Positions 1 to 53,339 of a stretch of DNA of 53,339 nt are shown here, piece by piece (positions within the stretch are counted from its first letter, which is position 1; each line of letters opens with the position of its first letter). The notes beneath the pieces were generated by a model. It was given only the letters and a program-made list of their open reading frames with translations. It made no database searches and was not told the origin of the DNA. This DNA is from Candidatus Solibacter sp. (GTDB lineage Bacteria; Acidobacteriota; Terriglobia; Bryobacterales; Bryobacteraceae). The DNA lies in the NCBI GenBank assembly GCA_025361425.1, contig JANYAH010000268.1, forward strand, positions 1-53,339. The letters run 5' to 3'. Both the position numbers and the translations under genes were made by a program.

Positions 1-143
1 TCGAAGTGCAGTTCCAGCGCTTCTGTCAGATTGGCAAGAGCCTCTTCCTCGGTCTCGCCTTGGCTGGCGACGTCGAGTTCCAAGCACTGGGAGACGTACC
101 ACTTCCCTTCACGCCAAACTGTCGCCGCGAATGGTCGCTTCAT
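1..143 (-). CDS. HicB-like antitoxin, 3' end cut by window edge
   Basis: The ATG is at 143-141 on the minus strand, with GAGG five bases upstream. The first 47 residues read MKRPFAATVWREGKWYVSQC followed by LELDVASQGETEEEALANL, the usual beginning of the HicB/UPF0150 partial RNase-H fold. These proteins are antitoxins of HicA mRNA interferases or stand-alone relatives. The rest lies outside the window. No HicA-like ORF is visible upstream (144-307), so a toxin, if present, would be downstream beyond the window edge. The family call rests on the short N-terminal signature only. Confidence 0.72.
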   Translation of the reverse strand, partial: MKRPFAATVWREGKWYVSQCLELDVASQGETEEEALANLTEALELHF

Positions 144-307
144 GACCTCATTCTTTCACAGGGAGATGCTGCTTCGCACACTTCAGGCCGGGATGGTTGG
201 CATCTTACCCCCTGCCCATTCCCGGCGAGCGGTTATCGTCAATGGAACCACCCATACGGAATCGTGCGCAACTTCGACGCGCGGTACACCGGCTGAAGGA
301 GGGATTC

Positions 308-582
308 GTGGCAATTGCATTGGTCGCCGGCACCGGCACGGGCATCGGTCTGGCGGCCGCGGTCACCGTGGCGCGAGGCGGGCACACCGTCTATGCCATC
401 ATGCGCCATCCGGCCGGCGGGGCGGGGGATATCCGGACCATCGCGGAGGCCGGGAAACTGTCCATCCCGGTGCTCCCCATGGACGTTGATGACGATGCTT
501 CGGTCCGCTCCGCATCGACGTGCTGGTAAATAGCGCCGCGTCGGCGCGTACGGCTCGCTGGGGTTTGGACGTGGAACTGTAG
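308..582 (+). pseudogene. Short-chain dehydrogenase/reductase remnant
   Basis: A GTG at 308 sits behind a strong AAGGAGG site. The first frame reads VAIALVAGTGTGIGLAAAVT, a Rossmann TGxxxGIG cofactor loop, then VYAIMRHP and LPMDVDDDASVRSA, the usual path of an SDR to its second Asp. From about 511 the homology continues in another frame as RIDVLVNSAAS, the IDVLVNNAG strand, and ends at a TAG at 580-582. Residues between the two blocks are missing, and so is the whole catalytic half with Tyr-x-x-x-Lys. The gene therefore carries a deletion plus frameshift, although its ribosome site is still intact. Confidence 0.75.
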
Positions 583-600
583 GCCGGGCCTGCCGGCCTA
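580..600. other. GC-rich hairpin at the end of truB
   Basis: TAGGCCGG (580-587) and CCGGCCTA (593-600) form a perfect 8-bp stem with a 5-base loop. It overlaps the truB stop codon and the end of the SDR remnant. No T-run follows on either strand, so it is not a classic intrinsic terminator. It may be a REP-like palindrome or a 3'-end stabiliser. Confidence 0.5.
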
Positions 601-1479
601 CAGCACCACCACCGGATGGTACAGATTCGGCAGCACGGCTTCGCCGATCGCCACCAGAGTGCCTGCCCGCGTCACCGCCTTTACATATTTCGAGGGCGGC
701 CCCGCGCGGAACGGAGACGCCGGAAAATTGCGCCCGTTGCGCACGTGCGCCGCCGTCAGTTCGTCGATGAACACGCTGGGGAAACCCGGTAGCAATTTCT
801 CCGTCGGCACGAACGCGTCCACCAGGCGCTCTTCGGCGGCCAGCAATTCCAGTTGCTCCAGCGTCCGCGCCTGGTCGATCTCGAACTCGCCAGAGGCCAG
901 CCTGCGCAGTTCGGTGAGGTGCGCACCCGTGCCCAGCGCCTGCCCCAGGTCGTGCGCAATCGACCGCATGTAGGTGCCGCCCGAACAGTGTACGCGCAAG
1001 CGCGCGTCGCTGCCGTTCAGTTCCAGCAGAGTCAGTTCGTAAACATGGATGTGGACCAGCGCCAGTTCCACCGCGATGTTCTTGCGCGCCAGTTCGTAGG
1101 AGCGCCGCCCCGCCACCTTCTTGGCCGATACCGCCGGCGGGCGCTGCTCACTCTCGCCGCGAAATGGCTCCAGCGCCGCCTCCAGTTCCCCGGCGGTCAA
1201 ATGGACTTCCACTTTCTCGCTGGTCGGTTCGCCCGCGCGGTCGTAGCTGCTGGTGGACCAGCCGAAGCGCACCACGCCTTCGTAAATTTTGTCGCTGCGC
1301 GTGTAGAACTGCGCCAGGCGCGTGGCGCGTTCAATCACCAGCGGCAGCACGCCGGTGGCGATGGGGTCCAGCGTTCCCAGATGGCCCACCTTTTTCGTCT
1401 GCGCGATGCGGCGGACCTTGTTCACTACGTCGTGCGAGGTCCAGCCCTCGGGCTTGTCGATTACGATGACTCCGTCCAA
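598..1479 (-). CDS. truB: tRNA pseudouridine-55 synthase TruB
   Basis: TruB isomerises U55 in the T-loop of most tRNAs to pseudouridine. The 293-residue product has the family N-terminus (GVIVIDKPEGWTSHDVV) and the catalytic motif HLGTLDPIATGVLP, whose Asp is the nucleophile. A later GTYMRSIAHDLG block is also typical. The length matches bacterial TruB. The start is TTG at 1479, supported by AGAGG upstream; no ATG lies at the conserved N-terminus. It follows the methyltransferase gene by 19 bases on the same strand and is probably cotranscribed with it. In many bacteria truB lies near rbfA or infB, which are not seen here. Confidence 0.97.
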   Translation of the reverse strand: MDGVIVIDKPEGWTSHDVVNKVRRIAQTKKVGHLGTLDPIATGVLPLVIERATRLAQFYTRSDKIYEGVVRFGWSTSSYDRAGEPTSEKVEVHLTAGELEAALEPFRGESEQRPPAVSAKKVAGRRSYELARKNIAVELALVHIHVYELTLLELNGSDARLRVHCSGGTYMRSIAHDLGQALGTGAHLTELRRLASGEFEIDQARTLEQLELLAAEERLVDAFVPTEKLLPGFPSVFIDELTAAHVRNGRNFPASPFRAGPPSKYVKAVTRAGTLVAIGEAVLPNLYHPVVVL

Positions 1480-1498
1480 TGTTGTCCTCTTGCGGCCG

Positions 1499-2203
1499 TC
1501 ACTGGGCGCGTTTGCGCGCCGTGCAGAGGTAGCCGAGCGTGAAATTGCGGTCCCGGTCGAGAGCGTCCAGCAGCGGCAGAATCAGCGCCGGGGGAATCAG
1601 CAGCATCGCGGCCGGAAGGAACAACAGCCAGCGGACGCCACCTGTGAAGAATTGTAGCCCGTTGAGCAGCCGCCGGGCCAGCAGGCGGAAGTAGCCGCCG
1701 GCGGCGTGCATCTCGCCCACCTCGAAGCCGCTCTGCTCCAGCAGGTACGTCAGCCCGTAGCGCGTGTAGCGGAAATAATCGTGCGGCGCCTGGTGGACTT
1801 CCCATTCGTGCGGCGCCGCGATCAATAGCGTGCCGCCCGGCGCCAGCGTGCGCGAAATCTCGGCCAGGGCGCGCCCCGGCTCCTTCAGATGCTCGATGGT
1901 GACAATGTGTACCGCGGCGTCGAAGCTTCCCGCGCGGAAGGGCAGCGCCGTGAGATCGGCCAGCGCATCCGTCCGGCTGTAATCCCAGGCCGCGTCGCCC
2001 ACCGCCAGATCCACTCCGCAATAGCGCTGGTGCGCGAAGTGATGCCGGTACTGTCCCTCGCCCGAGCCCGCATCCAGCACCCGCACTCCCGCCGGCAAGG
2101 CGCGCGCGAAGGCCGCCACCGCGTCTTCAATCTGGCTTTCGAAATGCAGGATGTGGCGCCGCAACGGCCGCGGCAGCCGGTAGGCGATTCCGGTGTAGTT
2201 CAT
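1499..2203 (-). CDS. Class I SAM-dependent methyltransferase, membrane-associated C-terminus
   Basis: The 234-residue product carries the SAM-binding glycine motif VLDAGSGEGQY near residues 42-52, an acidic strand end (GVDLAVGD) and the post-motif block LAPGGTLLIAAPHEWE. It therefore resembles Methyltransf_11-type enzymes acting on small molecules, lipids or glycans. The last third is hydrophobic (VRWLLFLPAAMLLIPPALI), which suggests membrane contact. The ATG at 2203 is chosen because it has AGAGG upstream and begins before the first conserved segment; an in-frame start at 2239 is possible. Substrate is unknown. A glycosyltransferase and a second methyltransferase on the same strand suggest cell-surface glycan or lipid modification. 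Confidence 0.82.
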   Translation of the reverse strand: MNYTGIAYRLPRPLRRHILHFESQIEDAVAAFARALPAGVRVLDAGSGEGQYRHHFAHQRYCGVDLAVGDAAWDYSRTDALADLTALPFRAGSFDAAVHIVTIEHLKEPGRALAEISRTLAPGGTLLIAAPHEWEVHQAPHDYFRYTRYGLTYLLEQSGFEVGEMHAAGGYFRLLARRLLNGLQFFTGGVRWLLFLPAAMLLIPPALILPLLDALDRDRNFTLGYLCTARKRAQ

Positions 2204-2238
2204 CGCGGCCGCGCCTCTGTTCCAGACGAGAAGGCCCA

Positions 2239-2285
2239 TTCAACGCAGAGACGCAGAGAGTGCAGAGGAAGCGCAGAGAAAAACA
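2239..2285 (-). repeat. Dispersed GCAGAG-type repeat, copy 1
   Basis: The plus strand reads ATTCAACGCAGAGACGCAGA then GAGTGCAGAGGAAGCGCAGAGAAAAA in two parts. A similar sequence lies in inverted orientation at 2385-2429 and a third copy at 26272-26319. The pair here brackets about 100 bases of other sequence between two methyltransferase genes. The strand label is arbitrary. Confidence 0.75.
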
Positions 2286-2384
2286 AACGCAAAAACAAGT
2301 TCGAGGGTAGGCGCGGGAGTTGTCCGCTCTCCGGGCCGCGCGCGGAGGTCACACCAGTTCGATGGCGCCCTTGGCTTGGCTGGC

Positions 2385-2429
2385 TTTTCTCTGCGCTTTT
2401 CTCTGCGTCTCTGCGTCTCTGCGGTGAAT
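2385..2429 (+). repeat. Dispersed GCAGAG-type repeat, copy 2 (inverted)
   Basis: Read on the minus strand from 2429 this is ATTCACCGCAGAGACGCAGA followed by GACGCAGAGAAAAGCGCAGAG. It matches copy 1 at 2239-2285 at most positions, so the two form long imperfect inverted repeats with a roughly 100-base centre. This arrangement resembles a small non-autonomous element or two independent insertions. Confidence 0.75.
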
Positions 2430-2438
2430 GCGCTTCCC

Positions 2439-3383
2439 TCATCGCGGCCGCGCCTCCAGCATCACGGTAGACCCCGCCCCGCACGCCGCTTCGGCGACGG
2501 TGAACGGCAGCGACGCCACCACCAGCGCGAAGTAGGTGAGATCTTTCGCCAGCCGTGCGCCGCCCGATTCTTCGACGCGCCGCACACGCCGCGCCATCGG
2601 GTCCAGCGACGGGGCCAGGCTGCTCGCTAGTCCCGCCGGATTATCGCGCAGCGAAAAATACTTGCGGCGGAGCACTTCGAAGCCGGCGCTCTCCACCATC
2701 TTTTCCAGGTCGCGCCCGCGGAAATCCGTCAGGTGGCGCGGGATGTCGGCGCCGTTCCAGGCGCGGCCCAGCAGGTGCGCCTGCCAGGAGTCGGCATTGG
2801 GCACCTGCACCACCAGCCGGCCGTCCGGCGCCAGCAATTCGCGCGCCGCTCGCAGGTAGGCGCGCGGGTCGTAGAGATGCTCCATCACGTGGAACATGGT
2901 GAGGCCCGCGAAACTTCCGGCGCGCAGCGGAGCACGCTCCAGATCCCCCGCCAGCGCCGGAACCTGCTGCCGCCGCCAGGCGATGCCGGCCGCCTCGCGC
3001 GAAAAATCCAGACCCACCACGCGCACGCCGCGCTCGCGCATCATGCCGAGGAACAAGCCGCCGCCGCAGCCCACGTCCAGCAGCGGGCCGCGCGCCGTGG
3101 AACTGGCCAGCGCCTGCCCCACAAACTGCACGTGATCCCGCAGCACCAGACGCCGATAGGCTTCTTCCAGACGGCTGGCCGCGCTCTGGTCGGGTGCGAA
3201 CCAATAGTTGTCCGGATAGTAGCGCTTCAATTCTTCCGCGGGCGGTGTCGGGTCCAGGCGCATCAATCCACACTCGTCGCAGCGCACCACGGAGAACTGT
3301 TTGGTGGTGGTGTGATACAAACGGTCCGAGCCGTGGAACAGCGCGGTGGATTGCCCGCATCCGCACATCAGACAAGCGCTCAT
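2439..3383 (-). CDS. Zinc-ribbon class I SAM methyltransferase
   Basis: The 314-residue protein starts with a four-cysteine zinc ribbon (CLMCGC near residue 4, then RCDECGL near 34). The methyltransferase domain has LLDVGCGGGLFLGMM near residue 100, VVGLDFS, MFHVMEHLYDP and LLAPDGRLVVQVPN. This layout is common in methyltransferases of O-antigen and sugar-modification clusters. The C-terminus has a hydrophobic stretch, LTYFALVVASLPFTVAEA. Its ATG overlaps the TGA of the upstream glycosyltransferase gene (ATGA), which indicates translational coupling. The two proteins probably work on the same glycan or lipid; the acceptor is not known. Confidence 0.85.
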   Translation of the reverse strand: MSACLMCGCGQSTALFHGSDRLYHTTTKQFSVVRCDECGLMRLDPTPPAEELKRYYPDNYWFAPDQSAASRLEEAYRRLVLRDHVQFVGQALASSTARGPLLDVGCGGGLFLGMMRERGVRVVGLDFSREAAGIAWRRQQVPALAGDLERAPLRAGSFAGLTMFHVMEHLYDPRAYLRAARELLAPDGRLVVQVPNADSWQAHLLGRAWNGADIPRHLTDFRGRDLEKMVESAGFEVLRRKYFSLRDNPAGLASSLAPSLDPMARRVRRVEESGGARLAKDLTYFALVVASLPFTVAEAACGAGSTVMLEARPR

Positions 3384-4378
3384 GCCACCTCCCTGAGGCT
3401 CAAGCGGTGCGCCAACAGCAGTCGCCGCACCTGGCCGGGCGTCAGCCGCCGGATGCCGCGGATCTGCGCGCGTTTGCCCAGCATGCGCGGAATCAGACGG
3501 AGCGCCGCGAAATCGCCCGCGGCCAGCGCACGCACAATCGTCAGCTTGCCGGCGACTCCGGGAAAGTGCGCCGTATCGCCCTGGTTGCGGCGCGACAGCA
3601 TCGCACCCGCCACCAGGCGCGCGGCGTAGTAAAACGGATTGAGCGCGAGCAGGCTCCAGGGAAACAGCTTCACCGCCAGCAGGACGCGGTTGCGTTCGAT
3701 CAGTTCGAGCCGCCGCCCCGAATCCTTGCCCAGCGTAGATCCGCGATGGTGCCGCACCACCGCTCGCGGCGCATAGAGGCACAACCACCCCGCGATCCGC
3801 GCGCGCAGGCCGAGTTCCGCATCGTCGCCATAAGCGAAGAAGTCTTCGTCGAAGCCGCCGATCTGGTCCAGCATCGGTTTGCGGTACATGGCCGCGCAAC
3901 CGTCCGGCCAGAGGACTTCCTCTTCGCGGTCGAACTGGCCGCAATCGAGCGCGCCGCTGCCCCGCCCGCGATTCTGCCCGTCGGGAAACATCAGGTGCCC
4001 CGCTTTGTCGATCCGCGACGGGTCTTCCCACACCAGCACCTTGCTGGCTGCCATCCCCACCTGGGGCCGCGAGGCGCAGGCGCGCTCCAGTTCGGCGAGC
4101 CACTCCGGCTCCGCCTCCGCGTCGTTATTCAGCAGGGCGACGAACTCGCCGCGCGCCACGGCGATCCCCTGGTTGTTGGCCGCACAGAACCCGCGGTTCT
4201 CCTGGTTCCGAATCACCCGCGCGCCGAACTCGCGTTCCGCCATCTCCGGAGATCCGTCGCCGGACCCGTTGTCCACCACGATGGTTTCGAAATCGACGTT
4301 GTTCTGGCAGGCGAGCGAGACCAGGCACGCGCGCAACAATTCCTTCCGGTTCCAGTTCACCACCACGACGGAGATCAA
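3380..4378 (-). CDS. Glycosyltransferase family 2
   Basis: The product, 332 residues, has the GT-A N-terminus ISVVVVNWNRKELL, the nucleotide-binding segment IVVDNGSGDGS, the metal-binding equivalent of DxD in LLNNDAEAEP, and the acceptor-side block GGFDEDFFAYGDDAELGLR typical of rhamnosyl-type GT2 enzymes. It would add a sugar from a nucleotide donor to a surface glycan at the cytoplasmic face. The start appears to be TTG at 4378, since the fold begins at once after it and no ATG is near; no clear ribosome site is seen. It overlaps the zinc-ribbon methyltransferase gene by 4 bases. Confidence 0.88.
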   Translation of the reverse strand: MISVVVVNWNRKELLRACLVSLACQNNVDFETIVVDNGSGDGSPEMAEREFGARVIRNQENRGFCAANNQGIAVARGEFVALLNNDAEAEPEWLAELERACASRPQVGMAASKVLVWEDPSRIDKAGHLMFPDGQNRGRGSGALDCGQFDREEEVLWPDGCAAMYRKPMLDQIGGFDEDFFAYGDDAELGLRARIAGWLCLYAPRAVVRHHRGSTLGKDSGRRLELIERNRVLLAVKLFPWSLLALNPFYYAARLVAGAMLSRRNQGDTAHFPGVAGKLTIVRALAAGDFAALRLIPRMLGKRAQIRGIRRLTPGQVRRLLLAHRLSLREVA

Positions 4379-4476
4379 CTATTTATGCTAACAGGCGTCA
4401 GCCGCCGCAAGCGTCGCCCTTGGCGGAAGAATTCGCGCGGCGGCCCCCTTCCTGCATCGCGGTGCGTATTCACTGT

Positions 4477-4482
4477 TATATT
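4477..4482 (+). promoter_or_regulatory. Possible -10 box for the RodZ-like gene
   Basis: TATATT lies 29 bases before the ATG at 4511, in the AT-richer divergent gap between the glycosyltransferase and the RodZ-like gene. No convincing -35 box is present at the expected distance, so the call is weak. Confidence 0.35.
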
Positions 4483-4510
4483 ATGAGTTTAGAGTTGGGA
4501 ACTGCTCCTT

Positions 4511-5458
4511 ATGACACCCGTTGGCGAGACCTTGCGCCGCGAACGACTGAAGCGCAATCTCGAGTTGGAGGAGATCTCCGCCGAACTCAAGATCTCCAAG
4601 CGCTTCCTCCAGGCGATTGAAGACGATCAGTACGACAAGCTCCCCGGCGGAGTTTTCGCTAAGAGCTGGGTGGTCCAGTACGCCCGGCTACTCGGTCTCG
4701 ATGAGGCAACGGTCGCCAGCCAGCTGCAACAAACCCTGGGACCTGCGCTGGAAGTCTCGCCGTTTGCCCAGAAATCGAAGGCGGTCGGCTCCGCGCCGAT
4801 TCAGGTGCCTCGCGTAGAAAAATGGGAGATGGTCGGCGACCAGCGGTTCCGCTGGTCCGGCTGGTCTTCCGCCGTGGTGCTGGTCGCGGTGATGCTGGTC
4901 TGTTCGGCGGTCTACACCTGGATGCAGCGCCCGAAATCGCCGGTGCCCACGCAGGCCAATCCCCCAGTCCCAAGCGCAGTCCAGAGCACCCCCGTTGCGG
5001 CGCAGCCCGCTCCGCCGCCCACTGCGACCGCGCCAACCCCGTTGTCCGTGGAACCCGCCGCCGCACCCTCGCCCGCGCCCGCGATGGAGCAGCCCCCCGT
5101 AGAGCAAAAACCGGTGGAGCAAAAACCCGCGCCCGCGGTAGCCCGTGTGTCGCCGCCCAATCCCGATGCCACCGTGCATCTCGAGATCACGGCGGATGAA
5201 GCGGTGTGGATCCTGGTCCGCGCCGACGGCAAGTACGCTTTCTCCGCCACCATGGATGCGCACACCACGCGCACCGTGGAAGGCGTGAAGGAAGTGACGC
5301 TGCGCTTGGGCAACGCCGGCGGGGTGACGATTTCCATGAATGGTAAACCCATCGGCCCGGCCGGACCCAAGGGGCAGGTGCGGACGATTCAGTTCACTTC
5401 GGGCGGCTTCCAGATTGTGCCGGCCAAACCGCCTTCCGCGCCGCTCGACCGGCCCTGA
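4511..5458 (+). CDS. RodZ-like membrane protein with HTH and DUF4115
   Basis: Residues 1-75 form a Cro/C1-type helix-turn-helix (VGETLRRERLKRNLELEEIS, ISKRFLQAIEDDQYDKLPGG) of the HTH_25 kind found in RodZ. A single membrane helix lies near 116-136 (SAVVLVAVMLVCSAVYTW), followed by a long Pro/Ala/Gln-rich linker containing a repeated VEQKP unit, and a periplasmic DUF4115 domain from about 220. RodZ links MreB to the wall elongation machinery. The 315-residue length and domain order match RodZ, but the MreB-binding function is inferred. The last 70 bases overlap the convergent pgsA gene. Confidence 0.83.
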   Translation: MTPVGETLRRERLKRNLELEEISAELKISKRFLQAIEDDQYDKLPGGVFAKSWVVQYARLLGLDEATVASQLQQTLGPALEVSPFAQKSKAVGSAPIQVPRVEKWEMVGDQRFRWSGWSSAVVLVAVMLVCSAVYTWMQRPKSPVPTQANPPVPSAVQSTPVAAQPAPPPTATAPTPLSVEPAAAPSPAPAMEQPPVEQKPVEQKPAPAVARVSPPNPDATVHLEITADEAVWILVRADGKYAFSATMDAHTTRTVEGVKEVTLRLGNAGGVTISMNGKPIGPAGPKGQVRTIQFTSGGFQIVPAKPPSAPLDRP

Positions 5459-6081
5459 CGCCGCACGGTGCGCTGCCGCTTGCGTTCCAGCGTCAACAGT
5501 TCGCGGCGGCGGCGATGCTTGATGCTCTCATCCACTTTGTGCCAGAACTTGGCGAAGTAGCTGACCGCCGAAACCAAAGCGAAGAAAACTACGCCCCACA
5601 TCAACGCCAGGCCGATTGGTCTGAGGGCCGGGTGGCGCACGCTGGGCAGCATCACCGCGATGGCAACCACCTGGCAGAACATCTTGGTCTTACCCAGATC
5701 GCTGGCCTTGATCGTGTAGCCTTCGGCTGCGGCGATGCTGCGCAATCCGGAAACTGCGAACTCGCGGCTGATGATCAATACGGCCATCCAGCCGGGAAGC
5801 GAGCGTATCTGCACCAGCGAAATCAGGGCCGCGGAGATCAACAGCTTGTCGGCGATGGGGTCCAGCAGCGTGCCGATGGTGGTGACTTGCTTCCAGCACC
5901 GCGCCAGGTAGCCGTCGAGCAAATCGGTGCCCGCGGCGATGAGGAAAATGGCCAGCGACAACCAGTCGTTGGTCACCCTCACGTCTCCCACCTGGAAGCC
6001 GACGGTCTCCTGGACCAGCGCTGCCACCAGTAGCGGCACGAAGAAGATCCGGAGAATGGTCAGCGCATTCGGAAGATTCAT
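5389..6081 (-). CDS. pgsA: CDP-diacylglycerol-glycerol-3-phosphate 3-phosphatidyltransferase
   Basis: PgsA makes phosphatidylglycerophosphate from CDP-diacylglycerol and glycerol 3-phosphate. The membrane protein has the full CDP-alcohol phosphotransferase signature, DLLDGYLAR followed by GTLLDPIADK, with its catalytic aspartates, and several hydrophobic helices. I start at the ATG at 6081 (MNLPNALTILRI), which matches the family N-terminus; a TTG four codons earlier is less likely. The C-terminal 40 residues after the last helix are basic, longer than usual, and are encoded opposite the 3' end of the RodZ-like gene. PgpA, the next enzyme of the pathway, is encoded at 26318 in this window. 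Confidence 0.94.
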   Translation of the reverse strand: MNLPNALTILRIFFVPLLVAALVQETVGFQVGDVRVTNDWLSLAIFLIAAGTDLLDGYLARCWKQVTTIGTLLDPIADKLLISAALISLVQIRSLPGWMAVLIISREFAVSGLRSIAAAEGYTIKASDLGKTKMFCQVVAIAVMLPSVRHPALRPIGLALMWGVVFFALVSAVSYFAKFWHKVDESIKHRRRRELLTLERKRQRTVRRQGRSSGAEGGLAGTIWKPPEVN

Positions 6082-6117
6082 CGCCCAAACCAACTATATC
6101 AAGAGAGTGGCGCACAG

Positions 6118-6145
6118 TTCAGGTTTGTCCGCGGCGTCTTATACT
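6118..6145 (+). promoter_or_regulatory. Possible promoter giving a near-leaderless mRNA
   Basis: TTCAGG (6118-6123), a 16-base spacer and TATACT (6140-6145) lie just before the ATG at 6158. Transcription would start only a few bases before the start codon, so the message would be almost leaderless. No ribosome site is visible for this gene, which agrees. Confidence 0.38.
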
Positions 6146-6157
6146 TATATTTCGCCC

Positions 6158-7309
6158 ATGAATCTATCGCGCCGCCATTTTTTCCTCGGCAGTCTTGCAC
6201 TGCCCGCGTTCGCCGCTCAGAAGCCGCTCGGCGAACAACCCAATGTCCTGCTGGTTCTGGTGGACGGGCTGCCCTCCTGGATGCTCGGCTGCTACGGCAA
6301 CCGGGAAGTGCGCACGCCGCATATCGACCGGCTCGCACAGACCGGCACGCGGTTCCTCAACCACTACGCCTGCGCCCCCGTGGCCGCCAAGGCCCGCGCC
6401 ACCCTGCTTACCGGGCGCACCACCATGCAGCTCAAGGACGCGGGCGAGGTCACGCTGGAAAAGCTGCTGGGCGGGGTCGGGTACGCGTGCGGCGCCACCG
6501 CCGGCGGTACGGAGGCCGCAACCTTCCTCGACGCGCAGAGCGCCGCCAAGCCATTTTTCCTCACGGCCGGCTTTTTGCCCTACGCCACCCTGCCGGACGC
6601 GGGTGCCTACGCGCAGGCCAAGCTCGACACGTTCGCGCAGGAGGCCGCCGCCAGGAATGCGGCGCGCGGCAAGGAGATGCTGGGGCCGCTGCTGCTGCCC
6701 AACCTGCGGCGGGTGGCGGCGGCAACCACGGCGCTCGATTTCGAAATTGGCGCGCTGGTGGCTAAGGTCACACAGAAGAAGCTGCTGGATAATACGCTGA
6801 TCGTCTTCACGTCCCCCTGCGGATCTTTGTTCGGACGGCACGGTTTGTGGGCCTCGGGCGATGCGTCGGACCCTGTCAACATGTACGAGGAAACCATCGC
6901 GACGCCGATGCTTTGGAGTTGGCTGGGGCATGTGGTGCCGCTGGCCACGCGGCCCGAGATGGTGAGCGCCTACGACCTGGTGCCCACCGTCTGCGATATC
7001 ACCCCCGCCAAACTGCCGGAGCGCAATCTCTGCGGGCGCAGTTATCTGGCGCTGGCCAGCGGCAAGCCGCTGCCCAAGAAGCAGCCGTGGCGGACCACCG
7101 TATTCGCGCAGTTTGGCGATACGGCGATGGCGCGCAGCGATCGCTACAAGCTGACCGTGCGCAATGAGGCCCAGTGGCCCGGGGAGCTATACGACGACAG
7201 GGTGGACGCACGCGAGAAGGTGAACCAGTATGACAACCCGCAGTTCATGACAGTCAAGGCCGCCCTGTCGGCGGAACTGGCTAAGTGGAAGCAGAAGTAT
7301 TCGGCGTAG
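6158..7309 (+). CDS. Tat-exported sulfatase-fold protein with degenerate active site
   Basis: The 383-residue protein begins with a twin-arginine signal (SRRHFFLGSLALPAFA). The body follows the arylsulfatase fold: NVLLVLVDGLPSWMLGCYGN, HIDRLAQTGTRFLNHYAC, ATLLTGRTT, TLIVFTSPCGSLFGRHGLW, SAYDLVPTVCDI and YKLTVRN. Key residues are altered. The first metal motif is VDG rather than DD (residues 35-37). The formylglycine motif C-x-P-S-R appears as CAPVAAKAR (72-80), with four extra residues. The later DHG metal pair is PCG (220-222). It is also shorter than typical sulfatases of 450-550 residues. It is probably not an active sulfatase; a binding role, or a decaying gene with an intact frame, are both possible. 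Confidence 0.8.
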   Translation: MNLSRRHFFLGSLALPAFAAQKPLGEQPNVLLVLVDGLPSWMLGCYGNREVRTPHIDRLAQTGTRFLNHYACAPVAAKARATLLTGRTTMQLKDAGEVTLEKLLGGVGYACGATAGGTEAATFLDAQSAAKPFFLTAGFLPYATLPDAGAYAQAKLDTFAQEAAARNAARGKEMLGPLLLPNLRRVAAATTALDFEIGALVAKVTQKKLLDNTLIVFTSPCGSLFGRHGLWASGDASDPVNMYEETIATPMLWSWLGHVVPLATRPEMVSAYDLVPTVCDITPAKLPERNLCGRSYLALASGKPLPKKQPWRTTVFAQFGDTAMARSDRYKLTVRNEAQWPGELYDDRVDAREKVNQYDNPQFMTVKAALSAELAKWKQKYSA

Positions 7310-7358
7310 GTGGGTCCGCCAGTCGGCGAACGGCGGCCGTCTGCCCGGCTACCCACCT
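7308..7358. terminator. Possible bidirectional terminator stem
   Basis: AGGTGGGT (7308-7315), overlapping the sulfatase-fold stop codon, pairs with ACCCACCT (7351-7358) around a GC-rich loop. It lies between two convergent genes. There is no T-run, so the terminator role is inferred from position. Confidence 0.4.
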
Positions 7359-7378
7359 TCCCGGTTGACCCGTGACCA

Positions 7379-7600
7379 CTACTTCTTAGGAACGTAGCCG
7401 TCCAGTTTGTGATCGTGGGCTTTGTAATAAGTGCCGGCGTCGTTCAAATTCTTCGGCATGGCCTCTTTGGCTTCGATCTTGCCGTGGCAGAAGGTGCAGG
7501 CCTTCTTTTCCTTCTTGGCGTATTCCTGTGTGCCGTAACTGGCGGTGGTGCAGACCAGGAATCCGGTTATCAGAAACGCTGCCGGCAGCACTAGTTTCAT
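7379..7600 (-). CDS. Small exported c-type cytochrome
   Basis: The 73-residue precursor (from MKLVLPAA) has a Sec signal peptide up to about residue 24 and a short Lys-rich mature part with one haem-binding motif, CTFCH (35-39). His39 would be the proximal ligand; Met48 or a later His could be the distal one. Such single-haem periplasmic proteins pass electrons between larger partners, but the partner is not evident here. Two further ATG codons four and three codons upstream (7612, 7609) are possible starts, and GGAG lies just before them. A strong promoter is seen at 7663-7690. Confidence 0.82.
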   Translation of the reverse strand: MKLVLPAAFLITGFLVCTTASYGTQEYAKKEKKACTFCHGKIEAKEAMPKNLNDAGTYYKAHDHKLDGYVPKK

Positions 7601-7662
7601 TGCGCGCATCATAATCTCCTCATTCGGACTAAAGGCATCGGGAGTCTCAATATCCTGAGCTA

Positions 7663-7690
7663 ATTATAGAGCTGGTGCGGTGATTTTCAA
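7663..7690 (-). promoter_or_regulatory. Sigma-70-type promoter of the cytochrome gene
   Basis: On the minus strand TTGAAA (7690-7685), a 16-base spacer and a perfect TATAAT (7668-7663) precede the cytochrome gene. This is the best consensus promoter I see in the window. Transcription would start near 7656, leaving a leader of about 45-55 bases. Confidence 0.78.
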
Positions 7691-7725
7691 CTGCCTGTGG
7701 AAATTAAACCTCGTTCATGCGGGCG

Positions 7726-8328
7726 CTACAGGTTGGCGTCGCCTTCCAGGCTGCGCCACAGGTACCAACTGGCCACTGAGCAATAGGGGCGCCAACGTTG
7801 CGCCATCCGCTCCATTTCGTCAGGGCTGGGGAGGGCTTCCAGATTGTACGCTTTACGGATGGCGTTGCGGATACCCAAGTCGCCCGTGGGAAGAATATCG
7901 GTCCGCTGCAGGGCGAAGATCAGGAACATGTGAGCGGTCCACACGCCCACGCCTTTGACCTGGGTGAGGCGGAGGATGACCTCATCGTCTGGCAGGGCGG
8001 GGAGATCCTCGAAGACGACTGTGCCCGCGCGGGTGTGGCGGGCGAGGTCGCGGATGTAGGCCGTCTTTTGGCCCGAGAGCCCCAGGGAACGCATTCGGGA
8101 GGGGCGGAGTTTGAGGATGGTCGCGGGCGTGACGATGCCCTTGACGGCGGCCGAGAGACGGCCGAAGATGACACTAGCGACGCGTCCGCTCAGCTGCTGG
8201 AAGACGATAGATTTGACCAGGGTCTCGAAATCCGGCAGCCGAAATTGCATACCATAGGCGCCAACCCGTTGGATAATAGCGGCTAGCACCGGGTCGCTGG
8301 TGCGGAGGTGGTGTATGGCTTGCTTCAC
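7726..8328 (-). CDS. DNA-3-methyladenine glycosylase II (AlkA/HhH-GPD type)
   Basis: This base-excision enzyme removes alkylated bases from DNA. The roughly 200-residue protein has the family core FETLVKSIVFQQLSGRVAS, a helix-hairpin-helix with GPD-type region (LTQVKGVGVWTAHMFLIFAL) and the catalytic aspartate in LPTGDLGIR. The start is uncertain: I chose GTG at 8328 (VKQAIHHLR), which gives the usual length for the short bacterial AlkA group without the N-terminal domain. The gene is divergent from the VWFA gene, with only about 46 bases between them, so the two promoters would be tightly packed. Confidence 0.87.
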   Translation of the reverse strand: MKQAIHHLRTSDPVLAAIIQRVGAYGMQFRLPDFETLVKSIVFQQLSGRVASVIFGRLSAAVKGIVTPATILKLRPSRMRSLGLSGQKTAYIRDLARHTRAGTVVFEDLPALPDDEVILRLTQVKGVGVWTAHMFLIFALQRTDILPTGDLGIRNAIRKAYNLEALPSPDEMERMAQRWRPYCSVASWYLWRSLEGDANL

Positions 8329-8374
8329 GGTGAAACACGGGCGCGCCGCGGCGCGTCCACCCCATTGTACCCGG

Positions 8375-9331
8375 ATGCGAATACTTACCGTGCTCACTAT
8401 CGGCAGCGTACTGCTTGCGCAGGACCAGTTGCCCTCCATTAAGGTCGATGTGGATCTGGTTAACATTCTGACCAGCGTCCGAGATAAAAAGGGGGCTCTG
8501 ATCCCCAGCCTGCAGAAGGAGGATTTCACGATTCTGGAGGATGGCAAAGCCCAGCCCATCAAGTATTTCACGAAAGAGACCGATTTGCCGCTGACCATCG
8601 GGCTGCTGGTGGACGTCAGCGGCAGCCAACGGAACCTCATCGATATCGAACGCAGCGCGGCGTCGCAGTTCTTCCGCGAGGTGCTGCGCAAGAAGGATCT
8701 GGCGTTCCTGATCAGCTTTGGGGAAGAGAACGAACTGCTGCAGGATTACACCGGGAGCGCGCGACTGCTGACCGAGGGGCTCAGCCAGTTACGGGTATCG
8801 TCCGGCGTGGGCGGCATCCATCCGGGACCGGTGCCGACCATGGGCGGGCCGCGGGGCACGGTGCTCTACGACGCGGTTTACCTGGCGGCGAATGAGAAGC
8901 TGAAGGGCGAGGTGGGGCGCAAGGTGATCGTGGTGATCACCGACGGGGTGGACCAGGGCAGCCGGATGACGCGGAACCAGGCCATCGAAGCGGCGCAGAA
9001 ATCCGACGCGGTCATTTACAGCATTGACTACTCGGACCCGCGGGCGTACGGACCATTCGGAATGGGCGGCGGCGGCGGCGGAGAAGGCGAATTGCGGAAG
9101 ATGAGCGATGAGACCGGCGGGCGAGTGTACAAGGTAGATCGCAGGCACACGCTCGATCTGGTATTCAAAGAGCTACAGGACGAAATGCGGAGCCAATACT
9201 CAATCGCGTTTACGCCGACCAACGAAGTGAAGGACGGCGCATACCGGCACCTGGAGGTCCGGCTGGGAAACAAGGATTTGAAGGCGCAGGCCCGCAAGGG
9301 CTACTACGCCATCAAGCCGGAAGTGAAATAG
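8375..9331 (+). CDS. Secreted VWFA-related acidobacterial-domain protein
   Basis: The 318-residue protein has a short signal peptide (MRILTVLTIGSVLLAQ) and a von Willebrand A-like fold: VDLVNILTSVRDKKG, LTIGLLVDVSGSQRNLI (a MIDAS DxSxS with S at both positions), VIVVITDGVDQGS and SIDYSDPRAYG. The arrangement matches the VWFA-related domain that is expanded in Acidobacteriota. Metal-dependent protein or matrix binding outside the cytoplasm is likely; the ligand is unknown. A Gly-rich loop (GMGGGGGGEGE) lies near residue 230. The ATG at 8375 is chosen because the signal peptide begins there. This gene is one of the two best taxonomic markers in the window. Confidence 0.88.
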   Translation: MRILTVLTIGSVLLAQDQLPSIKVDVDLVNILTSVRDKKGALIPSLQKEDFTILEDGKAQPIKYFTKETDLPLTIGLLVDVSGSQRNLIDIERSAASQFFREVLRKKDLAFLISFGEENELLQDYTGSARLLTEGLSQLRVSSGVGGIHPGPVPTMGGPRGTVLYDAVYLAANEKLKGEVGRKVIVVITDGVDQGSRMTRNQAIEAAQKSDAVIYSIDYSDPRAYGPFGMGGGGGGEGELRKMSDETGGRVYKVDRRHTLDLVFKELQDEMRSQYSIAFTPTNEVKDGAYRHLEVRLGNKDLKAQARKGYYAIKPEVK

Positions 9332-9399
9332 CGGACATCGCCCCCGGTTTCAGTGCTCTTTCCGCTTGCCCCGCCGCGCACCCGCACAGCGCATGTGGT

Positions 9400-9405
9400 T
9401 ATAAT
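9400..9405 (+). promoter_or_regulatory. Perfect -10 box before the DUF362 gene
   Basis: TATAAT lies 40 bases upstream of the ATG at 9445. No recognisable -35 box stands 16-18 bases before it. GGAG follows at a normal distance before the start codon. Confidence 0.45.
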
Positions 9406-9444
9406 ACGGCCTGATAGTATGCTTTGAAATTTTGGAGATCCAAC

Positions 9445-10518
9445 ATGAATTTCTCCCGCAGAAGTTTCTTTCAGGCAGTGGCCGGCGCTGGCGGCTTAGC
9501 CGCACTTCGGGCACAGGTGGCCGGACCGAACACGCCGCCGCTCACCTTTACCCAGGAAGCAGCCACTAGGTCCACCGTCGCTGTCGTCAAAGGAGACGTG
9601 CGGCGCAAGATGGTTAGCGAAGCGCTGAATGCCCTCGACCACCAGATCCGGCCGGTCATCCAGCGCAAGAAATACGTCATCATCAAGGTGAACAACGTCT
9701 CCACGACGAATCAACTGGCAGCCACCCATGCCGACACCATCTGGGGAATTCTGGACTACCTGCAGCCCAAATTCAAGTTGCCGGTGCGCATCGTGGAATC
9801 CTCCGCCGGCGATACCATGACGGGGTTCCAAAACTTTGGCTACGCGAAACTGGCCGCCGACAGCGCGGCACGCAACGTCTCGCTGGTGGATTTGAATGAA
9901 GAAGCCAAATATCAGGTGATCCCGCTGATCGATTACGACCTGCACCTGCAGCCGGTGCGCCTGGCCGCGCGTCTGCTGGATCCGGACGCCTACGTCATCT
10001 GCGCGTGCATGTTGAAGACGCACAACACCGTGGTGGCCACGCTCTCTGTCAAGAACATGGTGCTGGGGGCTCCGCTGCACCAGGCTCCGAAGGAAACGCC
10101 GCGCTGGAATGACAAGCGCAAGTACCACACCGGCATTCGGCAGACCCACTACAATATGCTGCTCACCGCACAGAAAATGCGCCCCTATTGGGGTCTGGCG
10201 CTGCTGGACGGCTACGAAGGCATGGAAGGCAACGGACCCAGCTCCGGCACACCGGTCCCTTCGCGTATTGCGATCGCGTCCACCGATTTCATTGCGGCGG
10301 ATCGCGTGGGGGTGGAATGCATGGGGATCAATCCGGCGTGGCCGGGCTACCTGAACTACTGCGGCCAGTTAGGGCTGGGCAATTACGACATTGCCAAGAT
10401 CGATGTGATCGGCGCCAAAATTGCCGACGTGCAGAAGAAGTACCAGATGCACGCGGACATTGAGCGCGAACTTCAGTGGATGGGCGAAATGAAAGACCTT
10501 CCCGTCAAGCTCGGCTAG
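9445..10518 (+). CDS. Tat-exported DUF362 protein
   Basis: The product of 357 residues starts with a twin-arginine signal (FSRRSFFQAVAGAGGLAALRA) and continues into a DUF362 domain: VAVVKGDVRRKM, KYVIIKVNNVSTTNQLAATH, VESSAGDTM, CACMLKTHNTVVATLSVKNMVLG, LLDGYEGMEGNGP and IASTDFIAADRVGVECMG. The THxxV...SVKNxxxG block is the family signature. In many DUF362 proteins this domain is joined to a ferredoxin domain, absent here. The biochemical role is not established; Tat export suggests a folded or cofactor-bearing protein in the periplasm. The ATG at 9445 has GGAG upstream and begins the Tat signal. Confidence 0.87.
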   Translation: MNFSRRSFFQAVAGAGGLAALRAQVAGPNTPPLTFTQEAATRSTVAVVKGDVRRKMVSEALNALDHQIRPVIQRKKYVIIKVNNVSTTNQLAATHADTIWGILDYLQPKFKLPVRIVESSAGDTMTGFQNFGYAKLAADSAARNVSLVDLNEEAKYQVIPLIDYDLHLQPVRLAARLLDPDAYVICACMLKTHNTVVATLSVKNMVLGAPLHQAPKETPRWNDKRKYHTGIRQTHYNMLLTAQKMRPYWGLALLDGYEGMEGNGPSSGTPVPSRIAIASTDFIAADRVGVECMGINPAWPGYLNYCGQLGLGNYDIAKIDVIGAKIADVQKKYQMHADIERELQWMGEMKDLPVKLG

Positions 10519-10526
10519 TCGCGTGG

Positions 10527-10560
10527 ACGCGGGGACATGCCTCCTGGCCTGTCCCCGCGT
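10527..10560. terminator. Strong hairpin between convergent genes
   Basis: ACGCGGGGACA (10527-10537) and TGTCCCCGCGT (10550-10560) are exact inverted repeats of 11 bases around a 12-base loop. The structure follows the DUF362 stop by 8 bases and precedes the end of the convergent DUF6599 gene. There is no T-run. It may terminate or protect both transcripts, or be a REP-like element. Confidence 0.55.
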
Positions 10561-10610
10561 TAACGAGTTGCGCCGTCACCGTGCCACAACCACAGGCCGG
10601 GATGCCACCT

Positions 10611-11432
10611 TCAAGGCAGGCGCGAGGCCAGAACCGTAACCAGTTTCACCGCATCCTGCCCGTCGGCCAGGTTCCCGTACCCGGCAACGTAGCGTCCCTT
10701 ACGGACAATACACACCCGGCCCAGGTACTTGTCCGTCACCTGAAATGCGTCGTCGGCGATGGGCGCTTTGACAGTCTCGCCGAAGCGCTCGCGCAGCTTC
10801 TGCATCACGGCGGCGGCCGAATCCACCGAAGCTTCGGTGATCACGAACGCTTTGCCGATATCGTACTGCGCCACATAACCGCGTTTCAACAGACGGATGC
10901 CCAGGACGCTCTCCGGCACCAGTCGGAGCGATTGCTGTCCCGCCGCCGGGAACCAGGAGAGCGCCACGGGAGGGGTGTTGCTGCCGGGCGCTATTTTCTC
11001 AAGCGCGCTGGTCCACGCCTGGAGGGTCGCGGTGTGGTCGCCCTCGGGATCCGCGGCCACTTCCACGTAATACTGGCCCTTGGCGAAAATCGCGCGCCGC
11101 GGCACAATCTGGCCGCCCATGCCGAGTTTCGCGGGCGGCTGCCGCAGGTCGCGATTCGCGCAGAACATGCCGTACGCGGAATCGGCATCGCCAAAATCGG
11201 AGATGTCGATGACCAGCGTGACGCCGCCCTTGACGCAACTCACCCCGTGCATGGTCTGGAAGCCATAGAGCAGGTAGCCTTCCGCGTTCCCGTCCATGTA
11301 TTCGAATAAATTGTCGGATACAAAGCTGCGCGCTTCACCTTGCGGCGCCCAGCCCGGCACCAGGTTGCAGGCGGGATTGGCGGCTGCCAGAACGCCGGCA
11401 AACAAGCCAATCCCGCACACAACTTTTAGCAC
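10611..11432 (-). CDS. Exported DUF6599 protein
   Basis: The 273-residue protein has a signal peptide (VLKVVCGIGLFAGVLAAANPA) and a body with SDNLFEYMDGNAEGYLLYGF, VIDISDFGDADSAYGMFCANRD and GQYYVEVAADPEG, which match the DUF6599 family common in Acidobacteriota. Function is unknown. The start is GTG at 11432, inside the last codons of the aldo/keto reductase gene, a 7-base overlap that implies coupling. An upstream in-frame ATG (11510) would place a long hydrophilic segment before the signal peptide and is unlikely. Its partner is probably the exported reductase encoded just before it. Confidence 0.8.
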   Translation of the reverse strand: MLKVVCGIGLFAGVLAAANPACNLVPGWAPQGEARSFVSDNLFEYMDGNAEGYLLYGFQTMHGVSCVKGGVTLVIDISDFGDADSAYGMFCANRDLRQPPAKLGMGGQIVPRRAIFAKGQYYVEVAADPEGDHTATLQAWTSALEKIAPGSNTPPVALSWFPAAGQQSLRLVPESVLGIRLLKRGYVAQYDIGKAFVITEASVDSAAAVMQKLRERFGETVKAPIADDAFQVTDKYLGRVCIVRKGRYVAGYGNLADGQDAVKLVTVLASRLP

Positions 11433-12604
11433 GCGAATAGATCCTGCGCGCGGATGAGCCGCTGAGCCACTTCTACACCGTATGGGCATTTCACGGTGCA
11501 GCCCGGACACTCACCGCAGCGCACCGCGGCATGCTCGGTGTCCATTTCCAGGAATCGCTCGCGCCCCAACGCGAACTGGCCGTAGCCATCGGCGTACGTG
11601 AGGAAGCGAAGCACATCGGCCACCGGCAGGCCCTGCCGACACTGGCCGGCGCATTCGCCGCACATGCGGCAGTACATGGGACGGATATGGTCCATCTGCA
11701 AAGCGAGCAGTTTTTCATCGGCCGCGGAGAACGGGTTGGCGCATGCCTTGAGGTTGTCGTCCAACTGGTCCATGTCGGTCATGCTCGGGATGGTGGTGTG
11801 GACGTTGGGGTTGCGCAGCACCCATTTGAGCGCGGCCAGCATGGCGCCCTCCCGTTTCAGCTTCTCCTGGACCACGTTGCCCGGTATCGGACGGCGGAAC
11901 CCGCCGGCCATCACCTTCATCGCCACAATTCCCTTCCCCGCCTTGGTTGCCTGATCGATCGCCTCGTTCATGAACGGTTCCATGGAGAAGTTATACTGCG
12001 TCAGAATCACGTCGATGTTCCGGTTTGCGGCGAGGAAGGGAATCAGTTCCTTCTGCCCCGCGTGCGTGCTGACGCCGGCGAAGCGGATCTTGCCCGCCTT
12101 CTTGGCGATCTGCTGGGCCTCAATGAGGTCGTCGGTGACATCGGCGGGCTTGTCCTTGGCGTGCAGATACCAGATGTCCAGGAAATCCGTGCCGAGTTCT
12201 TTGAGGCTGGTATCCAAGTGCGCGAGCGCTTCCGTCTTCGTCTTGCCGGCCGTCTTGCTCGAGAGGACGATGTCCTTGCGTTTCTTTTTGAGCGCCGCGC
12301 CCACCATGCGCTCGTTATTGCCGCTCTGGTAGCCGCGCGCGGTATCGAAATAAGTAATCCCGATATCGGCGGCGCGTTCGACCACGCTGCCATCCGAAGT
12401 AATCATGCAGCCGAATCCGACCGTGGTCACTTTCAGGCCGGTTTTCCCCAGCACCTTGTAGCGAAACTCGGGGCCAGAGGCGAACGCCTTGACCGGGCTC
12501 TGCGGCCTGGCGGGCGTCTGCGGCTCCGGTTCGGAGCGAGTAGCGGAGGCGACCACGGGCAAGGCGAGCCCGGTGGCCAGAAAATTGCGTCGGGAACGAG
12601 TCAT
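11426..12604 (-). CDS. Tat-exported aldo/keto reductase with C-terminal iron-sulfur domain
   Basis: The 392-residue protein starts with a twin-arginine signal (SRRNFLATGLALPVVASA). A TIM-barrel aldo/keto reductase follows from about residue 48 (YKVLGKTGLKVTTVGFGC, ITYFDTARGYQSGNNE with the catalytic Asp-Tyr, VLSSKT, DIWYLHAKD). The C-terminal 80 residues carry ferredoxin-like cysteine sets, CRMCGECAGQC and CGECPGCTVKC, enough for two 4Fe-4S clusters. This layout suggests an exported redox enzyme receiving electrons through the clusters rather than from NADPH alone. The ATG has GGAGG nine bases upstream. It is followed, with overlap, by the DUF6599 gene and is divergent from ruvA. Confidence 0.9.
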   Translation of the reverse strand: MTRSRRNFLATGLALPVVASATRSEPEPQTPARPQSPVKAFASGPEFRYKVLGKTGLKVTTVGFGCMITSDGSVVERAADIGITYFDTARGYQSGNNERMVGAALKKKRKDIVLSSKTAGKTKTEALAHLDTSLKELGTDFLDIWYLHAKDKPADVTDDLIEAQQIAKKAGKIRFAGVSTHAGQKELIPFLAANRNIDVILTQYNFSMEPFMNEAIDQATKAGKGIVAMKVMAGGFRRPIPGNVVQEKLKREGAMLAALKWVLRNPNVHTTIPSMTDMDQLDDNLKACANPFSAADEKLLALQMDHIRPMYCRMCGECAGQCRQGLPVADVLRFLTYADGYGQFALGRERFLEMDTEHAAVRCGECPGCTVKCPYGVEVAQRLIRAQDLFAC

Positions 12605-12653
12605 GATACTACCTCCAAAAGTATAGGATATCAGGATCCATAACTACTTGGTT

Positions 12654-12683
12654 GGACAGACGATCGCCTTCTGTCGTCTGTCC
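12654..12683. other. Hairpin in the AKR-ruvA divergent gap
   Basis: GGACAGACGA (12654-12663) and TCGTCTGTCC (12674-12683) are exact 10-base inverted repeats with a 10-base loop. Since both neighbours point away, it is not a terminator. It could be a REP-like element or a regulatory site. Confidence 0.55.
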
Positions 12684-12783
12684 CTCTCTCGTTTCCAGCC
12701 AGACCGGCCTTGATATGCCACAAAGGCCCCCGCTCTCTCCCCCCTCAGATGCACAAGGTGGAGCCGTATGCCACCATCTATTC

Positions 12784-13377
12784 ATGATTGCTTTGCTGCG
12801 CGGCGTCTTGCTGGAGAAACATCCGAACCAAGCCATCGTGGAGGCGGGCGGCGTGGGGTACGACGTTACCATTCCAGTATCCACGTTTACCAAACTGCCT
12901 GAAGCCGGCACGGAGGTGCGGCTGCGGATTCACACCCACGTCCGCGAGGATGCGCTGGCGCTTTACGGATTCCTGACGCAGGACGAGAAAGCGCTGTTTG
13001 AGAAGTTGATCTCGGTCAGCGGCATCGGGCCGACGCTGGCGGTGAAGATTCTCTCGGGCCTCGCCGCGCCAGATCTGATTCTGTCGATCCGCCGCGGCGA
13101 AGTGGAAAAACTGGTGAAGGTGCCGGGCGTCGGCAAGAAGACCGCCGAGCGCATGGTGCTGGAATTGCGCGACAAACTGCCCGCCCCCGGCGGCGACGAA
13201 CCCGGCACGCCGCAGGCCGAAACGCTTTCGCCCGTCGACCAGGACGTGCTCTCGGCGCTGTTGAATTTGGGCTGTGCGCGGGCGCATGCCGAAGCGGCCG
13301 TGCGCAAGGCCAAAACCGGCGGAGCGGTGCTGGAGTTTGAACCCCTTTTCCGGCGCGCTTTGGAACTGGTACGGTAA
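12784..13377 (+). CDS. ruvA: Holliday junction branch migration protein RuvA
   Basis: RuvA binds four-way junctions as a tetramer and loads the RuvB motor. The 197-residue protein shows the N-terminal OB fold (MIALLRGVLLEKHPNQAIVE), two helix-hairpin-helix motifs (LISVSGIGPTLAVKILSGL and LVKVPGVGKKTAERMVLEL) and a C-terminal RuvB-contact domain after a linker (LSALLNLGCARAHAEAAVRKA). The ATG at 12784 gives the canonical N-terminus, although no clear ribosome site precedes it. ruvB follows after 11 bases. RuvC is not seen in the window. Confidence 0.96.
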   Translation: MIALLRGVLLEKHPNQAIVEAGGVGYDVTIPVSTFTKLPEAGTEVRLRIHTHVREDALALYGFLTQDEKALFEKLISVSGIGPTLAVKILSGLAAPDLILSIRRGEVEKLVKVPGVGKKTAERMVLELRDKLPAPGGDEPGTPQAETLSPVDQDVLSALLNLGCARAHAEAAVRKAKTGGAVLEFEPLFRRALELVR

Positions 13378-13388
13378 GCTGGTAACAC

Positions 13389-14420
13389 ATGCCCGACCGG
13401 GAACTGGTTTCCGGCAATCGCCAAGCCGAGGATCTGCAATTTGAAGTGGGGCTCCGCCCCCGGCGGCTGGCCGATTTCACCGGACAGAGCAAGCTGAAAG
13501 AGAACCTCGAAATTGCCATTCAGGCCGCCCGCAAGCGCGGCGAGGCGATGGATCACGTCCTATTGTACGGACCTCCGGGACTCGGCAAGACCACCCTGGC
13601 GTCCATCATCGCCGAGGAACTCGGCGTCCAGTTCACCACCACGTCCGGACCCGTCCTGCAAAAGAAACTCGACCTGACCGGCATCCTCAGCAATATCCGT
13701 CTCCACCAGGTTTTCTTCATCGACGAGATTCACCGGCTGCAACCGGACGTGGAGGAGATGCTCTACTCGGCGCTGGAAGATTTCCGAGTGGACATCCTGG
13801 TCGGCGTGGGGCCGGGGGCGCGGACGCACTCGCTGCCCATGCCCAAATACACGGCGATTGGCGCCACCACGCGGCAGGGGCTGGTGAGCGCGCCGCTGCG
13901 CGGCCGGTTCGGCTTGGTGCTGCGGCTGGACCCGTACTCGGTGGCGGAGCTGGAGACCATCGTGAAGCGCTCCGCAAAGCTGTTGAACGTGGAGATCGAA
14001 GACGGCGCGGGACAGGAATTGGCCCGGCGTTGCCGCGGGACACCGCGCATCGCCAACCGTCTGCTGCGCCGCGTGCGCGATTACGCCGAGGTGCGGGCGG
14101 ACGGCCGCATTACGAAAACGGTGGCCCAGAAGGCGCTGGATCTGCTGGACGTGGACCGCTACGGGCTGGACGAGATCGATCAGAAAATCATGATGACGAT
14201 CCTTGAAAAGTACCGGGGCGGGCCGGTGGGCGTGGGTACCATCGCCGCCTCCATTTCCGAGGAAGCGGAGACCATTGAAGAAGTCTACGAGCCCTACCTG
14301 ATTCAGCTTGGTTTCCTCAATCGCACGCCGCGGGGCCGCGTGGCCACCGAGCTGGCCTACGAGTACTTCAAGGTAAAGCGCAAGCGCCAGGATGGCGAGC
14401 AGCCGGCATTGTTCTCTTGA
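13389..14420 (+). CDS. ruvB: Holliday junction helicase motor RuvB
   Basis: RuvB is the AAA+ ATPase ring that drives branch migration on junctions held by RuvA. The 343-residue protein has RPRRLADFTGQ, Walker A GPPGLGKTTLA, Walker B FIDEIHRL, sensor-type IGATTRQGLVSAPLRGRFG and the C-terminal winged helix ending in TPRGRVATELAYEYF. The length is normal. It follows ruvA by 11 bases, and its TGA overlaps the TTG start of folK, so the three genes probably form one operon. Confidence 0.98.
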   Translation: MPDRELVSGNRQAEDLQFEVGLRPRRLADFTGQSKLKENLEIAIQAARKRGEAMDHVLLYGPPGLGKTTLASIIAEELGVQFTTTSGPVLQKKLDLTGILSNIRLHQVFFIDEIHRLQPDVEEMLYSALEDFRVDILVGVGPGARTHSLPMPKYTAIGATTRQGLVSAPLRGRFGLVLRLDPYSVAELETIVKRSAKLLNVEIEDGAGQELARRCRGTPRIANRLLRRVRDYAEVRADGRITKTVAQKALDLLDVDRYGLDEIDQKIMMTILEKYRGGPVGVGTIAASISEEAETIEEVYEPYLIQLGFLNRTPRGRVATELAYEYFKVKRKRQDGEQPALFS

Positions 14421-14905
14421 AACGGATCTATCTCAGTCTCGGCTCGAATATCGGCGACCGTGAGGCCAATTTGCGGAAGGCGCTGGAGCGCCTGGCATCG
14501 TGGGATGTCCGCGTGCTCCACACTTCGCGGATTTACGAGACCGAGCCCGTGGACTACACCGGCCAGGCGTGGTTCCTGAACCAGGTGGTGGAAGCCGAAA
14601 CGGCCCTGTTCCCGATGCAGTTGTTGACGCGCATCGGCCGGGTCGAGCGGGAACTGGGACGCACGCGCACGGTGCGCCAGGGACCGCGGACGATCGACAT
14701 CGACATCCTCTTTTATGGCGCGGCGGTAGTGGAGACGGCGCGCCTCGAGATTCCGCATCCCCGGATCGCGGAGCGGCGCTTCGTGCTGGCGCCGCTGGCC
14801 GAGTTGGCGCCAGACCTGAGGCATCCCGTGTCGCATCGCAGCGTGCGCCAGATGCTGGAAACCGCGCCCCCCGCAGTGGTCCGCCCAATGCGCGTTTTCG
14901 GCTAA
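14417..14905 (+). CDS. folK: HPPK, folate biosynthesis
   Basis: FolK (2-amino-4-hydroxy-6-hydroxymethyldihydropteridine pyrophosphokinase) transfers pyrophosphate from ATP to 6-hydroxymethyl-7,8-dihydropterin. The 162-residue protein has the family landmarks YLSLGSNIGDREANL, SRIYETEPV, FLNQVVEAET, and the metal/pterin block RTIDIDILFYG followed by IPHPRIAERRFVLAPL. The start is TTG at 14417 and overlaps the ruvB stop (TTGA). FolE, the first enzyme of this pathway, is encoded separately at 29350-29964. Confidence 0.95.
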   Translation: MKRIYLSLGSNIGDREANLRKALERLASWDVRVLHTSRIYETEPVDYTGQAWFLNQVVEAETALFPMQLLTRIGRVERELGRTRTVRQGPRTIDIDILFYGAAVVETARLEIPHPRIAERRFVLAPLAELAPDLRHPVSHRSVRQMLETAPPAVVRPMRVFG

Positions 14906-14926
14906 GCTGATTGCTGAGGGGTTTGC

Positions 14927-15595
14927 TTGTTCAAACAGCGTCAACCGGCCAGCCAGGTAACCGACTGGAACCAATACTACCGGAACATTCCGGCCACTGC
15001 GACGGTCACCAGGAAATACACGGCCGCGATGCTGGTCTCCATGATCCGGCGATACGGGGTTGCATCGGAGACGCCTGGCTTGTCGATTGTGGAGATCGGC
15101 GGCGCCAACAGTTGCTTTATCGATCCGATCCTGGCCGCAATCGGGACGCGCCTCTATGACGTAATCGACACTAACGAATTTGGTCTGTCCCTGCTGGCCC
15201 GGCGTTTCGGCGACACCCCGCCGGTTGGCCTGTTCCGCCAAAACGTGCTGGATCTTTCGTACCAGCGGAAGGCCGATCTTGTTTTCAGCGTGGGCCTGGT
15301 GGAGCACTTCGCGCCCCCTGACACTCGGAAGGCCATCCTGGCGCACTTCGATGTGCTGCGTCCTGGCGGCACCCTCATTATCACTTTTCCCACTCCCACA
15401 CTTCTCTATCGAGTCACCAGGAAGTTGATCGAGATTTGCGGCATGTGGAAGTTCCCCGATGAACGGCCGCTACTACCGGACGAAGTCCTCACGTCGATTC
15501 GCGAGAGGGGCGAAATCCTCTACCGCAAGACCCTCTGGCCGCAGATCCTGACCCAACATCTGGTGGTCGCGCGCAAGTCTGCCGGCGGCGCCTGA
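14927..15595 (+). CDS. Class I SAM-dependent methyltransferase
   Basis: The 222-residue protein contains a SAM-binding motif LSIVEIGGANSCFID near residue 52, a YDVIDTNEFGLSLL acidic strand, DLVFSVGLVEHFAP and LRPGGTLIITFPTP, matching methyltransferases of the type 11/12 group. Substrate is unknown; similar enzymes act on sugars or lipids in surface polysaccharide pathways. The start is TTG at 14927 with GAGGGG upstream. It lies 21 bases after folK on the same strand and may be transcribed with ruvAB-folK, but no functional link is apparent. Confidence 0.8.
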   Translation: MFKQRQPASQVTDWNQYYRNIPATATVTRKYTAAMLVSMIRRYGVASETPGLSIVEIGGANSCFIDPILAAIGTRLYDVIDTNEFGLSLLARRFGDTPPVGLFRQNVLDLSYQRKADLVFSVGLVEHFAPPDTRKAILAHFDVLRPGGTLIITFPTPTLLYRVTRKLIEICGMWKFPDERPLLPDEVLTSIRERGEILYRKTLWPQILTQHLVVARKSAGGA

Positions 15596-15607
15596 CGGTT
15601 TTGTGGG

Positions 15608-15653
15608 GCGGGAAATCTTGCCTGCAGCCGCCTTTCAAGCGCCTTTTTCCCGC
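15608..15653. other. Weak inverted repeat in a convergent gap
   Basis: GCGGGAAA (15608-15615) pairs with TTTCCCGC (15646-15653) across a 30-base loop, in the gap between the convergent methyltransferase and DUF948-like genes. Poorly conserved GC-rich direct repeats (GCGCGCTTGCG-like) follow. It may be a degraded terminator. Confidence 0.3.
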
Positions 15654-15743
15654 AAAGCGCGCGCTTGCGTGCTCCGTAGCTGCCGCCTGCGTTGGCCCCT
15701 TCACTGTCAAGTGCTTAGTCGCTACCTTGCTTGCCGCAGACCA

Positions 15744-16442
15744 CTAGATGAACATTTCCTCGTCCTGTGTGGCGGAGTCGACGCTGCTTTTCCGCGAACC
15801 CCGCACTATGGTGGAAACTGCGGCCGAGATGCCTGCGGCAAGGCCGTTGACTTCGCGGACGGGGCGCAGCACGGCGCTTTTCACCACGCCGGAGGCGTTT
15901 TCAATTTGATTGACGGTGCTCTCCACAGCGTGATCGATCTGCTCTAGACGGATACGGGCCCGGTCGCCCGCGTCGTGCAGCAGGTCGCCCGCGCGTTCCA
16001 CCTGTTCGCGCCCCGAACGGACGATGGCGACGGTTTCCTCAGAGATATCCGCGATCCGGGGGCGGGCATCCTGCATGATCTGGTTCGCAGTAGCGGCAAC
16101 TTGGTTGACCTTCTGGATCAGCACGCCGACACGTTCGACCACTACGACGGTCTTGTCTGCAACGGGGAGGAACCGGTCGATGGCGGGACCGAGTTTTGTC
16201 ACCGTGGCTTTGATGGCATCAAGGGCCGGTCCGATTTTTTCGATCGCCGGACCGGCCTTCTCCAGTACTGGTGCCACCTTGGCCAGCACAGGTTCCGTGC
16301 GTTCCATAAACCCGGCGGTCTTGCTCTGCATCGTCCGGGTTAGGCGAAACAAAGCGAATACGATGCCGGCCTGCACCAGGAAGGCCAGACAGGCGATCAA
16401 TACCGCTCCCGCCACTACAATCCGAAAGGTTTCTTCAGACAT
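15744..16442 (-). CDS. DUF948-like membrane-anchored coiled protein
   Basis: The 232-residue protein has one N-terminal membrane helix (FRIVVAGAVLIACLAFLVQAG), then a long amphipathic region with internal repeats (LAKVAPVLEKAGPAIEKIGP, ALDAIKATVTKLGPAIDRFL) and a helical tail rich in Glu, Arg and Ala. The pattern recalls DUF948 proteins and methyl-accepting-like rods. A role in envelope structure or stress is likely but not shown. The ATG has an ideal GGGAGGTGA upstream. Next to it, also on the minus strand, is a YtxH-domain gene, a frequent companion of DUF948 proteins in stress loci. Confidence 0.7.
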   Translation of the reverse strand: MSEETFRIVVAGAVLIACLAFLVQAGIVFALFRLTRTMQSKTAGFMERTEPVLAKVAPVLEKAGPAIEKIGPALDAIKATVTKLGPAIDRFLPVADKTVVVVERVGVLIQKVNQVAATANQIMQDARPRIADISEETVAIVRSGREQVERAGDLLHDAGDRARIRLEQIDHAVESTVNQIENASGVVKSAVLRPVREVNGLAAGISAAVSTIVRGSRKSSVDSATQDEEMFI

Positions 16443-16468
16443 ACACGTTCACCTCCCCGAACTGAGAG

Positions 16469-16744
16469 TTAGCTTACGGCGTCGCGATAGGCCTGCTTGC
16501 CGGCTTCCACCGCGTCGGTCAGAGTTTCCTTCTGGCGGCCAGCGGCCTCCTTACCCTTATCAACCCACTCGGACGCAGTATCCTTGAGTTCGGAGGTGCG
16601 CTGCTTGATGAAATCGCTGCCCTCGCCGGCCTTATTCTTGATCATCTCGCGCGTTTCCTGACCCGACTTCGGCGCGAACAGCATTCCGATTCCGACTCCC
16701 ACACCCAACCCAAGCAAAAAGTTCGAAAGTCCATTCTTTTCCAT
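16469..16744 (-). CDS. YtxH-domain protein
   Basis: The 91-residue protein has a Gly-rich hydrophobic N-terminus (FLLGLGVGVGIGMLFAPKSG) followed by QETREMIKNKAGEG and a charged amphipathic helical tail, the layout of the YtxH/gas-vesicle-like stress family. It probably sits at the membrane. The ATG at 16744 is preceded by AAGGAGA. It lies 26 bases ahead of the DUF948-like gene and is likely cotranscribed with it; recX is divergent. Confidence 0.83.
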   Translation of the reverse strand: MEKNGLSNFLLGLGVGVGIGMLFAPKSGQETREMIKNKAGEGSDFIKQRTSELKDTASEWVDKGKEAAGRQKETLTDAVEAGKQAYRDAVS

Positions 16745-16803
16745 AAATTTTCTCCTTCGGCCGCAGCCAATTTCCAGTATACTCCGCGATAGGAACGCTT
16801 CAC

Positions 16804-17343
16804 ATGGACGAACGTACGCCGCGACACCTGAACAGCGAAGATTTGTGGAATTACGCACTAAGGGCACTGGGCGGCCGAGCCCATTCCACGGGCGAAATGC
16901 GCGAAAAACTGGGCCGGCGCGCGGAAAAAGCGGAGGACGTGGAGAGCGTCCTCGCACGCTTGAAACAGAGCAAATACCTCGACGACCGCCAGTTCGCCGA
17001 GGCGTATGCCTCGGCCCGGCTTGCCAACGAGAGGTTCGGCAAGACGCGCGTGCTTCTGGATCTGCGGCATCGCCGGGTGGCTCCGGCGCTGGCCGAAAAG
17101 ACGGTCGATGCGGTATACCAGGATATCGATGAATCGGCGCTGATCGAGGAGTGGATCCGGCGCAAGTACCGGGCCAGTCCGCGGGAGGGATTGTTTCAAG
17201 AGGACAAGGATCTCGCCTCGGCCTACCGGCGATTGTTGCGGGCCGGGTTCCGCACCGGGGAGATCATCCGCGTGCTGAAGAAGTTCGCCAAAAATCCCCA
17301 GCTATTGGATAGCTTTGAGCCGCCGGAAGAGACCGAAGAGTAG
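16804..17343 (+). CDS. recX: RecX family regulatory protein
   Basis: RecX binds RecA filaments and restrains or modulates recombination. The 179-residue protein consists of three-helix repeats with the family phrases YALRALGGRAHSTGEMREKL, LKQSKYLDDRQFAEAYASAR and LRHRRVAPALAEKTVDAVYQ, with later less conserved repeats. It is usually next to recA, which is not in this window. The ATG is at 16804; the short gap to the divergent YtxH gene must hold both promoters. Confidence 0.86.
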   Translation: MDERTPRHLNSEDLWNYALRALGGRAHSTGEMREKLGRRAEKAEDVESVLARLKQSKYLDDRQFAEAYASARLANERFGKTRVLLDLRHRRVAPALAEKTVDAVYQDIDESALIEEWIRRKYRASPREGLFQEDKDLASAYRRLLRAGFRTGEIIRVLKKFAKNPQLLDSFEPPEETEE

Positions 17344-17385
17344 CGTTCTGTCCCACGTTGCTGCGCAAGAGCTTGTGCTTTGTGG

Positions 17386-17405
17386 GGCAGGCGCTTTCGC
17401 CTGCC
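17386..17405. other. REP-like hairpin after recX
   Basis: GGCAGGCG-CTTT-CGCCTGCC is a perfect 8-bp stem with a tetraloop, 42 bases after the recX stop and in the gap to a convergent gene. ATTCTTT follows nearby, so weak termination of recX is possible. Confidence 0.5.
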
Positions 17406-17453
17406 AGCCGATTCTTTCACAGCTTCTTAGTGGGTGTTTGTCTGATGCGCAAC

Positions 17454-17813
17454 TTACGCCCCGCCACTTTTGGCGAAGCAGAATTCCTCCACAACCCGGC
17501 CGCCGATCAGGTGCTCCTGGATGATACGCTCCAGCACTTCGGGGGTGGCGGAGTGATACCAGACACCTTCGGGGTAAACGACGGCGATGGGGCCGCTTTC
17601 GCATATCCGCAGGCAGTTGGCTTTGGAGCGGAAGACACGGTCGAGTAGTCCCAGTTCGATAAGGCGGCGCTTTAGGTATTCCCAGGACGCAATGCCGGCC
17701 TCCATCGAGCAGCACTTAGGCTTGGTCTGCTCGGCGCAAAGGAAGATATGGCGCTGAATGGTCGGAATACTCACGCCCGCTGCGAGTTGAGTGAGGCGCT
17801 CTTTATCCGGCAT
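17454..17813 (-). CDS. Thioredoxin-like 2Fe-2S ferredoxin
   Basis: The 119-residue protein has [14 protein letters not shown] near residue 22, [28 protein letters not shown] in the middle and the [12 protein letters not shown] helix near the end. This matches the (2Fe-2S) ferredoxin domain group with a thioredoxin fold, related to the NuoE C-terminal domain; four cysteines would hold the cluster. The partner is unknown. It starts 2 bases after the FAH-family gene stop and is the last gene of a six-gene minus-strand run. Confidence 0.82.
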
Positions 17814-17815
17814 GG

Positions 17816-18634
17816 CTAACTGAGTATAACTACCGTGTTCGTAAGTTCGCCTATCTCCGCGACCCCGATAGTAACTATGTCGCCTGGGGCCAGCGCGGCC
17901 TCCTGGGGGACTATGATGCCCGTGCCGGTCATCACGACGGTGCCCGTTGGTGCGTTGTTGGCGCGCGTCAGATATTCGACCAGGGTTTCCAGGCGGCGGT
18001 TGAGTTTGGCGGTGTTGACCTCCCCATGGTAGAGCACCTTTCCCGACCGCGTGACGGTGCACGTCATCTGTAAGCGGTAGGGGTCGGGGATATCGGCCGC
18101 GGTGACGATCACCGGACCCAGGGCGCAGCAGCGGTCGTAGACCTTGGATTGCGTAAGGTAGAGGGCGTTCTCGCGCTCGATGTCCCAAGCGGAGACGTCG
18201 TTCGCAAGGGTGAAGCCGAAGATGCTGTGGCCGGGGCCCAGCACGATCGCGAGTTCCGGCTCAGGCGCGGTGAAACGTGAATCGGGGCGGATGCCGATGG
18301 CGTCGCCGCTGCCCACGCAGTGGCGGGCCGTGCCCTTGAAGAAGACCTCGGGGCGCGCCTCGCGATAGACGTGGGCGTACATGCCTTCGCGGGTGCCGTG
18401 CTCCGCATCGCGGAAGCTGGCGCTGGTTTCGTAAGTGCAGCCACAGCCCCACACTTCGGGCGGATGGATCGGGATAATGGGCTCGGCCCCCGCCACGGGC
18501 AAGGAGGCGCGGGCGGCGAGCGATGGATCGAGGATCACGTCGAGCGCGCTGTGTCCCGCAATGATGCGGGTTCCGCCAATTTCAAAGAGGGCCGCCGTGA
18601 CGGCGCCGTTGACGCGAGTTTGTCCGAGTCTCAT
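17816..18634 (-). CDS. FAH-family sugar-acid dehydratase (AraD1/XylX-like)
   Basis: The 272-residue protein belongs to the fumarylacetoacetate hydrolase superfamily: [11 protein letters not shown], the metal-binding [42 protein letters not shown] and [17 protein letters not shown]. In the non-phosphorylative pentose and sugar-acid pathways, FAH-fold enzymes of this kind dehydrate 2-keto-3-deoxy pentonates to alpha-ketoglutaric semialdehyde. The next upstream gene encodes a dehydrogenase for exactly that product, one base apart, which supports this role. The exact substrate (arabinonate, xylonate or other) cannot be told from sequence. Confidence 0.82.
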
Positions 18635-18635
18635 T

Positions 18636-20072
18636 TTAGTATTTAAGATAGACGGTTTTGTAATCGCTATAAAATTCCAGCGCGGCCGGGCCCTGTTCCT
18701 TAGGACCGAAGCTGGAATCCTTGGTGCCGCCGAACGGGAGTTGGTATTCCACGCCCGCGCTGGGCAAATTGACGGTGAGCAGGCCGGCTTCGGCGCGATA
18801 GATGAAGTCGAAGGCGCGCGAGAGGTTGGTGGTCTGGATGGAAGAGGACAGCCCAAACGGGATGGCGTTGGCAATCCGCATGGCATCTTCGAAACCAGAA
18901 GCGCGCATGATGGCGAGCACGGGTCCGAAGATCTCTTCTCGCGCAATGGTGTGCGCTTCGGTGACGCCGGCGAACACGGTAGGCTCGACGAAGTAGCCGT
19001 TGGCCAGCTCGCCTTCGGTGAGGCGGCGGCCTCCGCAGGCCGGCTCTCCGCATTCCTGGCGGCCCATCTCGATGTAGCGAAGGACGGTCTCCATCTGCGA
19101 CTGATCGACGCAGGGGCCCATGTCAATGCCGGGCCGCATGCCGTCGCCGACCTTCAGTTTACGGGTGCGCTCCACCACGGCGGCGACGAACTTATCGTAG
19201 ATCGCGTCCTCCACAATCGCGCGGCTGGTAGCGGTGCATTTCTGCCCGGTGGAGAAGAAGGCGGCGTTGACCACGTTCTCCACAGCGGAGTTGAAATCGG
19301 CGTCGGCGAGCACGATGGTCGGGTTCTTGCCGCCCATTTCCAGCTGGATCCGCAGGCGGCGCTTGCTGGCCTCGGCGTGCAGCCAATCGCCGATTTCGCA
19401 GGAGCCGGTAAAGGAGATGGCTTTCAGTCCCGCGGCGTTGACCAGGGCGCCGCCCAATTCGCCCCCGGAGCCGGCCACGAAGTTGACCACGCCTTTGGGG
19501 ATGCCGGCCTGATGGAGAGCTTCCACGATGCGCCACGCGCTCAGTGGGGCGGCGGACGCCGGCTTGACGACCACCGTGTTCCCGCAGATCAGCGCCGGCG
19601 CCAGCTTCCAGGCCGGGATGGCCGAGGGGAAGTTCCACGGGGTGATGAGGCCCACCACGCCGATAGGCTTGCGCAGCGCGAACATGTGGACGCGGTCGCG
19701 CTCGCTCGGCACCAGCATACCGGGCAGGCGCGAGCCTTCGCCGGCGAAGTAGCGGAAGATGTTGATGGCGCGGCGCACCTCGCCCTTGGCTTCGGGCAGC
19801 GTCTTGCCTTCCTCGCGGGTCATATCCGCGGCGACGGCTTCGAAGCTCTTGTCCAGGATGTCCGCCGCCTTATAAAGAATGTTGCCGCGCGCGGGTCCGG
19901 GCGTGGCGCTCCAGCCAGGGAACGCGGCGCTAGCGGCCGCCGCTGCGGCATCGATATCGGCGGCGGTACCCTTGACGAAGGTACCGACCACTTCCCCGGT
20001 GTTGGCCGGGTTGCGGTTCTCAAAAGTGGCGCCGGTAGATATCCACTCGCCGTTGATATAGTTTCCGAACAT
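18636..20072 (-). CDS. Alpha-ketoglutaric semialdehyde dehydrogenase-type ALDH
   Basis: The 478-residue aldehyde dehydrogenase shows the NAD(P)-binding block LITPWNFPSAIPAWKLAPAL, VKPASAAPLS, FTGSCEIGDWL, the general-base Glu in QLEMGGKNPTIVL and the catalytic Cys in STGQKCTATSR. The C-terminus has EEIFGPVLAI and the SAGVEYQLPFGGTKDSSFGP block seen in ketoglutaric semialdehyde dehydrogenases. It would oxidise alpha-ketoglutaric semialdehyde to 2-oxoglutarate. Its ATG overlaps the LemA stop (TAATG), and the FAH-family gene follows after one base. Confidence 0.88.
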   Translation of the reverse strand: MFGNYINGEWISTGATFENRNPANTGEVVGTFVKGTAADIDAAAAAASAAFPGWSATPGPARGNILYKAADILDKSFEAVAADMTREEGKTLPEAKGEVRRAINIFRYFAGEGSRLPGMLVPSERDRVHMFALRKPIGVVGLITPWNFPSAIPAWKLAPALICGNTVVVKPASAAPLSAWRIVEALHQAGIPKGVVNFVAGSGGELGGALVNAAGLKAISFTGSCEIGDWLHAEASKRRLRIQLEMGGKNPTIVLADADFNSAVENVVNAAFFSTGQKCTATSRAIVEDAIYDKFVAAVVERTRKLKVGDGMRPGIDMGPCVDQSQMETVLRYIEMGRQECGEPACGGRRLTEGELANGYFVEPTVFAGVTEAHTIAREEIFGPVLAIMRASGFEDAMRIANAIPFGLSSSIQTTNLSRAFDFIYRAEAGLLTVNLPSAGVEYQLPFGGTKDSSFGPKEQGPAALEFYSDYKTVYLKY

Positions 20073-20638
20073 TAGAATTGCACCTTAGGGTTGGTCCGGG
20101 CGCCGGGCTCGGTCTTAAAATAGGCATCGTTGCGGGTGAAGCCGCTGAGGCCGGCAACAATGTTGTTCGGGAAAACTTCGATGGCCACGTTATATCGCTG
20201 GAGGACATCGTTGTACTTACGGCGCTCCACGGCGATGCGGTTTTCAGTCCCCGCCAGCTCGTCCTGGAGGCGCAAAAAGTTTTCGTTGGAGCGGAGCTGC
20301 GGGTAGTTCTCGCTGATCACCAGCAGACGGGATAGCGCGCCGGACAACTGATCGTTGGCGGCGAGTTTATCCGCCGGAGTGCGGGCTCCGCCGAGTGCGG
20401 CACGGGCGTCCCCGATGTTCTTGAAGACTTCAGTTTCATGGGAGGCGAAGCCTTTCACGGTCTCCACCAAATTGGGGATCAGGTCGGCGCGGCGCTGCAG
20501 GGCGACATCCACGCCGCTCCAGGATGCGGTGACGGCTTCGCGCTGTGTCACAAGGTCGTTGCGCACGTCGACGAACTTGCTGCAAGCGCCCATCCCCAGG
20601 ACCAGCAGAACAGCGATGACGATCAGAGCAATTTTCAA
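20072..20638 (-). CDS. LemA family protein
   Basis: The 188-residue protein has an N-terminal membrane anchor (IALIVIAVLLVLGMGACS, possibly a lipoprotein signal because of the Cys), then a helical domain with RADLIPNLVETVKGFASHE, SENYPQLRSNENFLRLQDEL and the end block YNVAIEVFPNNIVAGLSGF, all typical of LemA. Function is uncertain; LemA is often encoded with TPM-domain proteins, as here. The start is TTG at 20638 with AAGGAG eight bases upstream. It sits between the nucleotidyltransferase and dehydrogenase genes. Confidence 0.93.
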   Translation of the reverse strand: MKIALIVIAVLLVLGMGACSKFVDVRNDLVTQREAVTASWSGVDVALQRRADLIPNLVETVKGFASHETEVFKNIGDARAALGGARTPADKLAANDQLSGALSRLLVISENYPQLRSNENFLRLQDELAGTENRIAVERRKYNDVLQRYNVAIEVFPNNIVAGLSGFTRNDAYFKTEPGARTNPKVQF

Positions 20639-20649
20639 GAGACTTCTCC

Positions 20650-21360
20650 TTATCTTTCGATTTTGTCGACAGCGTCGATGACTTGCGAGATTTCTTTCAG
20701 GTATGAGGCCAGCAGCGGCACCGGGTCGATGTCGCGGCGTTTGAGGCGGCCTTCGCGAACGTCGAGGAGTTTTTCGAAGGGCGTGGCGTCAATCGCGAAG
20801 ACTTCCCTCGCGCGCTGGATGACGTCGCGTTTCAAAGCGGGTGCGTCCCCGCCGCTAAGGATCAGCGCGTGGCGGAAGAGCACGCAGAAGGTGGAGACGG
20901 AATCGAGCAGCATGCGGCGCAGCAGGTCGGGATTGGAGAGCATCCCGCCGGCCTTCTGGCGGACCCGGAGAAGCTTGGCGCGCAGATCGTGCTCCACCTG
21001 TGCCCGGTAAAAGGAATCGTCGATGGCCAGAGAGCTGATGACATCCTTACCGTGCAGCAGGCGGTGCTGCCGCTGGATATCGTGGAACTCTATGGCGAAG
21101 CAGTCGGCGGAGGCGACCAGTTCCCGCTCAGTGAGAAGAAGCGGGGAAGGGCTGCCCTGCTCGCGCCACCAGCGGAAGATCTCCTCGCCACTGGCCAGTT
21201 CGCGGGGCGCAATTTCGCTTAACACGCACAGAATGTTGATGTCGGAGAAGTCGGCGTGGTGGTCGCCGGTAGCAGCCGAACCGTACAGGATCACGGAGAC
21301 CAGGCGCTCGCCGTACGCCTTCTGGAGTTTCCCGATGAGTTGCGTGAGTAGCTTGTCCAT
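20650..21360 (-). CDS. Nucleotidyltransferase-domain protein
   Basis: The 236-residue protein starts with a pol-beta type nucleotidyltransferase fold: VSVILYGSAATGDHHADFSDINILCVL holds the GSxxxGxxxxxSDxD-like motif, with the last acidic residue altered to Asn (SDIN). The remainder is helical (LRRMLLDSVSTFCVLFRHAL), like a HEPN-type or accessory substrate domain. Targets are unknown; the loss of one acidic metal ligand could weaken catalysis. It lies 7 bases after the TPM gene and 11 bases before lemA, so it belongs to that run. Confidence 0.76.
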   Translation of the reverse strand: MDKLLTQLIGKLQKAYGERLVSVILYGSAATGDHHADFSDINILCVLSEIAPRELASGEEIFRWWREQGSPSPLLLTERELVASADCFAIEFHDIQRQHRLLHGKDVISSLAIDDSFYRAQVEHDLRAKLLRVRQKAGGMLSNPDLLRRMLLDSVSTFCVLFRHALILSGGDAPALKRDVIQRAREVFAIDATPFEKLLDVREGRLKRRDIDPVPLLASYLKEISQVIDAVDKIER

Positions 21361-21367
21361 AGGGTGC

Positions 21368-22156
21368 TTACCAATCGCTCGAGGCGCCGCCGCCGCCGGA
21401 ATCGCCGCCGCCAAAACCGCCGAATCCGCCATCCCCGGAATCCGGGCCGCCGAATCCGCCGGAACCGCGACCGCCCCAGGAGCCCCGAGACAATACGTTA
21501 CCCAGAATCATCCCGGTCAGGAACCCGCCGCCCCCGCCGCCCCCGTAGCCGCGCGGCCCCCCGGCGCGAAAGAGAAACAGAAGCAGGAAGATGCCGCCGA
21601 TCACCGCGGGCCACGGAATGGAATCGCTGGGTGTGCCGCGGATGCGGCGGGGAAGCTGCGCGGTGAGAGTGACGTTCTTCGCCTTAGCCACCGTAGCGCC
21701 AATGGTTTCCGCGGCGGCCATCAGCGCTTCGCCGTAGTGCTGCTGGCGCAAGGCGGGGCGCATTTCGCGGAGCACGGAGCCGGTAAACCCATCCGGGAGG
21801 CTGGGTTCAAGCCCGTAGCCGATTTCGAGTCGATTGCGGCGGTCGCCAATCACCAGCAGTAGCAGTACGCCTTCGTTCTTGCCTTTTTGGCCGACGCCCC
21901 AGGCGCGATAGATGGTGTTGGCGACGTCGTCGATCGGCTCGCCTTCCAGCGTAGCAATGGTCACCAGGGCCATCTGCGCGCCGGTGGAGCCCTCCACCGT
22001 GGCGCAGTAACCTTCGAGTTGGGCCTTGCTGGCGGGGTCGATCACACCGGCGAAATCGCTGACGTAGCCTTGCGGCTTGAGGGCCGTCCAATCGACTGCC
22101 TCGCCAGCCGAGGCGAACAGGCCAACCAGCACGCTCACCCGCAACCAGTTCTTCAT
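21368..22156 (-). CDS. TPM-domain membrane protein (YgcG-like)
   Basis: The 262-residue protein has a signal peptide (NWLRVSVLVGLFASAGEA), a TPM domain (GYVSDFAGVIDPASKAQLEG, TIATLEGEPIDDVANTIYRA, NEGVLLLLVIGDRRNRLEIG), one membrane helix near 185-200 (AVIGGIFLLLFLF) and a very Gly-rich C-terminal tail ending in SSDW. This is the YgcG/TPM_phosphatase arrangement that commonly neighbours lemA. The domain faces outside the cytoplasm; the role is not settled. It is the first gene of the minus-strand run; a tRNA gene is divergent from it. Confidence 0.9.
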   Translation of the reverse strand: MKNWLRVSVLVGLFASAGEAVDWTALKPQGYVSDFAGVIDPASKAQLEGYCATVEGSTGAQMALVTIATLEGEPIDDVANTIYRAWGVGQKGKNEGVLLLLVIGDRRNRLEIGYGLEPSLPDGFTGSVLREMRPALRQQHYGEALMAAAETIGATVAKAKNVTLTAQLPRRIRGTPSDSIPWPAVIGGIFLLLFLFRAGGPRGYGGGGGGGFLTGMILGNVLSRGSWGGRGSGGFGGPDSGDGGFGGFGGGDSGGGGASSDW

Positions 22157-22233
22157 CTTGAACTTTCAGTCTACTATGCGCGGCGTGGTGGATTCGCGGG
22201 GCCGGGTCTGGTAAAATAGGGCTTCGGTTTTAT

Positions 22234-22307
22234 TGGGACGTCGTCTAACGGTAAGACTGCAGCCTCTGGAGCTGCGTATCGGGGTTCGAATCCCTGCGTC
22301 CCAGCCA
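22234..22307 (+). tRNA. tRNA-Gln, anticodon CTG
   Basis: The cloverleaf can be drawn by hand. Acceptor arms TGGGACG and CGTCCCA pair perfectly; the D stem is GTCT/AGAC; the anticodon stem is GCAGC/GCTGC with loop CTCTGGA, so the anticodon is CTG (reads CAG, Gln). The T arm is CGGGG-TTCGAAT-CCCTG. The discriminator base is G, and CCA is encoded at 22305-22307. A TAAAAT at 22212-22217 may be its -10 box. Confidence 0.96.
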
Positions 22308-22429
22308 CTCCCTCTTCCCGCCCCCGCACAATTCTGGTCCCCACCTGAATTTCGGCTCTACGCCGGAAATGGCATCGAATCGGCCATCGGCGATCACCGG
22401 AATCCATTGCGGCCGCATCATCCCTCCCC

Positions 22430-22787
22430 ACCAGTTGCACCTCCGGCTTGCGGCGCGCGGGGTCGGGCAGGCTGAAATCGTTGCGCACGCCGGTCAAGGA
22501 CTGGACGGTAGTCGCCGCCAAGTTGGGCGCACCCGTGATTCGCGTCTTCTCCGCCGCCAAAGTGCCGGAGGGGCATACCTTTGAAAGCGTGCTCCCCTGG
22601 ATGGCCGCCGATTTAGAGCATCTGGTACGGAACCAGGGAAGTGCCCACCGATCTGCGCAAAGTGAAGGCCGCCATCGATAAGGTGGGGTATCGCGGCTTC
22701 CCGCCCATCGAGACGCTGGGCGCCGGCGATCCTCGCGAAAAAGTGGCGAAATTCTTCGGGCAGGTGCGCTCCGTGTTCGCCAACTAA
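22430..22787 (+). pseudogene. Rearranged sugar phosphate isomerase/epimerase remnant
   Basis: Three pieces of one TIM-barrel isomerase/epimerase gene are visible. On the minus strand, 22500-22430 reads SLTGVRNDFSLPDPARRKPE then VQLV. On the plus strand from about 22494 the next part reads VKDWTVVAAKLGAPVIRVFS and VPEGHTFESVLPWMAADL. After a frame change near 22645 the C-terminal part reads DLRKVKAAIDKVGYRGFPPI then ETLGAGDPREKVAKFFGQV, to a TAA at 22785. The first piece is inverted relative to the others, and the section between the second and third is missing. No intact frame survives. It lies 120 bases from tRNA-Gln, where integration and recombination are common. Confidence 0.78.
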
Positions 22788-22984
22788 ATGCCTTTACATA
22801 AATAGACAATACTCGCAAGCTGCTTGTTATCTGAGCCCTGTAGCCCTTAGATCGACCTCATAAAAAGTTTTAATTTGATACCTCGGCGTCTTTTTTGTAC
22901 CCTGGTATTGTAAGTGGCCACGTAAAATACCCTTCCGGAATACGTCAAACTCTGGCCATCATTTAAAAGGATTATTAGAACCTC

Positions 22985-23311
22985 ATGAAGAAATCTCTCG
23001 TTCTCGGTGTAGTGTTGTCTCTGTCCAGCCTCTGCTTTGCGGGTCAGAAGTCGTATGCTGTCATCTTCTCGTCGCCGGCTCAAGTCGGCGCCGTGGAGCT
23101 CAAGGCCGGCGAATACAAGGTTAAAGTGGATGGCTCCAACGCCGTCTTCACGGACCGGAAGTTCAAAAGCGTGAGCACGCCCGTAACCGTGGAAACCGGC
23201 GCCAAGAAGTTCCAGCACACGTCGGTTGACTCCTCCAGGCAAGGCACCGTCGATAAGGTCAACGCCATCGAATTCGGCGGCTCCACCACCCGGCTCTCCT
23301 TCGCAAAGTAA
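22985..23311 (+). CDS. Small exported protein, acidobacterial type
   Basis: The 108-residue protein has a clear signal peptide (KKSLVLGVVLSLSSLCFAG) and a short beta-rich mature part with VELKAGEYKVKVDGSNAVFT and a charged centre. I know similar small secreted proteins only as uncharacterised Acidobacteriota proteins; there is no known function. A TGG-TATTGT extended -10-like element lies at 22903-22911, and TTGATA at 22875, with poor spacing. The gene stands alone between the pseudogene and a convergent hydrolase gene. Confidence 0.8.
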   Translation: MKKSLVLGVVLSLSSLCFAGQKSYAVIFSSPAQVGAVELKAGEYKVKVDGSNAVFTDRKFKSVSTPVTVETGAKKFQHTSVDSSRQGTVDKVNAIEFGGSTTRLSFAK

Positions 23312-23339
23312 GTGAAACTGGCATAAGGCCCGACCCTTT

Positions 23340-23362
23340 GCGGGCGAGCGTCGCTCGCCCGC
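23340..23362. terminator. Bidirectional hairpin between convergent genes
   Basis: GCGGGCGAGCG (23340-23350) and CGCTCGCCCGC (23352-23362) form a nearly continuous palindrome. Outside it, GGCATA and TATGCC give a second, interrupted stem. It lies 29 bases after the small exported protein gene and 22 bases before the end of the convergent GH5-like gene. No T-run is present. Confidence 0.52.
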
Positions 23363-23383
23363 GGGTGAGCCCTATGCCACCGC

Positions 23384-24514
23384 TCAACGTCCCGTCTTCC
23401 CCTTCTTACTCTTCACTCCGTATCCCGTTATCTGCCGGATGAAATCCACTTCTTCCTGCCGGTATGGTGTGCCGTCTTTCTGAAAAATGTCGTGGAACCA
23501 CGTCTCGGGCTCCCGGTCCGTATAAGGCTTCTTCCAGGAATCCCATGGCAGATTGGTCTGTGACTTGCCATTGACGAATCCCCAGTTCATCATCGCCACG
23601 TTGTACTTCTTGGCAACCGGCAGAATCGCCTGAAAAGTGCTGCCGTTGGGCCGTGCCATGTACTCGGTGCAAAGAATCGGGCGCTTCCAGGCCTGTAGCC
23701 AATGCACGCGCTTTTCAAACTCCGCCGGACCATCGTAGTTGTGGAACGAGATCACGTCGCTCTGCTCCATCTGGGTCTTCTCGATGGCGCTCAGTTTCTC
23801 CGCGCTGGACCAGTCGCCCTTCCACACGCCGCTGGTCAGCGGCTGGATCGGGTCCATGGCCCGCGCCCACGCGAACACTTTCGGCAGCAGCGCCTGCACC
23901 AACTCCGTCTTGTTCGGCGGCTCCAGGCTCTGGTACGACGAATCGTTGAGATTGTCCGGCTCATTCCACAAATCCCAGGCCAGCACGCGCCTGTCGTAGC
24001 GGTATGCCCCAATCACGCCCTGCACATATTGCCGCAGCCGGTCGGTCTGTGCCGGGTCCCTCATGGCCGCCGCTCCCGGGCTTTGCACCCATCCGGAATT
24101 GTGTACGCCGGGCTTCGGCGCCCGCTGCTCGTTAATCTGCGGGAACGGGTCCCAGCAGGAATCGAAGAGCACGAAGACCGGCTTGATTTTATGGCGATCC
24201 GCAATGCTGAGGAATTTATCGATGCGCCGCTGGAAGGCCGCGGAGTCCTGCTTCCACGGCAGATCGTGCAGGAACACGCGCATCGTGTTCATCCCCAAAC
24301 CCTCGGCCCAGTTCAATTCGGTTTCGATCCAAATCGGGTCGAACGTTTCCGCCTGCCACATCTCCAACTGGTTGATCGCCGTGGCCGGCAGATAGTTGCC
24401 CCCCACCAGCCAAGGCTGCTTGGCATACCACTCGTTGGCCGTCTTCTCCGTCCAGCGGGACGGTTGCGCCATGGCCACACCGGCCAGCGTTGCGGCGATC
24501 AGAAATAATTTCAT
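23384..24514 (-). CDS. Exported GH5-like glycoside hydrolase
   Basis: The 376-residue protein has a signal peptide (KLFLIAATLAGVAMA) and a TIM-barrel glycosidase: GGNYLPATAINQLEMWQ, GMNTMRVFLHDLPWKQD, PVFVLFDSCWDPF, the acid/base Glu in LAWDLWNEPDNLND, ISFHNYDGP and the nucleophile-bearing strand ILCTEYMARPNGS. These fit clan GH-A, family 5 or a close relative, acting on plant or microbial beta-glycans outside the cell or in the periplasm. The exact substrate cannot be read. The ATG is preceded by GGGGGG. It is convergent with the small exported protein gene and divergent from rimO. Confidence 0.83.
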   Translation of the reverse strand: MKLFLIAATLAGVAMAQPSRWTEKTANEWYAKQPWLVGGNYLPATAINQLEMWQAETFDPIWIETELNWAEGLGMNTMRVFLHDLPWKQDSAAFQRRIDKFLSIADRHKIKPVFVLFDSCWDPFPQINEQRAPKPGVHNSGWVQSPGAAAMRDPAQTDRLRQYVQGVIGAYRYDRRVLAWDLWNEPDNLNDSSYQSLEPPNKTELVQALLPKVFAWARAMDPIQPLTSGVWKGDWSSAEKLSAIEKTQMEQSDVISFHNYDGPAEFEKRVHWLQAWKRPILCTEYMARPNGSTFQAILPVAKKYNVAMMNWGFVNGKSQTNLPWDSWKKPYTDREPETWFHDIFQKDGTPYRQEEVDFIRQITGYGVKSKKGKTGR

Positions 24515-24688
24515 GCCCCCCGATGATAACTTGTCGCGCGGCGCTAATCCACGAATCCGTCGAACCGCAACCGCCCCCGTACTTTCCCCGGCTTGCTCCT
24601 CAGTTCCATCGCCGCCACCAGTCGCAGTTTCATTTTCTCCTCAATGCTATCCTGAATGGAGATCCTCCCGTAAGGCCGGTACACAACC

Positions 24689-26083
24689 TTGAAAGTCGGT
24701 TTCATCAGTCTGGGCTGTCCCAAAAACCTCGTCGATAGTGAAGTGATGATGGGTCAACTCGTCGCCAAAGGCCACGAACTAACCCCCCATCCCGATCAGG
24801 CCGACGTGCTCGTGGTCAACACGTGCAGCTTCATCGACCCGGCGAAAAAGGAGTCCATCGACACCATCCTGGAGATGGCCGAATACAAGAAAATCGGCCG
24901 CGCCAAAAAGCTCATCGTCGCCGGCTGTCTGGTAGAACGCTATCGTGGCGATATCCGCCAGCAAATCCCCGAGGTCGATGCCCTCATCGGCACCAATGAA
25001 CTGGAAAGCATCGTCGCCGTCTGCGAGGGTCTGCCGCCGGACTCCAATCCGCTGGAGCCCTACCTCTATCACCATCTCACCCCGCGCGTGCTCTCCACCC
25101 CGCACCATTTCGCCTACATGAAGATCGCCGAAGGCTGCGATCACCCATGTACCTTCTGCGTCATTCCGCAATATCGCGGCGCCTTCCGCAGCCGGCGCTT
25201 CGAATCCGTAATCTCCGAGGCCACCCGCCTCTTCCAGCAGGGCATCCGCGAGATCAACCTGATCGGCCAGGACACCACCTGCTACGGCGAAGATTTCGGA
25301 CTCCCCGACGGCCTCGCGAACCTGCTCGCGCGCCTCGCGCAAATCGAGACACCCGCCGAAAAGTGGATCCGCTTCCTCTACGCCTATCCGAATAAAGTCA
25401 CGCAGCGCCTGCTCGATACCATCGCCGAACACGCCGCCCTCGCCAAGTACATCGACATGCCGTTGCAACACGCCAGCGCGCGCATTCTCAAGCGCATGAA
25501 GCGCGGCGCATCGGGCGATATTTTCCTCAAGCTGATTGAGCGCATTCGCCGCACCATCCCCGGCGTCGCCATCCGCACCAGCTTCATCGTGGGCTTCCCC
25601 GGCGAGACCGCCGAAGACTTCGCGGAATTGTGCCAATTCGTCGAGGCCGCCAAATTCGATAATCTCGGCGTGTTCGCCTACTCCGATGAGGACACCAGCG
25701 CCAGCTTCGCGCTCGATGGCAAAGTGGACGGCCGCACCACGCAGAATCGCAAGCGCCGCCTGATGGCCATCCAACGCAAAATCGCGCGCGCACGCAATCG
25801 CGCCCTCGTGGGCAGCGAAGTCCCCGTACTGGTCGGCGGCCTTTCCATTGAGACCGATCTCTTGTGGGAATCGCGCATGGCCACCCAGGCGCCGGAGATC
25901 GATGGCGTCACCCTGATCAACGATTTCGAGGGCTCGGAACCGCGCCCCGGCGAGATCCGCCGCCTGCGCATTACCGAAGCGCACGATTACGACGTAGTGG
26001 GCACGCTGCTCGCCCCCACCGAACCGGCGCCGCCGCCGGCAGCCTCCGCCTTCATCAACATCTCGCCCCTGGTAGCCGTATGA
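24689..26083 (+). CDS. rimO: Ribosomal protein S12 methylthiotransferase RimO
   Basis: RimO is a radical-SAM enzyme that methylthiolates an Asp of ribosomal protein S12. The 464-residue protein has the UPF0004 domain ([39 protein letters not shown]) with three cluster cysteines, the radical SAM motif [11 protein letters not shown] and a C-terminal TRAM domain. The S12-specific [10 protein letters not shown] form separates it from MiaB. The start is TTG at 24689, which gives the standard N-terminus. The tail after TRAM is Pro/Ala-rich and slightly longer than usual. The yacG ATG overlaps its stop codon. Confidence 0.96.
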
Positions 26084-26244
26084 TGCCTTGTCCCATCTGT
26101 AAGAAAACGGTCGCCCCCGGCGACCCCGATTTCCCGTTCTGCAGCGAGCGCTGCCGCATCATTGACCTGGGCAACTGGGCCACCGGTAAATACGTAATCC
26201 CAGGCCCCCCCACCTCCATCTCGCAGGAAGAAGATGAGGGATAG
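26080..26244 (+). CDS. yacG: YacG-family zinc protein
   Basis: YacG proteins are small zinc-binding proteins; the E. coli one inhibits DNA gyrase. The 54-residue product has the four-cysteine pattern CPICKK...[16 protein letters not shown] with spacing C-x2-C, then C-x3-C, and an acidic tail (SQEEDEG). The ATGATG start overlaps the rimO stop (ATGA), so translation is coupled. It lies in a plus-strand run with pgpA. Confidence 0.9.
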
Positions 26245-26271
26245 TTACCCTCTGTGCACCCTTAGGGTTCT

Positions 26272-26319
26272 TGTTTTCCTTTGCGCTTCCTCTGCGCTCT
26301 CTGTGTCTCTGCGTTGAAT
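26272..26319 (-). repeat. Dispersed GCAGAG-type repeat, copy 3, abutting pgpA start
   Basis: On the minus strand from 26319 this reads ATTCAACGCAGAGACACAGA followed by GAGCGCAGAGGAAGCGCAAAGG, close to copies 1 and 2 at 2.2-2.4 kb. Its end overlaps the first two bases of the pgpA ATG, so this repeat supplies the whole upstream sequence, including whatever serves as ribosome site. Confidence 0.75.
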
Positions 26320-26800
26320 GGATTTCTTTGTGAAGCGGCAAAACTTCGCCATCCAACTCGCCACCTGGTTCGGCTGCGGCTATTCCCCCGTCGCGCCCGG
26401 CACCGCCGGTTCGCTGGCCGCTCTCGCTATTGGTATTCTTCTTCACGAATTCGCCGGCTTCACCGGGTGGCACTTTCTCGTCCTCGCGGCCCTGCTCTTC
26501 GCTCCCGCCACCTGGGCCGCCACCATCACCGCCCAAGTCACTCGCCTCAAAGACCCCCAGATCGTCGTAGTGGACGAAGTCCTGGGCCAGTGGATCGCTC
26601 TTGCCGGCGCCAACGCGCTAAACTGGAAGAGCTACCTGGCCGCGTTCGCGCTCTTCCGCCTCTTCGATATCTGGAAACCGCCGCCCGTGCGCCACCTCGA
26701 GTCCCTGCACGGAGGGCTCGGCATCAACCTCGACGATGTCATGGCCGGCGCCTACGCCGCACTTGTGTTATTCCTGGCAGGGTGCTTCAATCTTTACTAA
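26318..26800 (+). CDS. pgpA: Phosphatidylglycerophosphatase A
   Basis: PgpA removes phosphate from phosphatidylglycerophosphate, the product of PgsA, to give phosphatidylglycerol. The 160-residue membrane protein has WFGCGYSPVAPGTAGSLAAL, the metal/catalytic block IVVVDEVLGQWIAL, LFRLFDIWKPPPVR and the C-terminal HGGLGINLDDVMAGAYAAL, all family landmarks. Hydrophobic helices lie between. The ATG at 26318 touches a dispersed repeat and lacks a normal ribosome site, so expression may depend on upstream translation or on the repeat sequence. Confidence 0.95.
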   Translation: MDFFVKRQNFAIQLATWFGCGYSPVAPGTAGSLAALAIGILLHEFAGFTGWHFLVLAALLFAPATWAATITAQVTRLKDPQIVVVDEVLGQWIALAGANALNWKSYLAAFALFRLFDIWKPPPVRHLESLHGGLGINLDDVMAGAYAALVLFLAGCFNLY

Positions 26801-26802
26801 AT

Positions 26803-27831
26803 ATGACTCTCCGTAAACCAGCAGACCCCAAGCCGCTCATCTCCCAGGTCACGCCGCTCGCGGCCATCGCCGGCGGCGAGTTGCAGATTCGGGGGAAGGG
26901 CTTTGCGCAAGAGGAACGGCCCAAGGTGACCATCGGGGAAGTGGGCGCACCGGTCATCGTCGGCTCCGATTCGTTTGTCATAGCCCGTGTTCCCGAGGGC
27001 GCCACCGCCGGCGAACTCGTGATCGAAAGCGGCGCCAAGGCAAGCGAGTCCTGGGCCTGTGACATCGGTATGCTGATGGCCGATAGCCTCCATCCCGTGA
27101 CCAACCCCGCCGTCGATTCCTTCGGCAACATCTTTACCACCTTCAGCGGTTCACGCGGCCAGAAGGTTCCCGTGGCCGTCTATAAGATCGATCTCAACTT
27201 CTCCTTGAAGCCGTTCATCAACGACCTCATGAATGCCACCGCGCTCATCTTCGATGAGCAGGGCATGCTCTACATCTCCAGCCGCTACGATGGCTTCGTC
27301 TACCAGGTCACGCCCAACGGCAACATGAGCGTCTACGTGGAAGGTATGGGCGTCGCGACCGGAATTGCCTTCGATGGCGAACACAATCTTTATGTGGGCG
27401 ACCGCAGCGGCACCATCTTCAAGATCAGTCCCAGCCGCCAGATCTTCGTCTTCGCCACCCTCGAACCGTCCATCTCCGCCTACCACCTGACCTTCGGTCC
27501 CGACGGCTATCTCTACGTCACCGGCCCTACCACCTCCAGCTTCGACACCGTGTTCCGCATCTCGCACCAAGGCGAGGTGGAAACTTTCTACCGCGGCCTC
27601 GGCCGCCCCCAAGGCATGGCCTTCGATGAGGAGGGCCGGCTCTACGTCGCTGCCTCCATCGCCGGACGCAAGGGCGTCGTGCGTATCGATCCCTCCCGCC
27701 GCGCCGACCTGTTTCTCTCCGGACCCGGCATCGTCGGCCTTGCCTTCACCCCGTCCCGCGCCATGGTGGTCGTCACCACCAACGCCATCCATCGCGTCGA
27801 TGTCGGCATTAAAGGGCGGCCTCTCTTCTAA
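26803..27831 (+). CDS. IPT/TIG plus beta-propeller protein
   Basis: The 342-residue protein starts with an IPT/TIG immunoglobulin-like domain (ISQVTPLAAIAGGELQIRGK to about residue 90). A six-bladed-type propeller follows, with repeats such as ALIFDEQGMLYISSRYDGFV, GIAFDGEHNLYVGDRSGTIF, GPDGYLYVTG and GMAFDEEGRLYVAAS, as in NHL/SMP-30-like folds. No signal peptide is obvious, so location is unclear. The role is unknown; such folds bind ligands or proteins or act as lactonases. It begins 2 bases after pgpA and ends overlapping the cinA ATG by one base. Confidence 0.78.
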   Translation: MTLRKPADPKPLISQVTPLAAIAGGELQIRGKGFAQEERPKVTIGEVGAPVIVGSDSFVIARVPEGATAGELVIESGAKASESWACDIGMLMADSLHPVTNPAVDSFGNIFTTFSGSRGQKVPVAVYKIDLNFSLKPFINDLMNATALIFDEQGMLYISSRYDGFVYQVTPNGNMSVYVEGMGVATGIAFDGEHNLYVGDRSGTIFKISPSRQIFVFATLEPSISAYHLTFGPDGYLYVTGPTTSSFDTVFRISHQGEVETFYRGLGRPQGMAFDEEGRLYVAASIAGRKGVVRIDPSRRADLFLSGPGIVGLAFTPSRAMVVVTTNAIHRVDVGIKGRPLF

Positions 27832-29072
27832 TGAACGCCGAAATCATCGCCATCGGCAGTGAGATGCTCGCCGGCGATCGCGTCGATACCAACTCGCTCT
27901 ACCTCACCGGGGAGTTGAACAAACTCGGCGTCGAAGTGGTCGCCAAGTGCGTCATCGGCGACAACCGCGACCGCCTCGCCGCCCAAGTCCGCCAATCCAT
28001 GGGCCGCTCCGCTATCCTGATTCTCTCCGGCGGCCTCGGCCCCACTGAAGACGATGTCACCCGCGAAGCCGTCGCCCAGGCGCTCGGCCGCAATCTCGTC
28101 TTCGACACCGCGATCGCCGACTGGCTGGCGCAGCGCTTCGCCGCCGCCAAACGCACCATGGCCGAAGTCAACAAACGTCAGGCCTACGTGATCCAGGGCG
28201 CCGACGTTCTCTCCAATGATCGCGGCACCGCTCCCGGCCAGTGGCTGGAAGAATCCGGTGCGGTCGCCATCCTCCTGCCCGGTCCACCGCATGAACTCAA
28301 GTCCATGTTCCAGCGGCACTGCATCCCCCGCCTCGCCAGCATCGCCCCCAAGCAGGTGATCCGCACCCTATTCCTGCGCGTCGCCGGTATGGGAGAGAGC
28401 GATCTCGATCAGTTGATCGCGCCGGTCTACAAAAAATATCAGAACCCGGTGACCACCATCCTGGCCGCCGCCGGCGATATCCAGATTCATCTCCGCGCGC
28501 GCTGCGAAACCGAAGCCGAGGCGGATGCGCTCCTCGCCGAAGTCGGCGACCCCATCGAATTGCTGCTCGGCGACCGCATTTACTCGCGCAATGGCGATCC
28601 GCTCCAAGTCGTGGTGGGCGACCTGCTGCACAAGCTCGACGCTACGGTCTCGGTGGCGGAAAGTGCCACGGGCGGAATGCTCGGCGAGCGCTTCACCAGC
28701 GCACCGGGGAGTTCGCAGTACTTCGTCGGCGGATTCATCACCTACAACAACGCCATGAAGATGGAGTTACTCGGCGTGAGCCCGGAGGTCCTGGCGGAGC
28801 ACGGCGCGGTGAGCCAGGAAACCGCCGAAGCCATGGCCCTCGGCGCGCGCGCCCGCACCAAATCCACCTACGCGCTCTCCATCACTGGAGCGGCAGGACC
28901 CGAAACCGGAAGCGAAAAGGTTCCAAAGGGCACTACGTACGTGGGCCTCTCCGATGCCGCCGGCACCATATCCGTGAACAGGCAGTTCCTGGGCGATCGC
29001 CAACGCATCCGCACCTTCGCGGCCCAGATGGCGCTGGACCTGTTGCGCCGACGGATTACCGGACGTCCGTAG
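27831..29072 (+). CDS. cinA: CinA / nicotinamide-nucleotide amidase family protein
   Basis: The 413-residue protein has the N-terminal molybdopterin-binding-like domain (IIAIGSEMLAGDRVDTNSLY, LILSGGLGPTEDDVTREAVA, ILLPGPPHELKSMF) and the C-terminal deamidase domain (VAESATGGMLGERFT, FITYNNAMKMELLGV, ALSITGAAGPETGSEKVPKG). Such proteins act in pyridine nucleotide recycling by hydrolysing NMN and/or ADP-ribose. The length is standard. The ATG overlaps the preceding TAA; the 3' end overlaps a convergent XapX gene by 17 bases. Confidence 0.95.
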   Translation: MNAEIIAIGSEMLAGDRVDTNSLYLTGELNKLGVEVVAKCVIGDNRDRLAAQVRQSMGRSAILILSGGLGPTEDDVTREAVAQALGRNLVFDTAIADWLAQRFAAAKRTMAEVNKRQAYVIQGADVLSNDRGTAPGQWLEESGAVAILLPGPPHELKSMFQRHCIPRLASIAPKQVIRTLFLRVAGMGESDLDQLIAPVYKKYQNPVTTILAAAGDIQIHLRARCETEAEADALLAEVGDPIELLLGDRIYSRNGDPLQVVVGDLLHKLDATVSVAESATGGMLGERFTSAPGSSQYFVGGFITYNNAMKMELLGVSPEVLAEHGAVSQETAEAMALGARARTKSTYALSITGAAGPETGSEKVPKGTTYVGLSDAAGTISVNRQFLGDRQRIRTFAAQMALDLLRRRITGRP

Positions 29073-29253
29073 CCACTGGCGGCTTCGGCTCGGCAGGCTT
29101 GGCGAGGTAATTATCCGCCGTCATGTACCCGATAGTGGTAGCCACCACCAGCAGCGCCCCCAGCAATCTCGGTGGACTCGGCACTGGAATGTCCCACCAC
29201 CGGCACCCCGCTCCCAGTACAAATCCGAGCAAAAGACCAATCGCGCTTTTCAT
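29056..29253 (-). CDS. XapX-domain small membrane protein
   Basis: The 65-residue product reads MKSAIGLLLGFVLGAGCRWW, then DIPVPSPPRLLGALLVVAT and GYMTADNYL, which matches the two short helices of XapX-type proteins joined by a P-x-P-x-P-P turn. It is predicted to lie in the inner membrane, function unknown. GGAATCA before the ATG at 29253 favours this start over ATG at 29262. Its 3' end overlaps cinA on the other strand by 17 bases. Confidence 0.75.
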   Translation of the reverse strand: MKSAIGLLLGFVLGAGCRWWDIPVPSPPRLLGALLVVATTIGYMTADNYLAKPAEPKPPVATDVR

Positions 29254-29275
29254 TGATTCCATTCTAACATTCCGT

Positions 29276-29299
29276 GCTCCACCTTTCCGTGGGTGGAGC
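29276..29299. other. Hairpin between folE and the XapX gene
   Basis: GCTCCACC (29276-29283) pairs with GGTGGAGC (29292-29299) around an 8-base loop. It lies downstream of folE and upstream of the XapX gene on the same strand, so it could end folE transcription or be a leader structure. No T-run follows. Confidence 0.45.
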
Positions 29300-29349
29300 C
29301 ATCGCCTTGCGTCACGAACGGCAAAAGTGCGACCGTCTCAAGCCTTTTC

Positions 29350-29964
29350 TCAGTACCCGTTCCCCCGGTGATTCACCAGCGCCAGAAACTCATCCCGCGT
29401 GTCCTTGCGGTCCCGGAACGCCCCCAGCATCGCGCTCGTCATCGCCCCGGAGTGCTGCTTCTCCACGCCCCGCATCATCATGCAGAAGTGGCGCGCTTCG
29501 CAGATCACTCCCACACCCAGCGGATTAATCGCTTCGTAAACCGTCTGCGCCACCTGCTGCGTCAGCCGCTCCTGAATCTGTAGCCGCCGCGCGAACATGT
29601 CCACAATCCGCGGAATCTTGCTCAGGCCAATCACCTTCTTCCGCGGCAGGTATGCCACGTGCATCTTGCCGTAGAACGGCAGCATGTGGTGCTCGCACAG
29701 GCTGAAGAACTCGATGTCCCTCACCACCACCATTTCGTCGTACTTCACTTCGTACAACGCGCCGTTCAGAATCTGCTCCACGTTCATCTGGTAGCCGCTG
29801 GTCAGAAAGTGCAAGGCCTTGTCCACACGTTGCGGCGTGCGTACCAATCCATCGCGCTTCGGGTCCTCGCCCAGGCGGCCCAACAACTCCTCAATCAGAG
29901 GCGCTATCGACTCATCCTCAATCTCGGGCTTTATCATTTTGACCACTGCTTTATTCGATTTCAT
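29350..29964 (-). CDS. folE: GTP cyclohydrolase I
   Basis: FolE converts GTP to 7,8-dihydroneopterin triphosphate, the entry to folate, biopterin and queuosine-type pathways. The 204-residue protein has [18 protein letters not shown], the zinc-binding [40 protein letters not shown] and [18 protein letters not shown] with the second zinc Cys. The ATG at 29964, with GGAG upstream, lies inside the last codons of the preceding PTPS-family gene (14-base overlap). The three genes PTPS2-PTPS1-folE are clearly one operon. Confidence 0.97.
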
Positions 29965-30385
29965 CGGCTCCCACCTCAAAGACATTCCGCGAGGTCTCGC
30001 CGATGCGAATCTTCTCCAGCTTCGGCCACTCGCCTGGAAACGCTTGTTTCCAATTTCGTTTCAGCCTGCGACAGATCTCTAATCCCAGATTTTCCGACGT
30101 CGGCACTACGCTCGCAAACTCGGCAACTTCCCGGTTCAAATTGTGGTGGTCGAACGGCCCCACCACTTCCCGCCCTACCATCTCATCCAGTGCGGCGATA
30201 TCTACCGCTCGGCCCGTCGCCCCCTCCAGCGGCCCGCGTACGCTTACTTCCACCACGTAGTTGTGTCCGTGGCCATGCGGATTATTGCACTTGCCGTACA
30301 ACTGGCGATTCTCTACCTCGCTCAACTCACCGGAATGCAGCCGATGCGACGCGGCGAATTCGTACCTCCGGGTTACGCGGAACAC
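29951..30385 (-). CDS. 6-pyruvoyl-tetrahydropterin synthase/QueD family, catalytic Cys present
   Basis: The 144-residue protein has FAASHRLHS with the first zinc His, then [18 protein letters not shown], which supplies the catalytic Cys and the other two zinc His, followed by FDHHNLN and [14 protein letters not shown] with the triad His and pterin-binding Glu. It would act on dihydroneopterin triphosphate made by FolE, giving either 6-pyruvoyl-tetrahydropterin or 6-carboxy-tetrahydropterin. The KCNNP form is closer to the PTPS type than to the QueD CxxxHGH type. The start is GTG at 30385, inside the end of the neighbouring paralogue gene (13-base overlap). Confidence 0.9.
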
Positions 30386-30798
30386 GGCGTTTCTCCGAAA
30401 TAATCCACATACAGGTCCGAGGTCTCGTACACCCGCACGGCGTGGAGTTTCTTCCGGCCGTCGCTCAAACACGGCTCCAGGCGGCGCCAGATATCAAGCG
30501 CAATGTTCTCCGTGGTCGGCACTTCCCGGTCGAACGGCGGCACCTCGTAGTTCAAAAATCGATGATCGTACGGCTCTACAATCTCGCGCTCTAAAATGGC
30601 TTTCAAATCCTTCAAATCCAGCACCATTCCCGTCACCGCATCCGGGTCGCCCGCCAGGCTGACTTCCACCACGTAATTGTGCCCATGGCCGTGCGGATTC
30701 GCCGCCATGCCGTAGATCCGCTGGTTTTCCTCATCGGAAAGCCGCGGATTCCTGCAAACGTGGGAAGCGGAAAACTCAACTTTACGGGTAATCACCAT
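30373..30798 (-). CDS. PTPS/QueD paralogue lacking the catalytic Cys
   Basis: The 141-residue protein is a paralogue of the next gene: [54 protein letters not shown] and PTTENIALDIWRRL. The zinc His set (ASH, HGHGH) is kept, but the catalytic Cys of the KCNN motif is Ala in MAAN. A Cys occurs 16 residues earlier (HVCRNP), but on the wrong strand for the known mechanism. It may be an altered-specificity enzyme, a partner subunit of its neighbour, or a PTPS-III-like variant. The ATG at 30798 begins the conserved fold. It is the first gene of the folE operon. Confidence 0.87.
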   Translation of the reverse strand: MVITRKVEFSASHVCRNPRLSDEENQRIYGMAANPHGHGHNYVVEVSLAGDPDAVTGMVLDLKDLKAILEREIVEPYDHRFLNYEVPPFDREVPTTENIALDIWRRLEPCLSDGRKKLHAVRVYETSDLYVDYFGETPCSA

Positions 30799-30856
30799 TC
30801 GTGCTTTTTTCGACGCTGGTAGGGCCTGCGGAGATACAATTAAATTATAGTCCGTC

Positions 30857-31372
30857 ATGCAAAGCTCTAAAACCGACCGTTTATTGCGAGCCGGCATTGT
30901 CCTTCTTTCGGCCGGCCTCGTCTATTTTATCTACTCCGGTATCCACGAACACGTTGTGGTCGCTGGCGATACCGCGCCCGAATTTTCCATTAGGGCCGAT
31001 AATGGCCGCACCGTCTCCCTGCCCAACTTCGGAGGTAAACTCCTGGTGCTCAACTTCTGGGCCACCTGGTGCCCGCCCTGCGTGCAGGAAACCCCCTCTC
31101 TCAGCAAGTTCGCCGCCGCCTACGCTGCTAAGGGAGTCGTCGTCCTCGGCATCAGCGTCGATAAGGACGAGAAGGTCTATCGCACTTTCCTCCAGAAGTT
31201 CAACCCCGCATTCCTCTACGCCCGCGAATTCAAGCTGCACGAGGATTTCGGCACCTTCATGTACCCCGAAACCTACATCATCGATTCCAAGGGCAAGGTG
31301 CTCTATAAGCTCGCCGAACCCGCCGATTGGATGGATCCCCGCATGACGCAGCTCGTCGATTCCCTGCTGTAA
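30857..31372 (+). CDS. TlpA-type thioredoxin-fold protein
   Basis: The 171-residue protein has an uncleaved signal anchor (LLRAGIVLLSAGLVYFIYSG) and an AhpC/TSA-Redoxin fold with the active site FWATWCPPCVQETP, the cis-Pro region TFMYPETYIID and a resolving geometry like ResA/TlpA. It would reduce disulfides on the outer face of the membrane, for example in cytochrome c maturation. The ATG at 30857 follows an AT-rich leader. It is divergent from the pterin operon and begins a plus-strand run of three genes. Confidence 0.9.
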   Translation: MQSSKTDRLLRAGIVLLSAGLVYFIYSGIHEHVVVAGDTAPEFSIRADNGRTVSLPNFGGKLLVLNFWATWCPPCVQETPSLSKFAAAYAAKGVVVLGISVDKDEKVYRTFLQKFNPAFLYAREFKLHEDFGTFMYPETYIIDSKGKVLYKLAEPADWMDPRMTQLVDSLL

Positions 31373-31381
31373 AGTGAAAGC

Positions 31382-32452
31382 GTGACCTCCGTTCCCCTGG
31401 AATTGCCGCTGCGCCCCGCGGATGCGGCGGACCTGGCCAACCTGATTTTCGATCACGCCGAAGGCAAACCTCTCTCCAGCGACGTGCGCAACCGCCTCGC
31501 CGCCCGCGCCGCTGTGCTCAAATTCCAGACCCTCTCCCCCTTCCTCGGCTCGCTGGAGCGCGACCCGGTTCATCACTCGGTATACTATCTGGCCGTGGAT
31601 GCGGCCACCCCGGATGGCGCCAGCCTCCCGCTCCTGCTCCACATGGCGCGGGCCGCCGCGCCCACCAGCAGCATCTACCACAAGCCCCTCCTCATCGGCC
31701 GCATGCGCCGTCCCGACGGGTCGGAGATGGTGATCAACGCCATTCCCTTCGGACCCGGCGACCGAACCAACGTCGAGACCTTTGCCGCGCGCATCAATTC
31801 GGCCTTCTATCCGCAACCCCAGGGCGCTCGCACCACCATCACGGTCGAGGAAGACTATCCCGCCGCCTTCCACACCTTCCTCGCTATCCGCAAGCACACC
31901 GGCAAGAATGTCGCTGCTCTATCCGGCAGTTATCACGCCGCCATGTGGGCCGCCATCCGCGCCGGCTGGCGATCCGGATACACCACCGCGGCAGACCTCA
32001 CCGCCGAAAGCGGCGCCATCACCAACCTCAGTGGAAACGAAGGCTTCAGCCGCTACGCCGTCGCCATTCCTGCCACCGCCAGTTGCCTCAACGAGGCCGA
32101 CATGTTCTACCACCAGATCCGCCACGCCCGCGCCGCCATGAAGATCTCGCGCGCCTTCGACCTCGAATTGGATGCGGCAAACCCCCTGACCCCGGAATTC
32201 CTTCGCTCCCTCCTGGATTTCATGAGGGAGCGCGGCCATCTCCCCCAATTGGTCTCTCCCGGGCCGGTAGCCGAAAAGGACCTCGACGAAATGGCAACCA
32301 TCGCACAGCATTTCCAGATCACCCTCAGCTTCCGCTACCGCGGCGAGCCCGCCGAAACCGTGCGCGCCATCGCCAAAGCCATGTCGGGCAGACTCAACTA
32401 CCGCGTTCGCCACGCCGCCGAAGCGCAATTTGTGGCGGAGCATCTCCTGTGA
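31382..32452 (+). CDS. Unrecognised 356-residue protein
   Basis: I do not recognise this family. The start is GTG at 31382, 9 bases after the tlpA-like gene; the 3' end overlaps the next gene by 4 bases. There is no signal peptide or membrane helix. Notable phrases are VHHSVYYLAVDAATPDG, PLLIGRMRRPDGSEMVINAI, the NVETFAARINSAFYPQPQGA segment, AALSGSYHAAMWAAIRAGWR and a C-terminal helical stretch ending in YRVRHAAEAQFVAEHLL. Base and codon use match the neighbours and the frame is clean, so it is surely a real gene. The middle could be a TIM-barrel enzyme, but that is a guess. Confidence 0.75.
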   Translation: MTSVPLELPLRPADAADLANLIFDHAEGKPLSSDVRNRLAARAAVLKFQTLSPFLGSLERDPVHHSVYYLAVDAATPDGASLPLLLHMARAAAPTSSIYHKPLLIGRMRRPDGSEMVINAIPFGPGDRTNVETFAARINSAFYPQPQGARTTITVEEDYPAAFHTFLAIRKHTGKNVAALSGSYHAAMWAAIRAGWRSGYTTAADLTAESGAITNLSGNEGFSRYAVAIPATASCLNEADMFYHQIRHARAAMKISRAFDLELDAANPLTPEFLRSLLDFMRERGHLPQLVSPGPVAEKDLDEMATIAQHFQITLSFRYRGEPAETVRAIAKAMSGRLNYRVRHAAEAQFVAEHLL

Positions 32453-33444
32453 TACGCCGCCTTGCCCTCTCGCACTGCTTGGTCCGGTTGGCCGCGGCCA
32501 AGGTGAGCCACGCGCTTTCGCCTCTCGTCCCCACCCTGCTTGCTCTCACCCTGGCCCTGTCGGCCGCGGCGCAGCCGGTCTCCGTAATCAACGGCGTGCG
32601 CGGTTTGATCGCCCGGCAAGATCTGGTGGGCGCGGAACGCCTGGCGCGCGCTTGGCAGACCCGCAACCCCGCGTCCCCGGAACTGGCGGCTGCCCTCTCC
32701 TGGCTCGCCCGCGCCGCCTTGGAAGCCAAAAACCTCGATCAGGCCGACGCTTTCGCCGCCGAGGCCGCTAAAATGGCCTCCCGCTTCCTGATCGGCCAGA
32801 AGCTTGACGACGATCCCTGGCTGCCCACTGCCGCCGGCGCCGCCATCGAGGTCCACGCCCAGGTGCTGGCCGCGCGCGGCGAACGCCCCGAAGCCATCCT
32901 CTACCTGCAAGGCCAGCTCAAACAATTCGCCGGCACTTCCCTGCCCGAGCGCATTGGCAAAAACATCAACCTGCTGAACCTGGAGGGCAAGCCCGCGCCA
33001 TCGCTTGATCTCAGCGCCGTCCAATGGCTCGGCGCCAAGCCACTCTCGCTGGCTGCGCTGCGCGGTCACCCGATCCTGCTCTTTTTCTGGGCCCACTGGT
33101 GCGGTGATTGCAAAGCCGAGGTGCCCATCCTCGCCAACATCCAGCGCACCTTTGCACCACAGGGGCTGGTCGTCATCGGGCCGACGCGGCTTTACGGGTA
33201 TGTGGCCGGCGGCGAAGACGCGCCCGCCGCCAAGGAGAAGCTCTATATCGAGGAAGTCCGCCGCCGCTTTTATGCCGCACTACCGGGCATGGCGGTGCCG
33301 CTGAGTGCGGCCAATTTTATCTCCTACGGCGCCAGTTCCACTCCCACGCTGGTCTTGATCGATCGCGCGGGGGTGGTCCGCTTCTATCATCCCGGTGCCG
33401 TTCCGGAAGCCGAACTAAGCACCAGAATTCGCGCGCTTCGTTAG
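32449..33444 (+). CDS. Exported protein with C-terminal thioredoxin domain
   Basis: The 331-residue protein has a long N-terminal signal (TLLALTLALSAAAQPVS), then an alpha-helical TPR-like region (residues about 45-170; LAAALSWLARAALEAKNLDQ, LAARGERPEAILYLQGQL), then a thioredoxin-like domain with FFWAHWCGDCKAEVPILANI (active site WCGDC) and a C-terminal cis-Pro region ASSTPTLVLIDRAG. Export and the Cys pair suggest periplasmic disulfide chemistry along with the upstream TlpA-type protein. The start is GTG at 32449 and overlaps the upstream stop (GTGA). Confidence 0.84.
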   Translation: MIRRLALSHCLVRLAAAKVSHALSPLVPTLLALTLALSAAAQPVSVINGVRGLIARQDLVGAERLARAWQTRNPASPELAAALSWLARAALEAKNLDQADAFAAEAAKMASRFLIGQKLDDDPWLPTAAGAAIEVHAQVLAARGERPEAILYLQGQLKQFAGTSLPERIGKNINLLNLEGKPAPSLDLSAVQWLGAKPLSLAALRGHPILLFFWAHWCGDCKAEVPILANIQRTFAPQGLVVIGPTRLYGYVAGGEDAPAAKEKLYIEEVRRRFYAALPGMAVPLSAANFISYGASSTPTLVLIDRAGVVRFYHPGAVPEAELSTRIRALR

Positions 33445-33481
33445 TAACTTCACTTCGGCAGACTAGACCCAAACCATGCCG

Positions 33482-33652
33482 TCAGGCCGTCTGTAGCTCG
33501 CCCTCGTCCGTACGAATCGCTCGAAATCGGTCGTAGTCCTCGAGAGATTCGATAAGGCTATCGACGACCGAGCGTCGCGCGTACAAGTACTCCAGCTCCT
33601 TACGATAGGCAGGTACGGGAGCGGAAGCCGGGAATTCTTTGTTCGCGAACAT
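33482..33652 (-). CDS. Small conserved-looking 56-residue protein
   Basis: The ATG at 33652 opens a 56-codon frame ending in TGA at 33482. The middle reads YRKELEYLYARRSVVDSLIE, then SLEDYDRFRAIR: a charged amphipathic helix with regular hydrophobic spacing and an acidic end (TDEGELQTA). Short proteins with this YARRS-xVDxLIxSLE pattern are known to me only as uncharacterised acidobacterial proteins. The promoter side is AT-rich, and a 12-base palindrome lies next to the start. Nearby genes are the exported thioredoxin protein (convergent) and thrC (same strand, 109 bases upstream). Confidence 0.62.
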   Translation of the reverse strand: MFANKEFPASAPVPAYRKELEYLYARRSVVDSLIESLEDYDRFRAIRTDEGELQTA

Positions 33653-33653
33653 A

Positions 33654-33665
33654 GTACATATGTAC
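33654..33665. promoter_or_regulatory. Perfect palindrome GTACATATGTAC at the small-gene start
   Basis: GTACATATGTAC lies two bases before the ATG of the 56-residue protein, where the ribosome site should be. It would suit a dimeric repressor or a small RNA hairpin blocking translation, but no such regulator is known here. Confidence 0.4.
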
Positions 33666-33761
33666 CAGAACTCTTAGTATTTAACAATGGGCATGACAGG
33701 GATAAACTGAATCGTTTTTGCGGGTATTCCGCACCCCGTAAATGGGGGTATCCCATAGCCA

Positions 33762-35066
33762 TTAACTAAGATAACGGGCGATTTTTTCAGAATCGTTGGG
33801 CAATACCACAGGTGGATTCCCGTAGGTCGGCGTGATCAGCTCACCCGATGGGCTCAATAGTACCCCTGTATGGTACTCATGAATATAATTAGGGTCTTTT
33901 AGGACATTTCCGGTAAGCACTGCTACCACATCCGAGTCCTGACGCATCACCCCTGCGGAAGTCAGCTTACGGATCCCCGCCAGCGTGGCGGCCGATGCCG
34001 GCTCGCAGCCGATGCCGCATCGGCCGATCACCGCCTTCGCGTCCGCGATATCCTGCTCCGTCACCTTCTCCACCACGCCATCGCTGACCTTCAGTTCGTG
34101 CAGCGCCTTCGGCCAGGACACCGGATCGCCGATCTTGATCGCCGTCGCCAAGGTCTCCGGATGCTCAATCGCGTTTAGCCGCGATCGGTCGGTCGCATGC
34201 ATCAGGTCGTAAAATGGCGCGGAACCCGCCGCCTGTACAACCGCCAGTCGCGGCAGACGGTCGATTAAGCCTAGTTCCTTCAGCTCGCGAAGCCCCTTGC
34301 CGAATGCCGAGATGTTGCCCAGATTCCCCCCGGGCAGTACCACCCAATCCGGCACTTTCCAATCCCGCTGGTCCAGCATCTCCGCCATGATGGTCTTCTG
34401 CCCCTCGATGCGGAAGGGGTTGATCGAGTTCAGCAGGTAGATCCCCAGCCGGTCCGCCAGTTGCCGCACCAGCGCCAGAATCTGGTCGAAATTGGCCTCC
34501 ACCTGAATCGTCTTTGCGCCGTATTCTAACGCCTGCGCGAGCTTGCCGAACGCGATGTTGCCGTACGGAATGAAAATCACCGGCTGTAGCCCCGCCGCGC
34601 TGGCGTACGCCGCCATGGAAGCCGAGGTGTTCCCCGTGGAGACGCACGCCACTCGCGTCATCCCCAGTTGCACCGCCTGCGAAGCGCCGCAGGTCATCCC
34701 ATTATCTTTGAAAGATCCGGTGGGGTTGAATCCCTGGTGCTTGAAGACCAGCGCGTCCAGACCGCCGTACTCCGCGGCCCGGCGTCCAGGCAGCAACGGC
34801 GTGCAGCCCTCCCGCAACGTCACCACCCGCGAGAGATCGTCCAAAAACGGAATCAACTCCCGGTAGCGCCAAACGCCACTCTGGTCCAGCGGCGCGTTCG
34901 ACATGCGGCGCGCGCGCCACAAGGCTTTCAACTCATCGGCGGACTGCGCCGGCTTGCCGTACACCGTCTCCAACAGACCCCCGCATTGCGGGCAATTGTA
35001 GAGGATTTCGGTAATGGCGAACCGCGCGCGGCACCGCTCTTCGATACAGGCTAATTCCGCAGGCAT
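33762..35066 (-). CDS. thrC: Threonine synthase
   Basis: ThrC is the PLP enzyme that turns O-phosphohomoserine into threonine. The 434-residue protein starts with a zinc-ribbon-like segment (CIEERCRARF, YNCPQCGGLLE), as in a subset of threonine synthases. It then has the PLP Lys in FNPTGSFKDNGM, the phosphate-binding loop VLPGGNLGNISAFGKG, STGNTSASMAAYA and SINPFRIEGQKT. The ATG at 35066 gives the zinc-ribbon N-terminus. It is divergent from a GT-C gene with 145 bases between. Confidence 0.93.
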   Translation of the reverse strand: MPAELACIEERCRARFAITEILYNCPQCGGLLETVYGKPAQSADELKALWRARRMSNAPLDQSGVWRYRELIPFLDDLSRVVTLREGCTPLLPGRRAAEYGGLDALVFKHQGFNPTGSFKDNGMTCGASQAVQLGMTRVACVSTGNTSASMAAYASAAGLQPVIFIPYGNIAFGKLAQALEYGAKTIQVEANFDQILALVRQLADRLGIYLLNSINPFRIEGQKTIMAEMLDQRDWKVPDWVVLPGGNLGNISAFGKGLRELKELGLIDRLPRLAVVQAAGSAPFYDLMHATDRSRLNAIEHPETLATAIKIGDPVSWPKALHELKVSDGVVEKVTEQDIADAKAVIGRCGIGCEPASAATLAGIRKLTSAGVMRQDSDVVAVLTGNVLKDPNYIHEYHTGVLLSPSGELITPTYGNPPVVLPNDSEKIARYLS

Positions 35067-35211
35067 GAAGCTCTATTATAAAGCGCATGCTCGCCGTTCA
35101 CCTGGAGAATGGAGAAGTCGCCACCCGCTCGCTGCCATACCCATTTCGCCGTCGAATCCGGAAATCGGAACCGCTCCATTCCATCTCTTGTTCTGCTACC
35201 CTACTCTTTCC

Positions 35212-36858
35212 GTGCCCCGGAAGTTCCTTACTCTCGCCCTCCTCCTCTCCCTCGGCGCCGGCGCGCTCGCCTACGAGGCGTGGCATCTCGGCCTCACTGC
35301 CGATGAACCGTCGCACCTCGCCGCCTCCTATGCCTGGTGGGTGGGCTCCGATGTGCTTCTGCCCAGCGACACGCCCCCGCTCATGCGCATCATCAGCGGC
35401 TGGGTCCCCCGCGTGATGCGCATTCCTTTGCGCCGCGATACGGAAATGTGGCGCAACCGGAGCGCCTACGACATTGGTGCTACCACTGTCTCCAGCCTCA
35501 GCCCTTCCCGCGCGCAGCGGATGATCTTCTTCATGCGGCTTCCCTTTATCGCCTTCCCGCTGCTGATCGCGTTCCTTCTGTGGCGCTGGGGCGGCGAGTT
35601 ATTCGGCGAACGAATCGCCCTCACGCTAGCCGCCTGCGCGATTCTGGAGCCCACCATTCTGGGCCACGGAGCGCTCATCAAGTCGGACGTCCCGGCGGCC
35701 TTCGGAGCGCTCTGGTTCGCCTACGCGGCATGGCGATATTGGCAGCGTCCGTGCCTCCGCCGCCTGCTGATGATGACCCTGGCCATGCTGATCGCGACCT
35801 TGATTAAGTTCACCCTTCTGCCACTGGTTGCCGTCGCCCTGGCGTTGGCCCTCTGGCGTGGGCCGCGACTCGCCGGTGCGGTCGTCATCCCCCTTGTCTT
35901 CTACGTGGGAACGCTCGCTTCCTACCAGTTTCAGGCGGCCCCTCTCTCGCCGGCGATAACCAGCGATTTCGGCCCAGCGGGAGTGCCACCTCCGCTCATT
36001 CCAGCGGTGCGCGCGCTGGGCCACCTGCCCTGGCCGGAGCAGTGGGTGCGCGGGCTGCAGTTCATCCTGGGTTCGCTACACGGCCCCGGTTTTTCCGGCT
36101 ACCTGCTGGGCCACAAAATCACCGGAATGGTTCCGGCCTACTACCCCCTGGCGTGGGCCGTCAAGTTCCCCATCCCGCTCCAGTTTCTGACCGTGGCCGG
36201 GTTGGCGGCCCTGGCTCTTTCCATCCGGCAACGCAAAGCCGGCGCGGCCGAAGCGTTCATCTGGGGGTCCGCCGCACTGTATTTCGGCCCAGCCGTCTTC
36301 TCCAGCTTCCATATCGGATTCCGGCATGTGCTCCCCGCGTTACCTTTCTTTATTTTGGGAGGCGGCTTCGCGCTGGCCAGGTGGGGAACGGGCCGCGCCG
36401 CCCGCGTCACTTCCGCCGCCGGCTTGGTGTGGCTCGCGGCGACTTCCCTGCACGTCTACCCGCAGGGAATCTCTTACTTCAACGAATGGGTCGGCGGCCC
36501 CGCGCAGGGTTGGAAATACCTGGCCGATAGCAACGTCGATTGGGGACAGAACCTTCCCGAGTTGGCCGCTTTCATGGAGCGGCGCCACATTCCAATGGTC
36601 AAGACCTTCCTGTTCGGGCTGGACGCCCCGGGAAGATACCTGAAGCCCGGAGGCTGGCAGCCCCAGCCCTGGCCATGGGGTGACGGCGTGGTCCTCGAGC
36701 GCCGCCTGCAACCCCTGCCCGGTTTCTACGCGGTCAGCGTTAACCCCCTCACGGGCTTTCTGTCGCCGCCCGGATACGAAAACTACCTGGCGTGTTTCCG
36801 CGACAGCGAGCCGATCGGCCGCGCCGGATACGGCATCCTCATCTACCAAGTGAAGTAG
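35212..36858 (+). CDS. GT-C fold glycosyltransferase (ArnT/PMT-like)
   Basis: The 548-residue protein has about ten membrane helices and, near residue 25, LGLTADEPSHLAASYAWWVG, whose Asp-Glu matches the catalytic acidic motif of GT-C enzymes using lipid-linked sugars. A GHGALIKSDVPAAFGALWFA segment resembles the second acidic site in PMT/ArnT. A soluble C-terminal portion (QGWKYLADSNVDWGQNLPEL onwards) lies outside the membrane. It would transfer a sugar from polyprenyl phosphate to a periplasmic acceptor such as lipid A or a protein. The start is GTG at 35212. Confidence 0.82.
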   Translation: MPRKFLTLALLLSLGAGALAYEAWHLGLTADEPSHLAASYAWWVGSDVLLPSDTPPLMRIISGWVPRVMRIPLRRDTEMWRNRSAYDIGATTVSSLSPSRAQRMIFFMRLPFIAFPLLIAFLLWRWGGELFGERIALTLAACAILEPTILGHGALIKSDVPAAFGALWFAYAAWRYWQRPCLRRLLMMTLAMLIATLIKFTLLPLVAVALALALWRGPRLAGAVVIPLVFYVGTLASYQFQAAPLSPAITSDFGPAGVPPPLIPAVRALGHLPWPEQWVRGLQFILGSLHGPGFSGYLLGHKITGMVPAYYPLAWAVKFPIPLQFLTVAGLAALALSIRQRKAGAAEAFIWGSAALYFGPAVFSSFHIGFRHVLPALPFFILGGGFALARWGTGRAARVTSAAGLVWLAATSLHVYPQGISYFNEWVGGPAQGWKYLADSNVDWGQNLPELAAFMERRHIPMVKTFLFGLDAPGRYLKPGGWQPQPWPWGDGVVLERRLQPLPGFYAVSVNPLTGFLSPPGYENYLACFRDSEPIGRAGYGILIYQVK

Positions 36859-37023
36859 CGGCCGGGCCGGAAGCCGAGCTGTTCCCGATGGAAACGCGCG
36901 CCACCCGCGTCGTCTGCTCGCTCCCGCAGAGCGCGCCATGCGGGGCGGGGCGGTCCATCCTCCGAGAGAAGGATGATCTCGATACCGACGGCTGGCTGAC
37001 CGCCGAGGTGACCGTTTACCGTT

Positions 37024-38019
37024 TCACGCGGGCTGCTGCTGCGTCATGCAGTGCAACGCGCCCAAGCCCCAGATCAACTCCGTGCAGTTGATGCCTACTA
37101 CTTCGCGTCCGGGGAATTGCCTGCCGAGCGTGGTCAGCGCCGCGCGGTCGTTGGGGTCGTTAAAGGTCGGCGCGAGCACCAGTCCGTTGGCGATGTAGAA
37201 GTTGGCGTAGCTGGCGGGCAGTTGCCGGCCGTCAAACCACAGCGGGCGCGGCATGGGAAGCTTGACCACCTTCAATCCGGCACGGCGCAGGGTGGCGGCG
37301 TCCGCCGGGTCGCTCTCGGCGCACAGCACCACCGTCTCCGCATTCACGAAACGCGCGAGGTCGTCGACATGTCCGTGAGTGTCGTCGCCGGCAATTCCAT
37401 TCTTCAGCCAGATGACGCGCACCGCGCCCAAGTAATCGCCCAGGCGGCGTTCGATTTCGGCGCGGCTGAGCTCGGGATTGCGCGCCTGTATGGGGCTGAG
37501 CAGGCACTCTTCCGTGGTCAAGAGCAGCCCCTGTCCGTTGACATCGATGCTGCCGCCCTCCAGCACCATCTTCGGGGTGAATACGGGCAGCTTGAGGCGC
37601 TTGCCGAGGAAAGCGGGGACGGTGGCGTCCTTGCGCCAGTCGTCGTACTTGGCCCAAGCATTGAAGCGCCACGCCGTGAGGGCGATTTCCCCGCGGCGGT
37701 TCTTGACGAACAGGGGACAGTAGTCGCGCGTCCACACGCGGTCGGTTTCCCGCTGGATAAACTCCACGGCATCCAGGTTCGCGCCCACCTTCTCTAGAAT
37801 GCGGCGCGCCTGGGTTTCGAGCGCGGCGGTCCGCACCAGGATGCGGACGCGCTCCACGGCGGCGAGCTTGCGCACGATCTCGCCGTACACCCAGGGTATC
37901 GGCGTAAATCGACCGGGCCAATCCTCGCGGTTGTGCGGCCAGGCGATCCAGGTGGCTGCGTGCGGCTCCCATTCGGCGGGCATGCGGAAACCACGGTTGT
38001 GCGGGGTTTGCGCCTTCAA
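37024..38019 (-). CDS. aguA: Agmatine deiminase
   Basis: AguA hydrolyses agmatine to N-carbamoylputrescine and ammonia. The 331-residue protein has MPAEWEPHAATWIAWPHN, VWTRDYCPLFV, MVLEGGSIDVNGQG, the catalytic GDDTHGHVDDLARFV block and the nucleophile Cys in GLGALHCMTQQ, matching the PAD_porph family. The start is TTG at 38019, overlapping the aguB stop (TTGA), so the two are coupled. Together with AguB it gives a two-step route from agmatine to putrescine. No arginine decarboxylase is seen in the window. Confidence 0.94.
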   Translation of the reverse strand: MKAQTPHNRGFRMPAEWEPHAATWIAWPHNREDWPGRFTPIPWVYGEIVRKLAAVERVRILVRTAALETQARRILEKVGANLDAVEFIQRETDRVWTRDYCPLFVKNRRGEIALTAWRFNAWAKYDDWRKDATVPAFLGKRLKLPVFTPKMVLEGGSIDVNGQGLLLTTEECLLSPIQARNPELSRAEIERRLGDYLGAVRVIWLKNGIAGDDTHGHVDDLARFVNAETVVLCAESDPADAATLRRAGLKVVKLPMPRPLWFDGRQLPASYANFYIANGLVLAPTFNDPNDRAALTTLGRQFPGREVVGINCTELIWGLGALHCMTQQQPA

Positions 38020-38891
38020 TCGATCACCCGATTCACGATCGGTCCGTAGGCGTCGATGCGGCGGTCGCGCAGGAAGGGCCAGTTGCGGCGCACCGATTCG
38101 ATCGCGCGCGGGTCGCACTCCACAATCAGGGTCTCTTCGGCATCGCCAGCCTTGGCGAGGATGCGGCCCTGCGGGTCGGAAACGAAGGAACCGCCCCAGA
38201 ACTCCAGGCCGTCGGCGGCTGGCCCCTCGTGGCCCACGCGGTTCACGGCGGCCACGTAGACGCCATTGGCGATGGCGTGAGAGCGCTGCATGGTCTCCCA
38301 GGCATTGTGCTGTGTGCCGGCCTCGGCCGCGTCGGAATGGTGGAACCCGATCGCCGTGGGATAGAACAGAATCTGCGCACCGCCTAGTGCCGCCAGGCGA
38401 GCGGCTTCGGGATACCACTGGTCCCAGCAGATCAGCGGAGCGATGCGCGCATAACGGGTGTCAAAGCAAGGGAAGCCGAGATCGCCCGGGGTGAAATAGT
38501 ATTTCTCGTAAAACCGCGGATCGTCGGGAATGTGCATCTTGCGGTAGAGTCCGAGAAGTGCGCCGCCGGCATCGATCACCAGCGCCGTATTGTGGAACAC
38601 CCCCGCCATCCGCCGTTCGAAGACCGAACCGACAATCACCACGCTCAGCTCAGCGGCAAGCCTGGTAAAGCTTTCCGTTGTGGGACCTGGAATAGGCTCG
38701 GCAAGATCGAAGGTGGCGAGGTCTTCGGTCTGGCAGAAATACTGCGACCGGAAAAGTTCCTGGACGCAGATAATCTGGGCGCCTTTAGCGGCGGCCTCGC
38801 GAATTCGCCATTCCGCTTTGGCGAGGTTTTCATTGGGGTCGAGCGAGCAGGCCATTTGAATGAGGCCAACCCGGAACTTGGATTGCTTCAC
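38016..38891 (-). CDS. aguB: N-carbamoylputrescine amidase
   Basis: AguB splits N-carbamoylputrescine to putrescine, CO2 and ammonia. The 291-residue nitrilase-superfamily protein has its Glu in IICVQELFRSQYFC, Lys in LLGLYRKMHIPDDP and Cys in APLICWDQWYPEAAR, and the QTEDLATFDLAEPIPGP segment seen in AguB. The GTG at 38891 (VKQSKFRVGLIQMACS) gives the family's usual N-terminus and length. aguA follows with a 4-base overlap; the HAD gene is divergent. Confidence 0.94.
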   Translation of the reverse strand: MKQSKFRVGLIQMACSLDPNENLAKAEWRIREAAAKGAQIICVQELFRSQYFCQTEDLATFDLAEPIPGPTTESFTRLAAELSVVIVGSVFERRMAGVFHNTALVIDAGGALLGLYRKMHIPDDPRFYEKYYFTPGDLGFPCFDTRYARIAPLICWDQWYPEAARLAALGGAQILFYPTAIGFHHSDAAEAGTQHNAWETMQRSHAIANGVYVAAVNRVGHEGPAADGLEFWGGSFVSDPQGRILAKAGDAEETLIVECDPRAIESVRRNWPFLRDRRIDAYGPIVNRVID

Positions 38892-38981
38892 CAGACCATT
38901 GTAGCGGCGCTTGGTATATTTGGATTGCACCATGACGCGCGAGCCGTTGATTTTACGCGAGATGGACCAAGGAGAGTTCGC

Positions 38982-39668
38982 GTGACCCAAGTGCATCGCG
39001 CGCTGGTTTTATTCGATATCGACGGCACCCTGGTTCGGCGCGCGGGGCCCCACCACCGGGCGGCGCTGGTCCACGGCGTGCGGCGGATCACGGGTTTAGA
39101 CACGACCACCGAAGGTATTCCGGTGCAGGGCATGCTGGACCCAGACATTCTAACTGTGATGATGCGTACAGCCGGCGCGGGGCGCGCCGCTATCCGGGAG
39201 GCAATGCCGGAGATACTGAAAGCAGCGGAGCGCTACTATGTGCGCGAGTGTCCGGAGCTGAGCGGCAAACATTGCCCGGGCGTGGTGCCGGTGCTGGAAA
39301 GGCTAACGCGGCGCGGCGTACTGCTGGGCCTGGTAACCGGGAACCTGACGCGCATCGGATGGCGCAAGCTGGAGTGCGCCGGGCTCCACGGATACTTTCG
39401 CTTCGGCGCTTTCGGAGAGATGGCGAAGAATCGCGCGGGGCTGGCAAGACTGGCGATCCGCGAGGCTCGCGGGCGCGGGTGGATCGAACGCAACGCGGCG
39501 GTGTCGCTGATCGGCGATGCGCCGCAGGATATTGAGGCGGCGCGCGCCAACCGGATTCGCGCGATTTCGGTAAGGACGGGGATTACACCCGTCGAGGAAC
39601 TTGAGACTTTGCAGCCGGACTTGCTCTTGCGAGACTTGCGGGATCTGCGGTTGCGCATGGTGGAATAA
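38982..39668 (+). CDS. HAD superfamily hydrolase
   Basis: The 228-residue protein has motif I VLFDIDGTLVRR (nucleophile and acid Asp), motif II LGLVTGNLTR, a Lys-containing FGEMAKNRAGL and motif IV SLIGDAPQDIEAARAN, so all catalytic residues of a phosphatase-type HAD are present with a helical cap in between. The architecture resembles phosphoglycolate phosphatase-like enzymes; the substrate is unknown. The start is GTG at 38982, with AAGGAGA upstream. Confidence 0.88.
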   Translation: MTQVHRALVLFDIDGTLVRRAGPHHRAALVHGVRRITGLDTTTEGIPVQGMLDPDILTVMMRTAGAGRAAIREAMPEILKAAERYYVRECPELSGKHCPGVVPVLERLTRRGVLLGLVTGNLTRIGWRKLECAGLHGYFRFGAFGEMAKNRAGLARLAIREARGRGWIERNAAVSLIGDAPQDIEAARANRIRAISVRTGITPVEELETLQPDLLLRDLRDLRLRMVE

Positions 39669-39675
39669 GGAATCA

Positions 39676-42378
39676 ATGCAAGCTCATCGGCTACTTGGTT
39701 TTCTGCTGTCCGGTGCTAGCGTCTGGGCGCAACAGTACGTGATATCGACCATCGCGGGCGGCGCACCTCCGGCCACGCCCGCCAGCGCCGCGACGGCTTC
39801 CATCGGAGACCCCACGCGGCTGGCCACGGATGCGGCGGGCAACGTCTACTTCGGGAGCCTGCACTCGGTATTCAAAGTGGACACCGGCGGCGCGTTGACA
39901 CGCTTCGCGGGCAACGGGCGCGCCGGAAATTCCGGAGACGGCGGGGCGGCGGCGGCGGCGCAATTGAACTTCCCCATGGGTATCGCGATGGATGCGGCGG
40001 GCAACGTGTTCGTGGCGGATCGGGATGCCTCCGTGGTGCGCAAAATCAGTGCCGGCGGGATTATCACCACCGTGGCGGGCAACGGAACGCGGGGGTTCAG
40101 CGGCGACGGCGGAGCGGCCGTTAGTGCGCAGCTCAACGGCCCGTTCGGCGTGGCGGTGGACGCCGCCGGCAACCTGTACATCGCGGACACAAACAACCAG
40201 GTGGTGCGCCAGGTATCGCCGAACGGCACTATCTCGACGGTGGCCGGGACCGGCACACCGGGCCCTTTGGGCGATGGCGGCGCGGCGCGCAACGCGTGGC
40301 TCGACGGACCCGAGGCAGTGGCGGTGGACGCGGAGGGGAACCTCTACATCGCCGACACCTTCAACGGGCGCATACGCCGTGTCGGCACGGACGGCACCAT
40401 CTCCACCGTGGCCGGGCGGGGCTCAATCGGCATCTTTGGCGGCGATGGCGGTCCGGCGAAGAACGCCGCCCTCTCCCTGCCGACGGATGTGGCGGTGGAC
40501 CGCGCGGGAAACCTGTACATCGCGGACTTCGGCAACACCAAGATCCGTCTGGTGAGCAACGGAACCATTACCACCGTGGCGGGAAAGTACAGCGGTGCTC
40601 CGCGGAGCGAAGGCCAAACCGCAGTGAACGCGCGGTTGGAAGGGCCCACGGGCGTAGCGGTAGATAGCAGCGGGACGATCTACTTTGTGGAGGCCGGGAT
40701 CGGTTCGAGCACGGGCCTGGCGCTGGGCGATTACAAGGTTTGGAAGGTCACCTCGGCGGGCGTACTCACCACATTTGCCGGGAACGGCATACCGAATTTT
40801 TCGCGGGATGGGACGTTGGCGACGGCGACGCAACTCAACAGCCCGTCCGGAGTGGCGGTGGGCGCGTCCGGGGTTTTGTACATTTCGGACACGCAGAACC
40901 AGCGGGTGCGTGCGATCACACCCGGTAGCGCGATCACGACGCTGGCGGGTAGCGGAGTGGCCGGATTCAATGGCGAGATTGAATCGCCGGGCATCGCGCT
41001 GCTCAACCGTCCGCTGGGCGTAGCGGCGGATGCGATGGGCAACTGGTATGTCGCGGACACGGCGAACAACCGGGTGCGCAAGGTACAATCGGGCGGCAAC
41101 CTTTCCACCATCGCGGGCAATGGCAACGCCAGCTATTTCGGCGATGCCGGGCTGGCCACGAAGGGCAGCGTAAACCACCCGGAAGGCGTGGCGGTAGACA
41201 CAGCGGGCAACGTATACATCGCGGACACGTTGGACCACGCGGTGCGCATGGTGACGCCGGAAGGTGTCCTCAGTACCGTGGCGGGGACCGGCAATCCGGG
41301 GTACAGCGGCGACGGCGGGCCGGCCAACCAGGCGAGCCTGCGCAACCCCGGCGGAGTGGCGGTGGATGCCGGCGGCAACGTCTACGTGGCGGACACGGAG
41401 AACAACCAGGTGCGGCGAATCGACACGCAGGGGACGATTACGACGGTGGGAACGGGAGACGCGCTGTTGGGTCCGCGGGGAATCGCGGTGGATCGCGCGG
41501 GCAACCTGTACATCGCCGACACGGGTAACCGGAGCGTCCGCCGCCTTTCGCCGGGCGCACTGGTGACTACCATCGCGGGCAATGGGACGTGCTGTTACTC
41601 GGGCGATGGCGGATTGGCAATGAATGCCCAGTTGAACCAGCCATCGGGCGTGGCGGTGGATGCCAACGGCAACGTCTACGTGGCGGACCCGGCGAACGAT
41701 GCGGTGCGCATGCTGGCGCCGGTCTCGGCGGGCATCACGGTAAAGGCGGTGACCAATGCGGCCAGCAACCTGGCGGCAGCGATAGCGCCGGGGGAGTTGG
41801 TGGTGCTATACGGGGCTGGGCTCGCCGCGGTACAGACGATACTGTTCAACGGCGTGGCTGGTCCGGTACTGTACGCCATGCCCGGGCAGGTGGGAGCAAT
41901 TGTGCCATACGCAGTGGCTGGCGGGTCGGTACAGGTGGTGGTGCAGAGCGCGGCGGCGGCGTCGGCGCCGGTAGCGATCGCGGCCGCGCCAACGGTGCCC
42001 GGAGTGTTCACGGCGGACGGATCTGGGCGCGGGCAGGCCGCGGCGGTGAACCAGGACGGGACGCGGAACGGGTCGGCGACTCCGGCGCGGGCGGGTTCGG
42101 TGGTGTCCCTATACGCGACGGGCGAGGGTCAAACCTTGCCGGCGGGGGTGGACGGCAAGGCGGCGGCGTCGCCGCTGCCGCAGCCGGTGGGTCCGGTCAC
42201 GGTGACCATCGGCGGGTTGCCCGCCGACGTGCGCTACGCGGGCGGGGCTCCGGGGCAGATCGCCGGTGTGATGCAGGTGAATGTGGCGGTGCCGGACGGT
42301 TTGGCGGGTGCGGTATCCGTGGTGTTAAGTGTCGGCGGGGTGGCGAGCCAGCCGGGAGTGACGCTAGCGGTGCGGTAA
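39676..42378 (+). CDS. Large exported NHL-repeat protein with Solibacter C-terminal domain
   Basis: The 900-residue protein has a short signal peptide (AHRLLGFLLSGASVWA) and about a dozen NHL-type blades with the recurring phrases VAVDAAGNLYIADTNNQVVR, STVAGTGTPG and SGDGGPA. It ends in a domain from about residue 690 with ASNLAAAIAPGELVVLYGAG, GVFTADGSGRGQAAAVNQDG and VSLYATGEGQTLPAGVDGKA, which matches the TIGR03437 domain first described from Solibacter. It is secreted or surface-bound; the propeller probably binds protein or polysaccharide. Internal DNA repeats follow the blades. It is one of the clearest lineage markers in this window. Confidence 0.9.
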   Translation: MQAHRLLGFLLSGASVWAQQYVISTIAGGAPPATPASAATASIGDPTRLATDAAGNVYFGSLHSVFKVDTGGALTRFAGNGRAGNSGDGGAAAAAQLNFPMGIAMDAAGNVFVADRDASVVRKISAGGIITTVAGNGTRGFSGDGGAAVSAQLNGPFGVAVDAAGNLYIADTNNQVVRQVSPNGTISTVAGTGTPGPLGDGGAARNAWLDGPEAVAVDAEGNLYIADTFNGRIRRVGTDGTISTVAGRGSIGIFGGDGGPAKNAALSLPTDVAVDRAGNLYIADFGNTKIRLVSNGTITTVAGKYSGAPRSEGQTAVNARLEGPTGVAVDSSGTIYFVEAGIGSSTGLALGDYKVWKVTSAGVLTTFAGNGIPNFSRDGTLATATQLNSPSGVAVGASGVLYISDTQNQRVRAITPGSAITTLAGSGVAGFNGEIESPGIALLNRPLGVAADAMGNWYVADTANNRVRKVQSGGNLSTIAGNGNASYFGDAGLATKGSVNHPEGVAVDTAGNVYIADTLDHAVRMVTPEGVLSTVAGTGNPGYSGDGGPANQASLRNPGGVAVDAGGNVYVADTENNQVRRIDTQGTITTVGTGDALLGPRGIAVDRAGNLYIADTGNRSVRRLSPGALVTTIAGNGTCCYSGDGGLAMNAQLNQPSGVAVDANGNVYVADPANDAVRMLAPVSAGITVKAVTNAASNLAAAIAPGELVVLYGAGLAAVQTILFNGVAGPVLYAMPGQVGAIVPYAVAGGSVQVVVQSAAAASAPVAIAAAPTVPGVFTADGSGRGQAAAVNQDGTRNGSATPARAGSVVSLYATGEGQTLPAGVDGKAAASPLPQPVGPVTVTIGGLPADVRYAGGAPGQIAGVMQVNVAVPDGLAGAVSVVLSVGGVASQPGVTLAVR

Positions 42379-43598
42379 GTGGGCGCCGGCGCGCGGCGAT
42401 CACCGGGCGTCGCGCACTTATTATCCGGCGGGCACGACGGTCGCCGGGTGCCGCGCGGGGGCTGGGCGCGCGGCTACTGTTCGGGATTCGGATGTCAAAG
42501 AACGAGCGGGCGGTCTGTCTGCGAAGATAGCCGGCCTTAGTATACTTATCGAGAAACCGCTCCGGACCCGGAGGGCACCCCGACCGCGGCTGCGCGCGGC
42601 ACATGGCGGGATGGGAGCCGCGACCTACAAGATTTTGTTCGTGTTAGCGGGGCCTTGCGACGGCCGGGCATCGCCACGGCAGCGCCGAGGCGCGAATCGC
42701 AGGCTACTACATACGTGGATGGCTTGGAGCGACTGCCCCCGGTGGCCAGTTTGACGGTGCGGAGAGCGGCGTTGCCGGCCAGGACCAGAACCATGCGGAT
42801 GCCTGATAGACGGTAGTCGCGGCGTGGCGGGCGACGGCGACCAGACAAAGGAAAAATGTGCGCGGGGAGAGCCCTGCCGGGAGATGGAGGATCACAAAGA
42901 GATTTGGGGAAAGAGGGCGCGGGTGTTGGGTGGGAGTGGGAGGCTTGGGTTCGTTGGGTTCGTTGGGTTCGTCGTAAAAATGGATATTGCTGTAAATGAG
43001 AGACTTGTTGGGTTCGTTTGGTAAATTCGCGTGTGCACACGAAGGCGGTCCTGCCAGGGGGGAGCGTGGGCGGAGCGGCAGGTGTTCGGAAATGAGACTA
43101 GGTTCGTTTGGTATGCGCGTGGTAGGCGCGGGCTGGGTTGGGCCACGGAGCGGGGAGAGCGAGTTGGGGTCGATGGGCGTTTGTGCTGCCATACCTTCAC
43201 TTATAACTTACGGGATTCGGGGTTTTGGGGCGGATGGCTTGTAAGTGGCTGATGGGATGAGGAATGGGAAAAAAATGTTCGTGTGACGGGGGTCGGGTGA
43301 CTTGGAATTTGGGGGCTGCTGATTGACGCGGAGGCACGGAGAAACAGGCGCAGACAGCGTACGGGATTAGCTTCGACCCTCTCCCGGTTCTGGATGAGCA
43401 TGCAGGCATCCTGGGAGTTAGAGGTGGCGGAGGAGCGACTGGGCCGTGAGGTGCTGCCCAGGACGGCGTGAGCGGTCGGAATCCGGACGGGCCTGCGTCT
43501 CAGTGGTGACCACGAAGTTTGAGTGATTGGGGCGAATCAAGGGCGGTGAACTCGTCTTGATGGACGGCGTCCGGCCACGGGTTCCGGAAGGAGAAGAG
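42379..43598. other. Long gene-poor region before the CRISPR locus
   Basis: I see no convincing gene in these 1.2 kb. The plus strand is unusually G-rich, and its frames are short or lack family signals. It contains the TTGGGTTCG repeats at 42945-43113, a short GACGCGGAGGCACGGAGAAA element near 43324 that may be a decayed dispersed repeat, and A/T-rich patches near 43200 and 43270. It separates the NHL gene from the cas operon and may be an insertion or decay zone. Confidence 0.55.
42945..43113 (+). repeat. TTGGGTTCG tandem and dispersed units
   Basis: Three perfect tandem copies of TTGGGTTCG lie at 42945-42971, and a fourth at 43008-43016. A longer imperfect direct repeat, AAATGAGA...GGTTCGTTTGGTA...GCGTG, occurs at 42994-43032 and again at 43090-43122, with GGTTCGTTTGGTA exact in both. 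The region codes for nothing recognisable. Confidence 0.65.
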
Positions 43599-43715
43599 AT
43601 GAACACTCCGACGGTTGCCGCCGCAAATTACGGTAACAGAATCTCAAACTCTCAAATTGGGGCTTTCCCTGGCACGCGCAAGAGCGTACTATTGTGGTTC
43701 CGCGATGCTGGCTGA
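43599..43715 (+). CDS. Putative 38-residue ORF just upstream of cas3
   Basis: The ATG at 43599 has an ideal AAGGAG five bases before it. The 38-codon frame (MNTPTVAAANYGNRISNSQI, then GAFPGTRKSVLLWFRDAG) ends in TGA at 43713-43715, only 6 bases before the cas3 ATG. cas3 itself lacks a clear ribosome site, so translational coupling is plausible. The sequence resembles no family I know. It could be a leader peptide or chance. Confidence 0.4.
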   Translation: MNTPTVAAANYGNRISNSQIGAFPGTRKSVLLWFRDAG

Positions 43716-43721
43716 GAACAA

Positions 43722-46175
43722 ATGACTGAATTCGACAGGTTTTTCCAAAGGATCACCAACAATTTACCTTATGAATATCAGAAGCAGGTGGCCAACTTAC
43801 CGGCCAAGGATTGTCTCATTCGAGTTCCGACTGGTTGCGGCAAGACGGCTGCGGTGATCTGCGCGTGGCTGTGGCGCATACGGGAACACCGTGCTCAAAC
43901 GCCTACCCGACTTGTCTACTGTCTGCCTATGCGGGTGCTTGTAGAGCAGACCCGAACACTGGCCGCGGAGTGGGCGCCGAGATCGGAGACAGGAGTCCAG
44001 GTATACAGCCTGATGGGCGGTGAGATAGACAAGGACTGGGAATTCGATCCAGGAAAGCCGGCGATTTTCGTGGGCACGCAAGATCAGTTGCTCAGCCGCG
44101 CCCTCAACCGAGGTTACGCGATGAGCCGGTATCGCTGGCCGGTCCATTTTGGCCTACTCAACAACGATTGTCTGTGGGTGTGCGACGAAGTTCAGTTGAT
44201 GGGTAATGGGCTCGGAACGACGGCGCAACTGCAAGCGTTCCGCCAGAAGTGGGGCACCTATGGCCCGGTCGCGACGTGGTGGATGTCGGCCACGGCAGAT
44301 CGCGAGTGGCTCAAGACCGTGGACTATGAGGATGCGGCGCAGATTGAGCTGGTGGAATTGGAAAAGACGGATCGGGACGTCCAACTTCGGAGCGTGTACA
44401 CGGCAGCTAAACCGATTGAGCGACTGGACACACTGGATCGGGCGAACGTAGAGCGTTTGCACCGTGCAGGCACGCTAACGCTGGTTGTGCGCAATACGGT
44501 TACGCGCGCGAGAGAGTTGTATGATTCTCTGCGTCTTGCGAGGCGCGACAAGAAAACAGCGGACGTTGGGGAACTCTCTCCCGAGACGGTATTGATCCAT
44601 AGCCGATTCCGCCCACCCGACCGGGAACGGAGTTTGCGTAAGTTGCTGGTTGCCGACAAATTGCTCCGAGGCGAGGCGGCGGACTGCGAGGGACTGGATA
44701 CGAAGTGGCTGGACCGGGTTAAGGAGACGGGGCTAATAGCGGTTACCACCCAGGTAGTGGAAGCTGGCGTTGACCTGTCCGCCGAGACGCTGATCACTGA
44801 GATAGCGCCATGGCCGAGTATGGTCCAGCGTTTAGGGCGATGCAATCGCGGAGGGAAGCAAGACGGGCGAGCGAAGGTTCGGTGGGTTCCATTACTTGAC
44901 AAAGAAGCAGCCCCTTATGAGGTAGGGCAGCTAAAGGAAGCTCGTATCAAACTGGAGCAACTGACAGACGGCAGTATAGCGAACCTCGAACAGTTTCAGC
45001 CGTTTGCCGGGCAGAAACCGACTCATGTGATAAGGCAGCACGATCTGCATGGCCTCTTCTCGACGGAACCGGACCTGACCGGAGGTTTCACGGATATTTC
45101 GGCGTATGTGCGCGACGCTGAGCGGGACATGTCGGTCTACGTCTTTTGGCGCGAGAAGCCGGGTAAGGACGAAGCAGCGCCAGTGCGGGACGAAATTTGC
45201 CCCGTACCGTTGAATAAAGAACTGATGGAGTTTCTCAAGACTCGTAAGGCCAGCGAGTGGAACGGCGAAACGGAGAGATGGGAGCAGCGCCGCCCGAGCG
45301 ATGTCCGACCCGGCATGACCTTGCTGCTGGACCGCAGAGATGGCGGCTACAGCGACGAATTGGGGTGGACAGGCAATAAAGAGGATCTGCCGACGATAAG
45401 CGCCAGGCCGGAAAGCGAAGCGGATGCTGTGAACCGGGACGCATGGAGCGCCACAGGGTGGGATCTGCTTACGGCCCATCCGGGAGATGCAGAAGCGGAG
45501 GCGAAGGCGTTGGTTGGCCACGGCGCTCTAGCGGAGAGCCGCGAGGCCCGGGCGGTCGTTCTTGCTTCGCTATGGCACGACGTGGGGAAGAGTCATCCGA
45601 AATGGCAGGGCGCCTTGCCGACGAAAGGACGGCCTGGAGTTGGACCGTGGGCGAAGTTCCAACTTCCCGCCGGGGAGAGGTTCCGTCCGGACATGAGGCA
45701 CGAAGCGGCAAGCGCACTCTACTGCTTCGATCAGTGGCGTGCGGGAGTGGAAGGATGGACGGCGCTGGCGGTGTATCTAGTGGCAGCGCACCACGGTAAG
45801 GTGCGCACCGTGTTGCGCAGCAGAAAAGTCGGCATATCAGAAGACGTGTTTGGGATCCTGGACGGCGACAAACTGCCCGCACTAGATGGCTGGGTAAATG
45901 CGGAGTACACACTGAATGCGGCTTGCCGGGTTTTTGGGGCATCGGGCGATTGGACCGATGACGAAGAGGCTTTTGAGCTGGTGTCACCAAGTTGGGTGGG
46001 GATGGTGGCGGAATTGTTGGGACCGGAGGCGAAAGACGACGTCGCCCCTGACGATGCGGTACCGGGGAGCGAACCTCGCCACTTAGGGCCGTTCCGCCTG
46101 GCCTATTTGGAAGCGCTAATCGTAGCGGCTGACGTGCGGGCAAGCCGCAAGCCGGGCGCGGGAGGGGTTGCATGA
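43722..46175 (+). CDS. cas3: Type I-G Cas3 helicase-nuclease, HD domain at C-terminus
   Basis: The 817-residue Cas3 has a DExH helicase at the N-terminus: Walker A PTGCGKT at 36-42, CDEVQLMGNG (DEVQ at 155-158), WMSAT with SAT at 189-191, TQVVEAGVDLSAE and MVQRLGRCNRGG (motif VI). The HD nuclease is C-terminal, LASLWHDVGKSHPKWQ with H619-D620, and further His pairs at VAAHHGKVRT. This order, helicase first and HD last, is typical of type I-G/I-U. It would be recruited to the Cascade-bound target, unwind it and degrade it. It opens the operon and overlaps csx17 by 4 bases. Confidence 0.94.
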   Translation: MTEFDRFFQRITNNLPYEYQKQVANLPAKDCLIRVPTGCGKTAAVICAWLWRIREHRAQTPTRLVYCLPMRVLVEQTRTLAAEWAPRSETGVQVYSLMGGEIDKDWEFDPGKPAIFVGTQDQLLSRALNRGYAMSRYRWPVHFGLLNNDCLWVCDEVQLMGNGLGTTAQLQAFRQKWGTYGPVATWWMSATADREWLKTVDYEDAAQIELVELEKTDRDVQLRSVYTAAKPIERLDTLDRANVERLHRAGTLTLVVRNTVTRARELYDSLRLARRDKKTADVGELSPETVLIHSRFRPPDRERSLRKLLVADKLLRGEAADCEGLDTKWLDRVKETGLIAVTTQVVEAGVDLSAETLITEIAPWPSMVQRLGRCNRGGKQDGRAKVRWVPLLDKEAAPYEVGQLKEARIKLEQLTDGSIANLEQFQPFAGQKPTHVIRQHDLHGLFSTEPDLTGGFTDISAYVRDAERDMSVYVFWREKPGKDEAAPVRDEICPVPLNKELMEFLKTRKASEWNGETERWEQRRPSDVRPGMTLLLDRRDGGYSDELGWTGNKEDLPTISARPESEADAVNRDAWSATGWDLLTAHPGDAEAEAKALVGHGALAESREARAVVLASLWHDVGKSHPKWQGALPTKGRPGVGPWAKFQLPAGERFRPDMRHEAASALYCFDQWRAGVEGWTALAVYLVAAHHGKVRTVLRSRKVGISEDVFGILDGDKLPALDGWVNAEYTLNAACRVFGASGDWTDDEEAFELVSPSWVGMVAELLGPEAKDDVAPDDAVPGSEPRHLGPFRLAYLEALIVAADVRASRKPGAGGVA

Positions 46176-48199
46176 GCCGGATGCTGACAGCAGTTCACTG
46201 CGAGGGAATTCGAGTGGACTGCCTGGGGAACTATTTGGCTGGGCTCGGGCTGCTAGCGGCAATATCGCGGCGCTGGCCGAATGTCCGCGGCTGCTGGCGG
46301 CGCGGACATTTCGTGTTGGTGGGCGAGTCGCTTGACGCTGAAGCGGTGGAGCGGTTTCTGCTGGATGAGTGGAAACCCTCGCCATATGAGAACTGGTGGA
46401 GCAAGGCGCAGAAGGCAGACACGAAGGCGAAATCGGACCGTGGAATTCAGGCCATTCGCGCATCGGAACCCGATCTGGGTCGGGTTCGTTTGCTCGACTG
46501 TCACCTAGTTGGCAGCGGGCGCAATCAGTTCAACACGGTGTTCGGGACGGGCGGCAACATCGGGAAGCGAAATCTGGCGAAGGTGTACCGCGATGCGGTT
46601 GGCTTGCTGGGCGGCCAGGACCGGCAGGCGAATGACGGCTGGTTGCAGACGACACTATTCGCGCAGGCCGGTGGGGCGCTGCCCGATTTGGGTTCCGCCG
46701 GCACGTGGTTTGTATACGCGAACAAGACGTTTAATAGCGGCCAGGAGTGGTATCGCGAAGGAAAGATATCGCCGTGGGCTTTTCTGTTGGCCCTCGAAGG
46801 GGCGCGCTTACTGCGCGGCGGCGCGGGACGGCGACTGGGATCGCGTGCACGACCCTACGCCGTGTTTCCTTTCCTCTGCGATGCGCCGTCCCCCACGACA
46901 GAAGGAGAGATCAAGCTAACTCGCGCCGAGTTTTGGGCGCCGGTTTGGGAGCAACCCGCGAACTTCGCAGAATTGGAAGCGCTACTCGAACGAGGCCTAG
47001 CTCGCTTGGGTGATCGTGCGGCGAAAGCACCACACGAGTTTGCGCTGGCGGCCCGCAGCGCGGGTGTGGATAGCGGGATTGGAACCTTCGCGCGATTTTC
47101 ACTACGACAAACTACGAGCAGCCAAGTGTTCGAGGCAATTCCGGGAGAAACGGTACGCGTCGCCAACAAAGGAGGAAGCGAGAGCGATTTGCTGTGGCCT
47201 CTGCTCGAATGGATGAAGTTCTTGCCGGAGCCGCCTTCCAGCACCAAGCGAGCGAAGTTTCGCGGCATGCGCGGGCCTATAGAGATGGAGATAATCCGCC
47301 TCGCCGAGCGGCCCGACGATGCGGAACGCTGGCAGTCGCTTCTGCTCTTGCTCGCGGCCGTCCAGGATCGCCTGGACCGCAACAGGGCATTCCGTGAACA
47401 TTCACGCCCAGTGGCTCCGCTGGATCCAAAGTGGTTCGACAAAGCTTGGCCCGCGGCTCCGCCAGAAATCCTGGTGACGCGAGCAATTGCCTCAGTCGGA
47501 GCCGGGTCCAATGCTCCGCTGTTTGTCAACGTGGTTGGGGCAGATGAGGACAAGTGGGGCAACTGGACGTTTCCCCCGAGCCGCCCGAACCGGGCGGTCT
47601 ACCATTCCGGCGATCCGGCGCGCGCGCTGGCCGGAATTCTGGAAAGGCGCCTGGTCGATGCGGAGGTCCTTGAAGGGTTGCCGCTGGGAGGGGCTGCGCC
47701 TTGCATGCCAGGAACAATCGACGCCGTTCTCAGCGGATCGATCGACTTGGAGTTGGTGGTCCGTTGGTTGCCGGCGATGGTCTTGCTGGACTGGCGGGGC
47801 TTCAAAAGCAGCCCAGAGCGATCTGGAGCGGTCTCCAGTGCCTATTTCCTTCACGCTCTGTTCCGCCCCTTGTTCCATCCGGGCAGAGTCGTGCTGCAAG
47901 GGCAAGCGCTGTTCCGGGAAGAGCGACAGCGAGGAGCGCCACCTGCGAAGAAGGCGGCCACGGCGCGGAGAATCTTGAATTTGATTCGATCGGGCGACTG
48001 GTCGCAGGCCGTTGACGCGGCGCGCGCCCGCTATTTAGCTGAAGGCCTACGGACCATTACTCTCCCGGCGGAAATCGACGCAGACGGCGAGCGAATGGCG
48101 GCGGCGCTGTTGATTCCGATGCGCAGTGCGGATGTGGCGGCCGGGTTCGAAAGGTGGCTGGAACCACGTTCGGATAGGACAGAAAGGGAAGGAAAGTAA
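46172..48199 (+). CDS. csx17: Csx17 (Cas8g) large subunit of type I-G
   Basis: The 675-residue protein begins with VHCEGIRVDCLGNYLAGLGL and has the family blocks GRNQFNTVFGTGGNIGKRN, RGGAGRRLGSRARPYAVFPF, FALAARSAGVDSGIGTFARF and RPLFHPGRVVLQGQALFREE. These match Csx17, the type I-G large subunit that replaces Cas8 and probably checks the PAM and holds Cas3. It has no catalytic site known. The ATG overlaps the cas3 stop (ATGA), and its TAA overlaps the csb1 ATG by one base. Confidence 0.92.
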   Translation: MSRMLTAVHCEGIRVDCLGNYLAGLGLLAAISRRWPNVRGCWRRGHFVLVGESLDAEAVERFLLDEWKPSPYENWWSKAQKADTKAKSDRGIQAIRASEPDLGRVRLLDCHLVGSGRNQFNTVFGTGGNIGKRNLAKVYRDAVGLLGGQDRQANDGWLQTTLFAQAGGALPDLGSAGTWFVYANKTFNSGQEWYREGKISPWAFLLALEGARLLRGGAGRRLGSRARPYAVFPFLCDAPSPTTEGEIKLTRAEFWAPVWEQPANFAELEALLERGLARLGDRAAKAPHEFALAARSAGVDSGIGTFARFSLRQTTSSQVFEAIPGETVRVANKGGSESDLLWPLLEWMKFLPEPPSSTKRAKFRGMRGPIEMEIIRLAERPDDAERWQSLLLLLAAVQDRLDRNRAFREHSRPVAPLDPKWFDKAWPAAPPEILVTRAIASVGAGSNAPLFVNVVGADEDKWGNWTFPPSRPNRAVYHSGDPARALAGILERRLVDAEVLEGLPLGGAAPCMPGTIDAVLSGSIDLELVVRWLPAMVLLDWRGFKSSPERSGAVSSAYFLHALFRPLFHPGRVVLQGQALFREERQRGAPPAKKAATARRILNLIRSGDWSQAVDAARARYLAEGLRTITLPAEIDADGERMAAALLIPMRSADVAAGFERWLEPRSDRTEREGK

Positions 48200-49341
48200 T
48201 GAGCCAAACGAGTGAATTGAACCTTGAGAAATTGCTGGAGCCAACAGGTCCGGCCTGTTTGATTGTGACAGCCAAATTGGCTCCGGTCGCCGATATGGAC
48301 CGTTTCCAGCCGGCTGGCTTTCCAGAGGTCGGCCACGTGATTTACAAAGCGCCGCGGAAGGACGGACGCGCCGAGGATGTGTGCATCATCGACAGTCCGG
48401 CGAGCATGGCCAATCACCTGGAAACGGTGTGCTGCCAGAGCGCAACGGACCCGGCACTGCACACGGAGCTAGAGGGCCTGCCATACGTGTCTTGCGTAAC
48501 AGACCGGGACGATGGAAAGCGAGACCGCGTAGTGTGCACGACGCTGACCGAAGGACATCGGATCGCATCGGACTATTTCCTGGACGGCATGCTGGATGCA
48601 GTCTGTAAAGAGGAAAGTGAGCAAGGGCAAGGGAAGAAGAAGAAAAAGGTCGAAGCACATTGGGAGGGGGAAGCGTTCCGAGCGCGGCTGCGAAAGGAGT
48701 TCGGTCTGCAGGAAATAGAAAAGGACAAGCGATACTTTCTCTACCCCGACAACTGGTGGACGATCTACGCCACGATCTTTCGCTACGATCCGAACTCTCT
48801 GGTTCACGGCGTACTCTTCGCCAGGGAACAAATCAAGATCAGCCGAATCCTCACCGCTCATCTGGAAGCAATCGGTGCAGCGCGGGTGGGCCGTTCCGGG
48901 GTGAAGTTTGACCGTTTGGGCAAAACCACGTCGGGACAGCCGATTTTCAACGTGGACGAGGAGACGGCACGGGAGATCCGAGCGACGTTCATTGTCGATT
49001 TGGCACTGCTGCACTCGTACGGGCGGGGCGAATCGGGTTTGAACGCGCTCCAGAAACGGCTGCTGCTGGACTTGGCCATCTGGAAAATCGGGCGCCTGCT
49101 TGGACAGCCCTTCCGATATCGCACGCAGTGCCACCTCGAATGTGAATCCGTGTTATGTACTGCAGGGGAACAGACGGCCACAAAGCTTCCAACGATCGCC
49201 ATCAAAGAGAGTATTGCCCGATGCGAATTCAAGACTGGTGTTACTCAGGTATACTATCCGGCCGCGAAGTTGTTCAAGGTGGCTGAAATTGATGCGACTG
49301 AAGCCAAAGTACCGGAGGATGATGGTTCCGAAGCCGAATAA
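48199..49341 (+). CDS. csb1: Csb1 (Cas7g) backbone subunit
   Basis: The 380-residue protein matches the GSU0053/Csb1 family, the Cas7-type RNA-binding backbone of type I-G: FQPAGFPEVGHVIYKAPRKD, IDSPASMANHLETVC, PDNWWTIYATIFRYDPNSLV, HGVLFAREQIKISRILTAHLEAIGAA (in two parts, with the RAMP-like fold), and FRYRTQCHLECES. A Lys-rich insert (GKKKKKVEAHWEGE) near residue 140 is probably a loop. Several copies would coat the crRNA spacer. The start overlaps csx17 (TAATG). Confidence 0.92.
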   Translation: MSQTSELNLEKLLEPTGPACLIVTAKLAPVADMDRFQPAGFPEVGHVIYKAPRKDGRAEDVCIIDSPASMANHLETVCCQSATDPALHTELEGLPYVSCVTDRDDGKRDRVVCTTLTEGHRIASDYFLDGMLDAVCKEESEQGQGKKKKKVEAHWEGEAFRARLRKEFGLQEIEKDKRYFLYPDNWWTIYATIFRYDPNSLVHGVLFAREQIKISRILTAHLEAIGAARVGRSGVKFDRLGKTTSGQPIFNVDEETAREIRATFIVDLALLHSYGRGESGLNALQKRLLLDLAIWKIGRLLGQPFRYRTQCHLECESVLCTAGEQTATKLPTIAIKESIARCEFKTGVTQVYYPAAKLFKVAEIDATEAKVPEDDGSEAE

Positions 49342-49358
49342 GCGTGAGGGAACCCGCT

Positions 49359-51166
<1,808 letters not shown>

Positions 51167-51175
51167 GGTGTCTTC

Positions 51176-53014
51176 ATGGGCGCGCTGCCAATCCAAATCG
51201 AAGCCAAGCGTTCACTGCCGGACTATCTGCCGGCGCGGATGGTCAACGAGTACGCATACTGTCCGCGACTCTACTTTTATGAATGGGTAGAGGGGCTGTT
51301 CGCGGAGAGCGTCGACACGGTGGAGGGCACGATCCAGCACCGCCGCGTGGACGCCAAGGCGACTGCGCTGCCGTCGGCGGAGGAGATGGAAGGCAAGACG
51401 ACGGACGACGCAAGGCGATCGTCTGTTTCACCTCAAGCGTCTGTCTCACCTCAAGCGTCCGTGCCACCGCTGCCGCAATCGATCCACTCGCGGAGCGTGC
51501 AGTTGTCGAGCGAGCGGCTGCGGGTGATCGCGAAGATGGACCTGGTCGAGGTTGAAGACGGCGTGGCGACCCCCGTGGATTACAAGCACGGGCGTCCGCG
51601 GGACGGGGCTGACGGGCTCGAATTGTGGCCGGCGGACCGGGCGCAGCTCGGCGTCCAGGGAATCGTCCTGCGGGAGAATGGGTACCGGTGCGACGAAGGG
51701 GTGGCGTACTACCGCAAGACGGGGCAGCGGGTGCGGGTGGTGTTCGACGCGGCGCTGATCGCGGAGACGGAGGCGCTGATTCTGGGAGCGTGGGGCCTGG
51801 CGGAATCGGGAGAGATTCCGGCGCCGCTGATGGATTCGCCGAAGTGTCCGGGGTGCTCGCTGGTAGGGATCTGCCTGCCCGACGAGACGTGGCGGGCGGG
51901 AGCGGAGGAGGCGGACGAACCGCTACAACTGGCGCTCTTCGACCTGCCGCGGCGCAAGCCGGCGAAGCGCGAAGTTCGCCCGATGATGACGCCGCGCAGC
52001 GAACTGCGCCCGCTGTATCTCAACACGCAGGGAGTAAAGATCGGGAAGAGCGGGGCGGTGCTACAGGTGAAGGACAAGGAGAAGCTGCTGCAAGAGGTGA
52101 GGATCGGCGAGATCTGCCAGGTAAACCTAATGGGGAACGTGCAGATCACGACGCAGGCAGTGCAGGCGCTGTGCGAGGCGGAAGTGCCGATCTGCTACTT
52201 CTCGATGGGCGGGTGGTTCTACGGGATCACGCTGGGATTGAACACAAAAAACGTGTTCCTGCGGCGGAACCAGTTCCGGCTGGCGGAGCAGGAGTATTTC
52301 GCGCGAACCATCGCGCGGCGGCTGGTGGCGGGGAAGATTCGCAACCAGAGAACGCTGTTGCAGCGGAATCACGTGGAGCCGAAGCGGGAGACGCTGTCGG
52401 GGATGAAGGCGATGGCGGAGCGAGCGGAGGGCGCGGGGTCGCTGGAGGAGTTGTTGGGGCTGGAGGGGAATGCGGCGCGGATGTACTTCGGGGAGTTTGC
52501 GGGGATGATGAAGCCGGACGAGGAGGCGGGGACGAGTCCGCTGCCGTTCGAGATGGACGGGCGGAACCGGCGTCCGCCGAGGGATCCGGTGAACGCGATG
52601 CTGTCGCTGGGGTACAGCTTGTTGGCGAAGGATCTGACGGTGGCGTGCTACGCGGTGGGGTTCGACCCATACGTGGGGTTCTACCATCAGCCGCGGTTCG
52701 GACGGCCGGCGCTGGCGCTGGATTTGATGGAGCCATTTCGAGCGCTAATTGTGGATTCGGCGGTGCTGACGGCGGTGAATACGGGGATGGTGACGGCGCG
52801 GGATTTCGTGCGGGCCGGGGGCGCGGTGGCGTTGACGGCGAGCGGGAGGAAGGCATTTTTCCGGGCGTATGAGATGCGGATGGATACGCTGGTGACGCAC
52901 CCGTTGTTCGAGTACCGGGTGAGCTACCGGCGGTTGCTGGAGATCCAGGCGCGGCTGTTGGCGCGGGTACTGGAGGGGGAGATTTCGGAATACCCGGTGT
53001 TCACGACGCGGTAG
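51176..53014 (+). CDS. cas4-cas1: Cas4-Cas1 fusion protein
   Basis: The 612-residue protein joins a Cas4 nuclease (about 1-245) to Cas1 (about 275-612), the fused form typical of type I-G. Cas4 has YAYCPRLYFYEW (C29), RVIAKMDLVEVEDG and TPVDYKHGR, with the other cluster cysteines in CPGCSLVGIC (224, 227, 233). Cas1 has LEGNAARMYFGEF (Glu430), YHQPRFGRPALALDLMEPFR (His504, Asp516). Cas4 would trim prespacers and set PAM orientation; Cas1 with Cas2 inserts them. A low-complexity insert derived from an 18-bp tandem repeat sits in the Cas4 part at about residues 80-98. The gene is more G-rich at third positions than cas3-csb2. Confidence 0.95.
   Translation: MGALPIQIEAKRSLPDYLPARMVNEYAYCPRLYFYEWVEGLFAESVDTVEGTIQHRRVDAKATALPSAEEMEGKTTDDARRSSVSPQASVSPQASVPPLPQSIHSRSVQLSSERLRVIAKMDLVEVEDGVATPVDYKHGRPRDGADGLELWPADRAQLGVQGIVLRENGYRCDEGVAYYRKTGQRVRVVFDAALIAETEALILGAWGLAESGEIPAPLMDSPKCPGCSLVGICLPDETWRAGAEEADEPLQLALFDLPRRKPAKREVRPMMTPRSELRPLYLNTQGVKIGKSGAVLQVKDKEKLLQEVRIGEICQVNLMGNVQITTQAVQALCEAEVPICYFSMGGWFYGITLGLNTKNVFLRRNQFRLAEQEYFARTIARRLVAGKIRNQRTLLQRNHVEPKRETLSGMKAMAERAEGAGSLEELLGLEGNAARMYFGEFAGMMKPDEEAGTSPLPFEMDGRNRRPPRDPVNAMLSLGYSLLAKDLTVACYAVGFDPYVGFYHQPRFGRPALALDLMEPFRALIVDSAVLTAVNTGMVTARDFVRAGGAVALTASGRKAFFRAYEMRMDTLVTHPLFEYRVSYRRLLEIQARLLARVLEGEISEYPVFTTR
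51422..51457 (+). repeat. 18-bp tandem repeat inside cas4-cas1
   Basis: TCTGTTTCACCTCAAGCG (51422-51439) is followed by TCTGTCTCACCTCAAGCG (51440-51457), then a partial third unit. It encodes SVSPQA twice and then SVPP, a flexible linker between the Cas4 N-terminal strand and the nuclease core. The frame is kept. Confidence 0.8.
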
Positions 53015-53198
53015 TGGGGTGCGAGCGGCGGGTCGGGGTCGATGGAGGGGGGAGCGCTCGCGGACGGGTAAAGACGCGGGAAGGCGGGAGTTAGCGACGT
53101 GGAGATGGTGCGGGGGGCGAGAATTGGGATTAAAATGGAGAGGCGCTCGCGGACAGGCGCACAGGTCATTGAAAACAGAACAGAATATAGGAGTAGCT
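53015..53198 (+). promoter_or_regulatory. CRISPR leader
   Basis: This 184-base non-coding stretch joins the cas4-cas1 stop to the first repeat and should hold the array promoter and integration signals. It contains an imperfect 15-base direct repeat, GCGCTCGCGGACGGG at 53054 and GCGCTCGCGGACAGG at 53143, and becomes AT-rich in its last 35 bases. Confidence 0.7.
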
Positions 53199-53339
53199 AA
53201 ATCCGCGATCAATTGATCGCGGCCCCATTGAAGCGAGACAGTTAAAAACCGCTTCCCGTGCTTCTCTCTGAAATCCGCGATCAATTGATCGCGGCCCCAT
53301 TGAAGCGAGTGACGGTGACGTTCGTGACAGCAACTACAC
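53199..53339 (+). CRISPR. Start of CRISPR array, cut by window edge
   Basis: Two identical repeats begin at 53199 and 53271 with a period of 72. They can be read as 36 bases (ending ATTGAAGC) with a 36-base spacer, or as 39 bases (adding GAG) with a 33-base spacer; two copies cannot decide. The ATTGAAGC end is like the ATTGAAAC 3' end of many type I repeats, so transcription is probably rightward from the leader. Each repeat contains CCGCGATCAATTGATCGCGG, a perfect palindrome. The second spacer is cut by the window end. Confidence 0.93.

Follow-up and report, generated by a model that had tools for sequence, protein, structure and literature searches.

An acidobacterial type I-G CRISPR-Cas locus in which the effector genes and the adaptation genes have different relatives

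The window (the whole stretch of DNA analysed, 53,339 nucleotides) carries a type I-G CRISPR-Cas locus of the Cas8g1/Csx17 variant that is a mosaic of two histories. Its adaptation part (cas2, cas4-cas1, leader and repeat) is akin to that of near relatives in the same genus, and its effector part (cas3, csx17, csb1 and csb2) to that of a lineage of other acidobacteria. We consider it probable that the effector block was exchanged beside resident adaptation genes and array, with the inherited repeats still usable afterwards. The mosaic in the window rests on one metagenome-assembled genome (MAG). Effector exchange is already known in general terms; what is of interest here is an I-G mosaic in which the repeat stays beside the adaptation genes.

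Gene content of the locus

The type I-G assignment, which an earlier note had read from gene order, held gene by gene in profile searches against NCBIfam, Pfam and PADLOC (features are listed in Table 1). Cas3g matched TIGR02621 (cas3_GSU0051) at 613.6 bits against a curated NCBIfam cut-off of 400 (PADLOC Cas3g, E 3.9e-232), Csx17 matched TIGR04113 (cas_csx17) at 350.8 bits (NCBIfam cut-off 150), and the Cas4-Cas1 fusion matched NF049935 (cas4g_cas1g) at 737.8 bits (NCBIfam cut-off 560). Csb1 scored 51.5 bits to TIGR02570 (cas7_GSU0053; cut-off 38) and E 1.1e-26 to PF09617, while Csb2 scored 163.4 bits to TIGR02165 (cas5_6_GSU0054; cut-off 45) and 22.5 to PF09609 (cut-off 21). Cas2 was placed by TIGR01573 (38.8 bits, cut-off 24.5), which is a general Cas2 family and not specific to I-G. 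The top PADLOC model was I-G for each of the six proteins, and Pfam placed five of them; no Pfam family matched Csx17.

Table 1. Features of the type I-G locus, in window coordinates
Feature	Position	Strand	Remarks
cas3g	43722-46175	+	Helicase, then C-terminal HD nuclease
cas8g1/csx17	46172-48199	+	Large subunit
csb1/cas7g	48199-49341	+	Backbone subunit
csb2/cas5-6g	49344-50876	+	Predicted crRNA processor; HFGLG motif with His500
Likely edge of exchanged effector segment	50844-50876	+	Last 33 nt of csb2, 29/33 identical to L028
cas2	50876-51166	+	ATG at 50876
cas4g-cas1g fusion	51176-53014	+	Predicted PAM-selecting nuclease and integrase
Leader	53015-53198	+	Between cas4-cas1 and repeat 1
CRISPR repeat 1	53199-53234	+	36 nt; 8-bp hairpin, 4 nt, 8-nt handle ATTGAAGC
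Spacer 1	53235-53270	+	36 nt
CRISPR repeat 2	53271-53306	+	36 nt; identical to repeat 1
Spacer 2	53307-53339	+	33 nt present; cut by contig end

The cas frames are all uninterrupted, and the catalytic motifs that had been described as intact are indeed present. Cas3 carries VPTGCGKT (residue 35), CDEVQ (154), MSATA (188) and QRLGRCNR (369), followed in its C-terminal part by LWHDVGK (617), HEAAS (660) and AHHGK (689), motifs that we take to mark a helicase and an HD nuclease; the Pfam Cas3_HD domain lies at residues 580-744, after the helicase. Solved structures in the PDB matched Csx17 (Csx17 chain 8b2x_M, E 2.7e-36), Csb1 (Cas7 chain 8ane_A, E 1.5e-27), Cas3 (Cas3 helicases, best 7tr8, E 1.5e-12) and Cas4-Cas1 (the Cas4/Cas1 fusion 7mi4, E 1.3e-139). 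Csb2 had no sequence match in the PDB at E 0.1, so its His500 is placed by motif only, a putative assignment made alignment-free from its position near the C-terminus. The cas2 ATG overlaps the csb2 stop as TGATG; the list of open reading frames has a GTG start at 50873 instead. From this gene content, the system may be active in both interference and adaptation. The locus had also been called complete, which stands for the genes and fails for the array, cut as it is by the end of the contig.

Different relatives for the adaptation and effector genes

Compared with the same-genus locus L028, the window has Cas1 98% and Csx17 27% identical, ‘Cas1’ in these pairwise comparisons being the C-terminal 340 residues of every ORF, a rule that misplaces truncated ORFs (e.g. 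L041, L042, L048). By tblastn, cas2 (93%) and cas4-cas1 (92%) stand on one side of the division, and cas3 (35%), csx17 (28%), csb1 (34%) and csb2 (27%) on the other. Trees of the two parts disagree accordingly. In the Cas4-Cas1 tree the window and L028 are sisters (SH-aLRT 94, 95% identity), both falling in a starred group of five rows whose other members are L038, L041 and L029. In the Csx17 tree the window's companions are L109, L114 and L115 (starred, 98), with L028 and L038 far away; L109 comes from another class of the phylum, and L114 and L115 from the same family as the window. These were quick trees with SH-aLRT support only, and some of their rows are long branches (in the Csx17 tree, L123 with L048 and its sister row). 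Approximately unbiased (AU) tests, on groups picked after the trees were viewed, rejected window+L028+L038 for Csx17 (p 2.5e-43) and, for Cas4-Cas1, both window+L109+L114+L115 (p 1.2e-4) and window+L114+L115 (p 8.3e-4).

Searched at E 0.001, the window Csx17 has matches in 14 of 396 phylum genomes, its own included, the best other being G114 (51%). Matches to the window Cas3 at E 1e-40 occur in 24 of 200 from the order, again counting its own, the best near full length being G474 (48%), with shorter matches of 55% in G470 and 66% in G579. As to a vector, Csx17 had no match in a plasmid collection and no relative in viral contigs.

A scan for Cas4-Cas1 gave 34 loci, in 31 of which both cas2 and cas4-cas1 are visible. 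Like the window, 21 of the 31 have cas2 first (L045 as fragments only); the 10 with cas4-cas1 first coincide with the loci at 42-49% Cas4-Cas1 identity to the window. Record titles, from which the module name (‘cas2-first’ or ‘Bryobacterales-type’) was also taken, are acidobacterial for 20 of the 21 cas2-first loci. L109 and L110 are acidobacteria of other classes yet have cas4-cas1 first, so that gene order marks the module type and not the phylum. The remaining cas2-first locus, L040, lies on a contig titled Singulisphaera (Planctomycetota), its Cas4-Cas1 being 60% identical to the window's, and may reflect transfer or misbinning. In L041, L114, L115 and L119 the effector block lies on the strand opposite cas2-cas4-cas1.

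By profile, cas2-first modules stand beside three effector variants: the Csx17 type, Cas8g2/csb3 (TIGR04106; L030, L033 and L036, with L042 at 99 bits, under the cut-off of 125) and the Cas3-extension variant (NF049934; L029, L034, L055 and L059). The window effector is neither of the latter two, which in relatives accompany the same module type and similar repeats. One family of adaptation module and repeat thus adjoins three known I-G effector variants. When effector labels were mapped on the Cas4-Cas1 tree (35 of 46 rows labelled, 11 without label), 12 changes were needed, against an average of 11.1 for shuffled labels, and all 200 shuffles needed no more than that; the effector label is therefore not clustered on this tree. 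The labels of L030, L033, L036, L029, L034 and L055 were tested by profile, that of L043 comes from blastp clustering with the profile-tested L034 and L055, and for L044, L050, L056 and L060 the label is a guess based on the layout of the genes. Six labelled cas2-first pairs have Cas1 identities that round to about 90% or higher, and five of them have different effectors, the exception being L028-L038; these pairs share members and are not independent.

The division between the two parts probably falls at or near the end of csb2. DNA similarity to L028 (blastn) starts near 50791 and continues at 88.5% into the array, and identity to L028 in 20-nt bins over the csb2 stop runs 0.60, 0.75, 0.85 and 0.90. 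Over the same bins L109, L114 and L115 end at 0.45-0.50; in the -40 bin L114 (0.75) and L115 (0.80) are no lower than L028. In the window Csb2, HFGLG is preceded by GDSS, as in L115 (L109 and L114 share the GDS), and followed by QFAAVE, as in L028. The evidence for the junction spans about 33 nt, part of which encodes HFGLG. That motif is widely conserved, so that only QFAAVE, the stop and the downstream DNA are informative, and together they suggest that a crossover may have fallen at this motif. In L110 and L111 the Csb2 C-terminus reads SSSFGLG, with serine in place of the HFGLG histidine. GC content at third codon positions (GC3) also steps here, from 0.66-0.68 in the four effector genes to 0.84-0.86 in cas2 and cas4-cas1; the step in L028 is smaller (0.71-0.76 vs. 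0.85-0.87). However, 32 upstream ORFs, chosen by script and not annotated, average 0.77 with a range of 0.59-0.86, and since the effector values lie within that range the step is weak support for an exchange.

Could this be an ordinary, vertically inherited I-G system whose effectors merely evolve much faster than its adaptation proteins? Measured against its cas2-first relatives, the window indeed diverges far more in its effectors than in its adaptation proteins. Yet L028 and L038 retain 81% identity in Csx17 with Cas1 at 90%, a rate that sits badly with the window-L028 values, and the window Csx17 is nearer to that of L109 (50%) despite a Cas4-Cas1 identity of 48%. A fast but tree-like effector would moreover give matching topologies, and those found differ (see the AU tests above), so that we give this explanation almost no credence. 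An artefact of assembly or binning, with the effector operon and adaptation genes of two organisms joined at similar csb2 ends, has more to recommend it: the MAG is in 377 contigs, the junction lies at a conserved motif, and no other genome among those searched (41 relatives, 200 of the order and 396 of the phylum) has this effector beside this adaptation module. It nonetheless appears unlikely, as the source genome has one Csb2 match and one Cas1 match (E 0.001) and one Cas3g above the cut-off (four weaker helicase matches lie elsewhere), and the reading frame and TGATG coupling are continuous through the junction. Less fragmented assemblies, too, show such combinations: in both G474 (3 contigs, L114) and G016 (2 contigs, L115) a window-type effector stands with a cas2-first Cas4-Cas1, and a different mosaic pairing is present in G454 (1 contig, L122).

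In an exchange of the opposite sense, the effector would have been the resident part, and the adaptation module with its array the newcomer. There is no outgroup that dates the events, and the site gives no direction of exchange: 33001-43721 is without a blastn match in 59 loci, and L028 covers only about 1 kb upstream of cas3. The module is, however, common to same-genus relatives with other effectors (G001 = L028, G006 = L038, and L059), and we regard its arrival beside a resident effector as improbable. Replacement of the effector block beside a resident module is the reading that we prefer.

Repeat, leader and array

The repeat tracks the adaptation half of the locus. Across the 18 loci in which every part is present, Mantel tests correlated repeat identity with that of Cas4-Cas1 (rho 0.65, p 0.0005), and gave 0.06 for Csx17, 0.07 for Csb2 and -0.04 for Cas3; for the 13 cas2-first loci the values were 0.615 (p 0.001), -0.118, -0.126 and -0.255, respectively. 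Among the proteins, Csx17 was correlated with Csb2 (0.88 and 0.89 for 18 and 13 loci) and with Cas3 (0.76 and 0.66), and Cas2 with Cas4-Cas1 (0.70, 13 loci), while Cas4-Cas1 and Csx17 were at 0.01 and -0.08. These loci are related to each other, they include only those with a readable array, and some of their repeat consensuses rest on two or three copies. By correlation, then, the repeat stays beside the adaptation genes; that of L030, which has a csb3 effector, differs from the window's at 1 of 36 positions (0.97). Over 176 nt the leader shares 87.5% identity with its counterpart in L028, and over 168 nt 73.8% with that in L029.

The repeat, AAATCCGCGATCAATTGATCGCGGCCCCATTGAAGC, folds into an 8-bp hairpin (-13.8 kcal/mol) followed by CCCC and the handle. 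Across 30 aligned consensus repeats CATTGAAG is invariant and the stem covaries, with double-sided changes in seven of its eight pairs and 95.8% of cells paired; the corresponding share was 73% for shuffled and 29-43% for slid controls. When repeats were gathered with at most 8 mismatches to each source's consensus, 625 of 631 from 30 sources (the window counted, C333 not) carried the handle ATTGAAGC.

As to spacers beyond the contig end, which the earlier note had proposed to count, a second contig of the same genome (C333, locus L113 of G000) starts with one partial repeat and has six whole ones, with six spacers. With it eight spacers are known in total, one of them cut, a count that takes C333 as the continuation. 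C333 may be the far end of the window array; of the loci compared, L030 alone matches the flank past its array, over 35 nt, apart from C333 itself, so the linkage is tentative. The partial repeat ends in ATTGAAGC, and the six whole repeats (C333, 49-439) all carry ATTGGAGC, a handle found in none of the 631 repeats of the 30 sources (window included, C333 excluded). New CRISPR repeats are copies of the leader-end repeat, and six equal repeats at the far end therefore suggest an older state of the array. Exact matches to the 22-nt starts of four of the eight spacers were sought in IMG/VR as viral targets, and none was found.

If the locus works as studied I-G systems do, Cas4-Cas1 with Cas2 would trim PAM-bearing foreign DNA and insert it at the leader, Csb2 would cut the transcript 4 nt past the repeat hairpin to leave the AUUGAAGC handle, and a guide complex of Csb2, Csb1 and Csx17 would find the target that Cas3 destroys. 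The exchange would have taken the effector part in one block, next to an array that was already resident, with a junction at or near the last csb2 codons. The inherited repeats would still be usable after the exchange because the sampled I-G repeats differ little in hairpin shape, in the nucleotides that follow and in the handle. A bolder version, possible but on balance doubtful, would make the adaptation genes, leader and repeats of this group of acidobacteria a fixed socket into which entire I-G effector blocks, of three variants, have been plugged repeatedly. The window crossover would then lie where the catalytic motif of Csb2 is encoded, the new Csb2 would have kept the resident tail and used the old array at once, and the ATTGGAGC repeats of C333 would be the trace of an earlier effector.

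Comparison with known systems

The fused Cas4-Cas1 aligns over residues 13-70 and 102-612 with the solved fusion 7mi4, which we set with GsCas4/1 and Methanosarcina barkeri Cas4/1; window Cas4-domain residues 71-101 are without counterpart in 7mi4. At 51384-51470 the Cas4 domain has a variable stretch with a short in-frame tandem SVSPQASVSPQASVPP, where DNA similarity breaks in the relatives compared, other than L028. The fusions of Geobacter (GsCas4/1) and M. barkeri (PMC10504553) have the same architecture. In Thioalkalivibrio sulfidiphilus (PMC9638904) the I-G system has the same effector genes as the window and a 36-nt repeat with hairpin, 4 nt and 8-nt handle, Csb2 cutting 4 nt 3' of the hairpin to leave that handle. 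There, however, five genes lie between csb2 and cas4-1, whereas in the window csb2 overlaps cas2 and cas4-cas1 follows.

In situ exchange of effector modules beside a conserved Cas1 is a published general trend (PMC6452270 and PMC12669027, the latter with an example from Flavobacteriales II-C), and the window resembles such cases in having near-identical Cas1 beside unrelated effectors. Exchange has been defined as Cas1 in one 90% cluster with effectors in different 50% clusters; the window and L028 fall on the exchange side of both thresholds (98% and 27% for Csx17). The present case differs in being type I-G, in the three effector variants found with a single module type and in a repeat that follows the adaptation genes. 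The excerpts of PMC9638904, PMC10504553, PMC12669027 and PMC6452270 contain no account of an acidobacterial I-G system with exchanged modules, and a literature search for CRISPR type I-G or subtype I-U in acidobacteria, with most subscription journals outside its scope, found nothing.

Type I-G is described as the least well understood type I branch (PMC9638904), and this locus with its relatives constitutes a natural experiment, in which nearly the same Cas1 and repeat stand beside large subunits that are 27% identical. Two questions become testable with it: which of the two halves, adaptation or effector, the repeat goes with (the adaptation half here, judged by correlation), and whether Csb2, once exchanged, is able to process the array that was there before. 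Should such processing work, the cutting machinery could be changed without loss of immune memory; escape from anti-CRISPRs has been proposed as a motive for effector exchange (PMC6452270).

Upstream of cas3 the window encodes a protein of the Porphyromonas-type peptidyl-arginine deiminase family (37027-38418, minus strand) and a 925-aa NHL beta-propeller protein (39601-42378, plus strand). A low-complexity intergenic stretch at 42850-43050 reads FVGFVGFVV in one translated frame.
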